Assembly: GCA_024401565.1 (NCBI GenBank)
Contig: JAKSKU010000012.1
Location: 1 to 63,669 of the forward strand
From: Paludibacteraceae bacterium
Lineage (GTDB): Bacteria > Bacteroidota > Bacteroidia > Bacteroidales > Paludibacteraceae
Direction of reading: 5' to 3'
DNA length: 63,669 nucleotides
Position 1 is the stretch's first letter. Each line of letters starts with the position of its first letter. The translations under genes were made by a program, and so were the position numbers. Shown in pieces: positions 1 to 63,669 of this stretch. The notes under the pieces were generated by a model that was given only the letters and a program-made list of their open reading frames with translations, was not told the DNA's origin and ran no database searches.

Positions 1-440
1 CGCAGAGATATCCTACGGATTTTGAGAGAAATGGAGGAATTTCGCATTTAGCATTCCGCATTTAGCATTTCGCATTTTTTTGTCACCACAGAGACACAGA
101 GTACACAGAGATTCAATGAAGGCGTAGGGGCGGGTTTCAAACCCGCTCGCAGAGATATCCTACGGATTTTGAGAGAAATGGAGGAATTTCGCATTTAGCA
201 TTCCGCATTTAGCATTCCGCATTTTTTTTGTCACCACAGAGACACAGAGCACACAGAGGTTCAATGAAGGCATAGGGAGGGTTTCAAACCCGTCCGCAGA
301 GAAATCCTATGTATTTAGAGAGAAATGGAGGAATTTCGCATTTCGCATTTCGTATTTATCATTCCGCATTTAGCATTTCGCATTTCGCATTTCGCATTTC
401 GCATTCCGCATTTCGCATTCCGCATTTAGCATTCCGCATT
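1..440. repeat. 147-bp composite tandem repeat grading into a GCATTT array
   Basis: A 147-bp unit starts at 1 and again at 148; a third copy starts at 295 and is truncated. Each unit joins four modules: a CAGAGATATCCTACGGATTTT segment, a run of GCATTT/GCATTCC words, a CACAGAGACACAGAG segment, and the palindrome CGGGTTTCAAACCCG (131-145, degenerate at 279-291). In the third copy the GCATTT words expand to about 340-440. The open frame seen here is only translated repeat. No gene is visible before 572. Confidence 0.9.
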
Positions 441-484
441 TTTTGTGTTTTAGAGCATTTTGCGATTATTTTCACGAATGATTA

Positions 485-516
485 TTTGCGAATTAATATA
501 ATGTTGTGCAGATTTG
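485..516 (+). promoter_or_regulatory. Probable promoter of the 572 gene
   Basis: TTTG (485-488), a 20-bp spacer and CAGATTTG (509-516) come close to the Bacteroidota consensus TTTG-N19/21-TAnnTTTG, with one mismatch in the -7 box. An AGGAG lies about 20 bp before the start codon. Confidence 0.45.
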
Positions 517-571
517 TGGTGTGGTTGCGATAGCGACTTGAATAAAAGGAGTTTAGACAAAATATTAGGAC

Positions 572-1003
572 ATGAATTTTAGGTGTTTATTACTATCTGG
601 TTTTGTGACTATTGCATCATTGGGATCTTCCTTTGCATCGTCATTCATCGGTATTTCAGCCGACGGAAGCAAGGAAGAGTTTCAGATAGGCAAGGTGCAG
701 AGCATCAAATTTGAGCCACAGAAGAGTGGCGACAAAGGATTCCCAACAATTGTTTTTAATGCGAACACGGATGGAGTGGACAACGTTTCATCTTCCACAG
801 TCGCGGTTCTGGTTTATCCGAATCCCGTGAGTGAATATATCACTGTTTCAGGAATTGAAGACGGGGATGAGGTTATTGTCAGAGGAATCGACGGAAATGT
901 GTTTTCGCGCACAACCGGTAATAGGGTAGATGTGAGTGGCCTCGCAACAGGCAACTATATTCTAACCGTTAAAAATCAGTCAGTTAAGTTTATTAAGAAA
1001 TAA
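572..1003 (+). CDS. Small secreted protein with T9SS type A sorting domain
   Basis: This 143-residue protein starts with a signal peptide (about residues 1-22, ending near SSFASS). A short segment resembling DGSxEEFxxxKVxSIxF follows; it is also seen at the N-terminus of the next gene. The C-terminal 65 residues form a T9SS sorting domain: VYPNP, then beta-strands ending in a GNYILTV...KFIKK-type tail. Outside the sorting domain little room is left for a catalytic domain, so it may be an adaptor or anchor. It lies 10 bp upstream of a large CTD-less BspA-like protein and is probably cotranscribed with it. The same arrangement occurs at 36752/37243. The CTD call is secure; the role is unknown. 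Confidence 0.85.
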   Translation: MNFRCLLLSGFVTIASLGSSFASSFIGISADGSKEEFQIGKVQSIKFEPQKSGDKGFPTIVFNANTDGVDNVSSSTVAVLVYPNPVSEYITVSGIEDGDEVIVRGIDGNVFSRTTGNRVDVSGLATGNYILTVKNQSVKFIKK

Positions 1004-1013
1004 AAGGATTTAT

Positions 1014-3470
1014 ATGAAGAAGTTTATACTATCGGCAGCCACAGCAGCTGCAGCCTTGACAACATTGTCAGCAGATCAGTTTTATGTGATCATGAAAGAC
1101 GGATCTGTTGAGAGTTACCCAACAGAGAAAGTAGACAGTATCTCATTCAATGACCCTCAGATCGCTAAGATTATGGGATTCAATGAGATGGCTGCAGAAC
1201 TTGTAAAATTAAAAGCGAGAGTTGCGGCTTTGGAAGCAAAGTCGGGAACTGTAGTAGATACATCAGCAACGTCCAACGCCTCTGATTTGAGATATTTCGT
1301 CATTAACGACAAAGAGGTTGAGGTTGTAGGTACGATCAACGGATCTGCCGACGTGGTTATCCCAGAGACAGCATTGGTTAATGGCAAAATTTATACAGTT
1401 ACTAGCATCGCTCAAGAAGCTTTCAAGAATCAGAACAGAATCAAAACTGTGTCGTTGCCTAAAACACTTAAGAACATAGGAGAACTTGCATTTTATGGAT
1501 GCAACAGTTTGACCAGTATCGAGATACCGTCAGGTGTCACTTCTATTGCAGATCAAGCATTTTGTGTATGTAGTAGTTTGAAAAGCATTAATATTCCGTC
1601 GAGTGTCACTTCTATTGGATATGCTGCATTTGAAGGTTGTAGCGGATTGACAAAACTCACAGTTCCATCTAGTGTCGTTTCTATAGACAGGGATGCATTC
1701 TATGCCTGTGATAATCTTGATCTAGTGATTGACAATTCAAGATCCAATGTTGAATGTGAAAATGGTGTAATTGGAGTGAAATCTTTGACATTTACTGGAA
1801 GTCCATTGTTGTTTAAAGTTATGGCTGACGGTGGCGTAGCGGTTCGTAGTGGAAAAGGTGGAGATCATGATGAAATATATCGTCAAATGAAATCTATTAC
1901 TATTCCAACTGAAGCAGAGATCAATGGCAAGAAGTATTCAGTCACAGCTATTGAAGATTACGCGTTTACTTATTGCGAACAGTTGACAAGCGTCGAGATA
2001 CCTTCGAGTGTCACTTCTATTGGATCGAATGCATTTAATGGATGCCGTGGCTTGACAAAACTTACGGTTCCTTCGAGTGTCACTTCTATTGGAAATAGTG
2101 CATTTTCTGGATGTAAGGAGCTTGATGTGGTGATTGATAATTCAAGATCCAATGTTGAATGTAGAGACGCATTCAATGGTGTTAAATCGGTGACATTCAC
2201 TGGAAGCCAATTCTTGTTTAGGGTTTTGGATGACGGTAAGAGTGCAAAGATTACTTATGCTGATTATAGTGGCTATGAATCTATTACTATTCCATCGGAA
2301 GCAGAGATCAATGGAAAGATGTATCCAGTCACAGCTATTGGAGATAGTGCGTTTAGGGGCTGTAGCAGTTTGGCAAGTATTGAGATACCATCGAGTGTCA
2401 CTTCTATTGGATATAGTGCATTTTATGGCTGTAGCAGTTTGACAAGCATCGAGATACCATCGAGTGTCACTTCTATTGGATCGTGGGCATTTAGGGGCTG
2501 TGAAAGTTTGACAAGCATTGAGATACCATCGAGTGTCACTTCTATTGGTGAGTCTGCATTTAGGGGCTGTGAGGAGCTTGATGTGGTGATTGACAATTCA
2601 AGATCCAATGTTGAATGTTATTACTCATTCGATGGTGTTAAATCGGTGACATTTACTGGAAGTCCATTGTTGTTCAGGGTTTTGGAAGACGGCAGCGGTG
2701 TAGAGCTTACTAACTCATATGGCGAGTTTGATGATGTATATCCAAGTCTAGAATCTGTTAAGATTCCTTCTGAAGTTGAAATAAATGGCAAAAAGTATCC
2801 AGTTACTTCTATTAGCTATTTTGCTTTTGCGGGCTGTCATAACTTGACAAGCATCGAGATACCATCGAGTGTCACTTCTATTGGTCAGTGGGCATTTCAG
2901 GGATGCTTTGGCTTGACAAGCATTGAGATACCATCGAGTGTCACTTCTATTGGATCGAGTGCATTTATGGACTGTGAAAGACTTGATGTGGTAGTTGATA
3001 ATTCAAGATCCAATGTTGAATGTGGTGGCGCATTCTATGGTGTTAACTCGTTGACATTTACTGGAAGTCCATTGTTGTTCAGGGTTTTGGAAGACGGCAG
3101 CGGTGTAGAGGTTACTTGCTCAACTCCCGATGGTGATGATGTATATCCAAGTCTAAAATCTGTTAAGATTCCTTCTGAAGTTGAAATCAATGGCAAAAAG
3201 TATCCAGTTACTTCTATTGGAGATAGGACATTTTGGAGGTGCGACAATTTGACAAGCGTCGAGATACCATCGAGTGTCACTTCTATTGGATATTACGCAT
3301 TTGCATACTGTAGCAGTTTGGCAAGTATAGAGATACCATCGAGTGTCACTTCTATTGACGAGTATGCATTTGTTGAATGTCAGAATCTTGATGTGGTGAT
3401 TGACAACAGTAAGGAGAATATTCCTGAATTTATTTTTGAAAATTGCAAATCAGTGACATATCTAAAATAA
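1014..3470 (+). CDS. BspA-like leucine-rich-repeat (LRR_5) surface protein
   Basis: This 818-residue exported protein has an N-terminal signal peptide (MKKFILSAATAAAALTTLSA) and a DGSVESYPTEKVDSISF segment. About a dozen LRR_5 repeats with the core IEIPSSVTSIGxxAFxGC follow. They are grouped in larger blocks, each closed by a conserved segment (DVVIDNSRSNVEC...TFTGSPLLFRVLEDG) that appears four times; a degenerate fifth copy ends the protein. At DNA level the word ATACCATCGAGTGTCACTTC recurs nearly unchanged, so slippage or recombination between repeats is likely. Family members are cell-surface adhesins or binding proteins. It has no T9SS sorting domain of its own, although the protein just upstream does. 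A hairpin terminator follows at once. Confidence 0.85.
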   Translation: MKKFILSAATAAAALTTLSADQFYVIMKDGSVESYPTEKVDSISFNDPQIAKIMGFNEMAAELVKLKARVAALEAKSGTVVDTSATSNASDLRYFVINDKEVEVVGTINGSADVVIPETALVNGKIYTVTSIAQEAFKNQNRIKTVSLPKTLKNIGELAFYGCNSLTSIEIPSGVTSIADQAFCVCSSLKSINIPSSVTSIGYAAFEGCSGLTKLTVPSSVVSIDRDAFYACDNLDLVIDNSRSNVECENGVIGVKSLTFTGSPLLFKVMADGGVAVRSGKGGDHDEIYRQMKSITIPTEAEINGKKYSVTAIEDYAFTYCEQLTSVEIPSSVTSIGSNAFNGCRGLTKLTVPSSVTSIGNSAFSGCKELDVVIDNSRSNVECRDAFNGVKSVTFTGSQFLFRVLDDGKSAKITYADYSGYESITIPSEAEINGKMYPVTAIGDSAFRGCSSLASIEIPSSVTSIGYSAFYGCSSLTSIEIPSSVTSIGSWAFRGCESLTSIEIPSSVTSIGESAFRGCEELDVVIDNSRSNVECYYSFDGVKSVTFTGSPLLFRVLEDGSGVELTNSYGEFDDVYPSLESVKIPSEVEINGKKYPVTSISYFAFAGCHNLTSIEIPSSVTSIGQWAFQGCFGLTSIEIPSSVTSIGSSAFMDCERLDVVVDNSRSNVECGGAFYGVNSLTFTGSPLLFRVLEDGSGVEVTCSTPDGDDVYPSLKSVKIPSEVEINGKKYPVTSIGDRTFWRCDNLTSVEIPSSVTSIGYYAFAYCSSLASIEIPSSVTSIDEYAFVECQNLDVVIDNSKENIPEFIFENCKSVTYLK

Positions 3471-3494
3471 TAAGGTTTCATTGATTGCTTATAG

Positions 3495-3524
3495 AGCCGC
3501 ATCCGTTGAGGGTGCGGCTTTTTT
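3495..3524 (+). terminator. Rho-independent terminator after the BspA-like gene
   Basis: AGCCGCATCC / GGGTGCGGCT form a 10-bp stem (one G-T pair) around GTTGA, followed by six T. Confidence 0.9.
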
Positions 3525-3539
3525 ATTGAAATTATTCAA

Positions 3540-3740
3540 CTTGCTGCCCATGGTAGACGCAATGCCTTGCGACATTGGTCAACCATGGGCGATTTAGGCG
3601 AACCGTTTGCCACGGTTCGTGTTAGCACATACCCCAACCGTGGCAACGGTTGTCCTTCCTAGGCCATGGTTGCCTTGAAGACGGAGTCTTCTGGCTGCCG
3701 TGGCCGTTGTTATCGAGGCCTGCATATGCGTGGCCCGAAT
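3540..3740. repeat. Cluster of dispersed palindromes (AACCGTGGCAACGGTT family)
   Basis: This gene-free stretch holds several imperfect inverted repeats: AACCGTTTGCCACGGTT (3601-3617), CAACCGTGGCAACGGTTG (3635-3652) and CCATGG-centred pieces. The core AACCGTGGCAACGGTT returns at 56831-56846. I see no open frame that looks coding. Confidence 0.7.
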
Positions 3741-3783
3741 GACGTAACCATTCGACAATTACAAAATCCGAATTGAAAAAACA

Positions 3784-3815
3784 TTTGTGAAAGTCAGCAA
3801 AAAAAAATAAATTTG
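3784..3815 (+). promoter_or_regulatory. Consensus Bacteroidota promoter of the lptD-like gene
   Basis: TTTG (3784-3787), a 20-bp spacer and TAAATTTG (3808-3815) match both boxes exactly. The start codon lies 30 bp downstream of the -7 box. Confidence 0.75.
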
Positions 3816-3844
3816 TGGGGTAAATTAGTAGAATAAGCGCAGTA

Positions 3845-6658
3845 ATGCACTACAAGATAAAGAATATAATTTGTTTGTTGTCCGTAATCCTATTGTATTC
3901 AACTGGTTATGGTCAGGAAACCGCTACACAAAATGATAGTATCGACAGAAAAGAGGTGATTCTTACTGCCGACACTTTGTCGTTGTCTTTGTCGAAAAAC
4001 GACACATTGCAACAAAATTCCTCTGTCGCAAGAAAAAAACAGAAAAAAGATCCTAAAACATTCGAGTTTGAGCCTAGCAAAGACGCAATTGAAAGCGAGA
4101 TCACTTATTCTGCTTCGGATTCCATCATTTTCATAGGTGGTGGAAATGCATTCTTGTATGGTAAGGCATCCGTCAATTACCAGACACTGGAGCTTGTCAG
4201 TGACAATATCAGTTTGGATATTGAGACTAGCACCGTCAAAGCCCGTGGAAAGATAGACACCACAGGCACATTGGTAGAGACTCCTATCTTTAAGGATGGC
4301 CCTGATGAATACGAGAGTGAAAGCATTGACTATAATTTCAAGACGAAGAAGGGCTTGATCCGTGGTGTGATCACACAGCAGGACGATGGCTATATCACTA
4401 GTGATAAGGCCAGAAAGAATCCTGACAACACTTTCTTGATGAAAGATGGCAAGTATACCACTTGTGACAATCACGACAACCCGCATTTTTATCTTAACCT
4501 GACAAAGGCCAAGGTCGTGCCAAAAAACTGCGTCGTCACTGGTCCTGCCTATTTTGTGTTGCTTGATGTGCCGATCCCTTTGGTGATCCCATTCGCATAT
4601 TTCCCATTTTCAAGCGCTTACAAGTCGGGATTGCTGATGCCTACGTTCGGTGAGGATTCGCGTGACGGTTTTTATTTGCGAAATGGCGGTTACTATTTTG
4701 CAATCAATGATTATGTAGATCTGGCTGTGCGCGGAGATATCTATAGCAAAGGATCGTGGGCTCTGAGCGGAACGTCAAGATACATAAGAAGATACAAACA
4801 TAGCGGAAACATTTTGTTCAGCTATCAGGTGACGGGCTCCGGCGAAAAGGGTATGCCTAATTACACGGAGATGAAGGATATGAAGATCCGTTGGACTCAT
4901 AAGCAGGACGCTAAGGCTAATCCGTTCAGCACATTCTCTGCCAGCGTCAACTATTCAACATCCGCTTACAACAAGAACAACACGCGATCATATTATAACG
5001 CGTCTTCATACGCTGAGAACAATAAGTCAAGCAGTATCAACTTCGCATATCAGTTCCCTGAAAGTCCGTTCTCGTTGCAGACGAACATGACAATCAACCA
5101 GAGACAGAGCGACTCTACTTTGACAATCTCTTTCCCTGACTTGACTGTCAGCATGAACCGTATTTATCCGTTCCAGAGGAAGGTGATGGTGGGAAGCAAG
5201 AAATGGTATGAGAAAATCTATTTCAACTACAATTTCAACACCAACAACACGGTGTCGATGAAGCAGGATATGCTTATGTGGAGCTCGGAAATACAGTCGG
5301 CTAACGATTATTTCACAGATTTGGAGGCTACACACAAGTTGTCGTTCGGCGCGTCATACAACATTTTCAAATATCTGGTGTTGAGCCCGAGCATCCAGTA
5401 CAATGAGAAATGGTATCATAAGTCGCAGGATTTGAGCTGGGATGACAACAATGCCAAGATAGATACCGCTTACCATTATGGTCTGTTCTTCAAAAATGAC
5501 TTCTCGGCAAGCGTCAACATAAACACTCAGCTATATGGTTTCTATAAACCGGTGAAATGGATGGGAGGCAAGAAGATCGCTGCCATTCGTCATATGTGCC
5601 AGCCGACTGTCGGATTCTCGTACACTCCGGCCTTCGACCACACCGTCACTCCTTTCCCTGGCATGAGAGACCAGTATTACGGATCGTATATCAGACCAGT
5701 GCCTGGCATGGATCTTGCTGATGTCAAGCCGACAGAGTATGGAAGAATGCGTGGCGGCGGCACTCATTCTGGCGGCCCTCGAGGTAACATCAATCTCTCT
5801 TTGAGCAACAATATCGAAATGAAGGTCCGCACCGACAGAGACACGACTGGATATAAGAAGATATCTTTGATTGATAATCTGATGCTGAGCACCAGCTATA
5901 ATGTCTTTGCCGACTCTTTGAACTGGTCGGACATCGCGGCTAATGTCCGTATCAAGCTTCCTGGAAACACGTCGTTCTCTGTGAACAGCCGATGGACTCC
6001 ATATACTTATCAGTTGAACGATTATGGCAGCCCTACGCGAGTTGACGTCACTGAAATGCAGAAGAATGGCAGACTGGCCAGAATGACAAACGCGTCTACA
6101 AGCTTGAGCTACAATTTCAATAATAGCACGTTCAAGCGTAAGGAGAAACAGGAAGATCAGATCAAGGGAGAGAGCTTGAGCAGCGATGAGTTTGTTGACA
6201 CTGATCCTGATGTGCTTGACAAGCAGGGCCCTCGTGGCAGACTGAGAGATAAGAAGAAGGATAAGTCGAAAAAGGATGATGAGGGTTACGAGCAGTTCTC
6301 GTTGCCTTGGACATTCAACGTGAGCGCTTCTGTGTCGTATGGCGATAAAAAATTTAATAAGGAGAAGCTGACTTATGACCAGGATTGGAATTGTATGCTT
6401 AACTTCTCTGGAAGTTTCACTTTTACACGTAACTGGAGCTTCAACTACAGCTCCGGCTATGACGTGATCAATAAGACCATAAGCTACACCACTTGTGGAA
6501 TCTCCCGTCGACTTCACTGTTGGAGTGCATCACTCAACTTGGTGCCTTTCGGATACAACCAGTCGTTTAATTTCAATATTCATGCCAACTCTTCTTTGCT
6601 AGAGGATTTGAAGTACGAGAAGAGCAGTTCGCCTAGCGACCATCCGGATTGGTATTGA
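3845..6658 (+). CDS. LptD-like outer-membrane LPS assembly protein
   Basis: The 937-residue protein has a signal peptide (cleavage near YSTGYGQ), an OstA/LptA-like N-terminal part (about residues 70-250) and a long C-terminal beta-barrel rich in alternating aromatic residues. The segment FAYFPFSSAYKSGLLMPTFG followed by GFYLRNGGYYFAINDYVDL is typical of Bacteroidota LptD. In that family the barrel, with LptE, places lipopolysaccharide in the outer leaflet. A charged Lys/Asp-rich insert (about 785-820) is probably an exposed loop. It has its own promoter. The following repeat starts within 10 bp of the stop codon. Confidence 0.85.
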   Translation: MHYKIKNIICLLSVILLYSTGYGQETATQNDSIDRKEVILTADTLSLSLSKNDTLQQNSSVARKKQKKDPKTFEFEPSKDAIESEITYSASDSIIFIGGGNAFLYGKASVNYQTLELVSDNISLDIETSTVKARGKIDTTGTLVETPIFKDGPDEYESESIDYNFKTKKGLIRGVITQQDDGYITSDKARKNPDNTFLMKDGKYTTCDNHDNPHFYLNLTKAKVVPKNCVVTGPAYFVLLDVPIPLVIPFAYFPFSSAYKSGLLMPTFGEDSRDGFYLRNGGYYFAINDYVDLAVRGDIYSKGSWALSGTSRYIRRYKHSGNILFSYQVTGSGEKGMPNYTEMKDMKIRWTHKQDAKANPFSTFSASVNYSTSAYNKNNTRSYYNASSYAENNKSSSINFAYQFPESPFSLQTNMTINQRQSDSTLTISFPDLTVSMNRIYPFQRKVMVGSKKWYEKIYFNYNFNTNNTVSMKQDMLMWSSEIQSANDYFTDLEATHKLSFGASYNIFKYLVLSPSIQYNEKWYHKSQDLSWDDNNAKIDTAYHYGLFFKNDFSASVNINTQLYGFYKPVKWMGGKKIAAIRHMCQPTVGFSYTPAFDHTVTPFPGMRDQYYGSYIRPVPGMDLADVKPTEYGRMRGGGTHSGGPRGNINLSLSNNIEMKVRTDRDTTGYKKISLIDNLMLSTSYNVFADSLNWSDIAANVRIKLPGNTSFSVNSRWTPYTYQLNDYGSPTRVDVTEMQKNGRLARMTNASTSLSYNFNNSTFKRKEKQEDQIKGESLSSDEFVDTDPDVLDKQGPRGRLRDKKKDKSKKDDEGYEQFSLPWTFNVSASVSYGDKKFNKEKLTYDQDWNCMLNFSGSFTFTRNWSFNYSSGYDVINKTISYTTCGISRRLHCWSASLNLVPFGYNQSFNFNIHANSSLLEDLKYEKSSSPSDHPDWY

Positions 6659-6664
6659 TGGTTT

Positions 6665-6731
6665 GTTGGTTAGAGGTGAAAGGTTAGAGGTGAAAGGTTA
6701 GGGGTTAGAGGTGAAAGGTTAGAGGTTAGAG
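6665..6731. repeat. Tandem GGTTAGAGGTGAAA repeat
   Basis: About five imperfect copies of a 14-bp unit fill the gap between the lptD-like stop codon and the DUF1294 start codon; the last copy runs up to the ATG at 6733. The reverse complement family (CCTCTAACCCCTAA) occurs at 16755-16810. Confidence 0.85.
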
Positions 6732-6732
6732 T

Positions 6733-6996
6733 ATGGATATCATTTGGATATATTTAGTGATAATCAATCTTGTGGCTTTTGTGGCGTATGGCATCGACAA
6801 GTGGAAGGCGAAGAATGCAAGGTGGAGAACTCCTGAAAAGACATTAATTTTACTTGCCGCATTAGGTGGTGCGTTGGGGGCGTACGCTGGAATGAAATAT
6901 TTCCGTCACAAGACACAACACAAGAAATTCACAATTTGTGTGCCGCTTTTTCTGATCCTTTGGATAATAGGATTAGGATGGGTTATTACAAAATAA
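6733..6996 (+). CDS. DUF1294 small membrane protein
   Basis: This 87-residue protein has three hydrophobic segments (about residues 2-20, 36-54 and 66-84). It carries the family signature YGIDKWKAK...[15 protein letters not shown] then [14 protein letters not shown]. Members are small inner-membrane proteins of unknown function. The start codon abuts a short tandem repeat, so its promoter must be in or before that repeat, or it depends on read-through from the lptD-like gene. The family call is firm and the function is not known. Confidence 0.9.
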
Positions 6997-7016
6997 ATGG
7001 TTGCATAGTGCGATAT

Positions 7017-7060
7017 TTAGCATTTGGCATTCAGCATTTAGCATTTTTTTCCTATCTTTG
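7017..7060 (+). promoter_or_regulatory. GCATTT repeats followed by the glyA -7 box
   Basis: Four GCATTT-type words (7018-7047) run directly into TATCTTTG (7053-7060), an exact TAnnTTTG -7 element 30 bp before the glyA start. No clear TTTG -33 box is visible. The same order, repeat then TATCTTTG, recurs at 8689-8737 and upstream of the LysE-type gene. Confidence 0.55.
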
Positions 7061-7090
7061 CAAAAATTTATTACAATATCATCAATAGTT

Positions 7091-8371
7091 ATGGTAAGAG
7101 ATACTGAGATTTTCGATATCATCGAGAAAGAGCATCAGCGTCAGCTTAAGGGAATTGAGCTAATCGCCTCTGAGAACTTTGTTAGTGATCAGGTGATGCA
7201 GGCAATGGGAAGTTATCTAACAAACAAGTACGCCGAGGGTTACATCGGACACCGTCACTACGGTGGTTGCGAGGTAGTCGATATGAGCGAAGGTTTGGCA
7301 ATCGAGCGTCTTTGCAAGCTTTATGGAGCAGAGTACGCTAACGTACAGCCTCACTCAGGAGCTCAGGCTAACGGTGCTGTCCTACTTGCAGTTCTAAATC
7401 CTGGCGACAAGTTCATGGGCTTGGCTTTGGATCACGGTGGTCACCTTTCTCACGGATCTTTGGTAAATACTTCAGGTTTGATCTACAAGCCAGTACCTTA
7501 CTACTTGAACAAAGAGACTGGTCGTGTTGACTACGACGAGATGGAGAAGACAGCAAAGGCAGAGCGTCCTAAGTTGATCATCGGTGGTGGTTCAGCTTAC
7601 TCACGTGAGTGGGATTACGCACGTATGCGTAAGATCGCTGATGAGGTTGGCGCACTTCTTATGATTGATATGGCTCACCCAGCAGGTCTTATCGCTGCAG
7701 GTTTGCTAGACAACCCATTGAAATATGCACATATCGTAACATCTACTACACATAAGACACTTCGTGGACCTCGTGGTGGTATCATCCTTCTTGCTAAGGA
7801 TTTCGATAACCCTTGGGGTAAGGTTACAAAGAAGGGTGTTATCCGTAAGATGTCTTCAATCTTGAATTCAGCTGTGTTCCCAGGTATGCAGGGTGGTCCG
7901 CTAGAGCACGTTATCGCTGCTAAGGCTGTTGCATTCGGCGAGGCTCTACAGCCAGAGTTTAAGACATATCAGACTCAGGTTAAGAAGAATGCAGCTGTTA
8001 TGGCTCAGGCATTCGTTGACAAGGGTTACGCAGTAGTTTCTGGTGGTACAGACAACCACTCAATGTTGATCGACCTTCGTCCTAAGTTCCCTGAATTGAC
8101 TGGTAAGATGGCAGAGACAGCTCTAGTTGCTGCTGACATCACTACAAACATGAACATGGTGCCATTCGACACTCGTTCAGCATTCCAGACATCAGGTCTA
8201 CGCTTCGGTACTCCAGCTATCACAACTCGTGGTGCTAAGGAGGAGTTGATGGTTGAGATCGTTGAGATGATCGACACTGTTCTTTCTAACCCTGAGAGCG
8301 ACGCTAATATCAAGGCTGTTCGCGAGAAGGTTAACAGCATCATGGCTCAATACCCATTGTTCGCTTGGTAA
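7091..8371 (+). CDS. glyA: Serine hydroxymethyltransferase
   Basis: This cytosolic 426-residue PLP enzyme interconverts serine and glycine while loading tetrahydrofolate with a one-carbon unit. The start at 7091 ([18 protein letters not shown]) matches the family and follows the promoter; the open frame extends 30 codons upstream but only through repeat. Diagnostic motifs are ELIASENF near residue 25, [13 protein letters not shown] near 50, the DMAHPAGL segment near 195 and [13 protein letters not shown], with the PLP lysine at about K222. The length is normal. Codon use is more uniform than in neighbouring genes, as expected for a highly expressed gene. A UUCG terminator follows. Confidence 0.97.
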
Positions 8372-8399
8372 TCTGAAAGAAACAAATTCTAAATATTTA

Positions 8400-8431
8400 G
8401 GCAAATGGAGTTCGCTTCATTTGCCTTTTTT
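8400..8431 (+). terminator. UUCG-loop terminator of glyA
   Basis: GGCAAATGGAG / CTTCATTTGCC form an 11-bp stem closed by a TTCG tetraloop, followed by six T. Confidence 0.93.
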
Positions 8432-8518
8432 GTTTTTGGGGACAGTGAACGTAAAATTTCCGTAAAATGTATCGAAAAATTATGAACACGGATAAAATGG
8501 ATTGAACATATTTTGAAA

Positions 8519-8720
8519 TTACCACAGAGACCCCGAGTTCACTGAGTAGTATTCTCGTTTTGGATTCGTAGGGGCAGGTTTCAAACCCGCCCGATAATTT
8601 TATGCCCTATTATTTTTATGTTCACAGAGAAATCCTGCGGATTTTGGGTGAGGAATGGAGAAAAGTAAGAATGTCCAATCAGTAAATTTTGCATTCCTCA
8701 TTTTGCATTTCGAATTGTAA
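8519..8720. repeat. Scattered modules of the 147-bp composite repeat
   Basis: The gene-free gap after glyA contains, in changed order, diverged pieces of the array at 1-294: ACCACAGAGA (8520), GGGGCAGGTTTCAAACCCGC (8571-8590), CACAGAGAAATCCTGCGGAT (8621-8642) and GCATT words (8689-8710). Nothing in it looks coding. Confidence 0.75.
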
Positions 8721-8729
8721 ATTAATGTG

Positions 8730-8737
8730 TATCTTTG
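8730..8737 (+). promoter_or_regulatory. -7 box of the LOG-family gene
   Basis: TATCTTTG matches the TAnnTTTG consensus 24 bp before the start codon. A TTTG at 8702-8705 gives a slightly long 24-bp spacer. Confidence 0.5.
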
Positions 8738-8761
8738 TGATTAAATTCTTAAGTTGATTCT

Positions 8762-9298
8762 ATGATTAAAAGCGTCTGCGTATATGGAGGTTCAAACTCC
8801 AATTCTTCTGCTAAATATTCCGATGAGGCATTCCGTCTTGGCGTGAAACTCGCCCAACTTGGCATCACTGTCTATTATGGCGGTGGGGCTGTCGGAGTGA
8901 TGGGTTCTCTAGCCGACGGTGTGATGAGCGTCGGCGGTACGATCAAAGGAGTAATTCCACAGTTTATGGTGGATCGTGGTTGGGCCTACGACAAAGTAGA
9001 TCATATCGTGGTGGAGGATATGCATATACGCAAGAAGACGATGCTTGATCTTGCCGACGTCGCAATCGCTTTGCCTGGCAGCAACGGCACTTTTGAAGAG
9101 GTGTTGGAGGCTATCACATGGCGTCAGCTTGGATTGTTCGATGGAAAGGTGGTGATTTATAATAGCTATGGCTATTACGACAACCTCATAAATATGTTCA
9201 AAAAGGCCACAGAAGAGGGTTTTATGAACGTCGGCGTGGATTTCTTTACCGTCGCCAATAATCTCGATGAATTGGAGGGTTTTATTCAGCATTTATAA
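8762..9298 (+). CDS. LOG-family (TIGR00730) nucleotide 5'-monophosphate phosphoribohydrolase
   Basis: The 178-residue protein has a Rossmann-type fold. It shows VCVYGGSNS at the N-terminus, YGGGAVGVMGSLADG near residue 40, and the LOG motif as PGSNGTFEEVLEAITWRQLG near 103-122. The usual second Gly of PGGxGTxxE is Ser-Asn here, while the catalytic Glu and downstream Arg are kept. Family members release ribose 5-phosphate from AMP or cytokinin nucleotides; the bacterial role is mostly nucleotide turnover. Its last codons and stop lie inside a GCATTT-type repeat that continues to the ribD start 13 bp later, so the two genes are probably cotranscribed. Confidence 0.85.
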   Translation: MIKSVCVYGGSNSNSSAKYSDEAFRLGVKLAQLGITVYYGGGAVGVMGSLADGVMSVGGTIKGVIPQFMVDRGWAYDKVDHIVVEDMHIRKKTMLDLADVAIALPGSNGTFEEVLEAITWRQLGLFDGKVVIYNSYGYYDNLINMFKKATEEGFMNVGVDFFTVANNLDELEGFIQHL

Positions 9299-9311
9299 TT
9301 CAGCATTTCTT

Positions 9312-10355
9312 ATGACTCAGGACGAAATATATATGAAGCGATGCTTCCAGCTTGCTAAGTGTGGAATCGGTCATGCCGCACCAAATCCGATGGTTGGGGC
9401 TGTGATCGTGTGCGACGGTGAGATTATCGGCGAAGGTTATCATCGTAAGTGTGGTGGACCTCATGCGGAAGTCAACGCTGTGGCGTCGGTTGCTGACAAG
9501 TCGAAATTGACTCGCAGCACTATGTATGTGAGCCTTGAACCGTGTGCTCATTGGGGGAAGACTCCGCCTTGTGCTGAATTGATCATCAAGCATCATATAC
9601 CAAAGGTGGTGATTTGCAATGTGGATCCTTTTCCTAAAGTCGACGGTAGGGGAATCCAGATGTTGCAGGATGCTGGAATAGAGGTGCAGACGGGAGTGCT
9701 GGAAGACGAAGGTTGGCATCTCAACCGTCGATTCTTCACTTTCCATTCCAAGCGTCGACCTTTTATCATATTGAAGTGGGCTGAGAGCGCAGACGGTTTT
9801 ATTGCCGGCAAAAACGGTTCTCCTATCGCCATCTCTACGTCAGAAACAATTATATATGTCCATAAGATGCGAGCTGAGGAGGCTGGCATTCTCGTCGGCA
9901 CACAGACAGCATTGAATGATAACCCAAGCCTTACAGTGCGTCATTGGGCTGGAGAAAATCCAACAAGGGTAGTGCTTGATCGAAATTTAGTCGTTCCTGT
10001 TGGCAATAAATGTTTCTCTTCTGATGCACCGACAATCTTAATCACGGAGAAAGCAGACAATGGAAAATATCCATCGAATGTGAAGGTCGCAACATTGCCA
10101 TTTGACGAAAAAGGCGTTGATTTGGATGCTTTGATGACTTGTCTTTATGAAAACAATATCCAGTCGCTTATTGTGGAGGGTGGAGCAAAGACGTTGCAGT
10201 CATTTATCGACGCTGGATTATGGGATGAGGCTAGGGTAGAGAAGAACCCGCGTTTGAAAATAGGCGATGGAATCATGTCTCCAAAATTAAACGCGTTGAC
10301 AGAAAATATGGAGGAGATAGATGGAAATGTCATATCTCTAATCGTCAATAAGTAA
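9312..10355 (+). CDS. ribD: Bifunctional riboflavin deaminase/reductase RibD
   Basis: This 347-residue enzyme carries out two successive riboflavin steps: deamination of the pyrimidine ring, then reduction of the ribosyl side chain. The start at 9312 (MTQDEIYMKRCFQLA) fits the family. The deaminase domain (1-145) shows NPMVGAV, the zinc motif HAEVNAV and PCAHWGKTPPC. The reductase domain (about 150-347) shows ILKWAESADGFIA, GxQTALNDNPSLTVR and LIVEGGAKTL. The residues after GLWDEARVEK, near 305, are typical of the C-terminus. No FMN riboswitch is visible in the 13-bp gap upstream. The other riboflavin genes are not in the window. Confidence 0.95.
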   Translation: MTQDEIYMKRCFQLAKCGIGHAAPNPMVGAVIVCDGEIIGEGYHRKCGGPHAEVNAVASVADKSKLTRSTMYVSLEPCAHWGKTPPCAELIIKHHIPKVVICNVDPFPKVDGRGIQMLQDAGIEVQTGVLEDEGWHLNRRFFTFHSKRRPFIILKWAESADGFIAGKNGSPIAISTSETIIYVHKMRAEEAGILVGTQTALNDNPSLTVRHWAGENPTRVVLDRNLVVPVGNKCFSSDAPTILITEKADNGKYPSNVKVATLPFDEKGVDLDALMTCLYENNIQSLIVEGGAKTLQSFIDAGLWDEARVEKNPRLKIGDGIMSPKLNALTENMEEIDGNVISLIVNK

Positions 10356-10373
10356 TTACGATATCTGGATTTT

Positions 10374-11187
10374 ATGCTTATGGAAAATATATTTTTTGTC
10401 ATTTTTGGACTTTTGCTAGGTGGTTGTTTCTATATGATGTTTGTAGTTCCTAATCTAAAAAGTCGTAAAAGAAAGGCTATAGAGGTCGCTTGTGTCAGAT
10501 ATCTTGCGGAAGCTGTAAATTTTGAAAATGAGGAAAAAGAAGAAAAGATAGCTATCGCAAAGAATTTTATTGAAAAGACATATTTAGATAGTTCCAAAAG
10601 CAAACTTGAGGATTTTGAGCGTTTTTTAGCGAATCCGTTAAGTGATAAAGAACCTTTGTTTAGTCAACTTCGTCAACTAAGCTCAATAGAACTAAGCTTT
10701 TTGGTGGAAACGGTAATTGAAATGGCTTATTCAAGTGGCTGGTATGAAGAATCATATAATAAATATCATTATGGATACTTTGTTCGACGTGGTGTTTGCC
10801 GACGGTACATGTTCGATATCAGAACTCAATTTTCTGAAAAAAGTAGCCAACCGTTTGAATATAGATACTGATGTTTTTGTTTCATTCCAGAAGAAGCATC
10901 TTGGAAAAGAAGATAAAAAAGAGAGCAAACAGGAGCATAAAGGCAGCGAAAGCGCCAATGAGACAGCAAGTTTGTCTCCAGAGCTAAGAAAGGCTTACGA
11001 TGCTCTTGGAATTACGGAAGACGCTACTGATTCCGAACTCAAGGCTACGTGGCGCAACCTTATGCGAATCAACCATCCCGACTTGGTTTCAGGTATGGGA
11101 GAAGGGGCTGTAGCGTCGGCTACTAAACGATGCCAAGAGATCAATAAGGCGTTTGAGTTGATAAAGTCGAATAGAAAAATGGGTTGA
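10374..11187 (+). pseudogene. TerB/J-domain membrane protein interrupted by a frameshift
   Basis: Two overlapping frames make one recognisable gene. Frame one (10374 on) gives a membrane segment (FFVIFGLLLGGCFYMMFVV) and the first helices of a TerB-like domain, up to about 10770. The TerB motif then continues one frame over as LFDVVFADGTCSISELNFLKKVA, followed by a charged linker and a J-domain with the HPD motif (RINHPDL) ending at 11187. Frame one runs on to 10871 with unrelated residues. The intact paralogue at 16811-17728 has the same TM-TerB-J order. Either one base is gained or two are lost near 10745-10780, or this is an assembly error. A separate short J-protein starting at 10771 is the alternative. 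Confidence 0.65.
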
Positions 11188-11198
11188 CGACAATGAAA

Positions 11199-11233
11199 AA
11201 AGGCAATTTCACAAAAAGTGGAATTGCCTTTTA
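11199..11233. terminator. Bidirectional terminator between convergent genes
   Basis: AAGGCAATTTCAC / GTGGAATTGCCTT form a 13-bp stem (one G-T pair) with an AAAAA loop, T-rich on both strands. It serves the TerB/J gene and the minus-strand gene ending at 11264. A related GGCAATTCCAC stem is found at 14248-14282. Confidence 0.88.
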
Positions 11234-11263
11234 TTTTGAAGAAACGTAAATATGTTTCTACGT

Positions 11264-14125
11264 TTATTTATTGACGATCACCTTATCTCCGCCAATCATG
11301 TAGATTCCGTTTGCCAATCCGTTCAATGCCTCAGATCTCTTCACATTAGATTTGACTAATGCTCCAGTGATTGTGTAGACGTTGATGATCTCGTCTGGAT
11401 CGTTTGCTGAAATTGATATGACTGCGTTGTCTAATTTTATGACTTTCAAGTCTACAACATCAAGTTTGGCAGAACATGCTCCTGAATGGTATTCGATAGT
11501 GTATAATCCACTGTTGGCTACATTCAATGATTTGAATGTCAAAACATCACTGTTGTTTATGAATGGCTCACCGTCTTTGTACCATGCAAAACTTAGTGGT
11601 GATACAGCTGAGGATACCATAATCTCTTTTGTGTAGGATTCTTTTTCATTTAGTTCTAAAACACCATCTGATGTTGTCAAGATTTCTACAGATGCGTCAA
11701 CAATCTCAAATGAAGCAGATGCATAACATCCATTTGGATAACGGATATAATATTTGCCATACTCTTTTGCATTGAATGTCTTGCTGTCTCCAGTTGCAAT
11801 TGGTTTAGAGAAATTCGGATCTGAGTACCACTCAATATCTGAGTTACTATCTCTCATTACTTCGCTGAAGTCAACAGTGACCGCATCTCCACAAGCGTTG
11901 ATGATAACTTTGTCTTTACTCAACTCTGATAACATGAGTGTAGAACCGTTAGTTGCAGACATATTGTTTGGTTCATTCCAAGAGAAATAGCCTTCAACTG
12001 GACCATCGCCAATTGTGACTTTTTGATCTGCTGTAGCTGTACAATAACCGTCTGTTATTGTGATGCTGATTGTATGAATGTCGCCAGCAACTCCTTCAAA
12101 ATTGCCTGATTCGTAAATGAATTTTGTCTCGTCTGCAGAAATAACTCCTTTTTGTGTAGGCATGCCTGAAATCATCTCTGTTGAAGTCCACTCCAAACTT
12201 GGTTTTGCTACATCCTTGTTGTAATCGTATTCGATAGCAATTTCTGTGTTTACATTACTTCCAACACATGTTACTGATTTCGGATCCATTGTTATTGTTA
12301 GATTTCGGATATCAAGCTGGATAGGCAATGGGTCTGAAATACATCCCAATGAAGATGTCCCGACTACGATATACTCTCCTGGCTCTGTCAACTGTGACGC
12401 GTTCTGTGTCACATTCAATCCTCCGAATCTGTATTCTGCATTAACTTCGACACCGTTTGTTACGCTCCAGTAATTGCCTTCTTTCAAGTTGATAAAGTTA
12501 CATGCAGGTTCGTTGATATAAGCAACTAACTTTGGCGTAGCGTTGATTGTGATCTTCATCTCTGATGCAGGAGATGTTGTGATTCCATCCGACTGGACTA
12601 CATAAAGCGATTTTGTCCATTCTGTTGCTTGATTGTCTGTCAAATCAACATCGGCAAATACCTCTGCCAACGATGGAGCTGTTGTTGAACCAAGACTAAG
12701 TATTGTTGGATCTAACTCGGCAGCATCTGCATCTTTGGGGTCTTCAAACCAGTATAGCTTGTAGTCTGTCACATCCAAACTTTCATCATTGTTCAAAGAT
12801 GCGTTGTCAATAGGCTCTAAGTCTGCGATAGGTGATCCAGCTGCGTTCTTGAATACATCTTCACAAATAGAAATTTCCTTTACTATAGGCGCCGGAGTCG
12901 AAGTGATTTTAATTGTTATCTTTGATGGTTCACTTAAACATTCCAATCCGCTTGTTGTCTTTATATCCCATATTACCCATCGCTCCTGTATTTCTTCTAC
13001 CCTTGCTACCGATGCATCATAGAATGGCTTCGAGTTCAACGTATTTCCTGCTATGAATGGTCCAGTTTCTGATCTTGCCCAAAGCAATGTATGGGGTGGG
13101 ATTTCTTCTATAGCTGTTGGATATTTGTTAAGGATGTCGAGAAATTCTCCATCAGTCTCACCTTCACTCTTAGTATAGATTACAGGGTCGATGTTGATCT
13201 TTGGAGCTGGAGCAGCGATGATATCGACATCAAATGCTACTGCATCACTTTGTGCATACGGTGCTGTCTTCATACGTTGAGCGACGTAATATGTGTACTT
13301 TCCTGGAGTTTCAACATCCACAATATTTGTTGGCGGAGTTGTCAATGCCTTGCCCACTGTGTCTGTAGGGTCAACAAACCAAATCAACTCGAAACCAGCG
13401 TCATTCATCACATTATCCAATAAATCGAAAGATCCGTTTTGGCATATCTCAATGTCTTTTACTATTGGTATGGGAGCTGCTAATACCTCTACCTCGACTC
13501 TTGCTCTTTCGCTATAGCAGTCGCCATCCTGGTATGCTATATAGAACTTGTATGGTGTGGTTGTTGGTCTTGTTCTGTCGAATGTGACAGAGCTCTTTCC
13601 TCGAGTGTTCGCCTCCACATCTGGATCAGGACTTGTGTACCATACTAGCTTCTTTGTCGCATCTAGAGTCTGGGCAAACTTGTCTGTTGATAGTATCTCG
13701 TTAGAGTTTGAGTTCTTAGTGTATGGCAGATTCTCGTCTTTTGGCGCTTCTGGAATCTCGTATACTGTCAGCTGATAATGGAATGTGTCTCCCTTACAAC
13801 CAGTTTCTTTATCTTCTATTTGGTAGATATAAGTGCCGCTCTCATTTATATCTTTCGATTCAAAGTATTTATCCGTCAAGTCATCACCAATTGATGTTCC
13901 GACGGTGTCCTCTCCATACCACCAGTGGATTGTATAGTCGGCAGCTTCCCCATTTCTCAATGTAAATTCTACTGCACCTTCTCCATTTCCTTCGCAAAAC
14001 TCAGCAGAAGACTCGCGAAAATTGTCTCCAAATTCGCTGCAGTCGATGTCTTGAGCAAAAACTTCTGTCGATCCGAAAACAAGCGATGCAAGAAGTGTAA
14101 AATGTTTGATGTACTTATTTTTCAT
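11264..14125 (-). CDS. Large secreted Ig-like/PKD-repeat protein with T9SS C-terminus
   Basis: The start at 14125 gives 953 residues and a clean signal peptide (MKNKYIKHFTLLASLVFGSTEVFAQ); the open frame goes 33 codons further but without that feature. The body is a row of Ig/PKD-like modules, seen as repeated ICEDVF/ICQNGSF...LYWFxDP...YYVxQxxG patterns, with paired cysteines, typical of long extracellular gliding or adhesion proteins. The last 50 residues (INVYTITGALVKSNVKR...GLANGIYMIGGDKVIVNK) resemble a sorting-domain tail but lack the usual YPNP strand. The next gene on this strand ends almost identically. The ligand is unknown. Confidence 0.75.
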   Translation of the reverse strand: MKNKYIKHFTLLASLVFGSTEVFAQDIDCSEFGDNFRESSAEFCEGNGEGAVEFTLRNGEAADYTIHWWYGEDTVGTSIGDDLTDKYFESKDINESGTYIYQIEDKETGCKGDTFHYQLTVYEIPEAPKDENLPYTKNSNSNEILSTDKFAQTLDATKKLVWYTSPDPDVEANTRGKSSVTFDRTRPTTTPYKFYIAYQDGDCYSERARVEVEVLAAPIPIVKDIEICQNGSFDLLDNVMNDAGFELIWFVDPTDTVGKALTTPPTNIVDVETPGKYTYYVAQRMKTAPYAQSDAVAFDVDIIAAPAPKINIDPVIYTKSEGETDGEFLDILNKYPTAIEEIPPHTLLWARSETGPFIAGNTLNSKPFYDASVARVEEIQERWVIWDIKTTSGLECLSEPSKITIKITSTPAPIVKEISICEDVFKNAAGSPIADLEPIDNASLNNDESLDVTDYKLYWFEDPKDADAAELDPTILSLGSTTAPSLAEVFADVDLTDNQATEWTKSLYVVQSDGITTSPASEMKITINATPKLVAYINEPACNFINLKEGNYWSVTNGVEVNAEYRFGGLNVTQNASQLTEPGEYIVVGTSSLGCISDPLPIQLDIRNLTITMDPKSVTCVGSNVNTEIAIEYDYNKDVAKPSLEWTSTEMISGMPTQKGVISADETKFIYESGNFEGVAGDIHTISITITDGYCTATADQKVTIGDGPVEGYFSWNEPNNMSATNGSTLMLSELSKDKVIINACGDAVTVDFSEVMRDSNSDIEWYSDPNFSKPIATGDSKTFNAKEYGKYYIRYPNGCYASASFEIVDASVEILTTSDGVLELNEKESYTKEIMVSSAVSPLSFAWYKDGEPFINNSDVLTFKSLNVANSGLYTIEYHSGACSAKLDVVDLKVIKLDNAVISISANDPDEIINVYTITGALVKSNVKRSEALNGLANGIYMIGGDKVIVNK

Positions 14126-14166
14126 ATATGTTTTATTTTGCAGATTAGTCTTGCCAAAAATTTTTG

Positions 14167-14194
14167 CAAAAATAGACAAAATGCTATTCAACAA
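14167..14194 (-). promoter_or_regulatory. Promoter of the 953-residue Ig-like protein
   Basis: On the minus strand TATTTTTG (14167-14174) is an exact TAnnTTTG box; a TTG at 14192-14194 gives a 17-bp spacer, somewhat short. The start codon lies 42 bp downstream. Confidence 0.5.
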
Positions 14195-14247
14195 CATCTT
14201 TTTTGCAAATCGATAATGCCGCATTTGTTAAATAATATTAAAATTCT

Positions 14248-14282
14248 GACGGACAACTCCACTTATAGTGGAATTGCCCGTC
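14248..14282 (-). terminator. Strong hairpin after the 770-residue Ig-like gene
   Basis: GACGGGCAATTCCAC / GTGGAGTTGTCCGTC form a 15-bp stem (two G-T pairs) around TATA. The following bases are only moderately T-rich. It lies between two same-direction genes, so it probably ends the upstream transcript. Confidence 0.7.
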
Positions 14283-14304
14283 TTCGTTTTCGTCTTCGTC
14301 AACG

Positions 14305-16617
14305 TCAACGTTTATTGATTACAACTTTTTCGTTACCTACAAGGTAAGTTCCATTTGCCAAACCTTTCAAAGCCCAAGATTTCTTGACATTCTCTTTAAC
14401 CAATGCTCCTGAGATTGTGTAGACGTTGATGATCTCGTCGTCTGTAGTGATTGTGTTAACTCCTGTAGCTGGGCTGATTGCAAACTCGATATTGTGAACG
14501 TCTCCTACACATCCAGTTTCCTTATTTGTCAATCGATATGTGTAAACGCCACTATTTTCAGACTTCAAATTCTCAAAAAATTCTATGTCAAACGACGCGT
14601 CTAACTTATTTTCTCCTAACCACCAATTAATCAAGTAATCTTCAGATGTTCCGTTAGTTAACGTCAAATCAACTTTGCCTTTTCCATTTCCTTCGTTGAA
14701 TTCAATTTTTGATGTGGAGAACTCTGCGTCTACAATCGGATTGAATTTTATGTAAACTGTATCACTAGTCTTGCATATTTCGTATGGATAGATTGCGTCT
14801 ACTGCATGCAAAGTGATTGGCATTAATGTTCCTGCTAGAGCTGGATCGTCAAATGTGACAACTTTATCTGAAATTGTTCCGTTTAATACTAATTCAGAAC
14901 CACTCATGTTGACAGTAGACTCTGACTCAAACCATTTGATTGCAAAACCTTCAAACTCAAGAGACCCCCATTCATTCTCTGACGGTGTGATATCTGTGGC
15001 TTGAGATAGTTTTACACTATCGCCGAAACACAAAGCAACAGTTTTTACGCCATTATTTCTTGTCATTTCCTTGTCTGCCAAAATGCTGATGTCGTCTTTT
15101 GGGGCAGTGCATTGAGGACACATTACTGTGCAGACAATAGGTTCTGAAACTGAGTAATTAGAAAAAGGGTCTGCACTAAAGATTTGATCTTTAGTATTGG
15201 AAAACAAATCTTTGTATCCGGCAATTGCTCGGAAATAGACTTTGTCTCCAGTTTCAAAACTGTCAAAAGGAACATCTTCGGCACTGATAGTTTGGGCTGT
15301 TGTAGGGGTTCCTATATTCTTCCAAGAAGAATTTATATCAGGAGTGACACTCCACTGGTACAAATAAAGAATGTTATTTTCATTGTAATAATCAAGTAGC
15401 AGTTTTGTTGGTTTAACGGAAATAGAGAGAGCGGAATTGTCACATGTTGTCTCCTCCACTGACATGGAATTGTTGTCGAAATATGCTTGCAATGATGGTG
15501 TGCCGCAAGCATAAACAAGAATGTCGTCAATTACCACACTGCCTCCGTAAAACTCATTTTGAAAGTCATTGATAACTTCGATCTTGATTGCGTTAGATTC
15601 CAATGTGAAAGTGCTGTCAAGTTTAATCCAATCGCCGGTTCCTCCATTTTCAGGAATTGTTTGAGACTTTGTTATCTCGAAACCTTTTTCAGGGTTAATT
15701 TTTTCATACACTTTTAATTTGATATCTTGGGGAATATAATAGCCAATTTCAGATGAGGTACATATAGATATGTAACATTCGACATGAATGTCGACACCCA
15801 CACCTAAATTTGTTATTTCTCTTTCATATATAATTGACCCTTTGGGGGCTGTAAGGCAATTAACAAACAAACAACAGCCTTCTGCCTTTCCTGAATGGTC
15901 ATAGCTGTATTCGCTATTCATTATTCCGTGAAGATCGTTAGACCACTGTAGTTGTGCTCCGTCCATTCCTTTGTATTTTTTATTGTAGCCTGTCAACACA
16001 CCAGCTACGGTGTATTGTTTGTAGCCCACTGGTCCTTCTGATGAAAATTTTGTTCCTAACGGAGCCTCTTCCAACTCATGTCTAAATGGAGTCGTTGATG
16101 TTTTAGTTATTTGTTTTGGATTCGAGATATCTGAGTAGTCCCAAACCTTGTATGTTTTTCCTGTTGTGTCAGACAAATCGATTTCACCAAAGTCTTCTTT
16201 GAAAACTAATCTGTAAGGTGCTGCTGGATATCCAATATCAGAATTGCAACACTTTGATGAATGGATAGTGATTTTATTTGAATGGAATTTTTCCCCTTCA
16301 TGTGTGATTTCTTGGTATACTTCATACGTTTTTGGGGTTAGATCAGTTTCAAAAGCGAAGTCTTTTTGTGTTGCTCCATTTACCGCAACTCCATTGCAAT
16401 ACCATTGATAAGTGGCATCTGCAAAGACTGCATCTGATTTGACCTTTGCTAACTCTCCGATACATATATCACTGTTGTTTTCACTGTAAATATGTGGTAC
16501 TATAGAGCCAAGATCCAAATCATTTGAATTTGCATTTTGGGCAAAAATACTTGTTGTCGCACCTAATGATAATAGAGCAGTAGAAGCAAAATGCTTGATT
16601 GATTTGTTGAATTTCAT
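14305..16617 (-). CDS. Secreted Ig-like protein with T9SS C-terminus
   Basis: The start at 16617 gives 770 residues with a signal peptide (MKFNKSIKHFASTALLSLGATTSIFAQ). An Ig-like module with DICIGELAKVK...YQWYCNGVAV comes first. A jelly-roll-like region follows (about 130-370; LVFKEDFGEIDLSD, VVIDDILVYACG), then further Ig modules. The tail (INVYTISGALVKENVKK...GLANGTYLVGNEKVVINKR) is almost the same as in the downstream gene. The two proteins also share the segment beginning FxEGNGxGxVxxTLxNGxxxDYxIxWW near the C- and N-terminus respectively. They are probably paralogues that exchanged modules. A surface-structure role is inferred. Confidence 0.75.
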   Translation of the reverse strand: MKFNKSIKHFASTALLSLGATTSIFAQNANSNDLDLGSIVPHIYSENNSDICIGELAKVKSDAVFADATYQWYCNGVAVNGATQKDFAFETDLTPKTYEVYQEITHEGEKFHSNKITIHSSKCCNSDIGYPAAPYRLVFKEDFGEIDLSDTTGKTYKVWDYSDISNPKQITKTSTTPFRHELEEAPLGTKFSSEGPVGYKQYTVAGVLTGYNKKYKGMDGAQLQWSNDLHGIMNSEYSYDHSGKAEGCCLFVNCLTAPKGSIIYEREITNLGVGVDIHVECYISICTSSEIGYYIPQDIKLKVYEKINPEKGFEITKSQTIPENGGTGDWIKLDSTFTLESNAIKIEVINDFQNEFYGGSVVIDDILVYACGTPSLQAYFDNNSMSVEETTCDNSALSISVKPTKLLLDYYNENNILYLYQWSVTPDINSSWKNIGTPTTAQTISAEDVPFDSFETGDKVYFRAIAGYKDLFSNTKDQIFSADPFSNYSVSEPIVCTVMCPQCTAPKDDISILADKEMTRNNGVKTVALCFGDSVKLSQATDITPSENEWGSLEFEGFAIKWFESESTVNMSGSELVLNGTISDKVVTFDDPALAGTLMPITLHAVDAIYPYEICKTSDTVYIKFNPIVDAEFSTSKIEFNEGNGKGKVDLTLTNGTSEDYLINWWLGENKLDASFDIEFFENLKSENSGVYTYRLTNKETGCVGDVHNIEFAISPATGVNTITTDDEIINVYTISGALVKENVKKSWALKGLANGTYLVGNEKVVINKR

Positions 16618-16650
16618 GTTTGAAGATGTTTGCGTATGCGAAAGTTTTTG

Positions 16651-16658
16651 CAAAGTTA
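16651..16658 (-). promoter_or_regulatory. -7 box of the 770-residue Ig-like gene
   Basis: TAACTTTG on the minus strand matches TAnnTTTG 33 bp before the start codon. No good -33 element is seen. Confidence 0.4.
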
Positions 16659-16754
16659 CTGAAAATGCGAACCTTTTATTTTGGCTAAGAACTAAAAAGT
16701 AAAACTAATTAAGCTAATTTAACTTTTGAAATTATGAAGTTGAATAAAAGATAA

Positions 16755-16810
16755 TTACCTCTAACCCCTAACCTCTAACCTCTAACCCTTAGTCCCTAAC
16801 CCCTAACCTA
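16755..16810. repeat. Tandem CCTCTAACCCCTAA repeat
   Basis: About seven short CTAACC-type units run up to the stop codon (16811-16813) of the minus-strand TerB/J gene with no gap. It is the reverse-complement relative of the repeat at 6665-6731. Confidence 0.85.
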
Positions 16811-17728
16811 TTACCTAATTCCTCTCGATTCTTTCACAAAATCCCAAGCGTTATTGATCTCTTTCATCGACTCAGTAGCCTGGCGTATAGCCTCGTCTCC
16901 CAATCTTGCTACTCTGTCGGGATGGTACTTCACCGCCAAAGCACGATAGGCTTTTTTGATCTCATCGTCAGAAGCGTTGCAGCCTACCCCAAGAATGTTG
17001 TAAGCCTCTTGTTCTTCGATAGTTGTATATTTTTCACTATCGCTGTACTCCTCAGATTTTTGTTTGTAGCTTTGGTTGCTACTTTGGCTATAATTATAAT
17101 TTTGCTTATGTTGTGAATCTGTATTTGTTTTTGTCTTCGTTTTCGTTTTATAATATCCCTTTTGACGTTTTTTCATGAAAAGAGAGTAGATTCTCTGGTA
17201 TTCTTGTGTTGAGATGCCGAAATAATCTCTGATTGTTTTTATCTCGTTCTTTTCGTCCTTGTTGAAGTCGTCGTCTGCATAGGCGACGGCTAGAATCTCC
17301 ATGAAAAGCTCTGTCACAGCGACGTCGTCAAGTTTGTCATTGATTTCGTCGCAGATATTTTTTATGTTATAACAATTGTTTAGGATCTTCTGGAAATCTT
17401 TAAGGGCTTTTTTCTGCTCATTTTCTTTTTTGTAATGTCGTCGGATTGAGGCCTTGACTGCATCCAACTCTCTGGATTTCAGTTTGCCATCAGTCTTCAT
17501 CACCTTTGCCATCAACACCAAAAGAGTATACTTGTAGAGCTCTTCATCTTTTTTTGAAAATTCGTATTCGTTGTTATCTTTTTGTCCTGTTTGATTAGTA
17601 ATAAAGTCCGAACTTATAAATAGAGCGACAAGAAATGCGGCACTCATAAGTCCCACCCAAAGTTTGGCTGTGATTAACCATAAAAATAAACCAACGCCTA
17701 TAGAAATGATTATTGATTTTTTTGACAT
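16811..17728 (-). CDS. Membrane-anchored TerB/J-domain co-chaperone (DjlA-like)
   Basis: This 305-residue protein has one or two N-terminal membrane segments (about 6-42), a TerB-like helical domain (about 62-190; LMAKVMKTDGKL and ILAVAYADDDFNKDE), a basic Lys/Thr/Gln-rich linker and a C-terminal J-domain with YNILGV...AYRALAVKYHPDRV. The HPD motif needed to stimulate DnaK is intact. The architecture resembles DjlA, a membrane co-chaperone. It is the unbroken paralogue of the gene at 10374. The stop codon abuts a CTAACC repeat. The function is inferred from architecture only. Confidence 0.85.
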   Translation of the reverse strand: MSKKSIIISIGVGLFLWLITAKLWVGLMSAAFLVALFISSDFITNQTGQKDNNEYEFSKKDEELYKYTLLVLMAKVMKTDGKLKSRELDAVKASIRRHYKKENEQKKALKDFQKILNNCYNIKNICDEINDKLDDVAVTELFMEILAVAYADDDFNKDEKNEIKTIRDYFGISTQEYQRIYSLFMKKRQKGYYKTKTKTKTNTDSQHKQNYNYSQSSNQSYKQKSEEYSDSEKYTTIEEQEAYNILGVGCNASDDEIKKAYRALAVKYHPDRVARLGDEAIRQATESMKEINNAWDFVKESRGIR

Positions 17729-17798
17729 AGATTCATATTATTGTGTTACCTGGTCCCTTGACAATCCCTGTTTGAGATGACTGCTATGTATTTGTCTT

Positions 17799-18833
17799 TT
17801 ATTTTTTGTGTTGAATGTTGAATAGTTCTTTTTGAGCCTCTATTTCTCTACGAAGTTCTTCTTCTGTAGGCATTAGGGGCATATATTTTGCGGCGAACAA
17901 ATTGTTACTATCTTTCAATATAGAATAACGTGCAATATCTTTACTGGTTTCACTACACAATACAATGCCTATGGTTGGATTGTCTCCTTCTGTTCGTTTT
18001 AATTCGTCATACATTCGGACATACATATCCATTTGCCCCACATCTTGATGTGTTATTTGTCCTTTCTTTAGATCAATTAAAACGAAACACTTCAATATGT
18101 AATTGTAGAATACCAAGTCTATATAAAAATCTCCAGCATCAGTGAAAATGTGCTGTTGACGTGCTACGAATGCAAATCCGCGTCCTAATTCCACAAGGAA
18201 ATCTTGAAGATGCTGAATAAGGCCTTTCTCCAAATCAGTTTCTGTAAAGTCGGTATCATGCTTAAAACCAAGAAACTCGGCCATTATTGGATTTTTTAGG
18301 ATTTCCAATTTGTCAATATTGTTGTCGTTTGTGGTATTATTGTCTGCCAACTGAGGTTGTTTGAAGTGTCGCTCGAAATACTGTGTCGAAATGTTTCTGT
18401 CAAGTGTGCGTACGCTCCACATCTCTTGTGATGCAGTTGATAAATACCATCGTATAGCGGTAGGATCGTCACAGCGTAATGTCTTAAGAATGTGTGTCCA
18501 AGTAAGATTTGGAAATCGTGATTTCCAAATCTCCAAATCAGGAACAACAAGATAAAATTGTCTAAATGCTCTCAAGTATCTGCCACTGAATCCTTTGCCG
18601 TAAGTTCGCGTCAACTCTTCTGATAGCTTTGAGATGATTTGTGCTCCATACTCTGCACGGTTTGCTCCTTTTTGTTCTTGTAATACAATACGTTCTCCAA
18701 TCTTCCAGTAAGTCTCAATCATTAATTTGCTCACAGACGCATAAGCTTGCTGACGACCTTGTTCAACAATTTTTTTGACTTCTGCTATAAATGATGAATC
18801 AATATTGTTTGCTATTATTTCCTCTTTTTTCAT
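17799..18833 (-). CDS. YhcG-type PD-(D/E)XK nuclease (DUF1016)
   Basis: The 344-residue protein has the DUF1016 N-terminal helical domain (SKLMIETYWKIGERI, then GKGFSGRYLRAFRQFY and LTWTHILKTLR) and a C-terminal YhcG nuclease domain. The core DFYIDLVFYNYILKCFVLIDLKKG supplies the PD-(D/E)XK residues D...D-x-K, and the helix DVGQMDMYVRMY follows. Such proteins are widespread in Bacteroidota and often travel with restriction or mobile loci; here no methylase or specificity subunit is adjacent, so it stands alone. The substrate is unknown. Confidence 0.88.
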   Translation of the reverse strand: MKKEEIIANNIDSSFIAEVKKIVEQGRQQAYASVSKLMIETYWKIGERIVLQEQKGANRAEYGAQIISKLSEELTRTYGKGFSGRYLRAFRQFYLVVPDLEIWKSRFPNLTWTHILKTLRCDDPTAIRWYLSTASQEMWSVRTLDRNISTQYFERHFKQPQLADNNTTNDNNIDKLEILKNPIMAEFLGFKHDTDFTETDLEKGLIQHLQDFLVELGRGFAFVARQQHIFTDAGDFYIDLVFYNYILKCFVLIDLKKGQITHQDVGQMDMYVRMYDELKRTEGDNPTIGIVLCSETSKDIARYSILKDSNNLFAAKYMPLMPTEEELRREIEAQKELFNIQHKK

Positions 18834-18870
18834 TTTTTTGTTTTCTTGTTACTATGACTAAATGTAGACG

Positions 18871-19506
18871 TTATCCTACGATCTCCGATACGATTGTATA
18901 AATCAATGTGCAGGCAGAAAGAATCATTAGGACGGAACCCGTCAACTTGTTTAAAATCACTAATCCACGTAAATTAAAGCGACTACGGAAAATGTCGGCT
19001 ACGTTCACAATTAACAGCCACCAAACCAACGCTCCGACCAATATGGATGAGATGCAAAGCACATTTTGTAGTGTGCTAGCGTCGCTTGTCAAAAATGAAA
19101 ATCTTGAGAATACGCCGATGAAAAGGAACACCACAAGTGGATTCGTGATGGTTAGTCCGAACGACGAAAGAAAATCTTGTACTACACTTCCTTTGTTCGT
19201 CTCCATGTTTTTCAACTTGGCGACAGGGTTGTCTCTGTATGTGTGCAAACCAAAAAAGAACACCACTATGCTTCCTATAATCTCAAGCGCAAACTTGTGA
19301 TCTTCAATGAATCCGATCACCATCGACATTGAAAATCCTGCAATCAACGCATAGATCATGTCCGATAGCATGGCTCCGAATCCTGTGGCAAAACCGTGGG
19401 CTTTTCCTCTGTTTAGTGTACGCTGAAGACACAACACACCGATCGGTCCTACAGGGGCCGATACGACTACTCCTATGATCATGCCTTTTATCAGTGTGTA
19501 CAACAT
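18871..19506 (-). CDS. LysE-family amino-acid exporter
   Basis: The start at 19506 (MLYTLIKGMIIGVVVSAPVGPIGVLCLQRTL) gives 211 residues with about six hydrophobic segments. The family motif PVGPIGVLCLQRTLNRG near residues 18-34, GFGAMLSDMIYA near 42 and TITNPLVVFLFIGVF near 115 identify LysE/RhtB-type exporters, which expel amino acids or related solutes across the inner membrane. The substrate cannot be read from sequence. An in-frame extension upstream consists of GCATTT repeat and is not likely translated. Confidence 0.85.
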   Translation of the reverse strand: MLYTLIKGMIIGVVVSAPVGPIGVLCLQRTLNRGKAHGFATGFGAMLSDMIYALIAGFSMSMVIGFIEDHKFALEIIGSIVVFFFGLHTYRDNPVAKLKNMETNKGSVVQDFLSSFGLTITNPLVVFLFIGVFSRFSFLTSDASTLQNVLCISSILVGALVWWLLIVNVADIFRSRFNLRGLVILNKLTGSVLMILSACTLIYTIVSEIVG

Positions 19507-19521
19507 ATTCGCAAATAATGG

Positions 19522-19529
19522 CAAAGATA
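19522..19529 (-). promoter_or_regulatory. -7 box of the LysE-type gene
   Basis: TATCTTTG on the minus strand lies 15 bp before the start codon and just downstream of a GCATTT-type array, as at glyA. The leader would be only a few bases. Confidence 0.5.
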
Positions 19530-19535
19530 ATGAAA

Positions 19536-19600
19536 AATGCGGAATTATGAATGCTGAATGCAAAATTAAATTTCGCATTCAGCATTTCGCATTCGTCATT
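19536..19600. repeat. GCATTC/GCATTT array between the A2M and LysE genes
   Basis: Six or more AATGCGG/AATGCTGAATGC words fill the gap; on the plus strand they read TTCGCATTCAGCATTTCGC. The array directly touches the stop codon of the alpha-2-macroglobulin-like gene at 19596. Confidence 0.85.
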
Positions 19601-22600
19601 TCACCAATACTTTTCCTCCTTCAGAGTTTGCTCCAAATGCAGGGCAGTAGTGTGGGATGACTTTTGTGATTCCTTGTGTGTATTCTCCACTCTGTGTCAC
19701 ATGCAGTGTGTATTCGAATACTCGTGTGCCTTTGCTGATACGGTCGAAGAACATGCTGTATTCGCTGTCGGTGATGCTCTGGTAGTAAATCTTGCCGTCT
19801 GCCCATTCGATTCCTGGTCGTTTTCTGACTGGCTCAAGACAAGCTGCGCGTAGGTCGAGCACCTGCACAAAGTCGATGTCTCTGTCGCTTCTTAGCGTCA
19901 TCACAATCTTCACTTTGTCGCCCTTCTGAAGTTTTTCTCCTTCCTTGATCTCCTGAAGCATCTCTTTGTTGTCGTCGCCATCGTTGGCAATCACCACTTT
20001 GTACATCTTCTTCTTGATCTCGATTCCGCTCTTTCCACTTGTGATCTCTGTGTATGGGGCGTCGTAAGAGATGTAGATGCCTCCGATTCCTTCCTGTCCC
20101 TGTGGCTGCTCGACATGGATATTGCACAACTCTGGTGTGAAGCTGTCTTTGTCGTAGTGGATCTTTATATATCCGTCGCCGGACGTTCTCTTCGCGTCGA
20201 CTTGCTTGCCTCCGATTTTAATTATTGCTTCATTTTCACGGGCAGGTTTGAAACCTGCCCCTACATCCATTTTTTGACGATCTCCCACAAGTGCACCGAT
20301 GGCTGCGAGTGTGCTCTGGGCGTTATTCCACTGAGTTGTCTCTTTCTTTGTGATGAGATGGAAACGAAGGTCGGATAGTTCCTTCGCGTCGCAACCGGTC
20401 TTCATAAATGCTTTTGTCAGCATTGCGTGTGTTGAAATGGCATTTCCATAACGGCCCCAACTATCCTGGTTGCCTTTCCAATACATTCCGAATTCTTCAG
20501 TATTGGTTGCACTCTGACGCAATGACTCGACGATTGATTTTGCCTCTTTCTCGTCTCCCTTCATATTTAGCACGATCGCAAACGATGCTTTGCCAAACAA
20601 CGTCATCTCCTTGATCTCCTTGTCTGCTTTCTTCACGTAGTAATCAAGAATCTTCTTTGTGTTGTTGCTGAGATTTTTATCGTATGAGATTCTGATTCTG
20701 AAGACGTCGAACAACCATTCTCTGTCGGCAGGATACCTGTTATTAGACTCCTGTCCGTTAGACGCACGTCCGTGCGTCTCTACGAGTTCTTTATTGTATG
20801 CTTCGGTCAATGCGTTGTCGATGTATTTCACTGCATTCTTCAACATCTTCTCGCATTCCTTTGGTAAGACGCCGTATTCACGCATCTCCACCATTTTCTC
20901 TGCCACAGCCACAGTGACATACTCGCTTGATTTGAATCCGCTAAACCACGCGAATCCACCATCTGCTTGCTGTAGTTTTTCCAACTTGCTGATGGCATCC
21001 TTGTTGGCTTTGGTGATTCTATCTTTGTCGTATAGCTCAACAATCTTCGCTCTCTGCTCACTTTCGCTTTTTGCCTCGCACATCCAAGGTGTTTGCTTCA
21101 TCAATACTTCTTTCAACTCTTGGTTCTGATCGAGTGGCGACGCTGCATGATCGCCCTCTTTCTTCCATTCCTCCACTACGGTTTTGATTTCAGGGTAGAG
21201 TAGGGCGATACGTTGTGCCATCTGGTTGACGTAGACAGACGAGATGAATTCCGTCGCACACTCATATCGTGCGTCTTTTATTGACGGTAGAGCCATAAGC
21301 GACTGCCATACAGCATTGTCGGTATACTCCACAATGAGTTCGGCATCTTTCATCTCTTTCTCATTGTAGTCGATTGAGAAATCTTTTGCCTCTCCACCTC
21401 TGACGTGCATTGATTTGCTCTTCACCACGTGTGTGCCGTCTGGCAACACTGGCAACTGATGAACCTCACCGTCGGAGAATGTTCCGCTCTTGCCGACCAT
21501 CTTAACTTCGATTGAAGCCACTCCTGCTGGCACATCGAAACTCCACTCTTCAACTTTGGATTTATTTCCTTCCAAACTGAACTTGCGGCTCTGCTGAGAA
21601 ATGATTTTGTCAGTAGCAACGTCTTTGATGATGATTGCGACGTCGCCAGACTTTTCTTTCTCATCGTTATTGGTAATTGTAGTGGCAAACGAACATTTGT
21701 CTCCCTTTCTCACGAATCTTGGCAAATTTGCTTTAACCGCAAACGGCATCTGAGTCTGCAAGTCTTCACTTGTGATGCAACTGTTGGCTTTCTTGTTGTG
21801 AGCAAATACAATCATTCTCCACGCTGTCAACGCGTCCGGAGCGGTATATTCAAACTCTACACTTCCATCAGCTGCAGTTGTCAACTGAGGATAGAAGAAT
21901 GCCGTCTCCACAAAATTGTCACGGACTTTGACGTCTGAAAAATCGGCAGCAGGTGGTATTGGTTCTGGATTGGCTCCATTTGAACCAACTTCATCATCCA
22001 TTACTGCAATCTTCTTTTCTGTATAATCAGCTTGAAGCGATAATTCTATAGATTCTTCTACTGCATCCATGCTTCTCATAAGCTTTGGAGCTGCCATTTT
22101 TCTCGACATCATCGCCGATTTACTTCCCATCATAAATAATTTAGGCTCTGGCATTAAGATATTTTCCCATAGGAATTTAGTGATTGGTAATTCCTGGTAT
22201 GAACCATACCAACTTCCTTTATCTATATTGAAGTAGTGCCAGTATTGGTGAGATATATCTGTATTATAAGTACGATGATATGTGTAATAGTGAGCAAGTG
22301 TAATCCACCTTGGCAACATTTCGGAAAGACTTTTATCAACCATTACTGCTGCAACCTCATAGTTGCTATCAGTCGGTTTAACTACCATCTTTACCTTTTG
22401 CTTCTCTCCTGGAACTATTTTGCGGACAATCTCAAGAATCTCAATCTCTTGTTTTTGTTTGTCATCTTTTCTTTTGATTGTCACAGACTCTTCCCAAGAA
22501 TTGCTATTTCTTACAATGATGAATTCGATTTTGATTGTTTTTGTGTCGTTATTTGCAAAGTATTTGTTAAATGCTACTTTGTAAATTTTCTGCTCATTAT

Positions 22601-25529
22601 TGACGTCAATCCATTCGCTGTGTAGGAAATTGCCATCTTCATCTCGTACGATAGCCAAGATTTTAGCATCTTTTTCTGTCGAGCCAATCAGAAACTCTGC
22701 CTCTTTTGATGGAGTACACTCATCGATTCTGTTCGGAATCCAAAGATGAGACTCGTAACCGACAGGCATTTTTGATGAGGTCTTGTCATAAATTATAATT
22801 TCCTCTCTGTCAAGTTCTTCTCCAGAAAGAGTCTTTAATAAAATCTCGTAAACACCTGGAGTTAGGATAGAGATGTCGAATTCTTCTGTAATTTCCCCGT
22901 CGCCTTTGATGTTTTTGCTAATCAAGATTTTACTCTCGATATTTTTCTTTTTATCCTCTTTCGTTTCGACGGTAATAATGGCCTCTGCGTCATCATTTAT
23001 CTTTGCATTATTTGAAATTTCTGCTGTGACACTTAATTTAGAATGCTTCTCAATATAGCCAGATCTACGAGAATTTAAGTTTCCGCTTACTGCTTTCTCG
23101 TATAAATTAACCCATTCAAATGCAGATACGCTCTCCCCACTTGGCAAAACGACATCTGCCTCAAGAGAAACTGAATATGCCATATCTTGTGTGATGGCTG
23201 AATCTGAAATGATAGAAAATGAACCGTCGTCGCCACATTTAACTTCTCCTGATGATAGAACTGCATTGTTAGTGTTTATTATTGGCAATTTATTGCTTTT
23301 AATAGTATATTTTACCATCGCACCATTTACAGCCTCTCCTGAGAATGTCTTGACCTCACCCACAAACTCAAGTTTGTTGCCGTACATTCTGGAACTTCCA
23401 TCTTTTGATTTTACAGAAGCTTGAGCTACAGGAAGTTTGTATGACTCAACCGTTATGCTCTGGCTGTCACTATATTTTTTCTTTTCAATGTTGTAAGACG
23501 CTTCAATTCTGAATGTTCCATTCAAACGATCTGATGGAATCGCAAATTTGAATGCTGCTGAACCGAATTCATTCGTTGTAACCTCTATCTCATCTACCTT
23601 TTCGTAGTTGGCATCTTTCAAAGTAAGTTTGACTATCTGGCTGTCAACAACACGCTCATCGTTTTTGCTCAAATAAGTCACAATGATTTTACCATCTATT
23701 GTTTGCCCCGGACGGTAAATGTTTCTATCTGTATAAATGTTTGCTTTGTAATAAGAACGTTCTTTTTCGGTATAGCCTTTGTTGATATTCAACCAAGGAG
23801 CATATATGTCTTTGCCATTGTGAGCATAGACTGCATAACTATGATTGTCAGGTAGAGTGATGTCTGTTTTGCCATCGACTGACGTGTTTTTCGCCTCTTT
23901 TAAGTTGTATTCATAGTTACGAGTGTCGTATCTCTCAACATTAGCTTTATTTATAGGATGACCACTCTCAACGTCAACCACGAGTATATTCCTTTGGCTT
24001 CCAGCTGAAGATGCATTTAATAAAGACAAATTAGAGACTGTGAAAGTCACGTAGTTGTCTTCTTTTTTTCCTGCTTTGTCGTAGATGTAGACAATATATT
24101 TTCCATAGTCAAAACTATTGCCAAAATTCAAAACTGTGTCTTTTTGAATGACATAGTTGCTTGGCTCTAACTTAAATTCTTTTTTTGCAATAAGTTTGCC
24201 TTTCTTTAACTTGTATTCTCTATTTCTTAGTTTTTCAATCTGGATTGGGCTCATATCGACGTTGTAGATCTCTGCGTAAAGCACATCGATATTGGCATAT
24301 TTAAGTTTGATTTTGACGTCAGAGCCTTTGCCAAATGTTCCTCTTTCTACTGATCCGTTTGCTAAAACTTTATTAAGGAATTTGAAATTCGACTCAAGTT
24401 GTTTTCTGCCTGAGTGATTTGGATATATTTTAATATAGAATTCAGCCTCGTCTAAAATCTGTTTGGGGTATGACTCGATTTCTTTGATATAACTTTCATT
24501 ATCGGTGGAATCAATTGTATGTAGTTTGTTGCATAATAGTTCCTGCTTCTTTACAACCGCATTGACCACGCAAGATGTCTTTCCTTCATATTGCTTGATG
24601 AGATTGCCAAGTGTCTCTAGTCTTAATTTGTCGTCGTGGATTCCCTCTCTTTCAAGATATTCAAGACGTGATAGTTCTGCAGATAATGCTGCAGAATACT
24701 CGCCTTTGTTGTTGTGATAATTGATTACATCGGCGAATATTGAGTTTAGATAATCTTTCTTAAGTAGATCGTTCTTAACAAGATTGATAGGTAGATAAAA
24801 CCACTTTGCCTCACAATAAAGTTCAATTCTTTCGTAGTAAAAAGACATTAGCGACGGAAGCATCACATCAAAAACAGATGGACGACACTCTTTTAGTTCA
24901 TCTGTAATTGCGTCGCTTTTGACAAATAATGAGTTGTATTTATCTGAAGATGTGGATAGTAGCGTCTCCTTATTTTTAATTATATTGTCGACGTGAGAGC
25001 GGATGAGATTGCGTAGATTCTCATGCGACATCTCACGCAAGTCTTCAGCAGAGGATTGTTTCCCATCGTCTTCTTTGACACTCGGCACACTGCCTGGATA
25101 TCTCTTCATCACGTCGATGAAATTCATCAGCATCTTTGCCATGAATAGTTCACAGCAAGCTTTTTCGACGGGAGAGTTGAATGAATTCAGCAGTTTTTCT
25201 GCGTTGTCGTAATGCTTGATTATGATGTCTTCGCCCTCTTCACGGTTAGCGTTGCCGGGCTTTATTTTGCTTTCTGATGTGATGTTGTATTCGCAGCCGA
25301 ATTCGATTGCGTAGTCGTAGATTTCACATTTAAGAATGTTTAGGTCGTCCTTCTCCTTTTTTGCTGCTACTCTTATCTCATCCACCTTCTTTTGGGCATC
25401 TTGTAGCAATGGCTTGTCCATAAGGTTGTTTACCTCATTCCATTTTGAGGCATAATCTGTGTTGTTTCCCATTAGAGATGAAGAAATTATGGTTAATAAA
25501 AACGTTATTATGAGTTTTATATTTCTCAT
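19596..25529 (-). CDS. Alpha-2-macroglobulin family protein
   Basis: This 1977-residue exported protein has a signal peptide (MRNIKLIITFLLTIISSSLMG), an N-terminal helical region and MG-type beta domains. ANIYTDRNIYRPGQTIDGKI in the MG2 domain is a family hallmark. A bait-like region (about 1180-1260), the A2M domain (DNFVETAFFYPQLTTAADGSVEFEYTAPDALTAWRM) and a terpenoid-toroid thioester domain follow. The thioester site reads YECATEF where active members have C-x-E-Q, so the Cys (codon 21258-21260) is kept but the Gln is not. Bacterial homologues trap proteases in the periplasm or at the surface. Two palindromic elements are translated inside it: VGAGFKPAR (20240-20264) and THGRAS (20761-20784). 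Confidence 0.9.
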   Translation of the reverse strand: MRNIKLIITFLLTIISSSLMGNNTDYASKWNEVNNLMDKPLLQDAQKKVDEIRVAAKKEKDDLNILKCEIYDYAIEFGCEYNITSESKIKPGNANREEGEDIIIKHYDNAEKLLNSFNSPVEKACCELFMAKMLMNFIDVMKRYPGSVPSVKEDDGKQSSAEDLREMSHENLRNLIRSHVDNIIKNKETLLSTSSDKYNSLFVKSDAITDELKECRPSVFDVMLPSLMSFYYERIELYCEAKWFYLPINLVKNDLLKKDYLNSIFADVINYHNNKGEYSAALSAELSRLEYLEREGIHDDKLRLETLGNLIKQYEGKTSCVVNAVVKKQELLCNKLHTIDSTDNESYIKEIESYPKQILDEAEFYIKIYPNHSGRKQLESNFKFLNKVLANGSVERGTFGKGSDVKIKLKYANIDVLYAEIYNVDMSPIQIEKLRNREYKLKKGKLIAKKEFKLEPSNYVIQKDTVLNFGNSFDYGKYIVYIYDKAGKKEDNYVTFTVSNLSLLNASSAGSQRNILVVDVESGHPINKANVERYDTRNYEYNLKEAKNTSVDGKTDITLPDNHSYAVYAHNGKDIYAPWLNINKGYTEKERSYYKANIYTDRNIYRPGQTIDGKIIVTYLSKNDERVVDSQIVKLTLKDANYEKVDEIEVTTNEFGSAAFKFAIPSDRLNGTFRIEASYNIEKKKYSDSQSITVESYKLPVAQASVKSKDGSSRMYGNKLEFVGEVKTFSGEAVNGAMVKYTIKSNKLPIINTNNAVLSSGEVKCGDDGSFSIISDSAITQDMAYSVSLEADVVLPSGESVSAFEWVNLYEKAVSGNLNSRRSGYIEKHSKLSVTAEISNNAKINDDAEAIITVETKEDKKKNIESKILISKNIKGDGEITEEFDISILTPGVYEILLKTLSGEELDREEIIIYDKTSSKMPVGYESHLWIPNRIDECTPSKEAEFLIGSTEKDAKILAIVRDEDGNFLHSEWIDVNNEQKIYKVAFNKYFANNDTKTIKIEFIIVRNSNSWEESVTIKRKDDKQKQEIEILEIVRKIVPGEKQKVKMVVKPTDSNYEVAAVMVDKSLSEMLPRWITLAHYYTYHRTYNTDISHQYWHYFNIDKGSWYGSYQELPITKFLWENILMPEPKLFMMGSKSAMMSRKMAAPKLMRSMDAVEESIELSLQADYTEKKIAVMDDEVGSNGANPEPIPPAADFSDVKVRDNFVETAFFYPQLTTAADGSVEFEYTAPDALTAWRMIVFAHNKKANSCITSEDLQTQMPFAVKANLPRFVRKGDKCSFATTITNNDEKEKSGDVAIIIKDVATDKIISQQSRKFSLEGNKSKVEEWSFDVPAGVASIEVKMVGKSGTFSDGEVHQLPVLPDGTHVVKSKSMHVRGGEAKDFSIDYNEKEMKDAELIVEYTDNAVWQSLMALPSIKDARYECATEFISSVYVNQMAQRIALLYPEIKTVVEEWKKEGDHAASPLDQNQELKEVLMKQTPWMCEAKSESEQRAKIVELYDKDRITKANKDAISKLEKLQQADGGFAWFSGFKSSEYVTVAVAEKMVEMREYGVLPKECEKMLKNAVKYIDNALTEAYNKELVETHGRASNGQESNNRYPADREWLFDVFRIRISYDKNLSNNTKKILDYYVKKADKEIKEMTLFGKASFAIVLNMKGDEKEAKSIVESLRQSATNTEEFGMYWKGNQDSWGRYGNAISTHAMLTKAFMKTGCDAKELSDLRFHLITKKETTQWNNAQSTLAAIGALVGDRQKMDVGAGFKPARENEAIIKIGGKQVDAKRTSGDGYIKIHYDKDSFTPELCNIHVEQPQGQEGIGGIYISYDAPYTEITSGKSGIEIKKKMYKVVIANDGDDNKEMLQEIKEGEKLQKGDKVKIVMTLRSDRDIDFVQVLDLRAACLEPVRKRPGIEWADGKIYYQSITDSEYSMFFDRISKGTRVFEYTLHVTQSGEYTQGITKVIPHYCPAFGANSEGGKVLVK
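20240..20264. repeat. GGGCAGGTTTGAAACCTGCCC palindrome inside the A2M coding frame
   Basis: A near-perfect palindrome plus CTAC is read in frame as VGAGFKPAR. The same element is intergenic at 8567-8593, 58150-58174 and 58197-58223 and, diverged, at 126-147 and 276-293. Confidence 0.9.
20761..20784. repeat. GACGCACGTCCGTGCGTC palindrome inside the A2M coding frame
   Basis: A second, unrelated palindrome with flanking CTACGAG is read in frame as ETHGRAS. An inverted copy with the same flank (CTCGTAGAGACGCACGTCCG) is at 25567-25586, just upstream of the same gene. Confidence 0.88.
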
Positions 25530-25565
25530 TGCCGATTATATTTAATTCTAAGATTATAACACCAC

Positions 25566-25594
25566 TCTCGTAGAGACGCACGTCCGTGCGTCTA
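25566..25594. repeat. GTAGAGACGCACGTCCGTGCGTCT palindrome, intergenic
   Basis: This copy of the element in the A2M frame sits 40 bp before the A2M start. Two more fragments, AAACGCACGTGT and TCGTGCGTGTG, follow by 25660. Nothing else is seen in this 197-bp gap except the terminator. Confidence 0.8.
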
Positions 25595-25672
25595 ATAAAT
25601 TCCAGAATATGCGTGTGATTAAGAAACGCACGTGTAAATAATTGTCCAATCGTGCGTGTGACTGATTATATT

Positions 25673-25707
25673 AAAAAAGAAGGGAGACGTGAAATCTCCC
25701 TTCTTTG
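25673..25707 (-). terminator. Terminator of the Ser-rich exported protein
   Basis: On the minus strand AAGAAGGGAGA / TCTCCCTTCTT form an 11-bp stem around TTTCACG, followed by TTTT. Confidence 0.92.
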
Positions 25708-25726
25708 AGTATGATTTGAAATATGA

Positions 25727-27157
25727 TTACTTTAATGGAGACGCTACGATTACGTAATCGCCATTTACAGTTTTGTCATACCAAGTGTCGTTGGCAAAGA
25801 AGTATGTCTTGCCGTTTATGTCAACCTGTTTTGCTGAAGAAGGAAGCACTACTGCTGGTGCTGCTGATCTTGTGACAGGAGCAGCCACTGTATCTTTGGC
25901 TGTCTGTGCAGGAGCTGCTTCAGGAGCCTTTGCGTTCTCTTCAGGAGCCTTTGCGTTCTCTTCAGGAGCCTTAGTGTTCTGAACTGCAACTGGTTCCTCA
26001 ATCATCATGAATCCACCCTCTACAGGAATGTACCATTTGAAATCAGCGAAGTAGAAGTCTTGGTTAGCAACCTCAATCTTCTTATTGCTTTCAGGCAAAG
26101 CCTCTACGATTGTGGCACCTTCAGTAGGTGCGTCTACAACCTGGTAGCCATTGTCGGTAGCAACAAACCAAGATCCTTCGCCTACGAAGTAATTCTTGCC
26201 GTTAACAACGATTGAAGAGCACTCGTATGGCAACTCTGCTACAGTAAGAACTTCGTCTTCTGTGATTGGAGTTTCGACGATTTCGTAACCATTGTTCTTT
26301 GGAGCAAACCAAGTGCCCTGACCATAGTAATAAGTCACGTTGCCAACGTATACAGGGAAGCAACGGTAAGGTAGAGTAGTGAAGTACCAGCCGTATGGAT
26401 ATGGTACCCACTCATAACCCCAGTATGGATCCCAACGGTAGTAACGTCCACAGTGCACATAGTATCTGCAGTCTCCATAATAGAATGGATGGTAGTGGTA
26501 TCCAATGTGAGAGTGGTATGTATGTCCGTGACGCTTTGTTACGCGAGGATGATGGTCATTTCTACGAGTTGTATGTCCGATTCTTGATGTTCCGACTCTA
26601 GATGCGCTTACGCGTGGTGCTTCATTTCTGTGTGATGTCGCATTTACACGTGCTCCTGTTGTGCGTACAGGACGTGCAGTCACCTCACGTGAGCGAGATG
26701 TCGTAACTCTTGCTGGAGTAGCCGAAGTCGATCTCACAGAAGAAGCAGATCTTGCAGAAGAAGCAGACGCTGATGTGCTGCGTGAACTGCTTGATGGAGT
26801 TGAATATGTGCGTGCTCGACTGCCTGCTGTAGAACGCGAAGGGCTAGAGTATGAAGAGCTTGTTGATGGCGAACTGCTGTATGAGCTAGACGAAGATCTG
26901 CCATAGCTAGACGAAGAACCACCACTGTAGCTTGAACGGCTAGACGAAGAACTGCCACTGTAGCTTGAACGGCTGGATGAAGAACCACCACTGTAGCTTG
27001 AATGGCTAGATGAAGAACCACTACTGTAGCTAGATGAGTGACCACCACTACTACTTCCTCCTCTTGATCTCTGCGCTGACGCTGAGAATGATACTAGAAG
27101 GAACACTAGAGAAAATGATATCTCAATTAAAAAACGCATTCTTTTCATATCCTTCAA
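25727..27157 (-). CDS. Exported Ser/Tyr-rich protein, DUF6515-like
   Basis: The 476-residue protein has a signal peptide (about 1-28, ending SFSASAQ) and a low-complexity region (29-190) made of SSYSGGSSSSR-type repeats passing into Ser/Arg-rich sequence. An aromatic segment follows (HPFYYGDCRYYVHCGRYYRWDPYWGY). Next come four small repeats of the form IVVNGKNYFVGEGSWFVATDNGYQVV, the last at the C-terminus. A KAPEEN triplet repeat and a Pro/Ala linker (about 385-430) separate repeats three and four. The hydrophobic YYxxGxW modules resemble DUF6515 cell-envelope proteins; this assignment is tentative. It probably binds wall or surface components. No catalytic motif is seen. Confidence 0.6.
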   Translation of the reverse strand: MKDMKRMRFLIEISFSLVFLLVSFSASAQRSRGGSSSGGHSSSYSSGSSSSHSSYSGGSSSSRSSYSGSSSSSRSSYSGGSSSSYGRSSSSSYSSSPSTSSSYSSPSRSTAGSRARTYSTPSSSSRSTSASASSARSASSVRSTSATPARVTTSRSREVTARPVRTTGARVNATSHRNEAPRVSASRVGTSRIGHTTRRNDHHPRVTKRHGHTYHSHIGYHYHPFYYGDCRYYVHCGRYYRWDPYWGYEWVPYPYGWYFTTLPYRCFPVYVGNVTYYYGQGTWFAPKNNGYEIVETPITEDEVLTVAELPYECSSIVVNGKNYFVGEGSWFVATDNGYQVVDAPTEGATIVEALPESNKKIEVANQDFYFADFKWYIPVEGGFMMIEEPVAVQNTKAPEENAKAPEENAKAPEAAPAQTAKDTVAAPVTRSAAPAVVLPSSAKQVDINGKTYFFANDTWYDKTVNGDYVIVASPLK

Positions 27158-27171
27158 ATTTTTAGTTTTTG

Positions 27172-27179
27172 CAAATGTA
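27172..27179 (-). promoter_or_regulatory. -7 box of the Ser-rich protein gene
   Basis: TACATTTG on the minus strand matches TAnnTTTG 15 bp before the start codon. The closest TTTG upstream (27207-27210) gives a long 27-bp spacer. Confidence 0.4.
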
Positions 27180-27425
27180 AGACTCTCTTTCGTTTTTACA
27201 TAAAAACAAATTTTAAAAAATGTTATAAAATGGAAAATAGAGTGAATTTTGTGTTGAATAATAGTGTTATAGTGTGAAAAGTGACTTTAATATTTGTTTT
27301 TTTTCGCTTTTTTTGAGGAGATTGTATTGCGTCTGTTCAAAATAGAGATTGTTAGGTGTGCCTCTTTAATATTGACACACTTATGTGAACTGATGTTGTT
27401 TTTTGTTAATTAATGTTGTGCATGG

Positions 27426-27456
27426 TTTGATTATACTTTATTTGTTTCTATTTTTG
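27426..27456 (+). promoter_or_regulatory. Consensus promoter of the radical SAM operon
   Basis: TTTG (27426-27429), a 19-bp spacer and TATTTTTG (27449-27456) match the Bacteroidota consensus fully. The first start codon is 113 bp downstream, leaving a leader of about 105 nt. The rest of the 411-bp divergent gap is AT-rich with no visible gene. Confidence 0.75.
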
Positions 27457-27568
27457 TCGAATAAACATTAATTCAAGATTACAGGTACTAATGATTGTTT
27501 ATATACGAGTTGCCCAAAGACTCTTGTCTTGGCCAACAACGATATAATCATTTTTAAATTGGAATTGT

Positions 27569-27973
27569 ATGAAAAAGATATTTTTGACTATTATTTTGTC
27601 GTTGTCAGCATTGGCACTTTTTGCTAAGGAGCCTGTAGCTGAACATCATAGAAGAGCACCGCAACGTCATGAGCATGTGTATGTGAATTTGCCTTATTCT
27701 TCTGAGGAAATCGATGATATTGTGGATGTGGTTAAGAAACTCAGCTTCGATTCTGACAGGAAAGCTACACTTAAGTTGCTTGTCAGAATGCGTCCTATTA
27801 CGGTAGACGGATTGGAGAAGATTGCCAAAATGTTCTCTTTTGATAAGGAACGCACGGAGTTTTTGGTTTATGCATACGATTACTGTGTCGACAAAGAGTC
27901 TTTCTATAAGCTGAAAAATGTCTATACTTTCAGTTCTGAAGCAGATAATCTTTTTAAAAAGTTGGGTATATAA
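27569..27973 (+). CDS. Exported DUF4476 protein
   Basis: This 134-residue protein has a signal peptide (MKKIFLTIILSLSALALFA) and one DUF4476 domain (about 45-132). The domain shows the helical pattern IVDVVKKLSFDSDRKATLKLLV...MFSFDKERTEFLVYAYDYCVDKESFYKLKNVYTFSSEADNLF. The family is common in Bacteroidota and has no known function. It is the first gene of the apparent operon, followed after 12 bp by the next start. Whether it belongs to the pathway or only shares the promoter is open. Confidence 0.85.
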   Translation: MKKIFLTIILSLSALALFAKEPVAEHHRRAPQRHEHVYVNLPYSSEEIDDIVDVVKKLSFDSDRKATLKLLVRMRPITVDGLEKIAKMFSFDKERTEFLVYAYDYCVDKESFYKLKNVYTFSSEADNLFKKLGI

Positions 27974-27985
27974 TCAGCTCGTATT

Positions 27986-28306
27986 ATGGATAAAAATGAA
28001 TTGAGAGGTTTCATTAATAGAATAATTGACGCGTCTAAATCCCAATCTGGATCTTTTAACATTGTTAAAGCGCAACTTCATTTGGAAACACTCAAGCAGG
28101 AGTTGGTTTTGGAAAATGTTCCAAAACCGCTTATCGATTATGTTGAAATGGCAAAACATTATGCTCGTTTGCAACCTGGCTCTAATTTGAGGGAATTAAA
28201 TGAAGATGAGGACCTTAAGCGTGTGGCTGAAATAGTGGAACAAGAAAAAAAGGCTGAGGCGGCCAGACGTGAGCAAATGGATTACAGACGTTGCTACGGA
28301 TGTTGA
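27986..28306 (+). CDS. 106-residue protein with C-terminal YRRCYGC
   Basis: I do not recognise a family. The protein is acidic and helical, without signal peptide or membrane segment: SFNIVKAQLHLETLKQELVLENVPKPLIDYVEMAKHYARL, then a Glu/Lys/Ala-rich helix. It ends with MDYRRCYGC; its only two cysteines are in the last four residues. A helical leader with a short Cys/Tyr-containing tail, placed upstream of two radical SAM genes, would fit a modified-peptide precursor, but that is speculation; it could equally be a small structural or metal-binding protein. It lies 12 bp after the DUF4476 gene and 26 bp before the next. Confidence 0.7.
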   Translation: MDKNELRGFINRIIDASKSQSGSFNIVKAQLHLETLKQELVLENVPKPLIDYVEMAKHYARLQPGSNLRELNEDEDLKRVAEIVEQEKKAEAARREQMDYRRCYGC

Positions 28307-28332
28307 TTGTTCTTCCTTAAATACAACTGTTT

Positions 28333-29142
28333 ATGGATATCTTGACTTTAATTCGTGGTATATTGGGGATTTTGTTGATCTATCGATTAATAAATAAATC
28401 TAATGACGACGAAAAAAAAGGTGATCAGAAAAAAAACTCGGTTGCTTCGGATGACAATAGCCAATCGGGTAGAGTGGAGGCCAACAGTGATGACGCGGCT
28501 CAACATTTGGGCGAACGTGCTGTCAGCTCTCCTTCTGATGGGTTCATCGTGCTGAACAACAAGATTATTGCGTATGTCGGCAATGACAAGAATGTGGTTG
28601 TGCCAGAGGGTATAACAGAAATAAAAGCTTATGCCTTTGCTTTTTTGTGCTTAGACAGGATTGTCTTGCCGTCTACAATCACAAATTTTGAAAATCAGCA
28701 TAAGCTTACTGTAGAAGAGCTGGATATGAGCAAGACAACATTGACGGATGTTGATTTAGGTGGCACATGTTTAATCAAGAGATTGAAACCTGGTCAGGAT
28801 AATGATGGCTCCGTTTTTGAGGTGATATTTCCTCCTTGCCCTGACAGACGAGTGGATGACACTCCGCAGCAGGAGTATTCAAAAGATTTTATAGTGCTTG
28901 ACAACAAGTTGATCGCATACGTCGGTAATAGCGTTGATATTATTGTTCCGGAAGGTATTCAGGAAATAAAGAAGTTTGCTTTCTATAATCAAAATGTAGG
29001 AAGAATAGTCACTCCGTCGTCATTACGTGTGTTTGAGGAACAATCTTGTTTGACTGTCTGCAAATTGGACTTAAGTAGATCTAGTTTGGATAAAATATGT
29101 CTTAGAGACAGTTCTGTAATGGAACTGGTGATGCCGCAGTAA
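28333..29142 (+). CDS. Membrane-anchored LRR_5-like protein
   Basis: The 269-residue protein has a single N-terminal membrane segment (about 3-20, MDILTLIRGILGILLIYRL), a charged Lys/Asp/Ser linker (22-70) and two copies of a unit of about 95 residues. Each begins FIVLxNKxIAYVGN, continues VVPEGIxEIKxxAF and ends with LTVxxLDxSxxxL. These are degenerate BspA-type leucine-rich repeats. The same style of repeat forms the N-terminal half of the next protein, so the two may recognise the same partner, one at the membrane and one in the cytosol. The stop is 42 bp before the next start. Confidence 0.7.
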   Translation: MDILTLIRGILGILLIYRLINKSNDDEKKGDQKKNSVASDDNSQSGRVEANSDDAAQHLGERAVSSPSDGFIVLNNKIIAYVGNDKNVVVPEGITEIKAYAFAFLCLDRIVLPSTITNFENQHKLTVEELDMSKTTLTDVDLGGTCLIKRLKPGQDNDGSVFEVIFPPCPDRRVDDTPQQEYSKDFIVLDNKLIAYVGNSVDIIVPEGIQEIKKFAFYNQNVGRIVTPSSLRVFEEQSCLTVCKLDLSRSSLDKICLRDSSVMELVMPQ

Positions 29143-29184
29143 ACAGTGATGAGCATGATAGTCGAAAAACTATAAACCGAATTT

Positions 29185-31152
29185 ATGGGCATATATCTTT
29201 ACAAAGAATACCGTTGTGATGATAATCCGAATATAATTGTGATGTATCTTGACAACGATGAGTGCAGACTCGTAGGATACGAGGGTGATGAGGAGGATGT
29301 GTCTGTCCCTGAATACGTTGCGGTTAAAGGTTCCATCTTGCGTATTGTTTCCGTAGGCATGTCTTGGTGTAAGAAAAGAAAACTTACATTGCCAGAATCT
29401 GTGGCTGAAATCAGAGATCTTGGTTTTTCCAAATTAGAGGAACTTGTTCTGCCGAGTTCCGTAAAGTTTATACAAAAAGGTGCTTTTCGCCAAAGTGACA
29501 ATCTTAAACGTGTTGTTCTGCCTGAATCTCTGACTGCTATTCCGGAAGAGGCATTTGAACGATGCAATAAACTTGAAAGCATTGTTCTTCCATCAAATCT
29601 GACATCGATTGGATATAGTGCGTTCAGGGATTGCACGTCGCTGAAAGAAGTCTTTTTTTCTGAGACTTTGGCCACAATAGGCAACTATGCGTTTGCTGGA
29701 TGCTCGTCTTTGAAAAAAGTTGTTCTTCCAGAATCTCTTGCAAATATAGGTGATAATGCGTTTGAAAGGTCTGGTATTGAAAGTGTTGTCATGCCAGACA
29801 CTCTTAAAGAAATAGGACAATCCGCGTTCTCTTATTGTGGGTCTCTTAAAAAGATCAGAATCCCACTTGGATTGGATGAAATCAAAGAGAATGTTTTCGA
29901 CAATTCGGCTCTTGAAAGTGTCAATCTTCTTAATGTGAAAAAGGTTTCTGGTTGGGCGTTCGGTAATTGCAAAAATTTGAAAGACGTTATTATGCCGTTG
30001 ACGGTGGAGATTGGAAACCATGCCTTTTTCGGATGCGATAATCTGGAAAGAGTCTTTGCTCCCAATCTGGGGACGATTGAAGACGGTGCTTTTGGCAAAT
30101 GTGAAAAACTCCGAGTTGTTGAGTCCACGCAAAAACTGATTAAAATCGCTGGTTCTGCGTTCGACTGCTGTTTAAGCTTGAGTAGGATTACTATGTCGGG
30201 AAACGTTGATCTAGAAGACGGTACTTTCCGTGATACCCAGACGAATATCTTGGAACTATACGGAAAGAAACTGAACACTCCTAAATACAACTGTCAGAAG
30301 AGCGGACACGAGAAACTGTTGATTCGTAAACCGAAACTACGTCTGTTTGTCTATTTGTCAAACGACTGCAATGCTTTCTGTGAGTTTTGCTCAAACGCCA
30401 AATACAGACATCAGTCTGGAAAATTCGACCTTAAAGTGTTTGAGGAGACGCTTCTGTATCTGAAGGAGAGAGACGTACTCAAAGGTGTGTCGTTTACGGG
30501 CGGTGAGCCGACGATGAATATGCCTCTCCTTAATGAGGCCGTAAACACGGTTTATAAAGCGTTGGGTGAAGACGTTGAGGTTGCCATAAGCACCAACGGA
30601 TATGCCTTGATGGACATGCTTTCCATGGACAGCGTCTCTTTACTGGAATCGATCCATTTGAGCAGACATCATTTCTCTGATGTTCAGAACAATACGATAT
30701 TCCATCAGCAGATGTGCACTACGGATGATATTCGTCTATTCCAGGAGTCGATAGAGGACAAGAACACCTTGGTGCTCAACTGCAATTTGATAAAAGGAAA
30801 AATTGACAGTGTGGACAGAGCTAAAAAGTTTATGGATTGGGCATCGTCTTTAGATATAAAGAAATGTGCCTTTGTCACATTGATGCCATTCAACCCGTTT
30901 TGTAAGGCACATGTCGTCAAAAGTCAGGATCTCTTTTATGAAGCTCACCCAGATATGTTGAGAATACGAGATTTTAAATGCGACTGGTGCAGCTGTCTCG
31001 ACGGCTATTACTACAGCACAGACAATAATATGATGGCCTACTATGTCCGTCAGGTGACTAACACGTCTCCAGATATAGTTTCCCGATTGATATATACGTC
31101 CGACAATCACCTGAAAACAGGTTTTGGCCCGGAATCAACAATACTATTTTGA
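29185..31152 (+). CDS. LRR_5 repeat / radical SAM fusion protein
   Basis: The 655-residue protein lacks a signal peptide, so it is probably cytosolic. Residues about 40-355 are BspA-type LRR_5 repeats (VLPESLTAIPEEAFERCNKL, SIGYSAFRDCTSL and others). Residues about 375-640 are a radical SAM domain: the 4Fe-4S motif is CNAFCEFC (C395, C399, C402), with FTGGEP near 437-442 and STNGY near 469. C-terminal cysteines (C599, C602, C604 in CDWCSC) could hold an auxiliary cluster. Radical SAM enzymes use SAM and Fe-S clusters to make a 5'-deoxyadenosyl radical. Fusion to LRR_5 is unusual; the repeats might dock a peptide or protein substrate. The substrate is unknown. Confidence 0.85.
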   Translation: MGIYLYKEYRCDDNPNIIVMYLDNDECRLVGYEGDEEDVSVPEYVAVKGSILRIVSVGMSWCKKRKLTLPESVAEIRDLGFSKLEELVLPSSVKFIQKGAFRQSDNLKRVVLPESLTAIPEEAFERCNKLESIVLPSNLTSIGYSAFRDCTSLKEVFFSETLATIGNYAFAGCSSLKKVVLPESLANIGDNAFERSGIESVVMPDTLKEIGQSAFSYCGSLKKIRIPLGLDEIKENVFDNSALESVNLLNVKKVSGWAFGNCKNLKDVIMPLTVEIGNHAFFGCDNLERVFAPNLGTIEDGAFGKCEKLRVVESTQKLIKIAGSAFDCCLSLSRITMSGNVDLEDGTFRDTQTNILELYGKKLNTPKYNCQKSGHEKLLIRKPKLRLFVYLSNDCNAFCEFCSNAKYRHQSGKFDLKVFEETLLYLKERDVLKGVSFTGGEPTMNMPLLNEAVNTVYKALGEDVEVAISTNGYALMDMLSMDSVSLLESIHLSRHHFSDVQNNTIFHQQMCTTDDIRLFQESIEDKNTLVLNCNLIKGKIDSVDRAKKFMDWASSLDIKKCAFVTLMPFNPFCKAHVVKSQDLFYEAHPDMLRIRDFKCDWCSCLDGYYYSTDNNMMAYYVRQVTNTSPDIVSRLIYTSDNHLKTGFGPESTILF

Positions 31153-31157
31153 AGAAT

Positions 31158-32210
31158 ATGAACGCAGCAGGTAAGCCACGTCAAAACTACTATAGAAATC
31201 TACTTACGACCAATCCTCATTTCTTTTGTGAGGAGGCTCATAAAACGTGGGGCATAGATTTTTCTGTTGATGATGCTTTGGAGAAAATAGAAGTGAAGGG
31301 CCGTTCGAGCTCTAATCTATTTGATTTTAAGAATAGAGAGCATATCATCAGAATAGAAGATTTGTCGAGAGAAGAACATACAAGATTCAGTTGCAGTGTT
31401 TTGATGGCGTTGCATGACGCTCGATGCTATATCGTTCCGGAGCTGGTCTCTGGCAACACTGGTTGCTTGAAAGTTTTTCGTGAGAATGGAGGAGCGTCGA
31501 TGTCCGTGTTCAAGTTTAAAAACGGGTATACTTTGGAGTTGTGGAAATCACCGTCCAAGCACCAGACGGATTTGATTGTAAAGAATTATATCCTTATGAA
31601 TGACGCTTTGTCTCGCCTTGGCTTGCCGTTGGATATAGATAAGTTTGGCTTGAACAACCAGATAAGCACTTGCATTGATAATTTGACGCAGACAGATTGT
31701 TGGATGGACAGACATCCGTTAGCCATGGAACTGAACAGACATTGGCATACTTTTTGTGAAAAGACAGATTCAATTATGAAGATGTCGGAAAAACTGTTGA
31801 ATGGCAAAAACAACCAGATAATCCATGGAGATATACATCAGGAGAACATACTTTTTGATTGTGTTAAAGATGAAGACGGTACTGTAGATGAACGTTTTGT
31901 GTCGTTCCTTGATTTTGAAGAGGTTGCTGTCGCACCAGTAGAAGTAGACGTGATATTCACAGCCTTAAGAATGGCCAAAACAGATAAGAAGAATCCAAGA
32001 TTTGCATTTGATATGGATGCGGTCGATTATTTCTTGAAACGTTATGGCGAGAGTGTTTATAATATTTACGCAGACGACCGTGAGTTTTGGCATTCATATT
32101 TTGGATTGCAGCAGTCGGTTGTATATCTTCGCCATCATGATGTTTGGTCGTTAAGCAGGGAAAACGGATTTTTCCAATGTTTCAATGAAGTTTTAAACTA
32201 CAACGTATGA
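31158..32210 (+). CDS. APH/choline-kinase-fold phosphotransferase
   Basis: I chose ATG 31158, 5 bp after the previous stop (350 residues); a TTG at 31149 would overlap that stop. The kinase catalytic loop is HGDIHQENILF (223-233), the HGDxxxxN motif of aminoglycoside phosphotransferases and choline kinases. LDFEEV (251-256) supplies the metal-binding acid. The N-lobe is diverged but shows RSSSNLFDFKNREHIIRIEDLSREEHTRF. Members phosphorylate small hydroxyl substrates. Next to a nucleotidyltransferase and a glycosyltransferase it may activate a pathway intermediate or protect against the product. The end overlaps the next start by 4 bp (ATGA). Confidence 0.78.
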   Translation: MNAAGKPRQNYYRNLLTTNPHFFCEEAHKTWGIDFSVDDALEKIEVKGRSSSNLFDFKNREHIIRIEDLSREEHTRFSCSVLMALHDARCYIVPELVSGNTGCLKVFRENGGASMSVFKFKNGYTLELWKSPSKHQTDLIVKNYILMNDALSRLGLPLDIDKFGLNNQISTCIDNLTQTDCWMDRHPLAMELNRHWHTFCEKTDSIMKMSEKLLNGKNNQIIHGDIHQENILFDCVKDEDGTVDERFVSFLDFEEVAVAPVEVDVIFTALRMAKTDKKNPRFAFDMDAVDYFLKRYGESVYNIYADDREFWHSYFGLQQSVVYLRHHDVWSLSRENGFFQCFNEVLNYNV

Positions 32211-33103
32211 AAAGAGCAGTCGTATTGTTTGACGGTGGAAATTGCCCTACATCTGAAACCGTAGCCCGACTTGAACGAAGTTATGATGAACTTATTTTCG
32301 TTCTTGTCTGGAGTGACACATCGTCTGTAGTAGACAAAGGATGGCATCCTGGCAATGTTTTGGCCGAAACAAAGGAGATGATCTCCCGTTACAGCCAACG
32401 TCCGTTTTATATATTTCCGTTTGATGGCCGCCAACTATTGGCAGATCAACGTATTATCCGACTTTCTCATTTCTGTCCGCGTTTTGACACGATTATGGCT
32501 GATAATGAGGTATATAGGAATGTTGCCCGAATGATTGGGTATGAAGTGGAAAATGGGGAGTTTGTGGAAGTGGAGACGGTGACAGACAGAAGCAACGTCA
32601 GCCGAGCGTTGTATGTGACGCGGGCCCAACCTTTTCATAACGGCCATCGTGAATTCCTGCAGCATATATTGGAACGTCATGATGAGGCTATACTGTCGAT
32701 AGCGTGTACGGAGCAGGCATTGTCGCTTCACAACCCCGCGACTGCAGGCGAACGCATGGAGATGATAGGAGCTTATGTCTTGCCGAATTGCCATAAACGA
32801 GTGTGGCTGGTGCCGTTCGCTCACACTCCATACATGATGGAGAAAATTAAGAATATAGCATGGTTTATGCCTCGTTTCACACATATCTACGGTTCCAACC
32901 CGGCCCATCTGCTTATGGGAGAGATGGAGCATCTTGGCACTTGTTTGCCGGAAATGGAATCTTCGGTGCGAGCCACACAAGTGAGGGAAAGACTATCCAA
33001 GGGCTTGCCAATCAGCGGTATGGTGCCGGAGGAAAGTGAAAAGATATTGTATGAACTAGGCATAGACAAACGCATAAAGTATCTTACAGAAAATGGATTT
33101 TAG
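32207..33103 (+). CDS. Tandem-duplicated HxGH nucleotidyltransferase (NMNAT/cytidylyltransferase-like)
   Basis: The 298-residue protein has an active C-terminal half (about 130-298): RAQPFHNGH with the HxGH motif at 144-147, a conserved IYGSNPAHL segment and SSVRATQVRERL (252-263), the counterpart of the ISSTxIR motif. This is the archaeal-type NMN adenylyltransferase/cytidylyltransferase fold. The N-terminal half (1-125) appears to be a degenerate copy: CPRFDTIMADNEVYRNVARMIGYEV lines up with MPRFTHIYGSNPAHLLMGEMEHLG, and HPGNVLAETKEMISRY with NPATAGERMEMIGAY, but HxGH is absent. It would transfer AMP or CMP to a phosphorylated substrate, perhaps made by the preceding kinase. It overlaps both neighbours. 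Confidence 0.75.
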   Translation: MKRAVVLFDGGNCPTSETVARLERSYDELIFVLVWSDTSSVVDKGWHPGNVLAETKEMISRYSQRPFYIFPFDGRQLLADQRIIRLSHFCPRFDTIMADNEVYRNVARMIGYEVENGEFVEVETVTDRSNVSRALYVTRAQPFHNGHREFLQHILERHDEAILSIACTEQALSLHNPATAGERMEMIGAYVLPNCHKRVWLVPFAHTPYMMEKIKNIAWFMPRFTHIYGSNPAHLLMGEMEHLGTCLPEMESSVRATQVRERLSKGLPISGMVPEESEKILYELGIDKRIKYLTENGF

Positions 33104-35150
33104 AGGCAAACGTATATTGTTTGTCATGATTCCTGAAAAAGGACACATTCATCCTTTGATAGGACTGGCAAAACACCTTTATGAGCAAGGTGCCAAATTG
33201 GCTGTCTTCAGCAGAAAAAACTTGAAGCGGGAGATCGCCATGTCTGGTATCGACGCGGATCTGTTCGCGTCAGAGGATGTTATGCCATCATGGTTCTCCT
33301 CAAACGGAGCTTCATTTGCCGAACATCAGAACGATAAGGAGTGGATGAGCAGATGGCTGAAAACCATGCTTATCGACGTCGTGCCTAATCAGGTGTCTGC
33401 TCTGGCTGAAACAGTGGAGCAGTTTGTCCCTGAACTCATAATCGCGGATCCGATGGTGTATGCCGTGCATATTGTGGCGTCACGGAAAAATATACCATGG
33501 GTGGCAGTGTCAAGCTCGATAAACCAGCTGGCACCAGTGACGTGGAACTCGGATCTGACTGAAGCGTTCGACAAATATGCGGTGGAAAGGGCGGAACTGT
33601 TTGACGACAGACCGACATTCAGGTTGTGTGACGTTGTGTCTCCGTGGCTCAATTTTGCCTATTTTTCTGAAACTTATATGCCGCGATACTTGAGCCAAAA
33701 TTTTCATGCGTTCATGGTTGGCTCACCTTGTGATTTTGACATGACGAGAGGTGATGAACCGGAGTTCCCGTATGAGACATTAGCAGATGGCAAGAAACTC
33801 CTGCTTGTGTCGCTCGGAAGCCAGAATTTTTATCATCCGGAAGTCTATCAGGCAGTCGTTGATTCTGTGAAAGAGAGAGATGATGTTCAACTGGTTATGT
33901 CCGTCGGAAACACTCCGCGGTCTTTGCTGGAGAATCTTCCTGATGACGCTGTTGTCTTGCCCTATGTCCCACAGCTGACACTTTTGAAACGTGCGTATGC
34001 ATTCATAACGCATGGAGGCTCTAATTCCACGTTGGAAGCACTTGCCAATGGCGTGCCGGTTGGAATAATCCCATTGTGCAACGACCAGTTTTTTCAGGCT
34101 GAAATGGCTCGCTTGTCTAATGTCGGTGTCGTGTTGGATGGAATAAACATTGACGCTGATTCTTATCGACGTCTGATTAATGAATTGATAGATAATAATG
34201 CAGCATATCGTCATAATGCACTGCAAGTTATGGAGTCGATACGCAAGTCGGGCGGAGTGGGGCAGATGACTGAGCTGATAGCCAACCTGATGGAGAATCA
34301 CCAACCATTACGCCCTGCTGTGGATGTCAAGAAAAAGAAGAGGAGACTTTATATTTCTCCGCATCTTGACGATGTGGCTCTTGGCTGTGGAATGAAACTG
34401 TGGCTGGAACGAGATGATGAGAATATTGTGGCGACGGTTTTTACAGATGGTGGCGCGACGCATCCGCAGCGTCGAAACGATGATATAGAAGTGCTGAAGC
34501 GTCTCAACGTCCATTATATACACATGGGGTATAAGGACGCACCGTTCAGAGACAGTGGATACCGTGATTTCAAAACTATTATGTTTCATAGAGACGTTGC
34601 AGAGACAGAACTTGCAGACAGATTGTTTCTGCACATAGAAGCCATGTGTGACCAGTTTTTGCCGGATGAAGTCTATTTTCCTTTAGGCGTCGGTGGACAT
34701 GTTGATCACAATGTGGTCGCGTCGGTCGGCAGACGTATGATGGAAAGCCGAAGCGTCTACTTCTATGAGGATGCACCTTACAATAGTGTGCATAATTGGA
34801 CAGCATACAGATTGAAATCGTTCTTTGGGGCAAATATAGAATATGATTCCTCTATTAAGACGTTGCGCGAACAAGGACTGCCATTTGTCAATAATCTGCT
34901 TGATAAGGCAGGCAATGGAGACGCTTGTGAGATCGTCTACAAAGAAGAGATGGAATATTTGACTGAAGAGACGGCAGATAATCAGACCGTTTTAATAAAA
35001 CATTATACTATTGATATTGACAAAGAAGAAAAAGGCAGGATAGTCGCTGGCTATACGACCGAGTGGAAAACATTTTTAGGCTCGGAAATGCAGAAACAGC
35101 TTAATGCAGAGAAATACTATAAAATAGAGAAAAATGCAGACGGAATTTAG
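33093..35150 (+). CDS. GT1 glycosyltransferase / PIG-L deacetylase fusion
   Basis: The 685-residue protein has two enzymes. Residues 1-405 form a GT-B glycosyltransferase of the GT1 (UGT/macrolide GT) type: GHIHPLIGLAKHL at the N-terminus, VSLGSQNFYHP near 240, and the nucleotide-sugar site PYVPQLTLLKRAYAFITHGG with SNSTLEAL (to 317). Residues about 416-640 form a PIG-L deacetylase: SPHLDDVALGCG (zinc and catalytic residues at 423-427) and GVGGHVDHN (HxxH at 536-539). In mycothiol, bacillithiol and some aminoglycoside pathways a GT adds N-acetylglucosamine and a PIG-L enzyme then removes acetyl. One polypeptide here may do both. It overlaps the next gene by 17 bp. Confidence 0.85.
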   Translation: MDFRGKRILFVMIPEKGHIHPLIGLAKHLYEQGAKLAVFSRKNLKREIAMSGIDADLFASEDVMPSWFSSNGASFAEHQNDKEWMSRWLKTMLIDVVPNQVSALAETVEQFVPELIIADPMVYAVHIVASRKNIPWVAVSSSINQLAPVTWNSDLTEAFDKYAVERAELFDDRPTFRLCDVVSPWLNFAYFSETYMPRYLSQNFHAFMVGSPCDFDMTRGDEPEFPYETLADGKKLLLVSLGSQNFYHPEVYQAVVDSVKERDDVQLVMSVGNTPRSLLENLPDDAVVLPYVPQLTLLKRAYAFITHGGSNSTLEALANGVPVGIIPLCNDQFFQAEMARLSNVGVVLDGINIDADSYRRLINELIDNNAAYRHNALQVMESIRKSGGVGQMTELIANLMENHQPLRPAVDVKKKKRRLYISPHLDDVALGCGMKLWLERDDENIVATVFTDGGATHPQRRNDDIEVLKRLNVHYIHMGYKDAPFRDSGYRDFKTIMFHRDVAETELADRLFLHIEAMCDQFLPDEVYFPLGVGGHVDHNVVASVGRRMMESRSVYFYEDAPYNSVHNWTAYRLKSFFGANIEYDSSIKTLREQGLPFVNNLLDKAGNGDACEIVYKEEMEYLTEETADNQTVLIKHYTIDIDKEEKGRIVAGYTTEWKTFLGSEMQKQLNAEKYYKIEKNADGI

Positions 35151-36633
35151 TATAAATGAGATCGATAGAATAGAGTCGTTCTACGAGAATATCCTAAAAG
35201 AGACTCCATTGCTGGTGAGAAACGAAATGCCATCGGCTGTATATGATGAGTTTTGCAAAATACGCGAGAAAGCATGCAGGTCAGTCTTGGATTCACTGGA
35301 CGGCAATCTGCCACCAATGAGTGACGTGCTGACATCCGACAACAAGATCAGGATTACTGTGGAGACGGCAAATGCCAAACCATTGTATGTGGAGAATTTA
35401 AGACAGAAATCAGCGTACTTGTTTGACGGAGTCTGCCGACAAATGACAAGTCGTGGAGCTGTGGTGGAAGAGAACGGAAGTTCCAAACTGCAGACGGCCG
35501 CAACGATGAGTATGGTAGACGAGACTGTGCTTTTCCCGGACGACGCGTATGAGCAGTTGTACAAAAGCATGGAGAATTTGCGTTGGCTGCTCGGACAGTT
35601 CAATCTTAAGAAGTATGGTTTGCAATATGGTTTTGCTGTCGATGATATCTGTCGGTTACGCGTCTATTATAAAAATGATTCAGATTTGGATTTTTTGAGG
35701 CAGATGACGCCACGTTTTGTGTCGCGAGAATGCCAGTTTGAGTACATTAAGAGCGGAATGCCATATGATGGAATTGTGCTGGCGTTGGAGGCAGTGTGCT
35801 ATAAAAAAGGATTCTCGGAAAAAGGGGATAAATACAAAGTGGTGAACGGACGCATCCGAACAGAGTCGTTCGAACTGCATGTCTGCGAACACTGCAATTT
35901 GCGATGCAACCAGTGCTGCAATTTGTCACCGTTCCATAAAGAGCATTTCATGTCGCTTGACGAAGTGAAAAGAATATGCGATTTCCTTGAGAAACACATT
36001 GCTCCGGATGTGATCAAAGTGGCAGGAGGAGAGCCACTGCTGCATCCACAGTTGGCTGAAATACTGAAGACCATCAAGCAACGTTTCCCACAGACTAATC
36101 TGAGAATCGTCACAAACGGAGTGTTGGCAAACAGATATCTGACTGAAGAGATAATGGCCACTATCGACCAGTTGTGGATCTCCAACTACAGAAATGTGGC
36201 AGTGCCGGAAAACACTGTGGTTAAGATAAAGCAGATGGCGAAAGACAAATTCGTCTTGCTGAACATAAAAGACGTCGATCAATTCTACAATATCGTCCTG
36301 ACCGAGAAAAACGAGGATGAGAGCAACGTCAGTGCAATCTATGATAACTGTTGGATGAAACACCGATGTCTGATGGTACGCAAGAACACATTCTTCAAGT
36401 GTACGCGTGCTGCTTATATTGAAGACCAGCAGTACATCTATGATATGCCGACAAACGTCAAGGCGGCAGACGAAGGAATAAGCATAGATGACCCTGACTT
36501 TCAGCAGAAAGCGTTGCTGTATCTCAACGACAAAGACGGGCTGCAATCATGTAGCTATTGTCTTGGCGTGTCAGGGACACTGTTTGATATCAGACAAATG
36601 AAAAAAGAGGAGGTTCAAGCCAAAATGCTATAA
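35134..36633 (+). CDS. Radical SAM enzyme with 245-residue N-terminal extension
   Basis: The 499-residue protein starts within the previous gene. Residues 1-245 are not recognised (LLGQFNLKKYGLQYGFAVDD is one distinctive stretch). The radical SAM core follows: CEHCNLRCNQC with the CxxxCxxC cysteines at C254, C258 and C261, AGGEP near 297-301 and RIVTNGV near 325. The C-terminal part has several cysteines (CWMKHRCLMV..FFKCTRA, then SCSYCLG) that could hold an auxiliary SPASM/Twitch-like cluster. Such enzymes modify peptides, sugars or cyclitols. It is the last gene of the operon; no terminator is evident after it. Confidence 0.82.
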   Translation: MQTEFSINEIDRIESFYENILKETPLLVRNEMPSAVYDEFCKIREKACRSVLDSLDGNLPPMSDVLTSDNKIRITVETANAKPLYVENLRQKSAYLFDGVCRQMTSRGAVVEENGSSKLQTAATMSMVDETVLFPDDAYEQLYKSMENLRWLLGQFNLKKYGLQYGFAVDDICRLRVYYKNDSDLDFLRQMTPRFVSRECQFEYIKSGMPYDGIVLALEAVCYKKGFSEKGDKYKVVNGRIRTESFELHVCEHCNLRCNQCCNLSPFHKEHFMSLDEVKRICDFLEKHIAPDVIKVAGGEPLLHPQLAEILKTIKQRFPQTNLRIVTNGVLANRYLTEEIMATIDQLWISNYRNVAVPENTVVKIKQMAKDKFVLLNIKDVDQFYNIVLTEKNEDESNVSAIYDNCWMKHRCLMVRKNTFFKCTRAAYIEDQQYIYDMPTNVKAADEGISIDDPDFQQKALLYLNDKDGLQSCSYCLGVSGTLFDIRQMKKEEVQAKML

Positions 36634-36705
36634 GTGACAGAGTGTGAAAAACATTTAATTTTCATTAATTCTCAATTTCTTAGTGAAAAATATCCGTAAT
36701 TTTTG

Positions 36706-36713
36706 TATTTTTG
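36706..36713 (+). promoter_or_regulatory. -7 box before the small T9SS protein gene
   Basis: TATTTTTG matches TAnnTTTG 39 bp before the ATG at 36752. No good -33 box is seen at the expected distance. Confidence 0.4.
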
Positions 36714-36751
36714 CCGCTAAATGTAATAGGCATATAGATAATTTAAAAGAT

Positions 36752-37246
36752 ATGAATAAGCATAAAATGAAAAGAGCAGTTGTTGCTTTTATGGCAGCTA
36801 TTCTTTGTCAGGGTGCTTTTGCAGAAGTTAAAACTCAGATTACGGTTGTGGACAATAATGCTAAGAGCACCGTTTACAATGTTGATGAGGACGGATATAT
36901 AACATTTGCAGAAAAGAGTCTTCTAATAAAGGAGAACCGTGACAAAAAAACGCCAGTTGAGCTTAAATTGGCAGATGTCTCTAAACTTCTAGTGAAAGAG
37001 ATAACAGGTGTGGACAACACATTGTCAGAATCACAATCTATTTCATTGTATCCAAATCCAGCATCTTCCGAGGTGTTTGTTTCTGGAATCGACGGAAAAC
37101 AGATGGTAGAAATATTCTCTATCAGTGGTGTCCTTGTAAAAAAGGTTAGCGTGGAGAATGGATCTGCAATTAATATTAGTGACCTTCGTCAGGGTGTTTA
37201 CATCATGAAGGTTGATGGTAAAACTGTAAAACTTTGTAAGATATGA
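36752..37246 (+). CDS. Small secreted protein with T9SS type A sorting domain
   Basis: The ATG at 36752 gives 164 residues with a signal peptide (MNKHKMKRAVVAFMAAILCQGAFA); a longer upstream frame has no such feature and would overlap the promoter. A short region of about 65 residues leads to a type A sorting domain: SLYPNPASSEVFVSG, then VEIFSISGVLVKKV and GVYIMKVDGKTVKL. It overlaps the next gene by 4 bp (ATGA), implying translational coupling. The same layout, small CTD protein then CTD-less repeat protein, occurs at 572/1014. Confidence 0.85.
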   Translation: MNKHKMKRAVVAFMAAILCQGAFAEVKTQITVVDNNAKSTVYNVDEDGYITFAEKSLLIKENRDKKTPVELKLADVSKLLVKEITGVDNTLSESQSISLYPNPASSEVFVSGIDGKQMVEIFSISGVLVKKVSVENGSAINISDLRQGVYIMKVDGKTVKLCKI

Positions 37247-38655
37247 TTAAAAGAAATTACCTTTTAGCATCTGCATTGTTTTGTTCAGCGGCTTCATTCG
37301 CAGATGTAAATTTGTCATTTTTCAGCTCTGATAATGTCAGCGTTCGTGTTGTCTCTTCAGAAGAGAAAACGATGACTTTTGGAGCTGGAAAGATCTCTTT
37401 CGATGGAGAAAACTATGAAATGTCCAAGATCGACAGTATTGTGGTCAACCCATATGTTTCTGTTACGTTTGATGGCGACAAGGTTGTCGTGTCTAATCCG
37501 TTTGACAGTGTGAACGTAGAGGTGTCTGACGCCAATGTAGTCATCAATTCGGAATATCTGTCTAGAGAGATCAAGTACAAGTTCTCTGGATCAAGTAAGA
37601 ATGGAAGCGTATTGTTCTCATCTTTGTATAAGTCGAAGTTTGAGTTGGATAACCTTGATTTGACAAGTGCGGGAGTAAATCCTCCTATTTGTATCTCAAC
37701 AAAGAAGAACACGGAAGTAAAACTTGTCGGACAGAATTCGTTGGCGAATAGCAAGGCCGATACTGTAGGAGCTACAATGCGTAGCCGCGGACAGTTTGAG
37801 ATCAAAGGAGACGGTAGCCTTAACATCACAAGTGTTGTGGGTCACGGAATCCAGAGTAGCGACTATGTGGATGTGAAGAATGGAAAAATCACTATCACTG
37901 CAGAGTCTGACGGTATCCACGTTAATGATTACTATATGCAGTCGGGTGGTGATGTTGTGATCAGCACAAAGGCAGACGGTGTTGATGTGGGTGAAGGTTA
38001 TGCACAGATCGACGGCGGAACATTCACTGTTACTTCTGATGCTAATGAGTCAAGAGGTATCCGTTGCACATTTGAGGAAGGAAAAGAAAACACAGCTGAC
38101 ATTAACATTAATGGTGGTAAGATTGATATCCGACTTGGAGGTAAAGGTTCTAGAGGTTTGAAAGCAGACGGTAATGTGACTGTTAAAGGTGGCGAGTTGC
38201 TTGTTTTGATGACTGGCTCTACATATATTTCTGGCACTAATCCCAATGCTGACACTACTGTTACTTGTGGCGTTAAGTCAGATAAGACTTTCTTGGTTGA
38301 AGATGGTCTTGTAAGTATCATCTGCGGAAGCTCAGCTAAAGGTTCTCGTTGCTTGCAGGCAGACGCTGCAGTGACGTTGAATGGAGGTGCTACAGTTGTT
38401 CATCAGAATTCAGGTGACAAGCTTGGAAAGAAGCCAAATGTCATTAAGACAAATGGTAATCTCAGATTCAAGAGCAGTGCGAATCTGTTTGTTAAGTCGG
38501 TCTCTGGCGTAAAGACATTTAATATAGACGGAAAACCATATTGGGGTGGTTCTGAAGCCGTATACGAGGAGGAAGACGTAGAGGATGACGAGCACTGTAT
38601 GTGTGATCTAAGTGTTGTGCCAAGTGAGTGGGCTTATACGGATTTAAGCAAATAA
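37243..38655 (+). CDS. Exported beta-helix protein, DUF4353 (carbohydrate-binding-like)
   Basis: The 470-residue protein has a signal peptide (MIKRNYLLASALFCSAASFA), a segment resembling the DG...SIxF start of its BspA-type counterpart, and a right-handed beta-helix-like body with short repeated turns: GHGIQSSDYVDVKNGKITIT, SDGIHVNDYYMQSGGDVVIS, ADGVDVGEGYAQIDGGTFTV, SRGLKADGNVTVKGGELLV. This pattern is typical of DUF4353, annotated as carbohydrate-binding. It ends with an acidic stretch and SEWAYTDLSK, with no T9SS sorting domain. Translational coupling to the small CTD protein suggests the two work together. The ligand is unknown. Confidence 0.75.
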   Translation: MIKRNYLLASALFCSAASFADVNLSFFSSDNVSVRVVSSEEKTMTFGAGKISFDGENYEMSKIDSIVVNPYVSVTFDGDKVVVSNPFDSVNVEVSDANVVINSEYLSREIKYKFSGSSKNGSVLFSSLYKSKFELDNLDLTSAGVNPPICISTKKNTEVKLVGQNSLANSKADTVGATMRSRGQFEIKGDGSLNITSVVGHGIQSSDYVDVKNGKITITAESDGIHVNDYYMQSGGDVVISTKADGVDVGEGYAQIDGGTFTVTSDANESRGIRCTFEEGKENTADININGGKIDIRLGGKGSRGLKADGNVTVKGGELLVLMTGSTYISGTNPNADTTVTCGVKSDKTFLVEDGLVSIICGSSAKGSRCLQADAAVTLNGGATVVHQNSGDKLGKKPNVIKTNGNLRFKSSANLFVKSVSGVKTFNIDGKPYWGGSEAVYEEEDVEDDEHCMCDLSVVPSEWAYTDLSK

Positions 38656-38682
38656 ATAAGAAATACAATTTCTATTATAATA

Positions 38683-38712
38683 AGACGGTAGAGTGATCTG
38701 CCGTCTTTTTTT
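38683..38712 (+). terminator. Terminator after the DUF4353 gene
   Basis: AGACGGTA / TGCCGTCT (one G-T pair), extended by GA/TC around GTGA, is followed by seven T. Confidence 0.92.
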
Positions 38713-38797
38713 GTTAGAGACGCATTTATAGATAGGAATAATAAAGTAATTTTCATGGTCGCGGTGATGCCAAAATAATTGGATGATTACCGAAATA

Positions 38798-38828
38798 TTG
38801 CATAATTGATGGAAACATTCTACCTTTA
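38798..38828 (+). promoter_or_regulatory. Probable promoter of the aldo/keto reductase
   Basis: TTG (38798-38800), a 20-bp spacer and TACCTTTA (38821-38828), one mismatch from TAnnTTTG. The start codon is 44 bp downstream. Confidence 0.45.
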
Positions 38829-38871
38829 AAGTGCTTTTACTTGGGTGTCAAACCCATAAAACAGATTTATT

Positions 38872-39708
38872 ATGAAAACAGAATATTTTAAAATGCGTAG
38901 TGGAGCCTTGATTCCAAACTTGGCATTCGGAACATGGCAGATCACAAATGAAGACGCTTCTCGTTGCGTCAATGAAGCTTTGGAAGTGGGCTATATTCAT
39001 ATTGACACAGCCAATGCTTATGAGAATGAAAAAGGAGTGGGAGAGGCCATTAGAGCCAGCAAAATTGACCGAGAGATTCTGTTTATCACAACAAAGGTTT
39101 CGGCCGAAATGAAGACGTATGAGGGTGCAAAAAAGAGCATTGAAGAGTCGTATAAGAATCTTGGGTTGGAATACATCGATCTTTTGCTAATTCATGCGCC
39201 AAAACCATGGGATGAGATGCATGGTGGCTCTCCAAAGAAGTATCTTGCAGAGAATTTGGAAGTGTGGAAAGCATTGTGTGAGGCAAAGGCAAAAGGATGG
39301 GTGAAACATATCGGCGTCTCCAACTTCAATATTGAGGATCTGCAGAACATATTCGACCATAGTGATGAGATTCCAGAGGTCAACCAGATTAGAGTACACG
39401 TAGGACATGTGCCTGATCAGATAATTGATTTTTGCAATAAGAACGGCATTGTCGTTGAGGCTTATTCGCCAAACGCAACAGGCCGACTTATGAAACACCC
39501 GACACTTTTAAAGATGGCCCAGTCCCATAATGTGACACCAACACAGGCGGCTATACGTTTTGACCTTCAGCTTGGCTTATTGCCATTGCCAAAGACAACT
39601 CACAAGGAATATATGATCCAGAACAGTTCTCTTGATTTTGTTTTGACAGATTCAGAGATGCAGGAGTTGCTAAACATAAAGGATGACGAGCAGAACAAGT
39701 TGCCTTAA
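38872..39708 (+). CDS. Aldo/keto reductase
   Basis: The 278-residue cytosolic NAD(P)H-dependent oxidoreductase has the family tetrad in place: D45 and Y50 in HIDTANAYENEKGVG, K75 in ITTKVS, and H108 in LLIHAPKPW. GVSNFNIEDL near 146 and the cofactor-binding segment LLPLPKTTHKEYMIQN near 240 are also present. The length is normal for a 2,5-diketo-gluconate-reductase-like AKR. The substrate is not predictable. It sits between the T9SS pair and the xylanase locus with its own promoter and terminator, so a link to sugar metabolism is only suggested by position. Confidence 0.9.
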   Translation: MKTEYFKMRSGALIPNLAFGTWQITNEDASRCVNEALEVGYIHIDTANAYENEKGVGEAIRASKIDREILFITTKVSAEMKTYEGAKKSIEESYKNLGLEYIDLLLIHAPKPWDEMHGGSPKKYLAENLEVWKALCEAKAKGWVKHIGVSNFNIEDLQNIFDHSDEIPEVNQIRVHVGHVPDQIIDFCNKNGIVVEAYSPNATGRLMKHPTLLKMAQSHNVTPTQAAIRFDLQLGLLPLPKTTHKEYMIQNSSLDFVLTDSEMQELLNIKDDEQNKLP

Positions 39709-39764
39709 ATAATCATACGATTTGGATGCTTTGTAAGGCATTGAAAAAGCCATATGGAAGATAA

Positions 39765-39793
39765 AAAGGAAGGGAAGACCTTCCTTTCTTGTT
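39765..39793 (+). terminator. Terminator of the aldo/keto reductase gene
   Basis: AAAGGAAGG / CCTTCCTTT form a perfect 9-bp stem around GAAGA; the following bases are CTTGTTT. Confidence 0.75.
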
Positions 39794-39848
39794 TGAAACA
39801 AACATCTGTTTTACATTATAGATTGTGTCATACAAGTCTTGAAAAGAA

Positions 39849-39882
39849 AAGAGTGCGATTTCCTCATCGAAAATCGCACTCT
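39849..39882 (-). terminator. Terminator of the three-GH11 xylanase gene
   Basis: On the minus strand AGAGTGCGATTT / AAATCGCACTCT are separated by a short loop and followed by TTTCTTTTC. It lies 70 bp after the stop codon. Confidence 0.88.
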
Positions 39883-39951
39883 ATCAATCTAAAACTAACT
39901 AGACTTTTGAAACAACGTGTTTGTTGATTGTTTCTATGTCAAAAACGCATT

Positions 39952-42900
39952 CTATTTCATCACATTGATTCTCTTCACTGCCTCGGCAGTAGCAGTCTTA
40001 ACCTTTACTGCGTAAGTGCCATCAGGAAGATTAGAAACATTGATAGTAGACTCAGTTGAAACTGCAACTGTACGGCCTAGCATATCGATGATGTTTACAG
40101 ACTCAAGATTCTCAGCAAATACGTTTATTACATCGCTTGCTGGATTTGGAGCGATAACAATCTTGCTAGCAATTACATTCTCAACCTCAGTTGGGTCGGA
40201 GAATGAGATGTAGTCAATATTAGTGTAATCGTTATCGAAGTTGATCTTTATAGTATGCTCACCCTTCTTTAGAGTGATCTTGCCTGTAGCCAATGCGTAA
40301 GTGTCCCAATCTTCTGCAACACCAGTGCCAGTTAGTGAACAAGCCTTCTTGCCATCAACCAAGATTGAGATCTTTGGATCTGTGCTTCCGTTTGCCATGT
40401 ATGCTGATACAGCGTACTCTGCGTCTGCAGCAACGTCAACTGTGTACTTCAACCACTCGTCAGTTGCTGTGTAACCTACAGCGTAACCATCGTTAGCAGC
40501 TACGATATCAACACCATCCTTACGGTATTCCTTACCCTCGTTAGTGTCGTCTGTGTCGTAGTAACCGAATCCGTTACCACCCTTGTCGTAGTTCTCACAC
40601 TCAAGCTTGCCAGGGATTGCGATAGCACCCTTGAATGGCTCCTCTGTCTCAGATGGTTTAGCTGGAGCAGTTGAGTAAACCTTGTCGCCCATCCAAACAT
40701 TACCATACTTCATGTCGAAGCTACCTGAACCTGAACCAACCTCGCAAAGGAACTTACAGTCGTAAAGTGCTCCTAGAGTTACATTAGAAGCCCACTTTCT
40801 CATGTGCTCTGAAATTGAGATATGACCACACTTACGAGGCGATGTTCTTACTGCGAACACCTGCTTGAATGTAGATGTACCAGAGATTGAAGGAGCGTTG
40901 TTGCGTGTACCGATATACAAATCGTAAGTACCCTCACCGTCGATTGTGTAAGAAGAAACCTTGTTGGCACCGTAGTACAATCCCTGCTGCTTAGCAGTGC
41001 TGCCGAAGAATGTGTTCTCTACGATGTAGTACTCAACCTCGTTAGGAACCTTTGTCCATCCATAGATACCGATGTAGTTGTATCCACCACCTGTACCTGT
41101 GAAATCGTAGTTGAAGTCACACTGTAGGTCTTTCTCAAGCTCGCTTGGCTTTGGACCTGTACCCCAGTATAGACCGATACGGCAAAGCAAGTCGTCTGGA
41201 TTATTCCAATTAGCCTTAAACTGGAACTTGCCCTTCTCTGCGTAATACTCCATAGACGCGTTATTACCAGAGTTAGTCCACATCTCGTAGTTGAATCCAC
41301 CAGCGATGTTGTGTGTTCCACCGTTCTGTGCCTTCTGTCCGCTTGTCATTGAACTGAATGTTCCACATGGGTTAACACCTGTAGCAGAACCACTGCCTGT
41401 CTCGCCAGAACCACCGCCTGTCTCGCCACTACCAGAACCACTACCAGCATTTGGATCCTTGATTGCATCCTTAGAGAATACTAAGTAGTCAATATTTGTG
41501 TAGTCGTTATCGAAGTTGATCTTTAGAGTGTGCTCACCCTTTGAAAGAGTGATCTTGCCTGTAGCCATTGAGTAAGTGTCCCAGTCGCCTGTACCCTTAC
41601 CAGTTAGAGAAGTTGCCTGCTTACCGTCTACTAGAAGAGAGATCTTAGGATCTGCATTACCGTTTGCCATGTAAGCACCTACATTGAATGTAGCTGCCTC
41701 CTCTACGTTGATTGTATACTTCAACCACTCGTCAGCAGCTGTGTAACCTACAGCATAACCTGTTCCAGCCTTTACGATATCAACACCATCCTTACGGTAT
41801 TCCTTACCCTCATTAGTGTTGTCAGTGTCATAGTAACCGAATCCGTTACCACCCTTGTCGTAGTTCTCACACTCAAGTGTGCCAGGGACAGCGATTGCAC
41901 CCTTGTATGGCTCCTCTTTCTCTGTTGGCTGTGATGGTGTTGAAGAACCACCGCCGCTTGTCTTGTCGCCAATCCAAACATTACCATACTTCATATCGAA
42001 GCTACCAGAACCAGAACCAACCTCACAAAGGAACTTACAATCGTAAAGAGCACCAAGAGTAACGTGCTGAGCCCACTTTCTCATATGCTCTGAGATAGAG
42101 ATATGACCACACTTACGAGGAGTTGTTCTAACTGCGAACACCTGCTTAAATGTAGATGTACCAGAGATTGAAGGAGCATTGTTACGAGTGCCAATATACA
42201 AATCGTATGAACCCTCGTCAGCGATTGTATAAGAGCTGACCTTATTTGCTCCGTAGTACAATCCCTGCTGCTTTGCTGTGCTTCCGAAGAATGTATTCTC
42301 TACGATATAGTACTCAACCTCGTTAGGAACCTTTGTCCATCCATAGATACCGATGTAGTTGTAACCACCACCTGTACCAGTGAAGTCGTAGTTGAAATCA
42401 CAGTGAAGATCACCACTTAGCTCGCTTGGCTTAGGTCCTGTTCCCCAGTACAATCCGATACGGCAAAGCAAGTCGTCTGGGTTGTTCCAATTAGCCTTGA
42501 ACTGGAACTTGCCCTTCTCTGAATAGTACTGCATTGAAGCATTGTTACCAGAGTTAGTCCACATCTCGTAGTTGAATCCACCATCGATATTGTGTGTTCC
42601 ACCATTCTGAGCTGTCTTACCACCAGACATTGAGCTGAATGTGCCACATGGGTTAACTGCAGAACCAGTTGATCCGCCAGTGTTTCCACCTGTATTACCG
42701 CCAGTATTTCCTCCGGTAGTACCGCCAGTATTTCCTCCGGTATTACCGCCAGTGTTGCCTCCGGTATTTCCACCTGTATTACCTCCAGTGTTACCACCTG
42801 TTGAACCCTGCTTAACAGTCTCGATAGTAGCGTATGTAAAGTCTACATAACCTGAACCACCACCAGCTTCTGCCAAGATCTGAGCCTCCATGATCTGTCC

Positions 42901-43560
42901 AAGTTTCAAACCAAGTTTGTTCCACTGACGGAAGTGCTCTGAAATATTGATTGTTCCGCACTGACGACGTGTCTTGCGGATAGAGAAAATCTGAGTAAAT
43001 GTCGAGTTACCCCACTTTGAGGCACCTGTACGAGTACCAGACCAAACTACATACTCATCACCGTCGACAGTGATTGTGCCATAGTTTTTACCAATGTATG
43101 AACCACCTGGATTACCACGGTCGTGCAACCAGTCGTCTACGATGTAATACTCAATCTGAGGATTGTCCATCCAACCGTAGATACCAATGTAAGAGTAAGT
43201 GCCTCCATCGTTACCACTCTTGTTGTAAGCGTAGTTAGCGACAAGATCACCACCTAGATTGTTCCATGATGGTTTGTTGAATGTTTTACCAACACGTCCT
43301 AGATAGTCACCGGCGTTGTTCCACTCGGCCTTGAAACATGCATCTTTCGGATACAATGTCAAAGCTCCACCGTTACCGTCACGCCAGATCTCATACTGAT
43401 AGCCTGTGCTGGTATTACCAGTTTTGTTCTGATTAGAAATTTTTGTTCCGCCGCTCAGCTGTGTTTTCTGAGTACACGGATCAACTGCTAAAGTAGTGTT
43501 TGTCGCAAGCATAAAATATGCTACGAATGCTCCAAACAATCGTTTAGAATAGTTTTTCAT
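39952..43560 (-). CDS. Multi-modular xylanase: GH11-GH11-CBM6-GH11-CBM6-T9SS CTD
   Basis: The 1202-residue secreted enzyme has a signal peptide (to about residue 25), then GH11 (about 30-250), a TGGN repeat linker (254-300), GH11 (302-530), CBM6 (545-690), a Gly/Ser linker, GH11 (725-955), CBM6 (965-1105) and a T9SS sorting domain (1115-1202, IAPNPASDVINVFA). GH11 enzymes cut xylan internally with retention. In the first domain the nucleophile is E137 (PQIEYYIVDDW) and the acid/base is E231 (AEAGGGSG); the others have NEVEYYIVENTF and CEVGSGSG. CBM6 commonly binds xylan or beta-glucan. Domains two and three are almost identical to each other and to the GH11 of the 1279-residue protein. Confidence 0.9.
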   Translation of the reverse strand: MKNYSKRLFGAFVAYFMLATNTTLAVDPCTQKTQLSGGTKISNQNKTGNTSTGYQYEIWRDGNGGALTLYPKDACFKAEWNNAGDYLGRVGKTFNKPSWNNLGGDLVANYAYNKSGNDGGTYSYIGIYGWMDNPQIEYYIVDDWLHDRGNPGGSYIGKNYGTITVDGDEYVVWSGTRTGASKWGNSTFTQIFSIRKTRRQCGTINISEHFRQWNKLGLKLGQIMEAQILAEAGGGSGYVDFTYATIETVKQGSTGGNTGGNTGGNTGGNTGGNTGGNTGGTTGGNTGGNTGGNTGGSTGSAVNPCGTFSSMSGGKTAQNGGTHNIDGGFNYEMWTNSGNNASMQYYSEKGKFQFKANWNNPDDLLCRIGLYWGTGPKPSELSGDLHCDFNYDFTGTGGGYNYIGIYGWTKVPNEVEYYIVENTFFGSTAKQQGLYYGANKVSSYTIADEGSYDLYIGTRNNAPSISGTSTFKQVFAVRTTPRKCGHISISEHMRKWAQHVTLGALYDCKFLCEVGSGSGSFDMKYGNVWIGDKTSGGGSSTPSQPTEKEEPYKGAIAVPGTLECENYDKGGNGFGYYDTDNTNEGKEYRKDGVDIVKAGTGYAVGYTAADEWLKYTINVEEAATFNVGAYMANGNADPKISLLVDGKQATSLTGKGTGDWDTYSMATGKITLSKGEHTLKINFDNDYTNIDYLVFSKDAIKDPNAGSGSGSGETGGGSGETGSGSATGVNPCGTFSSMTSGQKAQNGGTHNIAGGFNYEMWTNSGNNASMEYYAEKGKFQFKANWNNPDDLLCRIGLYWGTGPKPSELEKDLQCDFNYDFTGTGGGYNYIGIYGWTKVPNEVEYYIVENTFFGSTAKQQGLYYGANKVSSYTIDGEGTYDLYIGTRNNAPSISGTSTFKQVFAVRTSPRKCGHISISEHMRKWASNVTLGALYDCKFLCEVGSGSGSFDMKYGNVWMGDKVYSTAPAKPSETEEPFKGAIAIPGKLECENYDKGGNGFGYYDTDDTNEGKEYRKDGVDIVAANDGYAVGYTATDEWLKYTVDVAADAEYAVSAYMANGSTDPKISILVDGKKACSLTGTGVAEDWDTYALATGKITLKKGEHTIKINFDNDYTNIDYISFSDPTEVENVIASKIVIAPNPASDVINVFAENLESVNIIDMLGRTVAVSTESTINVSNLPDGTYAVKVKTATAEAVKRINVMK
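42680..42805. repeat. 12-bp tandem repeat encoding the TGGN linker
   Basis: Ten or so copies of a 12-bp unit (like GGTAATACCGGT on the coding strand) encode Thr-Gly-Gly-Asn. Third-position variation shows that the array is not freshly expanded. Copy-number change here would alter only linker length. Confidence 0.85.
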
Positions 43561-43601
43561 TGTGTTTTTATTTAGAGTTTAGAGGTTAGTCCGCTGACCA
43601 A

Positions 43602-43609
43602 CAAATTTA
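43602..43609 (-). promoter_or_regulatory. -7 box of the three-GH11 gene
   Basis: TAAATTTG on the minus strand matches TAnnTTTG 42 bp before the start. The nearest TTTG gives a short 14-bp spacer. A TTAGAGTTTAGAGGTTAG repeat fragment lies between box and start. Confidence 0.4.
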
Positions 43610-43665
43610 GAGTTGTATCACACCAAACAGATAAAAATACTGTTTGTTATTAGAGTTTTTATATG

Positions 43666-45144
43666 TTATTTTACTATGTTTACTTTCTTGTTGAGCATTC
43701 CGTTGGAAGTGACTGCAGAAACAATGTAAACACCAGTATTTGCATTTTCGATATTTAAGACGTTGCCGTTTTCGGACAGAATAGTCATTCCTGTTGTGGA
43801 AATAAGCCTAACCTGTTTTACGTCGTCTGAAGATACCACTTTAATAGTTTTGTCGTCATAAATCACATCATAATTAGAAGCAATCTCATTAGAAATAGAT
43901 GATAGATTCCAAGATGTGAATTTCAAATAGTCGATGTTTGTATAGTTATTGTTAAATAACAATCTCATTGTATGAGGCCCCTCTGTCAGACTGACTTTAC
44001 CTGCAGCCAAAGAGTATGTGTCCCAGTCATTTTTGACGCTTTTACCTGTCAATAAGCAAGTGTCTTTGCCGTCGAATATCAAACTGATTTTAGGAGCGGC
44101 GTTTCCATTTGCCATCATAGCTTCGACTTTATAATCGTCAGTTTCATCCACGTTGATGGTGTATTCCAACCACTCATTTGTTTTTGAGTAACCGACTGCA
44201 TAACCATCAGGCGTTTCAACAATGTCTACGCCATCATTACGATAAACTTCACCTTCATTTTTTCGGTCAGTGTCGTAATACGCAACGTTAAATCCACCTT
44301 TGTCGTAGTCTTCTGCTTCAACTATACCTGGAATTGCAATGGTATCTTTGAAAGGAGCTCGTTCTTCCTTTTCAAATGGGCCATTCTCGTCGCCAATCCA
44401 CATAGTCGCATAATGAAAATCCACTGACCCTATGTCACCTCCGGTCTCAACAACGATTTTGCAATCATAAAGAGGACCAGTCTTAACACCCAATTTTTCC
44501 CATGCCTTAAAATGTTCAGATACGGAAATGTGACCACACTGACGTTTTGTTTGGCGAATAGAAAAAATCTGAACAAACTGTTTCTTGTCATCAAAGATCG
44601 AAGGGTTGTTCAACATAGTTCCCTTATAGAAATTGTAAATGGCACCATCAATCTCTGCCGATCCAATCTTTTCTGTGTTCCATGGAGCATCAATACTGTT
44701 GTATGTATCTTCACTGATATAGAACTCCACCAATGGATCTTTCGACCAACCGTATACTCCAATGAATGAATAATTGTAAGCTTTTCCTGTTTTTGTAAAC
44801 GAAAATTCAGCATGGATATCGCCATCCAAATCTTTGTAAGAAGGGGTATTCTCAATTTCCTTTCCCCAGAAAAGCCCACATCTTGCTACATAATCGTTAC
44901 TATTATTCCATTCGGCTTTGAACGCACAATCCGCATCTCCACCATAAACTGTCATTTTGCCACCTTTGCCATTTTTCCACAACTCATAGTTGAACCCGTT
45001 GTCAAGGTCTTGACGGTCGTCAGTCGTGATTAATTTACCTCCACTCCAAACGGTTCCCATCTCACATGGATCAACCGCAAATGCAGAAGATACATTTGAA
45101 AGACCTATAATCAATATTGTTGCGAGTGATGGAATGTGTTTCAT
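43666..45144 (-). CDS. Xylanase GH11-CBM6-T9SS CTD
   Basis: The 492-residue secreted endo-xylanase has a signal peptide (to about 23, SSAFA), one GH11 domain (about 27-255), one CBM6 (about 265-405) and a sorting domain. The GH11 nucleophile lies in PLVEFYISEDTY, the acid/base in VETGGDIGS, and the thumb region in FVQIFSIRQTKRQCGHISVSEH. It is clearly more diverged than the cluster of near-identical GH11 domains in its neighbours and resembles the first GH11 of the 1202-residue enzyme. The CTD is short and lacks a clear PNP motif (VRLISTTGMTILSE...TGVYIVSAV). It lies between the other two xylanase genes, all read in the same direction. Confidence 0.9.
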   Translation of the reverse strand: MKHIPSLATILIIGLSNVSSAFAVDPCEMGTVWSGGKLITTDDRQDLDNGFNYELWKNGKGGKMTVYGGDADCAFKAEWNNSNDYVARCGLFWGKEIENTPSYKDLDGDIHAEFSFTKTGKAYNYSFIGVYGWSKDPLVEFYISEDTYNSIDAPWNTEKIGSAEIDGAIYNFYKGTMLNNPSIFDDKKQFVQIFSIRQTKRQCGHISVSEHFKAWEKLGVKTGPLYDCKIVVETGGDIGSVDFHYATMWIGDENGPFEKEERAPFKDTIAIPGIVEAEDYDKGGFNVAYYDTDRKNEGEVYRNDGVDIVETPDGYAVGYSKTNEWLEYTINVDETDDYKVEAMMANGNAAPKISLIFDGKDTCLLTGKSVKNDWDTYSLAAGKVSLTEGPHTMRLLFNNNYTNIDYLKFTSWNLSSISNEIASNYDVIYDDKTIKVVSSDDVKQVRLISTTGMTILSENGNVLNIENANTGVYIVSAVTSNGMLNKKVNIVK

Positions 45145-45170
45145 GACAATATGTTGTTAGATTCAGATTC

Positions 45171-45210
45171 CAAATATAAAAGTTATGACGGAATTTTCAT
45201 CCGTCATAAC
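45171..45210 (-). promoter_or_regulatory. Terminator fused to the promoter of the next gene
   Basis: On the minus strand the stem GTTATGACGGA / TCCGTCATAAC (45182-45210) ends the 1279-residue gene. Its T-tract (TTTTATATTTG) runs directly into TATATTTG (45171-45178), an exact -7 box for the GH11-CBM6 gene, whose start is 27 bp further. Confidence 0.65.
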
Positions 45211-45228
45211 TTATTTTTTTTGATTTTT

Positions 45229-48200
45229 TTACTTCTTAATCATCACTTTCTTGATAATCTGAGCATTTTCTGTAGAAATCACTGCCATGTAAACACCTGA
45301 CTGAAGAGCATCAACATTGATTACTGACGCTTTTGTCGAGATAACCTTGTTGCCGATCATATCAATCAACTCTACTGACTTAATCTCCTCATCAGCTACG
45401 ATCTCAATATAAGTAGACGCTGGATTTGGAACGATTGAGATCTGATTTGCATCAACATCTTCTACGTTCTCCTTGTCAACTGTGATGTTAACCTTGATTA
45501 GCTCACAATCTTTGAAATCATAGATCTCAGTATCCTTGCTGTATTTAACACCGTTGTACTCATTCTCTGCATTAACTTCCTTAACGCTAGCTGGTTTCTC
45601 TTTCCAGATCTTGAAGCTTCCTGTCAAGTGAAGCATTGCCAAGTAGTGAACTAGACCATCGTAGTAGCGGTACTGACCTGTTGCAAGACCTGCGTTCCAA
45701 GCCTTAGTCATGTTTGTCTTTACCTTTGAAGCGTATGAAGACTCATTCATCAAAGCGTAGCATGCTACTGCGTTTGCACCAGTCTCACCAAGTGTGTACT
45801 GCTCAGAGCCACCTGTTCCATCCCAGTTGAAACGAGCGTGTGAGTAACCGTCTTTCTCGAAGAAGTCGATAATTCTCTTAGCCATCTCAGTCTGACGAGC
45901 TGCATCCTTACCGAATAGGTAGTAGTCCATACCGTAGTTCATTGCGCAACGCATTGCATCGTACATGTACTTCTGAGCGTTAGAGTTGTAGCTTACTGAC
46001 TTAGGAGTACCGTCGAAGTTGTTGTAATCTGAGAACAAACCTGACTGAGTGTTGCAAGACTTGTATAGGTGGTTACGAGTAGCTGTTGCTGCTGTAGCCC
46101 ATTTGCTGTTGTTAGACTCTGACCACATTGCGAACAAGTCAACGAATGCAGGAAGGTCGTATGAAGGGTCTGAGAAATCAGAGCAGTTGTATGGCTGGAA
46201 TGTGATTACATTCTGCTGCTCGTTGAATAGAGATCCATTTCCACCCTTCCAGAAGTTCTTCAAACAGTACTGAGCGTCGTCCATGTATGACTTCTGACCC
46301 CATCTGTGAGAAGCAAGCATCAAAGCTGTTGTGAAGTACATCTCACCGTCAGGAGCACAGTTCGCATCCTGAGCTGATCCGTCAGGATTACACTGCCACT
46401 TGAAGTAGCCCTGCCACTGACCTGAAGTGTGAAGCATGTTCTTCTTAGCGAATCCCCAAAGTTTGTCGAACTCAGACTTGTGACCAGTCTGTACACAGAT
46501 CATCATACCGTATGACATACCCTCTGAACGAACGTCGTTGTTACCAGTATCAAGGATGTAAGCTGTACCGTCGTTCTTCTCGAAGTATACCTTGTTAGAA
46601 CCTACGAAGTAGTGATCCCACAACTGATCCAATTTCTTCTGGATCTCAGCGTCTGTCTTGCCAAGAACTGTCTTGAATGGAGAAGTGTAGTCACCTGTGT
46701 AGAATGCACCTGTTCCCATCTTGCCGTTCTCACATGAAGGTCCGAAGTATGCACCGTTCTCGTCGAAGAATGTTCCTGAAGTTGCTTCTGGATCAATTGG
46801 ATCAATTGGAGTAATTGGATCAATAGGATCAATATAAAAGCTTTCCTTAGAGAATATTAGATAATCAATATTAGTGTAGCTGTTGTCGAAGTTGATCTTT
46901 AGAGTATGCTCGCCCTTTGAAAGAGAGATCTTACCTGTAGCCAATGAGTATGTGTCCCAATCACCACTTCCAGTTCCTGTTAGAGAAGCAGCCTTCTTGC
47001 CGTCAAGCATGATAGAGATCTGTGGATCTGTGCTACCGTTTGCCATGTAAGCACCAACATTGTAGTCGCCAGCCTCTTCTACGTTGATTGTATACTTCAA
47101 CCACTCGCCTTCAGCTGTGTAACCGATTGCATAACCTCCGTTTGCACCTACGATATCAACACCGTCATTACGGTATTCCTCACCTTCGTTCTTAGAGTCT
47201 GAATCAGAGTAACCGAATCCTTCACCACCCTTGTCGTAGTTCTCACACTCAAGTTTACCAGGGATTGCGATTGCACCCTTGTATGGCTCCTCTTTCTCAG
47301 ATGGCTCGGATGGAGTCGAAGAACCACCGCTTGTTGCGTCACCGATCCACATCTTACCATACTTCATATCGAAGCTTCCTGAACCAGCACCAACCTCACA
47401 AAGGAACTTACAATCGTAAAGCTGACCTAGAGTAACACTAGACGCCCACTTTCTCATGTGCTCAGACACTGAGATATGTCCACACTTACGAGGAGTAGAT
47501 CTTACAGCGAACACCTGCTTAAATGTAGATGTACCTGAGATTGAAGGAGCATTACTACGAGTTCCGACATACAAATCGTATGAACCCTCACCGTCAATTG
47601 TATATGAGCCTACCTTGTTGGCACCGTAGTACAATCCCTGCTGCTTAGCTGTGCTTCCGAAGAATGTGTTCTCTACAATATAGTACTCAACCTCGTTAGG
47701 AGTCTTTGTCCATCCATAGATACCGATGTAGTTGTATCCACCACCTGTACCTGAACAATCGTAGTTGAAATCACAGTGGATGTCACCCTTTAGCTCGCTT
47801 GGCTTAGGACCTGTACCCCAGTAAAGACCGATACGGCAAAGCAAGTCGTCTGGGTTGTTCCAGTTTGCTGTGAACTGGAATACACCATCCTTAACACCGT
47901 ATTTCATAGATGCTGACTGACCTGAGTTAGTCCACATCTCATAACCGTAATCTGTTCCTGAGATATTGTGGTTACCACCACCGTTTGTTGCTGTAGTACC
48001 ACCATTCAAAGAGCTGAATGTACCACATGGGTTAACTGTTGTAGTTGTGCTAGAGCCTGGGTTTGTATCTGGAGTTGTACCTGGGTTTGTACCAGGATCT
48101 ACAGTTGCTCCCGCACCAGAAACCTCGATGTCACCACCGTTTGGAACAGCCTTGAAGTAAACATATCCACCAGACACTGTACAGTCGATAGCCTTTCCTG

Positions 48201-49068
48201 CTTGCTTAACAGAAGCTGTAGAGCCAGAAGCTGGGACACGTACTGACAATGGGTAATTCCAGTCGCAAAACTTGTTGCTTGTCAACGAAGAATTCAAAGT
48301 CAATGAATACTTGCCATCAGAAACCTTCTTGAAAGTAGCGTTGTCACGCTCCTTAATATACATACAAGCATCTCTGAAAGTAGTAACCCAATAATCTTTC
48401 TTATTTTGATCCAACCACTGAAGAGCACCAGTAAATGCATTCTGATTTGTTGGTGAATAGCTACCGTTTCCAGCATATCCCTGGAATCCGTGGATTAGGA
48501 ACACTGCCCAACCTCCATTTGCACCAGAACAAATAGAAGTGAAGTCGTTTGTAGAATTTTTACCCTGAGAACCACAAATGTAGCAATCCAAATTAGAGAA
48601 ATCATAAGGACTCTTACTGTTTGTCTTTCCACCACAGATACGTCCACCGATGTAGTTCTGCAAAACTGCTGTCTGACCTGGATTAACACAGTTTGGATAA
48701 GCGATAGTCAAACAAGGCTGGCCAATCTGTTTCTCAATTGTGCTCTTAGAAGATCCAAGCTCACTCGCATTAGAGCTATGTGAATCAGTATGGCTACCGA
48801 TCTCATGGCCTTTCTTTGCTAAATTTGAGTAGTTGCCCCAGTTGTTACCCATCCAACCTGTCACAACATAGAATGTAGCCTTGAAATTGTATTTATCAAG
48901 TTGCTGAGCTGCCCAATTATGAGAGCTCCACTCGTTGGCACCATCGTCAAAAGTGAATGTCACCGCTGACTTGCACCAATCTTCCCAAGTAGCGATCTCC
49001 TGTGCCTGCACAAGAGACATGGATGCTACCATAGCCGATGTGAAAAGTAATTTTGTATTCATATGCAT
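45229..49068 (-). CDS. Multi-modular xylan enzyme: CE4-GH11-CBM6-GH8-T9SS CTD
   Basis: The 1279-residue secreted protein has a signal peptide (to about 22) and a CE4 polysaccharide deacetylase (about 25-300; VTFTFDDGA and HEIGSHTDSH give the metal ligands). GH11 follows (about 345-575; NEVEYYIVENTF, CEVGAGSG), then CBM6 (590-730), a DPI-rich linker, GH8 (about 750-1135) and a type A sorting domain (IVPNPASTYIEIVA). The GH8 shows VRSEGMSYGMM and APDGEMYFTTALMLASHRWG, the pattern of reducing-end xylose-releasing exo-oligoxylanases (Rex). Deacetylation, internal cutting and end-trimming are thus combined in one chain. The assignment of GH8 as Rex-like is by motif. Confidence 0.9.
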   Translation of the reverse strand: MHMNTKLLFTSAMVASMSLVQAQEIATWEDWCKSAVTFTFDDGANEWSSHNWAAQQLDKYNFKATFYVVTGWMGNNWGNYSNLAKKGHEIGSHTDSHSSNASELGSSKSTIEKQIGQPCLTIAYPNCVNPGQTAVLQNYIGGRICGGKTNSKSPYDFSNLDCYICGSQGKNSTNDFTSICSGANGGWAVFLIHGFQGYAGNGSYSPTNQNAFTGALQWLDQNKKDYWVTTFRDACMYIKERDNATFKKVSDGKYSLTLNSSLTSNKFCDWNYPLSVRVPASGSTASVKQAGKAIDCTVSGGYVYFKAVPNGGDIEVSGAGATVDPGTNPGTTPDTNPGSSTTTTVNPCGTFSSLNGGTTATNGGGNHNISGTDYGYEMWTNSGQSASMKYGVKDGVFQFTANWNNPDDLLCRIGLYWGTGPKPSELKGDIHCDFNYDCSGTGGGYNYIGIYGWTKTPNEVEYYIVENTFFGSTAKQQGLYYGANKVGSYTIDGEGSYDLYVGTRSNAPSISGTSTFKQVFAVRSTPRKCGHISVSEHMRKWASSVTLGQLYDCKFLCEVGAGSGSFDMKYGKMWIGDATSGGSSTPSEPSEKEEPYKGAIAIPGKLECENYDKGGEGFGYSDSDSKNEGEEYRNDGVDIVGANGGYAIGYTAEGEWLKYTINVEEAGDYNVGAYMANGSTDPQISIMLDGKKAASLTGTGSGDWDTYSLATGKISLSKGEHTLKINFDNSYTNIDYLIFSKESFYIDPIDPITPIDPIDPEATSGTFFDENGAYFGPSCENGKMGTGAFYTGDYTSPFKTVLGKTDAEIQKKLDQLWDHYFVGSNKVYFEKNDGTAYILDTGNNDVRSEGMSYGMMICVQTGHKSEFDKLWGFAKKNMLHTSGQWQGYFKWQCNPDGSAQDANCAPDGEMYFTTALMLASHRWGQKSYMDDAQYCLKNFWKGGNGSLFNEQQNVITFQPYNCSDFSDPSYDLPAFVDLFAMWSESNNSKWATAATATRNHLYKSCNTQSGLFSDYNNFDGTPKSVSYNSNAQKYMYDAMRCAMNYGMDYYLFGKDAARQTEMAKRIIDFFEKDGYSHARFNWDGTGGSEQYTLGETGANAVACYALMNESSYASKVKTNMTKAWNAGLATGQYRYYDGLVHYLAMLHLTGSFKIWKEKPASVKEVNAENEYNGVKYSKDTEIYDFKDCELIKVNITVDKENVEDVDANQISIVPNPASTYIEIVADEEIKSVELIDMIGNKVISTKASVINVDALQSGVYMAVISTENAQIIKKVMIKK

Positions 49069-49163
49069 AGCGTTTTTTTATTCGTTAGTAAAATGCTTTA
49101 GTTAGTTGTATCCTTTTGTAGACTTCTGTACGTATAATAGAATGCGTGCATCGTTTACGCTTG

Positions 49164-49194
49164 CAATATTACGCTAAAGTTAATCGACGCAAAA
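49164..49194 (-). promoter_or_regulatory. Possible promoter of the CE4-GH11-CBM6-GH8 gene
   Basis: On the minus strand TTTTG (49190-49194), an 18-bp spacer and TAATATTG (49164-49171), one mismatch from the -7 consensus. The leader would be about 90 nt. Confidence 0.35.
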
Positions 49195-49348
49195 TGTAAA
49201 TACAATTAATTTTTGACGTTTTTTTCTCAAACGTGTTCGCTAACATACGATGACGTTTTTTTCTATGCTGTTTGGCGATTTTTTTACTGTTTTTTTACGG
49301 TAAAAACTAAAAAATAATGCTGCCTCAATCGATTTTTTTAATAAAATC

Positions 49349-49378
49349 TTGTGGAATTAAATTTTAACATTACTTTTG
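49349..49378 (+). promoter_or_regulatory. Promoter of the GH5 gene
   Basis: TTG (49349-49351), a 19-bp spacer and TACTTTTG (49371-49378), an exact -7 box. The leader is about 70 nt. The rest of the 389-bp divergent gap is AT-rich and has a small GTCGATAAAA direct repeat at 49392 and 49412, but no gene. Confidence 0.65.
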
Positions 49379-49457
49379 TAATATCAATTCGTCGATAAAA
49401 ATCGTCAATTGGTCGATAAAAGCCAACGACAAGAACGAACATTAAATTAAAAGGCCA

Positions 49458-50858
49458 ATGAAAAAAAATTTTACTTCTACTATTAAAAAGATGTCAGTAG
49501 CGGCACTTGCACTTTCATCTTTTGCTTTTAACGCATCTGCAGAGAAATTGTCTGGCTATACAGCCACAGAGATCACTGCAATGATGAGTACAGGTTGGAA
49601 CCTTGGTAACACATTCGATGCTACAGGAGGTGGCAACAGTCTGAGTGCTGAAACGTCTTGGGGTCAGCCTAAAACTACACAAGAGATGATTTCTGCAGTT
49701 CATGCTGCTGGATTCAACACTATTCGAATTCCTGTTTCGTGGGGTAACCATACAACTGGCGGGGAAGAATGGATCATTGATGAGGATTGGATGAACCGTG
49801 TAAAGGAGGTTGTTGATTACGCTTACAATGAGGAAATGTTTGTTATTATCAACATTCATCATGATAATAACAAAGGAAATATCTACTATATGCCGGAGGA
49901 CGATGATGAGTCATATATATTCATCACTCAGATATGGCGTCAGATAGCGGAGGCGTTCAAGGATTATGATCAGCATCTAGTATTTGAGATTATGAACGAG
50001 CCTCGTCTTGTCAACTACCCTTCAGAGTGGTGGTTTGATATCAATAACCCAGATCCTATGGTTAAGGAGGCTTTAAGAATGATTAATTGGTATAATCAAA
50101 TTGGCGTGGATGAGACTAGACGCAATGGTTCGCCTGAAAACATGGATCGTGTGATCATGTGTCCTGGTTACGCTGCTTGCTGGGAAGGTTGTATGTCTCC
50201 TGAATTTAAGTTGCCAAAGGATACAATCGATAACCGTTTAGCTCTTTCTTTGCATGCTTATCGTCCTTACGACTTGTGTCTTGGTACTGGCAAGGTATGG
50301 CTTGACAGCTATGCTGAGGAAATAGATTCTTATTTCAAGGCTGTGTACGACAAGTTTGTTGTAGGTCAGGGTGTTCCGGTTATTATTGGTGAGGAGTCAT
50401 GCTCTTTTAGAGGTGCTAAATTCGAGGAAGATCGTTTGAAGTGGGTTGACGTTTATTACTCAACTATCAAGAAATATGGAATGCCTGGTATTTTGTGGGA
50501 CAATAACGTGGCTGCTAATAATGGTGGTGAGACTCACGGACATTTTAACCGTAAGGCTTTGACATGGTATCATCCTGATTTCATTAATGCAATCATGGAA
50601 ATTGTGGATGTTAAGAACGTAGCTGACGACAATTCATTGTCCGTGTCTCCTAATCCTGCAACTGATGTGATCTATATTTCTGATGCCAGTGAGCTAAAGG
50701 AAATTGAACTTTACTCTCTTGACGGAGTAAACGTAATGAGAAAACAGCTTACAGGAAATAATGTTGAAGTTAACGTTTCAATTCTAAATAGAGGCGTCTA
50801 CACTGCAGTTCTAAGAACTGAGAACGGTGTTAACGTAGGTAAGATAATTTTGAAATAG
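49458..50858 (+). CDS. GH5 endoglucanase/xylanase with T9SS CTD
   Basis: The 466-residue secreted enzyme has a signal peptide (about 1-28, ending NASA), one GH5 catalytic domain (about 30-380) and a sorting domain (VSPNPATDVIYISD to the end). Diagnostic segments are STGWNLGNTFDA, FNTIRIPVSWGNH, IINIHHD, the acid/base E181 in FEIMNEPR and the nucleophile E312 in VIIGEESC. The start resembles subfamily 4 (endoglucanase, xyloglucanase or xylanase), but the subfamily cannot be fixed without alignment. It is divergent from the xylanase genes and shares a 389-bp promoter region with them, suggesting common control. Confidence 0.9.
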   Translation: MKKNFTSTIKKMSVAALALSSFAFNASAEKLSGYTATEITAMMSTGWNLGNTFDATGGGNSLSAETSWGQPKTTQEMISAVHAAGFNTIRIPVSWGNHTTGGEEWIIDEDWMNRVKEVVDYAYNEEMFVIINIHHDNNKGNIYYMPEDDDESYIFITQIWRQIAEAFKDYDQHLVFEIMNEPRLVNYPSEWWFDINNPDPMVKEALRMINWYNQIGVDETRRNGSPENMDRVIMCPGYAACWEGCMSPEFKLPKDTIDNRLALSLHAYRPYDLCLGTGKVWLDSYAEEIDSYFKAVYDKFVVGQGVPVIIGEESCSFRGAKFEEDRLKWVDVYYSTIKKYGMPGILWDNNVAANNGGETHGHFNRKALTWYHPDFINAIMEIVDVKNVADDNSLSVSPNPATDVIYISDASELKEIELYSLDGVNVMRKQLTGNNVEVNVSILNRGVYTAVLRTENGVNVGKIILK

Positions 50859-50877
50859 TAGTAAGGTTTTTCATGAT

Positions 50878-50918
50878 AATGGGCTTGGTTTCGGGAGAAG
50901 CTGAGCTCATTCTTTTTT
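50878..50918 (+). terminator. Terminator of the GH5 gene
   Basis: AATGGGCTTGG / CTGAGCTCATT form an imperfect stem (several G-T pairs) followed by CTTTTTT. Confidence 0.7.
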
Positions 50919-50990
50919 GTCTGTTACGATGCTTTGATTTCCGAGATAAGTCAAAAGAAGGAAAAGAGAGTGTTTTATATTTATTTTGAC

Positions 50991-50998
50991 TATCTTTG
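50991..50998 (+). promoter_or_regulatory. -7 box of the FkbM-type gene
   Basis: TATCTTTG matches TAnnTTTG 20 bp before the start codon; no clear -33 box is seen. Confidence 0.45.
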
Positions 50999-51018
50999 TA
51001 TGAAAATAAAGTATTGAT

Positions 51019-51714
51019 ATGAGTTTAAATTCAAAGATTTACAAATACAGCAAACTTCTCAGAGGAAAGGTATTGAACATGAAGCCTGAAATGAAGGTTG
51101 AGACCACTTGGTATGGTGGTGAGCATACAGGTTTTGCTGTTTATACAAAAAAACTGAATAATCCTATAGTATATTCGTTTGGCGTCGGGACCGATATCTC
51201 CTTTGACAATGAGTTGATAAAGAATCATAATGCTAAAGTATTTGCATTTGATCCCACGCCGGGAAGCATTAAATGGCTGGAGACTCAAAACGTAAGTGAG
51301 AATTTTGTTTTTTCTCCTGTTGGCATTTCCGATAAAGACGGCGTTGAACAGTTCTTCTTGCCTGAAGATGGAAATTGCGTCTCTGCATCGACGGTCGTAA
51401 GAAACGGTTTGAAAAGGACTCCTATTGATGTTCCGATGAAAAGGCTGGCTACGCTGCTTCAAGAGAACAATCATACATCGATTGATATATTGAAAATAGA
51501 TATTGAAGGCAGTGAGTTTTCTGTTGTTCCTGATATTCTAAAATCAAACTTGAACATTGATCAGCTTTGTCTTGAAGTACACGATAGATTTTTTGACAAT
51601 GGAAAGCAGATGTTGAAGGAAATGTTGGATCTTATTAAGGCTAACGGTTATGTTTTAATTGCCGTTTCTGACTATTTCCAAGAGTTGACTTTTGTAAAAA
51701 AGAATATCTTATAA
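51019..51714 (+). CDS. FkbM-family SAM-dependent methyltransferase
   Basis: The 231-residue cytosolic protein shows the FkbM pattern: VYSFGVGTDISFDNEL for the SAM-binding loop, AKVFAFDPTPGSIKWL, FSPVGISDKDG, then the signature IDILKIDIEGSEFSVVPDIL near residues 153-172, and CLEVHDRF. Members O-methylate sugars, lipids or polyketide-like substrates. No other glycan gene is adjacent on this strand, so the substrate is unknown. It has its own -7 box and ends 244 bp before the groEL stop, convergently. Confidence 0.85.
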   Translation: MSLNSKIYKYSKLLRGKVLNMKPEMKVETTWYGGEHTGFAVYTKKLNNPIVYSFGVGTDISFDNELIKNHNAKVFAFDPTPGSIKWLETQNVSENFVFSPVGISDKDGVEQFFLPEDGNCVSASTVVRNGLKRTPIDVPMKRLATLLQENNHTSIDILKIDIEGSEFSVVPDILKSNLNIDQLCLEVHDRFFDNGKQMLKEMLDLIKANGYVLIAVSDYFQELTFVKKNIL

Positions 51715-51866
51715 GTATTAAAAATAGCAGTTGACAAAAATGAGGATTGTTAAGGGTGGAACGCCCTAACCCACCAACGCGAGCTCGGAGAGCGAGCGTA
51801 TAAAGAAAAAACGTGTGTTGGACAACTCATGTTAAGCATGATTGTTTGCTTTAATAACAAACAACA

Positions 51867-51904
51867 AAGCGGTCGGAACGTAAGTCCCGACCGCTTGTGT
51901 TTTA
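51867..51904. terminator. Bidirectional terminator between FkbM and groEL
   Basis: AAGCGGTCGG / CCGACCGCTT form a perfect 10-bp stem; both sides are moderately T-rich (GTGTTTT on plus, TTGTTGTTTG on minus). Between 51730 and 51800 lie further imperfect palindromes without a gene. Confidence 0.8.
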
Positions 51905-51925
51905 TGAGTGTTATGCGTTTGCAAA

Positions 51926-51957
51926 TTCAGCATTCCGCATTCATCATTTAGCATTTA
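51926..51957. repeat. GCATTC/GCATTT array abutting the groEL stop codon
   Basis: Four words of the GCATTT family end exactly at the groEL stop codon (51958-51960). Confidence 0.85.
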
Positions 51958-53628
<1,671 letters not shown>

Positions 53629-53670
53629 CTAAACTGTTGTATTATATTCTGTTGATTCTTTTTGTTGACA

Positions 53671-53730
53671 ATTATGAATTATGCATTACGAATTATGCAT
53701 TACGAATTATGCATTACGAATTATGCATTA
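53671..53730. repeat. Tandem GAATTATGCATTAC repeat, overlapping the groES stop
   Basis: Copies of the 14-bp unit start at 53676, 53690, 53704 and 53718. The last copy supplies the groES stop codon (53728-53730). Related words lie at 56970-57003, where they overlap the stop codon of the DegT gene. Confidence 0.9.
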
Positions 53731-54000
53731 TCCAATGATTGCCAAGATGTCGCTCTGACGCATGATCAAATACTTCTCACCGTCAAGTTCAAGCTCAGTG
53801 CCAGCATACTTTCCGTATAGAACAGTGTCGCCAACCTTCACTACCATCTCCTCGTCCTTAGTACCGTTACCGATAGCTAGAACCTCACCCTTCAATGGTT
53901 TCTCTTTTGCAGTGTCTGGAATGATGATTCCCAACGCTGTCTTCTCTTCTGCTGCGACAGGCTTAACAAGCACTCTGTCTGCTAATGGCTTAATGTTCAT
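53728..54000 (-). CDS. groES: Co-chaperonin GroES (Hsp10)
   Basis: The 90-residue protein has the typical start [53 protein letters not shown] and the C-terminal [13 protein letters not shown]. It caps the GroEL chamber. It is the first gene of the groES-groEL unit on the minus strand. The stop codon lies in a tandem repeat that also fills much of the intercistronic gap, which is longer than usual for this pair. Confidence 0.97.
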
Positions 54001-54209
54001 GATTTATATAACTTTAAGTTTATTTTCTTTTTCTGCTATACATAAATCAAAAGCTGTGCCAACTTGTGAAGTCTGCATGTTTGGCATAATGTAAAGGATT
54101 GGGGATTCTTTTGTGTGTCAAAATGTCATGTGGTCTGTCGTGGAATGGTTGTTCTCTCATGCAATGGTTACCGCAAAGGTGAAACTTTTCGGTTAGTGTT
54201 ACCGGTGCC

Positions 54210-55811
54210 TTACTTTATTTTCTCAATTTTCCATCTTGTGAGATTCTTTTCAGCGGAGTCGAATTCAATGGCAAATGTGAGCAGTTCCTTATCTTCTGAG
54301 AGGAATGGAGCGGCGTATTTTCTGTCAGTGATTTGTTCGCTTGCAGCGTCAAGACCACCGTTTGAAGCCATCTTCAACTCGAATATTGCGTTTCTCCATT
54401 TGGTCTTGCAGACGATATCTACTCTGCCTGTGGCGATTGATACTTCAGGTTGAGGTTTGAATCCGCATAAGAATAAAACTTGTGTGATGATGAACTGGAA
54501 TCTTTCTTCAATTGCTTTAGACGTGTTGTCCTGCGAATTTGGAGTGCCAGCCACCAACGCCTGAAGAAACTGCATCGCTTTTTCCACGTCGCCAAGGATG
54601 AATTCTTTTTTGAACTGGAAAATAGTTGATTCAACTTCGTTCTCGTCTTTACTCAATATCCTTGGGACAATTAATCCCGAAATAGCTTCTTTTACTTCAT
54701 GGTTGGGTATTCCTAATCTGTATGCTTGTAAATCTTTATTGTATTCTTTTATTGTAAGATAGCCTGTTTGATAAAGAGACAACACAAGATTCTTTCTGTT
54801 AGCGTCATTGCCTTCAAGAGCCAGTTTGTCCATGTATTCACAATCCCAATTAGGCATTTTATGCTCACCACTATCAATTGTGTCCATCAGCACCTTTGTT
54901 GAGCCAGAAATGGTCCAGTAGTTATTAAGTTCACAGTCGGCAAGTGCATTAAGCAAACTATATGGATTGATTACCTTTGTCAGATTCTTGCTGAATGAGT
55001 AGCTGTCGTATCTGTCTATAATTGACTGATATGCTTGCTCGTAAGTCATTTCGCTTGAATCTGCAAGTCTCTCCACATGTCTTTTGAAGTATCTCTGTAA
55101 TTCTTCATGTGTAAATCCACAAACAGCTGCATATTCGTCATTTGCACTAAGAATTTTAATATTATTAAGAACCGAGAATAGACTCAACTGAGTGAACTTC
55201 ATGATGCCCGTAAGGAAAATCTTGAAGATATAGTGGCTGTCTGATTTGAATACAGAAAAGAAATCTCTATACTCAGTACGCATTTTCTCATGCTCCACTT
55301 CATCATACATTGTTTGCTGGAGTGCCGAGTCGTATTCGTCGATAAGAATCACAACACGCTGTTGTTCTCCTTTAGCGGCAGTTTCTATAAGGTTTGAGAA
55401 TCTGTCTTTTATTTCATATTTTTCAAAATTCTCTATATTATATTTCTTCTCGTATTTTAGGATAGTCTTTAAGACTGTACTTGTCAATTTTTCAGTCGAA
55501 CTGCATCCGCTCAAATCGAATCTCAACACCTCGTATTTAGTCCAATTCTGCTCAAGTTCCATTATTTTAAGACCTTCGAACAGATCTTTTCGGGCGTTAA
55601 AATAGCATTCAAGAGTGGAAAGGAAAAGAGATTTTCCGAAGCGACGTGGACGACCTAAGAAATAGCAAAAACTATTTTTGTCACTTGCCAAATTATAGAC
55701 ATATTCTGTCTTGTCTGCATAGAGCAGACCATTAGTTCTGATTATCTCAAAATCCTGTACTCCGCAGGGCAAAGGTTGCAAGTCTTTGTATTTTTCTTTG
55801 ATGTCCACCAT
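54210..55811 (-). CDS. AAA-ATPase-like / PDDEXK_9 protein
   Basis: The 533-residue protein is of the large Bacteroidota family with an AAA-ATPase-like N-terminal part and a PD-(D/E)XK C-terminal domain. The start LPCGVQDFEIIRTNGLLYADKTEYVYNL, the Walker-A variant GRPRRFGKSLFLSTL (about 53-67), the Walker-B-like VVILIDEYDSAL near 152, and NPYSLLNAL are typical. The nuclease-type core is VDIVCKTKWRNAIFELKM near 470-487. The biological role of the family is not established; it is often present in many copies. The -7 box TACTTTTG lies 20 bp upstream. Confidence 0.9.
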   Translation of the reverse strand: MVDIKEKYKDLQPLPCGVQDFEIIRTNGLLYADKTEYVYNLASDKNSFCYFLGRPRRFGKSLFLSTLECYFNARKDLFEGLKIMELEQNWTKYEVLRFDLSGCSSTEKLTSTVLKTILKYEKKYNIENFEKYEIKDRFSNLIETAAKGEQQRVVILIDEYDSALQQTMYDEVEHEKMRTEYRDFFSVFKSDSHYIFKIFLTGIMKFTQLSLFSVLNNIKILSANDEYAAVCGFTHEELQRYFKRHVERLADSSEMTYEQAYQSIIDRYDSYSFSKNLTKVINPYSLLNALADCELNNYWTISGSTKVLMDTIDSGEHKMPNWDCEYMDKLALEGNDANRKNLVLSLYQTGYLTIKEYNKDLQAYRLGIPNHEVKEAISGLIVPRILSKDENEVESTIFQFKKEFILGDVEKAMQFLQALVAGTPNSQDNTSKAIEERFQFIITQVLFLCGFKPQPEVSIATGRVDIVCKTKWRNAIFELKMASNGGLDAASEQITDRKYAAPFLSEDKELLTFAIEFDSAEKNLTRWKIEKIK

Positions 55812-55830
55812 AGTTCAAACCTATTTTCTG

Positions 55831-55838
55831 CAAAAGTA
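55831..55838 (-). promoter_or_regulatory. -7 box of the AAA/PDDEXK_9 gene
   Basis: TACTTTTG on the minus strand matches TAnnTTTG 20 bp before the start codon. The rest of the 273-bp gap to 56085 shows nothing recognisable. Confidence 0.45.
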
Positions 55839-56084
55839 ATGTTTTAATCGCAGAATTAGAATATTAGTTGGAAATTTAGGATTGACATTCTTGTTTATAG
55901 AAAATATCGTAACTTTGTCTTTCGGACAATTTGTTTACTCATAATGCATCCAATTGTTTGGAAACTTGAGGTGGCAAAGATTCAAATTTTTCATCAAGAA
56001 GAAATTAGTTTGAACTCATTCTCTTGAGAAAATTTCAATTCCCCATGTTGCATTTTTAAGTTGAATTTAAGAAATAACATTATA

Positions 56085-56717
56085 ATGAAAAAAATAAACG
56101 GATTTGTTGAAAAGTTCAAGTGCTTATCCAAAGTCAGAATAAAGTGTATCATTTTATCTTTTATATTAATAGTAGTAACTATATCTTTTCAGATAGCAAG
56201 TACTCGTATTTCATTTACGGATTGGGGAGAAGTCCCTAATGTCGGATTACTTGGCTTTTTGTTACTATTTTTAATAGGATATCTATGCTTTGAATTTGAA
56301 TTGTTGTTTTTAAAACGGAATTTTGGTGTTGTGACAATACTGGTGCCGGTATTGTTTGTTCTTGGATATTGTGAGATTTATAATATGTATTCAAAAAAAA
56401 TATATATGGAATTGATGTCTGAGAAAAATGTTGTCACTGGTGTTGTTTATGATAGAAGAGCTTCTATAGGCAAAGGGAATAATCAAAAAATAGTAATAGT
56501 AGGGTATGGCCAAAAGTATAAGTTTAATGTTCCTGTATCTGATTATACTTACAATAATACGAATGTAGGCGATACTATTATTCTCTATACGTCACGGATG
56601 TATCCAGGAGTGATGGATGTTCTTAAATGGAATCCAACAAAAGAAGAAATTGAAAGATACAACGAGCCTCGGAAGCTAAGGGGGTATATTAATGGCAATA
56701 TTTTTGAAGAAGAATAG
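56085..56717 (+). CDS. Membrane protein of unknown function
   Basis: I chose ATG 56085 (210 residues); a TTG eight codons upstream is possible. Three hydrophobic segments are visible (about residues 18-37, 52-70 and 76-98; FILIVVTISFQIA, VGLLGFLLLFLIGYLCF, VVTILVPVLFVLGYC). A soluble beta-rich C-terminal domain follows (VVTGVVYDRRASIGKGNNQKIVIVGYGQKYKF and VGDTIILYTSRMYPGVMDVLKW). I do not recognise the family. The gene is AT-rich compared with its neighbours and flanked by repeats, which may indicate acquisition. No partner gene is adjacent. Confidence 0.7.
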   Translation: MKKINGFVEKFKCLSKVRIKCIILSFILIVVTISFQIASTRISFTDWGEVPNVGLLGFLLLFLIGYLCFEFELLFLKRNFGVVTILVPVLFVLGYCEIYNMYSKKIYMELMSEKNVVTGVVYDRRASIGKGNNQKIVIVGYGQKYKFNVPVSDYTYNNTNVGDTIILYTSRMYPGVMDVLKWNPTKEEIERYNEPRKLRGYINGNIFEEE

Positions 56718-56829
56718 TATAAATAATATTTTGGATGAAATTGACGAACAAATCCGTTTGCGATTGCCTGATATTAAGATATAAAAGCAGAAAATATAAA
56801 TTATGCTACGTAAATTAAAATATATCATC

Positions 56830-56953
56830 CAACCGTGGCAACGGTTATCCTCTCAGGCAATGGTTGACGAGAAGGCGAAGATTAGCCCCTAAATCCCCTA
56901 AAGGGGGACTTTGTGACATGTACGGTTTCCCCCTTTAGGGGGATAGGGGGCTT
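56830..56953. repeat. Dispersed palindromes including a CCCCTAAA inverted repeat
   Basis: CAACCGTGGCAACGGTT (56830-56846) repeats the element at 3635-3652. It is followed by a large inverted repeat: AGCCCCTAAATCCCCTAAAG (56884-56903) with GGGGGACTTT pairs with TTTCCCCCTTTAGGGGGATA (56926-56945) and GGGGGCT. The gap 56718-56999 has no gene. Confidence 0.8.
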
Positions 56954-56999
56954 TGTTGGCTTGCCTGACAATTACGAATTATGAATTATGCATTATGAA

Positions 57000-58130
57000 T
57001 TATTCAAAGAATCTCTTTATCTTCGACGTGATTGTCTCTATAATTCCCTCTTCTAATTCGGTGTGCATTGGCAAACTCAACACCTCTTTGCAGAGTTTTT
57101 CTGTGTTGCAAAGATTGCCTGCTATGCGGTGTGGTGATTCAAGATATGCTTTCTGCTGATGAATTGGGTAGGGATAATAGATCATGGATGGAATGCCATT
57201 CTCCTCCAAAAATGCCTTTAATTCATCTCGTTTGCCATCTTTCACTCTGATAGTGAACTGATTATATGTGTGCAAACAACCCTCTTTTTCAGATGGAACG
57301 ATAATACCGTCGACTTCAGAAAGCATTTTTCTATATGTCGACGCCGCTTTTCGTCTTGCTTCCAAATATGAATCCACATATTTCATCTTGACATTCAAGA
57401 TTCCTGCTTGCATTGCGTCAAGACGTGAGTTTACTCCTACACTGTCGTATGTGTATTTCACTCTCATTCCGTGGTTTGCAAACGCACGTGCATTGTCTGC
57501 GATAGTGTCGTCGTCGGTGAAGATGGCTCCACCGTCACCAAAACATCCGAGATTTTTGGATGGGAAGAATGATGTGCATCCGATTTTTCCGATTGATCCT
57601 GCTTTTTTCATCTTGCCGTCGACGTCGTATGCCGCTCCAAACGATTGACAGAAATCTTCTATGATGTCGACGGAATGTCTCTTCGCAACTTTCATTATCG
57701 AATCCATCTCTGCACTCTGTCCGAATAGATGTACGATGATTGCTGCTTTTGTGTCTGGTGTGATTGCTGCTTCAAACGCGTCGGCTTCTATATTGAATGA
57801 TGAATCAGAAACGTCAACGAAGACTGGTTTCAATCCTGCACGTAAGATGGCTTCCGCTGTGGCTACAAATGTGAAACTTGGAGTTATCACTTCGCTTCCA
57901 GGGGCAAGGTTGAGCATCATTAGCGCTATATAAAGGGCATCTGTGCCATTGCCTACTGATATACAATGCTTTGTGCCAATATATGCTGCCGCATTCTTCT
58001 CAAACTCAGCTACTTTGGCTCCTTTGATGAATGCTGTAGATTCGATTGACTCGTTGATTGATGCGTCGATTTCACTGCGTATTTTGGCAGTCTGACGCTT
58101 CAAATCGCACATCTCTACTATTTTCTGCAT
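57000..58130 (-). CDS. DegT/DnrJ/EryC1/StrS sugar aminotransferase
   Basis: The 376-residue PLP-dependent enzyme belongs to the family that aminates keto-sugars on nucleotide carriers. It shows NGTDALYIALMML near 61-73, PSFTFVATAEAILRAG near 84, EDFCQSFGA near 158 and the PLP lysine K192 in SFFPSKNLGCFGDGG. The C-terminal GIPSMIYYPYPIHQQKAY is also typical. The product would be an aminosugar for surface glycans. No sugar dehydratase or epimerase is adjacent; the DUF4954 acyltransferase-like protein upstream on the same strand may act in the same route. The stop codon lies within a GAATTATGCATT-type repeat. Confidence 0.93.
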   Translation of the reverse strand: MQKIVEMCDLKRQTAKIRSEIDASINESIESTAFIKGAKVAEFEKNAAAYIGTKHCISVGNGTDALYIALMMLNLAPGSEVITPSFTFVATAEAILRAGLKPVFVDVSDSSFNIEADAFEAAITPDTKAAIIVHLFGQSAEMDSIMKVAKRHSVDIIEDFCQSFGAAYDVDGKMKKAGSIGKIGCTSFFPSKNLGCFGDGGAIFTDDDTIADNARAFANHGMRVKYTYDSVGVNSRLDAMQAGILNVKMKYVDSYLEARRKAASTYRKMLSEVDGIIVPSEKEGCLHTYNQFTIRVKDGKRDELKAFLEENGIPSMIYYPYPIHQQKAYLESPHRIAGNLCNTEKLCKEVLSLPMHTELEEGIIETITSKIKRFFE

Positions 58131-58149
58131 AATTTATTCATTATAAAGC

Positions 58150-58223
58150 GGGAGGGTTTGAAACCCTCCCCTACGACAATGAAATGTCATTATATTGTAG
58201 GGGCAGGTTTCAAACCTGCCCGA
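58150..58223. repeat. Pair of oppositely oriented GGGTTTGAAACCC palindromes
   Basis: GGGAGGGTTTGAAACCCTCC with CCCTAC (58150-58174) and GTAGGGGCAGGTTTCAAACC with TGCCCG (58197-58223) are inverted relative to each other. They fill the gap between the DUF4954 and DegT-type genes. Confidence 0.88.
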
Positions 58224-58253
58224 TATGAATGACGTTTTATCAATAATCAATTT

Positions 58254-60158
58254 TTAGAATACAGGGATATCAGCCACATTATCCTTATCCTGAACACTGT
58301 TGAAATCGCCGACAGGATCATTACCGTCTAATCCATAACCTACCTGCATGAATTGAGAGAATTCTCGCTCTTTGTCTGTGGCTATCATCTTGGCTAGAGT
58401 ATCTTCTGCGGATTCGCCTTCGCTTATGATGTCTGCGATAGACTCTGGGGTAGATGCGGCATCAATGTCGCCGTTGAATCTCTGCTCAAGGATGAATTTC
58501 AATCCCCACATCAATTTTTCCTCTTCGTAACCATTCTTCAAATCAGATAAGAATGTTGTGATGACGTCGCTATAATCGTTGCTGTTCGCCACTTTGTCGA
58601 TGAAGTTGAATAGCTTCTTTCTGCTGCAGTAAGCACCTGCGATATCAGCCCACTTGTCAATCTCGTAGTTGGCTGCTTTTTCATACAAACTCTTCAAATT
58701 TGTTGTGCTGCAAGATTTTAGCAATCTGACTGCGAATACAGAAAGGAACATCGCGTATAGGTCAACACCCTCGTCGACTGCCACTGAATGCATCTTCGCG
58801 CGTCCATACTTATGATAGTTGACGCCGGCACGACGCTGGTGATGCTGTTTCTCTGTCAAGAATTCAAAACCTTCAGCCACCTCTGCTACGATAAACGGAC
58901 TCATCACGTCGAAGTTGATGATGTCGCTGTTCTCGTCGATTGTCTTTCTCTTGTCGCGCTTCTTCCACTTGTTGATGTCGCGCATTGTTCCACACGATTT
59001 CATGCTTGAGCCTGGATAGATCCACGTCTCAGAATTCTGCTCAATCAAATATGAGAATGGCAATTTACGTGTGTCGAGATTGCCTCCGTGTTTTCCTTTT
59101 ACCAATGTAAAGACACCAGTCACTGCTGGCCATAGCACGTATGAACCGCTGGCTGTCTTGCTTCCTCGCTGAAGAATTCCTTCGTGGTTTGGACCAAGAC
59201 GGTAGTAGTGGTTACTCTGGTTTGTTGCGCTACCTGCATTCATGAAGCTGAACATGGCTCCGATGAGTAGGGTAGACTTATGATGCGACACTGTGAACGG
59301 CCCTCCGAATAGTGAGCACGACTCACCGTGGAATGCCTGACAGTTTGCACTGAAGAATGTGTCTGTCGCAGAGAATGTAAGGCCAACTTCTGTGTTTTGG
59401 CCTACGAATGTATTTCTGATAATTGCTCCGTCCATCACCTTCGCACCGTTGCAAAGAATGAAGTTCTGAGCCAAGACATCAGTTGTGATGATTGCTGGGT
59501 CAGAAGCCGACGATTTGATGATTCCGTTTTCAAGTGACGAACAGTCTTTAACTGTGGCATTGTCTGCAATCCATACGTTTGCAATCTTCTTGCAACCCAT
59601 TACGACTGAGTTTTTGCCGATATATCCACGTGGAGCTCCAGCAGGACGTGAAAGGTATTCTTTAGATTTATCGTCAAGGTATTTGCAGATTTTCTCAGTG
59701 AAGATTTTATAGTCGCGGAACATCACGGCAAAGTATGCAAGCTGTGCTGTCAACGCTGGCGACAACGGAATTGATCGTCCACCGTTCTCATTAAGCACTG
59801 CGATCTTAGTATCCGTACCGAATGTAGTTGAGTCGTTGCAGTAGATTTCGCTGTTGTCGACTAGTATTGCACCGTCGGCAATCTCATAATTGGAGATATA
59901 TCGGCTTATTCCGTCGATCACAACATCATTGCCAACCACACAATTGTGCAAGCGGGCATTGTTGATGCCTCTTGGGAATGGCACACCATTGATTTCAGAG
60001 ACTCCTGAAAACGAACCAATTTGGCATTTTCCAGAGAATGATGTTTTGCTGACAGAGACAGGATTGAAACAGTCTGCCACAGATATGTTTCCCCAATCGT
60101 CGGCAGAGCAACCGTTTGCCTGCAACGCTTCAATTTCTTTCGATGTTAGTTGTCGCAT
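58254..60158 (-). CDS. DUF4954 left-handed beta-helix protein
   Basis: The start at 60158 (MRQLTSKEIEALQANGC) gives 634 residues; the longer frame upstream is untypical and overlaps the promoter. Residues about 40-330 have hexapeptide-like repeats of the LbH acyltransferase type (ARLHNCVVGNDVVIDGI, AILVDNSEIYCNDSTTFGTDTKI, VWIADNATVKDCSSLENGII). HxxxxFSFMNAGSATNQSNHYYRLGPNHEGIL and a helical C-terminal domain follow. DUF4954 is widespread in Bacteroidota and related to UDP-N-acetylglucosamine acyltransferases, but no activity is proven. It precedes the aminotransferase gene. Confidence 0.85.
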   Translation of the reverse strand: MRQLTSKEIEALQANGCSADDWGNISVADCFNPVSVSKTSFSGKCQIGSFSGVSEINGVPFPRGINNARLHNCVVGNDVVIDGISRYISNYEIADGAILVDNSEIYCNDSTTFGTDTKIAVLNENGGRSIPLSPALTAQLAYFAVMFRDYKIFTEKICKYLDDKSKEYLSRPAGAPRGYIGKNSVVMGCKKIANVWIADNATVKDCSSLENGIIKSSASDPAIITTDVLAQNFILCNGAKVMDGAIIRNTFVGQNTEVGLTFSATDTFFSANCQAFHGESCSLFGGPFTVSHHKSTLLIGAMFSFMNAGSATNQSNHYYRLGPNHEGILQRGSKTASGSYVLWPAVTGVFTLVKGKHGGNLDTRKLPFSYLIEQNSETWIYPGSSMKSCGTMRDINKWKKRDKRKTIDENSDIINFDVMSPFIVAEVAEGFEFLTEKQHHQRRAGVNYHKYGRAKMHSVAVDEGVDLYAMFLSVFAVRLLKSCSTTNLKSLYEKAANYEIDKWADIAGAYCSRKKLFNFIDKVANSNDYSDVITTFLSDLKNGYEEEKLMWGLKFILEQRFNGDIDAASTPESIADIISEGESAEDTLAKMIATDKEREFSQFMQVGYGLDGNDPVGDFNSVQDKDNVADIPVF

Positions 60159-60202
60159 ACTTGAAAATTTTAAAAACCGCGAATCATCTAATTTAACATT
60201 AA

Positions 60203-60234
60203 CAAAGATAGAAAAATCAAATTGTAAATTCAAA
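60203..60234 (-). promoter_or_regulatory. Consensus promoter of the DUF4954 gene
   Basis: On the minus strand TTTG (60231-60234), a 20-bp spacer and TATCTTTG (60203-60210) match both boxes exactly. The start codon is 45 bp downstream. Confidence 0.72.
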
Positions 60235-60325
60235 ATTTTAGAAATATGAATTTCAAACCAATTATAAAGATAAACCAACGGATTAATATAATATAACGGT
60301 CTTTTGGTCCAATAGATTGAATAGC

Positions 60326-60362
60326 ACAAGAGCCGCATCCTAGTTTGGAATGCGGCTCTTGT
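60326..60362. terminator. Perfect 13-bp hairpin
   Basis: ACAAGAGCCGCAT / ATGCGGCTCTTGT around an 11-base loop. The T-tract is poor on either strand; it may be a second terminator or a structural element. AGCCGCATCC is shared with the stem at 3495. Confidence 0.6.
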
Positions 60363-60371
60363 ATTTGTACC

Positions 60372-60406
60372 AAAAATCCCAAGCCGACTTTTGCCGACTT
60401 GGGATT
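60372..60406 (-). terminator. Terminator of the WG-repeat gene
   Basis: On the minus strand AATCCCAAG / CTTGGGATT enclose a direct GTCGGC repeat and are followed by TTTTTGG. Confidence 0.8.
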
Positions 60407-60437
60407 ACCAACTTAAAAAATAAAAGATATGAGAATT

Positions 60438-61814
60438 TTAGAATTTCACAGCTACATATTTTCCGCTAACCTTTGCCCACAACTGACCTTCTTTGTCGAT
60501 GTAAACCTCAAGGTTTGATCGTTTAGCCAATGCGTAACCGTCTGCCTTGAATTCAGAGATATAGTCGTAGTCGCAGCAAGTGATAGGCGAACCAAATATG
60601 TCAACAAGACCATACTTGCCGTTAGTCTTTACACGAGCAACACCGCCCTGGAAATCTTTTGCCTCCTCGTAGATGAAGTCGCAAAGCTGATTGCCCTTGC
60701 TGTCGATGTATCCGTATAGAGTCTTGCCGTTAATGTTCTTGCCTACAGCGCAGATACCCTCGTTGAACCAACCAACAGTGTTGTATTTGTGCTGAACCAC
60801 CAACTGACCTTTAGGGTTGACGAAACCATATAGGTAGTTCTCATCCTGGCATGCAGCCAAACCTTCCTTGAAACTCTTTGTGTCAAGGTAAGAAGCGTCC
60901 TGAAGACGTGCACCTGAAGGTAGGATGAAGTAAGCGTCACCATTCTGGTCCTTAACAGCGGCAACTCCATAGTTGAAAGAAGAAGCTTGTGTGTAAGTCA
61001 TAGGGATAACCTCTTCGCCAGACTCGTTGACAAAGCCATACTTTCCTTCCTTACCTACGCGAGCCAAACCGTCGCTGAAGTCAGTTGCGTATTCGTATTT
61101 AGGCTTAACAACAAACTTACCGTTTGCTGTGTAACCATACTTGCCGTTCTTAAGTGTACGAACTGGTGCTGGCCACTTCTTATTCATCTCTCTCTTTGCA
61201 TCAGCAACCTTCTTGCCGTATGGGTAGTCGTAGATGAATTCCTGGTATGCAGCCTTAGTTCCAGTCTTCTGTGCGTTAGCGTATGCTTCAGCCTCACGCT
61301 TGTCTTTTGCCTCAAGTTCGCTCTGGTAAGCAGATCTTCTTTCAGCAGCCGCCTTCATCTGAGCCTGACGTGATGCCTCCTCTGCTGCTTCACGAGCTTT
61401 TCTGTCGGCCTCTTGTGCCTCCCAAGCTGCAGCGTCTTCCTGTCTCTTCTTTTGCTGTGCCTGGAAGTATGCCATTAGACTCTCCTTGATGACAGACATC
61501 TCAGAGTATCCCTTGTCATGCTTTGGCATAGACTCGAAATAAGCCTTGCAAGAGTTCTGAGCCATATTGTAGTCGTTCTGTGCATAAGCTGCCTTTGTAC
61601 GAAGGTAGTTCGTACGGGCATTGCTCTTGCCTAACAACTTGTCGATCTCATTAAGTTTGTTGATAGTCGCCTTGTAATCCTTAGCATTGTATAGATCCAT
61701 TGCCTTTGGATAAAGGTCACGTGCCTTTGCATCGTTGTTGTTCTGTGCGAATGCAGAAAAACTTAAACTGCTAGCAAGCAGTAGATATAATGCTCTTTTC
61801 ATTTTGCTTATCAT
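60438..61814 (-). CDS. Exported TPR-like/WG-repeat protein
   Basis: The 458-residue protein has a signal peptide (ending SFSAFAQ; an internal ATG at 61802 is an alternative start). A TPR-like helical region follows (about 30-120), then an Ala/Glu/Arg-rich coiled coil (115-185, EAQEADRKAREAAEEASRQA). About seven WG-type repeats run from 215 (LKNGKYGYTANGKFVVKPKYEYATDFSDGLARV and following). WG repeats are found in bacterial surface or periplasmic proteins, usually of unknown function. It starts 2 bp after the SUMF1-type gene and is clearly in the same operon. The partner suggests a joint envelope role, perhaps near the T9SS, but that is inference. Confidence 0.85.
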   Translation of the reverse strand: MISKMKRALYLLLASSLSFSAFAQNNNDAKARDLYPKAMDLYNAKDYKATINKLNEIDKLLGKSNARTNYLRTKAAYAQNDYNMAQNSCKAYFESMPKHDKGYSEMSVIKESLMAYFQAQQKKRQEDAAAWEAQEADRKAREAAEEASRQAQMKAAAERRSAYQSELEAKDKREAEAYANAQKTGTKAAYQEFIYDYPYGKKVADAKREMNKKWPAPVRTLKNGKYGYTANGKFVVKPKYEYATDFSDGLARVGKEGKYGFVNESGEEVIPMTYTQASSFNYGVAAVKDQNGDAYFILPSGARLQDASYLDTKSFKEGLAACQDENYLYGFVNPKGQLVVQHKYNTVGWFNEGICAVGKNINGKTLYGYIDSKGNQLCDFIYEEAKDFQGGVARVKTNGKYGLVDIFGSPITCCDYDYISEFKADGYALAKRSNLEVYIDKEGQLWAKVSGKYVAVKF

Positions 61815-61816
61815 TT

Positions 61817-63421
61817 TTATTCATCCTGGCAGATACGGAAACCTACACTGTTGCTTTTGTAATCTGGTTTTAACTTCTCTTTAGCTTCGATTGCACAGTT
61901 GGAAGCCTCGTCAGCAAACGAACCACCCTTTGCGAAACGAGTGACCTTGTCGTACTGGTTGTTTACCCACTCAGCTACGTTACCTGTCATATCATAGATT
62001 CCAAGCTCATTTGGAGCCTTCTCTGCTACACCGTGTGTAGACTGCTCAGCGTTGTATGCGTTCCAAGAAACCTCAGTGATGTTGTCACCACCAGCGAATG
62101 CTGACTTAGATCCGTTCTTTCCGCCCTTTGCTGCGTACTCCCACTCTTTCTCGCTCATCAAACGGTACTTAAGACCAGTCTGCTCGTTAAGCTTCTTGAT
62201 GAATGTCTGAACCTCGTTCCAAGATACGTTCTCAACTGGACAAGTTCTACAACCCTTAAAGTTAGATGGGTTTGTTCCCATTACACGAGCCCACTGACTC
62301 TGAGTGATCTCTGTCTTGCCGATATAGAAGCTCTTTACATCGTGGTTACCCTCAACGTAAACCATGTCGATTAGACCTGTGACGTTACGGTTGTTCTTGT
62401 AGTCGATGTACTCCTGAATCTTGATTGCCTGCTGCTTAGGGTATGCCATTGTTGAGTCGTACTCATAAGCCATGTTGTAGTATAGACCAGCCTCATTCCA
62501 CTGCTTTTTCTTGTAATAAGAGTCTGCTGTAGTAAGTGCTTTGTCGAATGTCTCGCATGCTGTACCAGTTGTCTTCCAGTAATTTGGTGACTTAACACTG
62601 ATGATTGGCTCATACTTTCTGTTAGCGAAGTATACCTCGTCTGCTTTTACAGAATCTCCCTTTGCCATTAGTGCGTAAGCTTCCTTGCGCTTGCTTACCT
62701 CATATACAAGGAAATCGTAATCGTTTTCGTTCCACTCTACAGATACGATATCAGCCTTGACAACGTCGATCTTATCTGCGTTTGTGAAGATGTTGCGTAG
62801 ACGGTAGTTGTAACCACGCTGTGATGGATCCATCTTTGTTGTGCTCTCTGTCAAACGCATAAGGTCCAAAAACTCTTTCATTGAATTGTCTAGCTTGACA
62901 ACTCCTGGCTTTGCAGCCTCCTGCTTTCCTACATAGATGTCAGTCAAGTTCTCTGACCAATCCTTTACAGTGTATGTCTCTGGTGAAATTGTAGCTCCAG
63001 CCTTCTCCAAATATTTTACCTCAACTGTTGTCTTTGCTGATGCATAGTATGTTTTCGCTCTGTCGCTGTAGAACATCAAAGTCAACGCGAATGTGGCTTT
63101 CTTCGGAGTGATCATGTCGAATCTCGACACAAGCTCCTGGTAATTCTTGTCTCCGTTTAGCTGATTTCTGTCAACCTTGATTTTGTTGTAAGTGAAATCT
63201 GGGCGTGATGTCCACTCTACATCTGTATGAACTCCCATCTTTCCTACGATCTTTTTGATGGTGTAGTTTACCTTACATGAATCCATCAAATAGATGTTTT
63301 TTCCTTTCGGATAAGTAGCCTTGCAAGTGAAGCTTGAAGACAACTTCTCTGTCTGCTGAGCACTAACGCTCGCTACAGATGTAAGACCGAAAGCAAAAGC
63401 CATTAGAAATAACTTTCTCAT
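61817..63421 (-). CDS. SUMF1/FGE-domain exported protein
   Basis: The 534-residue protein has a signal peptide (to about 22, ASVSAQ), a beta-rich N-terminal part (25-170), a helical TPR-like part (about 265-345; YYKKKQWNEAGLYYNMAYEYDSTM) and a C-terminal SUMF1 domain (about 355-534). The latter shows FYIGKTEITQSQWARVMGTNPS, CPVENVSWNEVQTFIKKLNEQTG, YRLMSEKEWEYAAKGG and DMTGNVAEWVNN, and ends VGFRICQDE. In Bacteroidota, SUMF1 proteins include the T9SS/gliding lipoproteins GldK and GldJ, but this protein has no lipobox, so it is not one of these. Its fold is probably used for binding, not formylglycine formation. Confidence 0.85.
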   Translation of the reverse strand: MRKLFLMAFAFGLTSVASVSAQQTEKLSSSFTCKATYPKGKNIYLMDSCKVNYTIKKIVGKMGVHTDVEWTSRPDFTYNKIKVDRNQLNGDKNYQELVSRFDMITPKKATFALTLMFYSDRAKTYYASAKTTVEVKYLEKAGATISPETYTVKDWSENLTDIYVGKQEAAKPGVVKLDNSMKEFLDLMRLTESTTKMDPSQRGYNYRLRNIFTNADKIDVVKADIVSVEWNENDYDFLVYEVSKRKEAYALMAKGDSVKADEVYFANRKYEPIISVKSPNYWKTTGTACETFDKALTTADSYYKKKQWNEAGLYYNMAYEYDSTMAYPKQQAIKIQEYIDYKNNRNVTGLIDMVYVEGNHDVKSFYIGKTEITQSQWARVMGTNPSNFKGCRTCPVENVSWNEVQTFIKKLNEQTGLKYRLMSEKEWEYAAKGGKNGSKSAFAGGDNITEVSWNAYNAEQSTHGVAEKAPNELGIYDMTGNVAEWVNNQYDKVTRFAKGGSFADEASNCAIEAKEKLKPDYKSNSVGFRICQDE

Positions 63422-63516
63422 TGTCTTATTTATATTTTTAAATTATTTTCAAACCAAATCAAAATATGCCGCTGACTATAACACTATTCTACGACATATT
63501 ATAGTGATACACATAG

Positions 63517-63547
63517 CAAAAGTATAATATTTAAGTTAAAAAGCAAA
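63517..63547 (-). promoter_or_regulatory. Consensus promoter of the SUMF1/WG operon
   Basis: On the minus strand TTTG (63544-63547), a 19-bp spacer and TACTTTTG (63517-63524) match both boxes exactly; the leader is about 90 nt. Confidence 0.75.
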
Positions 63548-63616
63548 AAAGAAACTCTATTTTTCAACATTTTTGTGTTGAAAATCGAATTTTATCAACA
63601 ATATTTGGTTTTGTCC

Positions 63617-63669
63617 TGAAACTTGAAACTTGAAACCTGAAACTTGAAACCTGAAACTTGAAACCTGAA
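63617..63669. repeat. Tandem GAAACTTGAAACCT repeat at the window edge
   Basis: Alternating GAAACTT and GAAACCT heptamers run from 63617 to the end of the window; the array probably continues beyond it. Confidence 0.85.

Follow-up and report, generated by a model that had tools for sequence, protein, structure and literature searches.

An eight-gene island in a Paludibacteraceae genome that may encode aminoglycoside-like steps towards an amino-sugar glycoside

Results

The window, the whole 63,669-nucleotide stretch of DNA analysed here, carries eight open reading frames on one strand between 27569 and 36633, as the first-pass annotation had described. Domain searches bear out the enzyme classes that it named, namely two radical SAM enzymes, an APH-like kinase, an HxGH nucleotidyltransferase, a GT1 glycosyltransferase and a PIG-L deacetylase. 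The features are as follows.

27426..27456, + strand: promoter-like string of Bacteroidota type, TTTG-N19-TATTTTTG (pattern scan)
27569..27973, + strand: gene 1, secreted-looking protein, DUF4476 (Pfam, 61 bits against a cut-off of 22.5)
27986..28306, + strand: gene 2, 106 aa, no family above cut-off
28333..29142, + strand: gene 3, BspA-type LRR_5 protein with a hydrophobic N-terminus (LRR_5, 3.4e-9)
29185..30249, + strand: gene 4, N-terminal part, BspA-type LRR_5 repeats (LRR_5, 7.2e-70)
30250..31152, + strand: gene 4, C-terminal part, radical SAM 1, with CxxxCxxC and further conserved cysteines (Radical_SAM, 5.1e-12)
31149..32210, + strand: gene 5, APH-like kinase (APH, 27.8 bits against a cut-off of 23.2)
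32207..32602, + strand: gene 6, N-terminal domain, NMNAT-like fold without the HxGH motif
32603..33103, + strand: gene 6, C-terminal domain, archaeal-NMNAT-like nucleotidyltransferase (R139, H144, H147 and R260 invariant)
33093..34292, + strand: gene 7, GT1 glycosyltransferase, macrolide-GT-like (UDPGT, 51.8 against 19.5 bits; PDB matches)
34347..35150, + strand: gene 7, PIG-L deacetylase with HLDD and GGHVDH motifs (PF02585, 39.4 against 28.2 bits)
35134..35802, + strand: gene 8, residues 1-223, chorismatase-fold domain without the catalytic Glu (profile and fold matches, residue test)
35851..36603, + strand: gene 8, residues 240-490, SpeY/HygY-type twitch radical SAM domain (radical SAM 2), with Cys412 at 36367-36369

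The LRR_5 repeats of genes 3 and 4, the second NMNAT-like domain of gene 6 and the chorismatase-like domain of gene 8 were absent from the earlier description. Spacings from gene 1 to gene 8 are 12, 26, 42, -4, -4, -11 and -17 bp. The overlaps of 4, 11 and 17 bp thus agree with those first proposed, and the 5-bp gap once placed before gene 5 exists only if that gene starts at the ATG at 31158 rather than at the TTG at 31149. The proposed consensus promoter at 27426-27456 is present as a string, matched to a Bacteroidota consensus that we assume. Taken alone it is weak evidence, because the window holds five matches to the pattern where 2.47 are expected, and 9 of 100 shuffled sequences reach five.

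Genes flanking the island are adjacent to each other in four same-genus genomes, and the segment at ~27.28-36.69 kb is therefore, as judged from this comparison, an insertion here or a clean loss in those four. This comparison covered four of the eight other genomes of the genus, with G085, G117 and G125 left out and G099 represented by a 14-kb stretch for gene 1 only. The limits fall close to the 27569..36633 of the first-pass annotation. A search of the insertion ends for terminal direct repeats found no convincing pair. The genes at 36683 and 37243 were considered as operon members and rejected, since their homologues adjoin the homologue of the gene at 25727 in four same-genus regions. By domain searches the island contains no transporter, aminotransferase or acceptor-making gene, and genes 1-10 include no cyclitol synthase or aminotransferase above cut-off, in agreement with the 2-deoxy-scyllo-inosose synthase absence already recorded.

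Related loci were found in two herbivore-gut MAGs of one genus, different from the source genus (L007 and L008). Both preserve a core of kinase, NMNAT-like nucleotidyltransferase, GT1-PIG-L protein and gene 8 in the same order, so that homologues of genes 5-8, rather than lying scattered, are adjacent wherever else they were located. In both relatives genes 7 and 8 form one protein of ~1190 aa, 1193 aa long in L007 and 1187 aa in L008, which places four enzyme-like domains on a single polypeptide. Because this four-gene core is collinear in both other loci and the island limits match the insertion relative to the four same-genus genomes, the eight genes are, on comparative grounds, a unit beyond chance.

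The first four genes are less uniformly kept. Gene 1, although inside the insertion, and gene 2 match nothing in L007 or L008; a 50% relative of gene 1 occurs in G099 with no other island gene within the 14-kb stretch there. Gene 3 aligns at 47% over 65 residues with the LRR start of an LRR-kinase in L008, where the LRR_5 repeats are fused to the kinase instead of to radical SAM 1; in L007 neither an LRR match nor a counterpart of gene 3 turned up. Radical SAM 1 is 49% identical to a stand-alone protein in L008 and 29% identical to a protein on a Prevotella plasmid, and it was not found in the 99%-complete G074, one of the three genomes. Both radical SAM enzymes first described are thus present, and one is optional. 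We regard both the LRR repeats and radical SAM 1 as accessory.

The core is scarce. Relatives of gene 8 occur in 3 of 300 genomes of the family, in 2 of 16 genomes in the genus of G074 and in 2 of 393 genomes of the order (one being the source itself, the other a radical-SAM-only match), while gene 6 and gene 7 each retrieved only themselves, among 364 genomes of the order and 296 of the phylum respectively. A single scan of genome contigs used two short peptide patterns, which distant relatives can escape. Given this low prevalence, our conclusions draw on three loci, and a single genus supplies two of the three. Viral scans returned no relative of gene 8 or gene 7 and two partial, weak relatives of gene 6; a phage scan gave one weak radical SAM match. 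Searches of plasmids yielded 13 records for gene 8, none covering 80% of it, in which the radical SAM part or Streptomyces chorismatases were matched, and 131 for gene 7, again none covering 80%, with the glycosyltransferase part matched among the best 15 of the 131. Gene 6 matched three haloarchaeal plasmid records, one annotated as NMN adenylyltransferase, and the gene 5 kinase matched no plasmid record. The island is best read from this distribution as patchily inherited.

The kinase homologues score 58.8 bits (L007) and 22.8 bits (L008, just below the 23.2 cut-off) against APH. The motifs HGDIHQEN and FLDF are invariant in the three aligned sequences, and a profile of the kinase matched no PDB sequence at E 0.01. 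In gene 6 the NMNAT fold occurs twice in tandem, and the first of the two copies is degenerate. Its C-terminal domain carries the HxGH motif and a second arginine (R139, H144, H147 and R260), invariant in three sequences and aligned to MthNMNAT. By sequence gene 6 is nearest to archaeal NMN adenylyltransferase, as is its first domain by fold, for which NadR is also listed; the score of gene 6 against the family TIGR01527 is 88.7 bits, under the curated cut-off of 181.2. Gene 6 is not needed as a housekeeping NMNAT, a role that we considered, because the genome encodes its own NadD, above the family cut-off, on another contig (C7).

GT1 UDP-glycosyltransferases carry a C-terminal HGGxNS motif. 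Gene 7 contains it, exceeds the UDPGT cut-off and keeps H18, D119, H307 to S312, D331 and Q332 invariant, although it scores 147.7 bits against the macrolide subfamily TIGR01426, under the curated cut-off of 260. Its PIG-L domain has the zinc-site motifs, with H424, D426, D427, H536, D538 and H539 invariant, among which our assignment of the zinc ligands is presumptive.

Against the NCBIfam FkbO/Hyg5 chorismatase model, gene 8 scores 55 bits (cut-off 325) over model positions 120-310 of 311: the fold is present, and the N-terminal part of a full-length chorismatase is missing. At the position of the catalytic glutamate, Hyg5 Glu334, gene 8 has Ala217 and both relatives have Met. Only 7 of 29 invariant chorismatase columns are kept, including two arginines invariant across five aligned chorismatase homologues; between residues 117 and 180 the three gene 8 homologues share 70% identity. 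According to PMC7170507, mutation of the Nat-hyg5 counterpart of Glu334 abolished unantimycin production. A working chorismatase was dismissed as the simplest reading, since the catalytic glutamate is absent; to judge from these residues, the domain probably no longer hydrolyses chorismate. It differs from FkbO/Hyg5 chorismatases further in its fusion to a radical SAM domain. In a literature search one paper, PMC11888242, contained both the terms chorismatase and radical SAM.

Radical SAM 2 is nearest to SpeY and, at 28% identity, to a HygY-like protein, the radical SAM enzyme encoded by a cluster of hygromycin-B type (L027); the SpeY chain 7wzv scores 84.3 bits, and the best viperin-like chain 30.7. 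Its CxxxCxxC and twitch cysteines (C254/C258/C261 and C406/C423/C473/C476) are invariant in three homologues and align to C24/C28/C31 and C175/C194/C240/C243 of the HygY-like protein, which in a plasmid search found only itself. In all three homologues C412 aligns, with a two-residue gap just before the column, to C183 of that protein, which we take to be its hydrogen donor. Since this cysteine is conserved, radical SAM 2 is predicted to be an epimerase. The two fold models built are of low confidence (mean pLDDT 54 and 60.5), the radical SAM part being poorest in the first. A defence role was also considered; the match to prokaryotic viperin (pVip) is partial, at 52.5 bits over ~100 residues.

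Discussion

Our best reading, which we hold tentatively and at somewhat below even confidence, is of a patchy metabolic island whose aminoglycoside-like steps would build an amino-sugar glycoside, the last of those steps falling to one protein or an adjacent pair. Working from what is directly observed (domains, motifs, gene order, the fusion in the relatives and the insertion limits) at three loci and from low-confidence models, we infer each substrate, the order of steps and the epimerisation. The gene 5 kinase would phosphorylate a small hydroxyl compound, a sugar being the likeliest, and the C-terminal domain of gene 6 would add a nucleotide to it, yielding either an activated donor or a product capped with that nucleotide. 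The GT1 domain of gene 7 would then join the sugar to an acceptor, and the PIG-L domain of the same protein would strip off an N-acetyl group. Radical SAM 2 would pull a hydrogen off a sugar carbon and Cys412 would return it on the other face, inverting the centre, while the chorismatase-fold domain may hold a carboxylated acceptor or serve as a scaffold. The product is best read as a phosphorylated or nucleotide-activated amino-sugar glycoside.

SpeY and HygY are twitch enzymes that act on sugars of aminocyclitol antibiotics (spectinomycin and hygromycin B). Radical SAM 2 resembles them in its core, twitch and HygY-type cysteines, and differs in standing behind a chorismatase-fold domain and, in the relatives, behind GT1-PIG-L as well. 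In butirosin and neomycin biosynthesis, BtrM, BtrD and BtrN perform glycosyltransferase, deacetylase and radical SAM steps; to our knowledge the glycosyltransferase of those routes is not of the GT1 family. BtrN is named in PMC10991966. The island parallels these routes in glycosyl transfer, PIG-L deacetylation and radical SAM oxidation or epimerisation, whereas it uses a GT1 enzyme, lacks cyclitol synthase and aminotransferase and fuses its domains. The aminoglycoside link first suggested thus gains support from the nearest neighbours of radical SAM 2, and falls short in that no cyclitol synthase or aminotransferase lies among genes 1-10. Likewise, a glycosylated, deacetylated, radical-modified product of a single eight-gene pathway is partly upheld: the core of genes 5-8 supports it, while genes 1 and 2 are unmatched in the relatives and gene 3 is matched in its LRR part only. 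A literature search, to whose scope most subscription papers did not belong, found no paper combining PIG-L, radical SAM, glycosyltransferase and biosynthetic gene cluster.

The strongest challenge comes from gene 6, whose nucleotidyltransferase could serve a cofactor route. NadR couples a kinase to the adenylyl capping of nicotinamide riboside, and here kinase and NMNAT-like enzyme might similarly cap a modified glycoside with AMP, yielding a nucleotide cofactor, an NAD-like dinucleotide or a signal rather than an activated donor. The archaeal R-x-Q-P-F-H-x-G-H motif and second arginine of the C-terminal domain, the fold of the N-terminal one and a separate NadD that frees gene 6 from housekeeping favour this, as does the Prevotella plasmid, where the radical SAM 1 relative adjoins genes for an ADP-ribosylglycohydrolase, a NUDIX-NrtR protein, DUF1810 and LRR_5. 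Gene 6 nevertheless departs from archaeal NMN adenylyltransferase and NadR in its degenerate tandem copy, sub-threshold family scores and separate APH-like kinase; the plasmid context and the island have only LRR repeats and a single enzyme in common; and a cofactor route alone leaves GT1 and PIG-L unexplained. We consider it unlikely. Modification of a peptide or protein in the manner of a RiPP, with radical SAM enzymes and glycosyltransferase acting on gene 1, gene 2 or an LRR protein, would suit the two radical SAM enzymes with LRR domains, the L008 counterpart of the gene 3 LRR part, the weak likeness that radical SAM 1 bears, among numerous other radical SAM families, to the YydG and W_rSAM maturases, and the fusion, in G632, of a weakly LanC-like region to a distant twitch radical SAM domain. 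It appears quite improbable, the candidate substrates being unmatched in L007 and, for genes 1 and 2, in L008, and the nearest relatives of radical SAM 2 belonging to sugar pathways instead of modifying peptides.

Glycosyltransferase, PIG-L, HygY/SpeY-like radical SAM and APH-fold kinase together would also fit a genuine antibiotic cluster of aminoglycoside type, akin to those for butirosin and neomycin, in which the gene 5 kinase confers self-resistance; we judge such a cluster very unlikely, as the island genes include no cyclitol synthase, aminotransferase or exporter, and the kinase belongs to the conserved core and is LRR-fused in L008, unlike a resistance gene. The slimmest prospect is a chorismate-derived aromatic or cyclohexadiene glycoside made with a working chorismatase: the fold, the two arginines and the well-conserved central segment speak for it, against the Ala/Met/Met replacement of the catalytic glutamate, the loss of most invariant columns and the missing N-terminal part.

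The amino-sugar glycoside reading can be carried further, with more doubt, to a multidomain assembly line of a kind not seen before in gut Bacteroidota, with GT1, PIG-L, a retooled chorismatase fold and a radical SAM epimerase on a single polypeptide, fed by the kinase and tandem NMNAT-like protein and making a new class of nucleotide-linked or phosphorylated amino-sugar metabolite, with the chorismatase fold as acceptor holder or new catalyst. That fold is strongly conserved over part of its length despite having lost its catalytic residue. The role proposed for Cys412 predicts that the wild-type enzyme would act as an epimerase and the C412A variant as a dehydrogenase. If the reading is true, gut-type Bacteroidota would possess aminoglycoside-style radical editing of sugars in a compact, fused form carried by one or two proteins.

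Limits and content of the island

Homologues of the regions at 25727-27157 and 36683-38655 adjoin each other in four genomes of the same genus (G019, G048, G068 and G110), and genes 1-8 have no match in the stretches fetched from those four genomes. On the left, the window aligns to these empty sites until about 27264-27280; on the right, alignment resumes no earlier than about 36693. Therefore, approximately 27280-36693 is a segment extra to this genome, present here and absent from the four others. This pattern reflects either an insertion here or a clean loss elsewhere. The limits agree with those that the first-pass annotation had assigned to an operon, and the same comparison rules out sequence from 36683 onward as part of the island. 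No convincing terminal repeat was found at the island ends. Of the ten ORFs examined between 27569 and 38655, eight belong to the island.

Features of the island and its flanks (gene assignments from domain search)
19596-25529, minus strand: bacterial alpha-2-macroglobulin-like protein, with homologues flanking the empty site
25727-27157, minus strand: Ser-rich DUF6515 protein, likewise
27569-36633, plus strand: genes 1-8
Gene 1: DUF4476
Gene 2: no family above cut-off
Gene 3: LRR_5
Gene 4: LRR_5 and radical SAM
Gene 5: APH-like kinase
Gene 6: archaeal-NMNAT-like nucleotidyltransferase
Gene 7: GT1 and PIG-L
Gene 8: chorismatase-like region and radical SAM
36683-38655: two genes, a T9SS sorting-tail protein and a Cthe_2159-like carbohydrate-binding protein

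Successive spacings from gene 1 to gene 8 are 12, 26, 42, -4, -4, -11 and -17 bp, and the eight-gene unit originally described is confirmed. The promoter string called ahead of it exists, but strings of this kind are not clearly rarer in the window than expected by chance (five occurrences versus 2.47 expected).

A core conserved at two other loci

A genome_contigs scan of one genome per species with two peptide patterns recovered two more loci, L007 and L008, from metagenome-assembled genomes of water-buffalo rumen and horse faeces, respectively, both recorded as Paludibacteraceae. Each keeps the window order of kinase, nucleotidyltransferase and GT1-PIG-L-chorismatase-like-radical SAM protein. 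Identities to the two loci are 54 and 51% for gene 6, 54 and 50% for gene 7, 64 and 62% for gene 8, and about 34 and 36% for the gene 5 kinase over the aligned part only. In both relatives genes 7 and 8 form one ORF (1193 and 1187 aa). The window instead has them in two different frames that share 17 bp at an A-run (35127-35150); gene fission, frameshift and assembly slip are all candidate causes of this split.

The remaining genes are less constant. The radical SAM domain of gene 4 stands alone in L008 (48% identity) and was not found in G074, the genome carrying L007, where the sole match is the gene-8-like domain. Neither locus contains a match to gene 1 or gene 2. L008 fuses an LRR region to its kinase, and that LRR part is the only match to gene 3 (47% over 65 residues), with none in L007; therefore, the LRR repeats swap partners and appear accessory.

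Gene 8 occurs in 3 of 300 family genomes, including none of the eight other genomes of the window's genus, and gene 6 in the same three. Within the genus of G074, gene 8 is found in 2 of 16 genomes. Across the order, gene 8 matches 2 of 393 genomes (itself and one radical-SAM-only match) and gene 6 only itself among 364; gene 7 likewise matches only itself among 296 phylum genomes. This rarity and patchiness is consistent with horizontal spread of the island, without proving it.

The radical SAM domain of gene 8

The nearest solved sequence to the second part of gene 8 is 7wzv (6.2e-23), titled as the twitch radical SAM dehydrogenase SpeY. Among plasmids, this part of gene 8 is best matched by a radical SAM protein of Streptomyces sp. 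SAT1 (28% identity). The cluster encoding that protein also includes APH(7'')-Ia and genes for sugar enzymes, and we infer the protein to be HygY of hygromycin B biosynthesis. Residue 183 of the Streptomyces protein is a cysteine, at what we take to be the position of the HygY hydrogen donor. Cys412 of gene 8 pairs with Cys183 in each of the three homologues, and the spacing to the following cysteine is preserved, despite a two-residue gap just upstream; this alignment predicts that the domain is an epimerase. According to its title in the reference list of PMC10991966, the HygY paper found that mutating one cysteine revealed dehydrogenase activity. SpeY has a serine at the Cys412-equivalent position, whereas gene 8 and both relatives have cysteine. 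A distant relative of the domain forms the C-terminal region of a 588-aa protein in genome G632 (locus L010, 514-2280), whose N-terminal region is weakly LanC-like (23.3 bits versus a cut-off of 23.2).

A proposed pathway

Domains, motifs, gene order and the fusion can be read directly from the loci, and glycoside assembly through aminoglycoside-like chemistry is the best-supported reading. The products of genes 5 and 6 would carry out activation, gene 7 transfer and deacetylation, and gene 8 radical epimerisation; the substrates, step order and product of the pathway are what we infer. The first proposal, one pathway to a glycosylated, deacetylated and radical-modified product, is supported in part and extended.

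A nucleotide-cofactor route is the leading alternative. In its favor, a relative of the gene 4 radical SAM domain, the first of two radical SAM genes in a cluster on a Prevotella sp. E2-28 plasmid (L053, 7714-16592), adjoins ADP-ribosylglycohydrolase, NUDIX-NrtR, DUF1810 and LRR_5 genes; DUF6717 is also encoded there. A peptide-modifying system, a classical aminoglycoside cluster and a pathway with a working chorismatase are less likely. The chorismatase-like region of gene 8 matches TIGR04444 at 7.5e-15 and 55 bits, versus a far higher cut-off of 325. That model matches 5 of 296 phylum genomes including this one, none over cut-off. Four same-phylum proteins matching it, at L011, L012, L013 and L015, carry the LLVEIE or LLFEID end, so the phylum holds more ordinary-looking members of the chorismatase family.

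The island, for which glycoside assembly remains the preferred reading, combines known enzyme families in an architecture seen at just three loci within what was searched.
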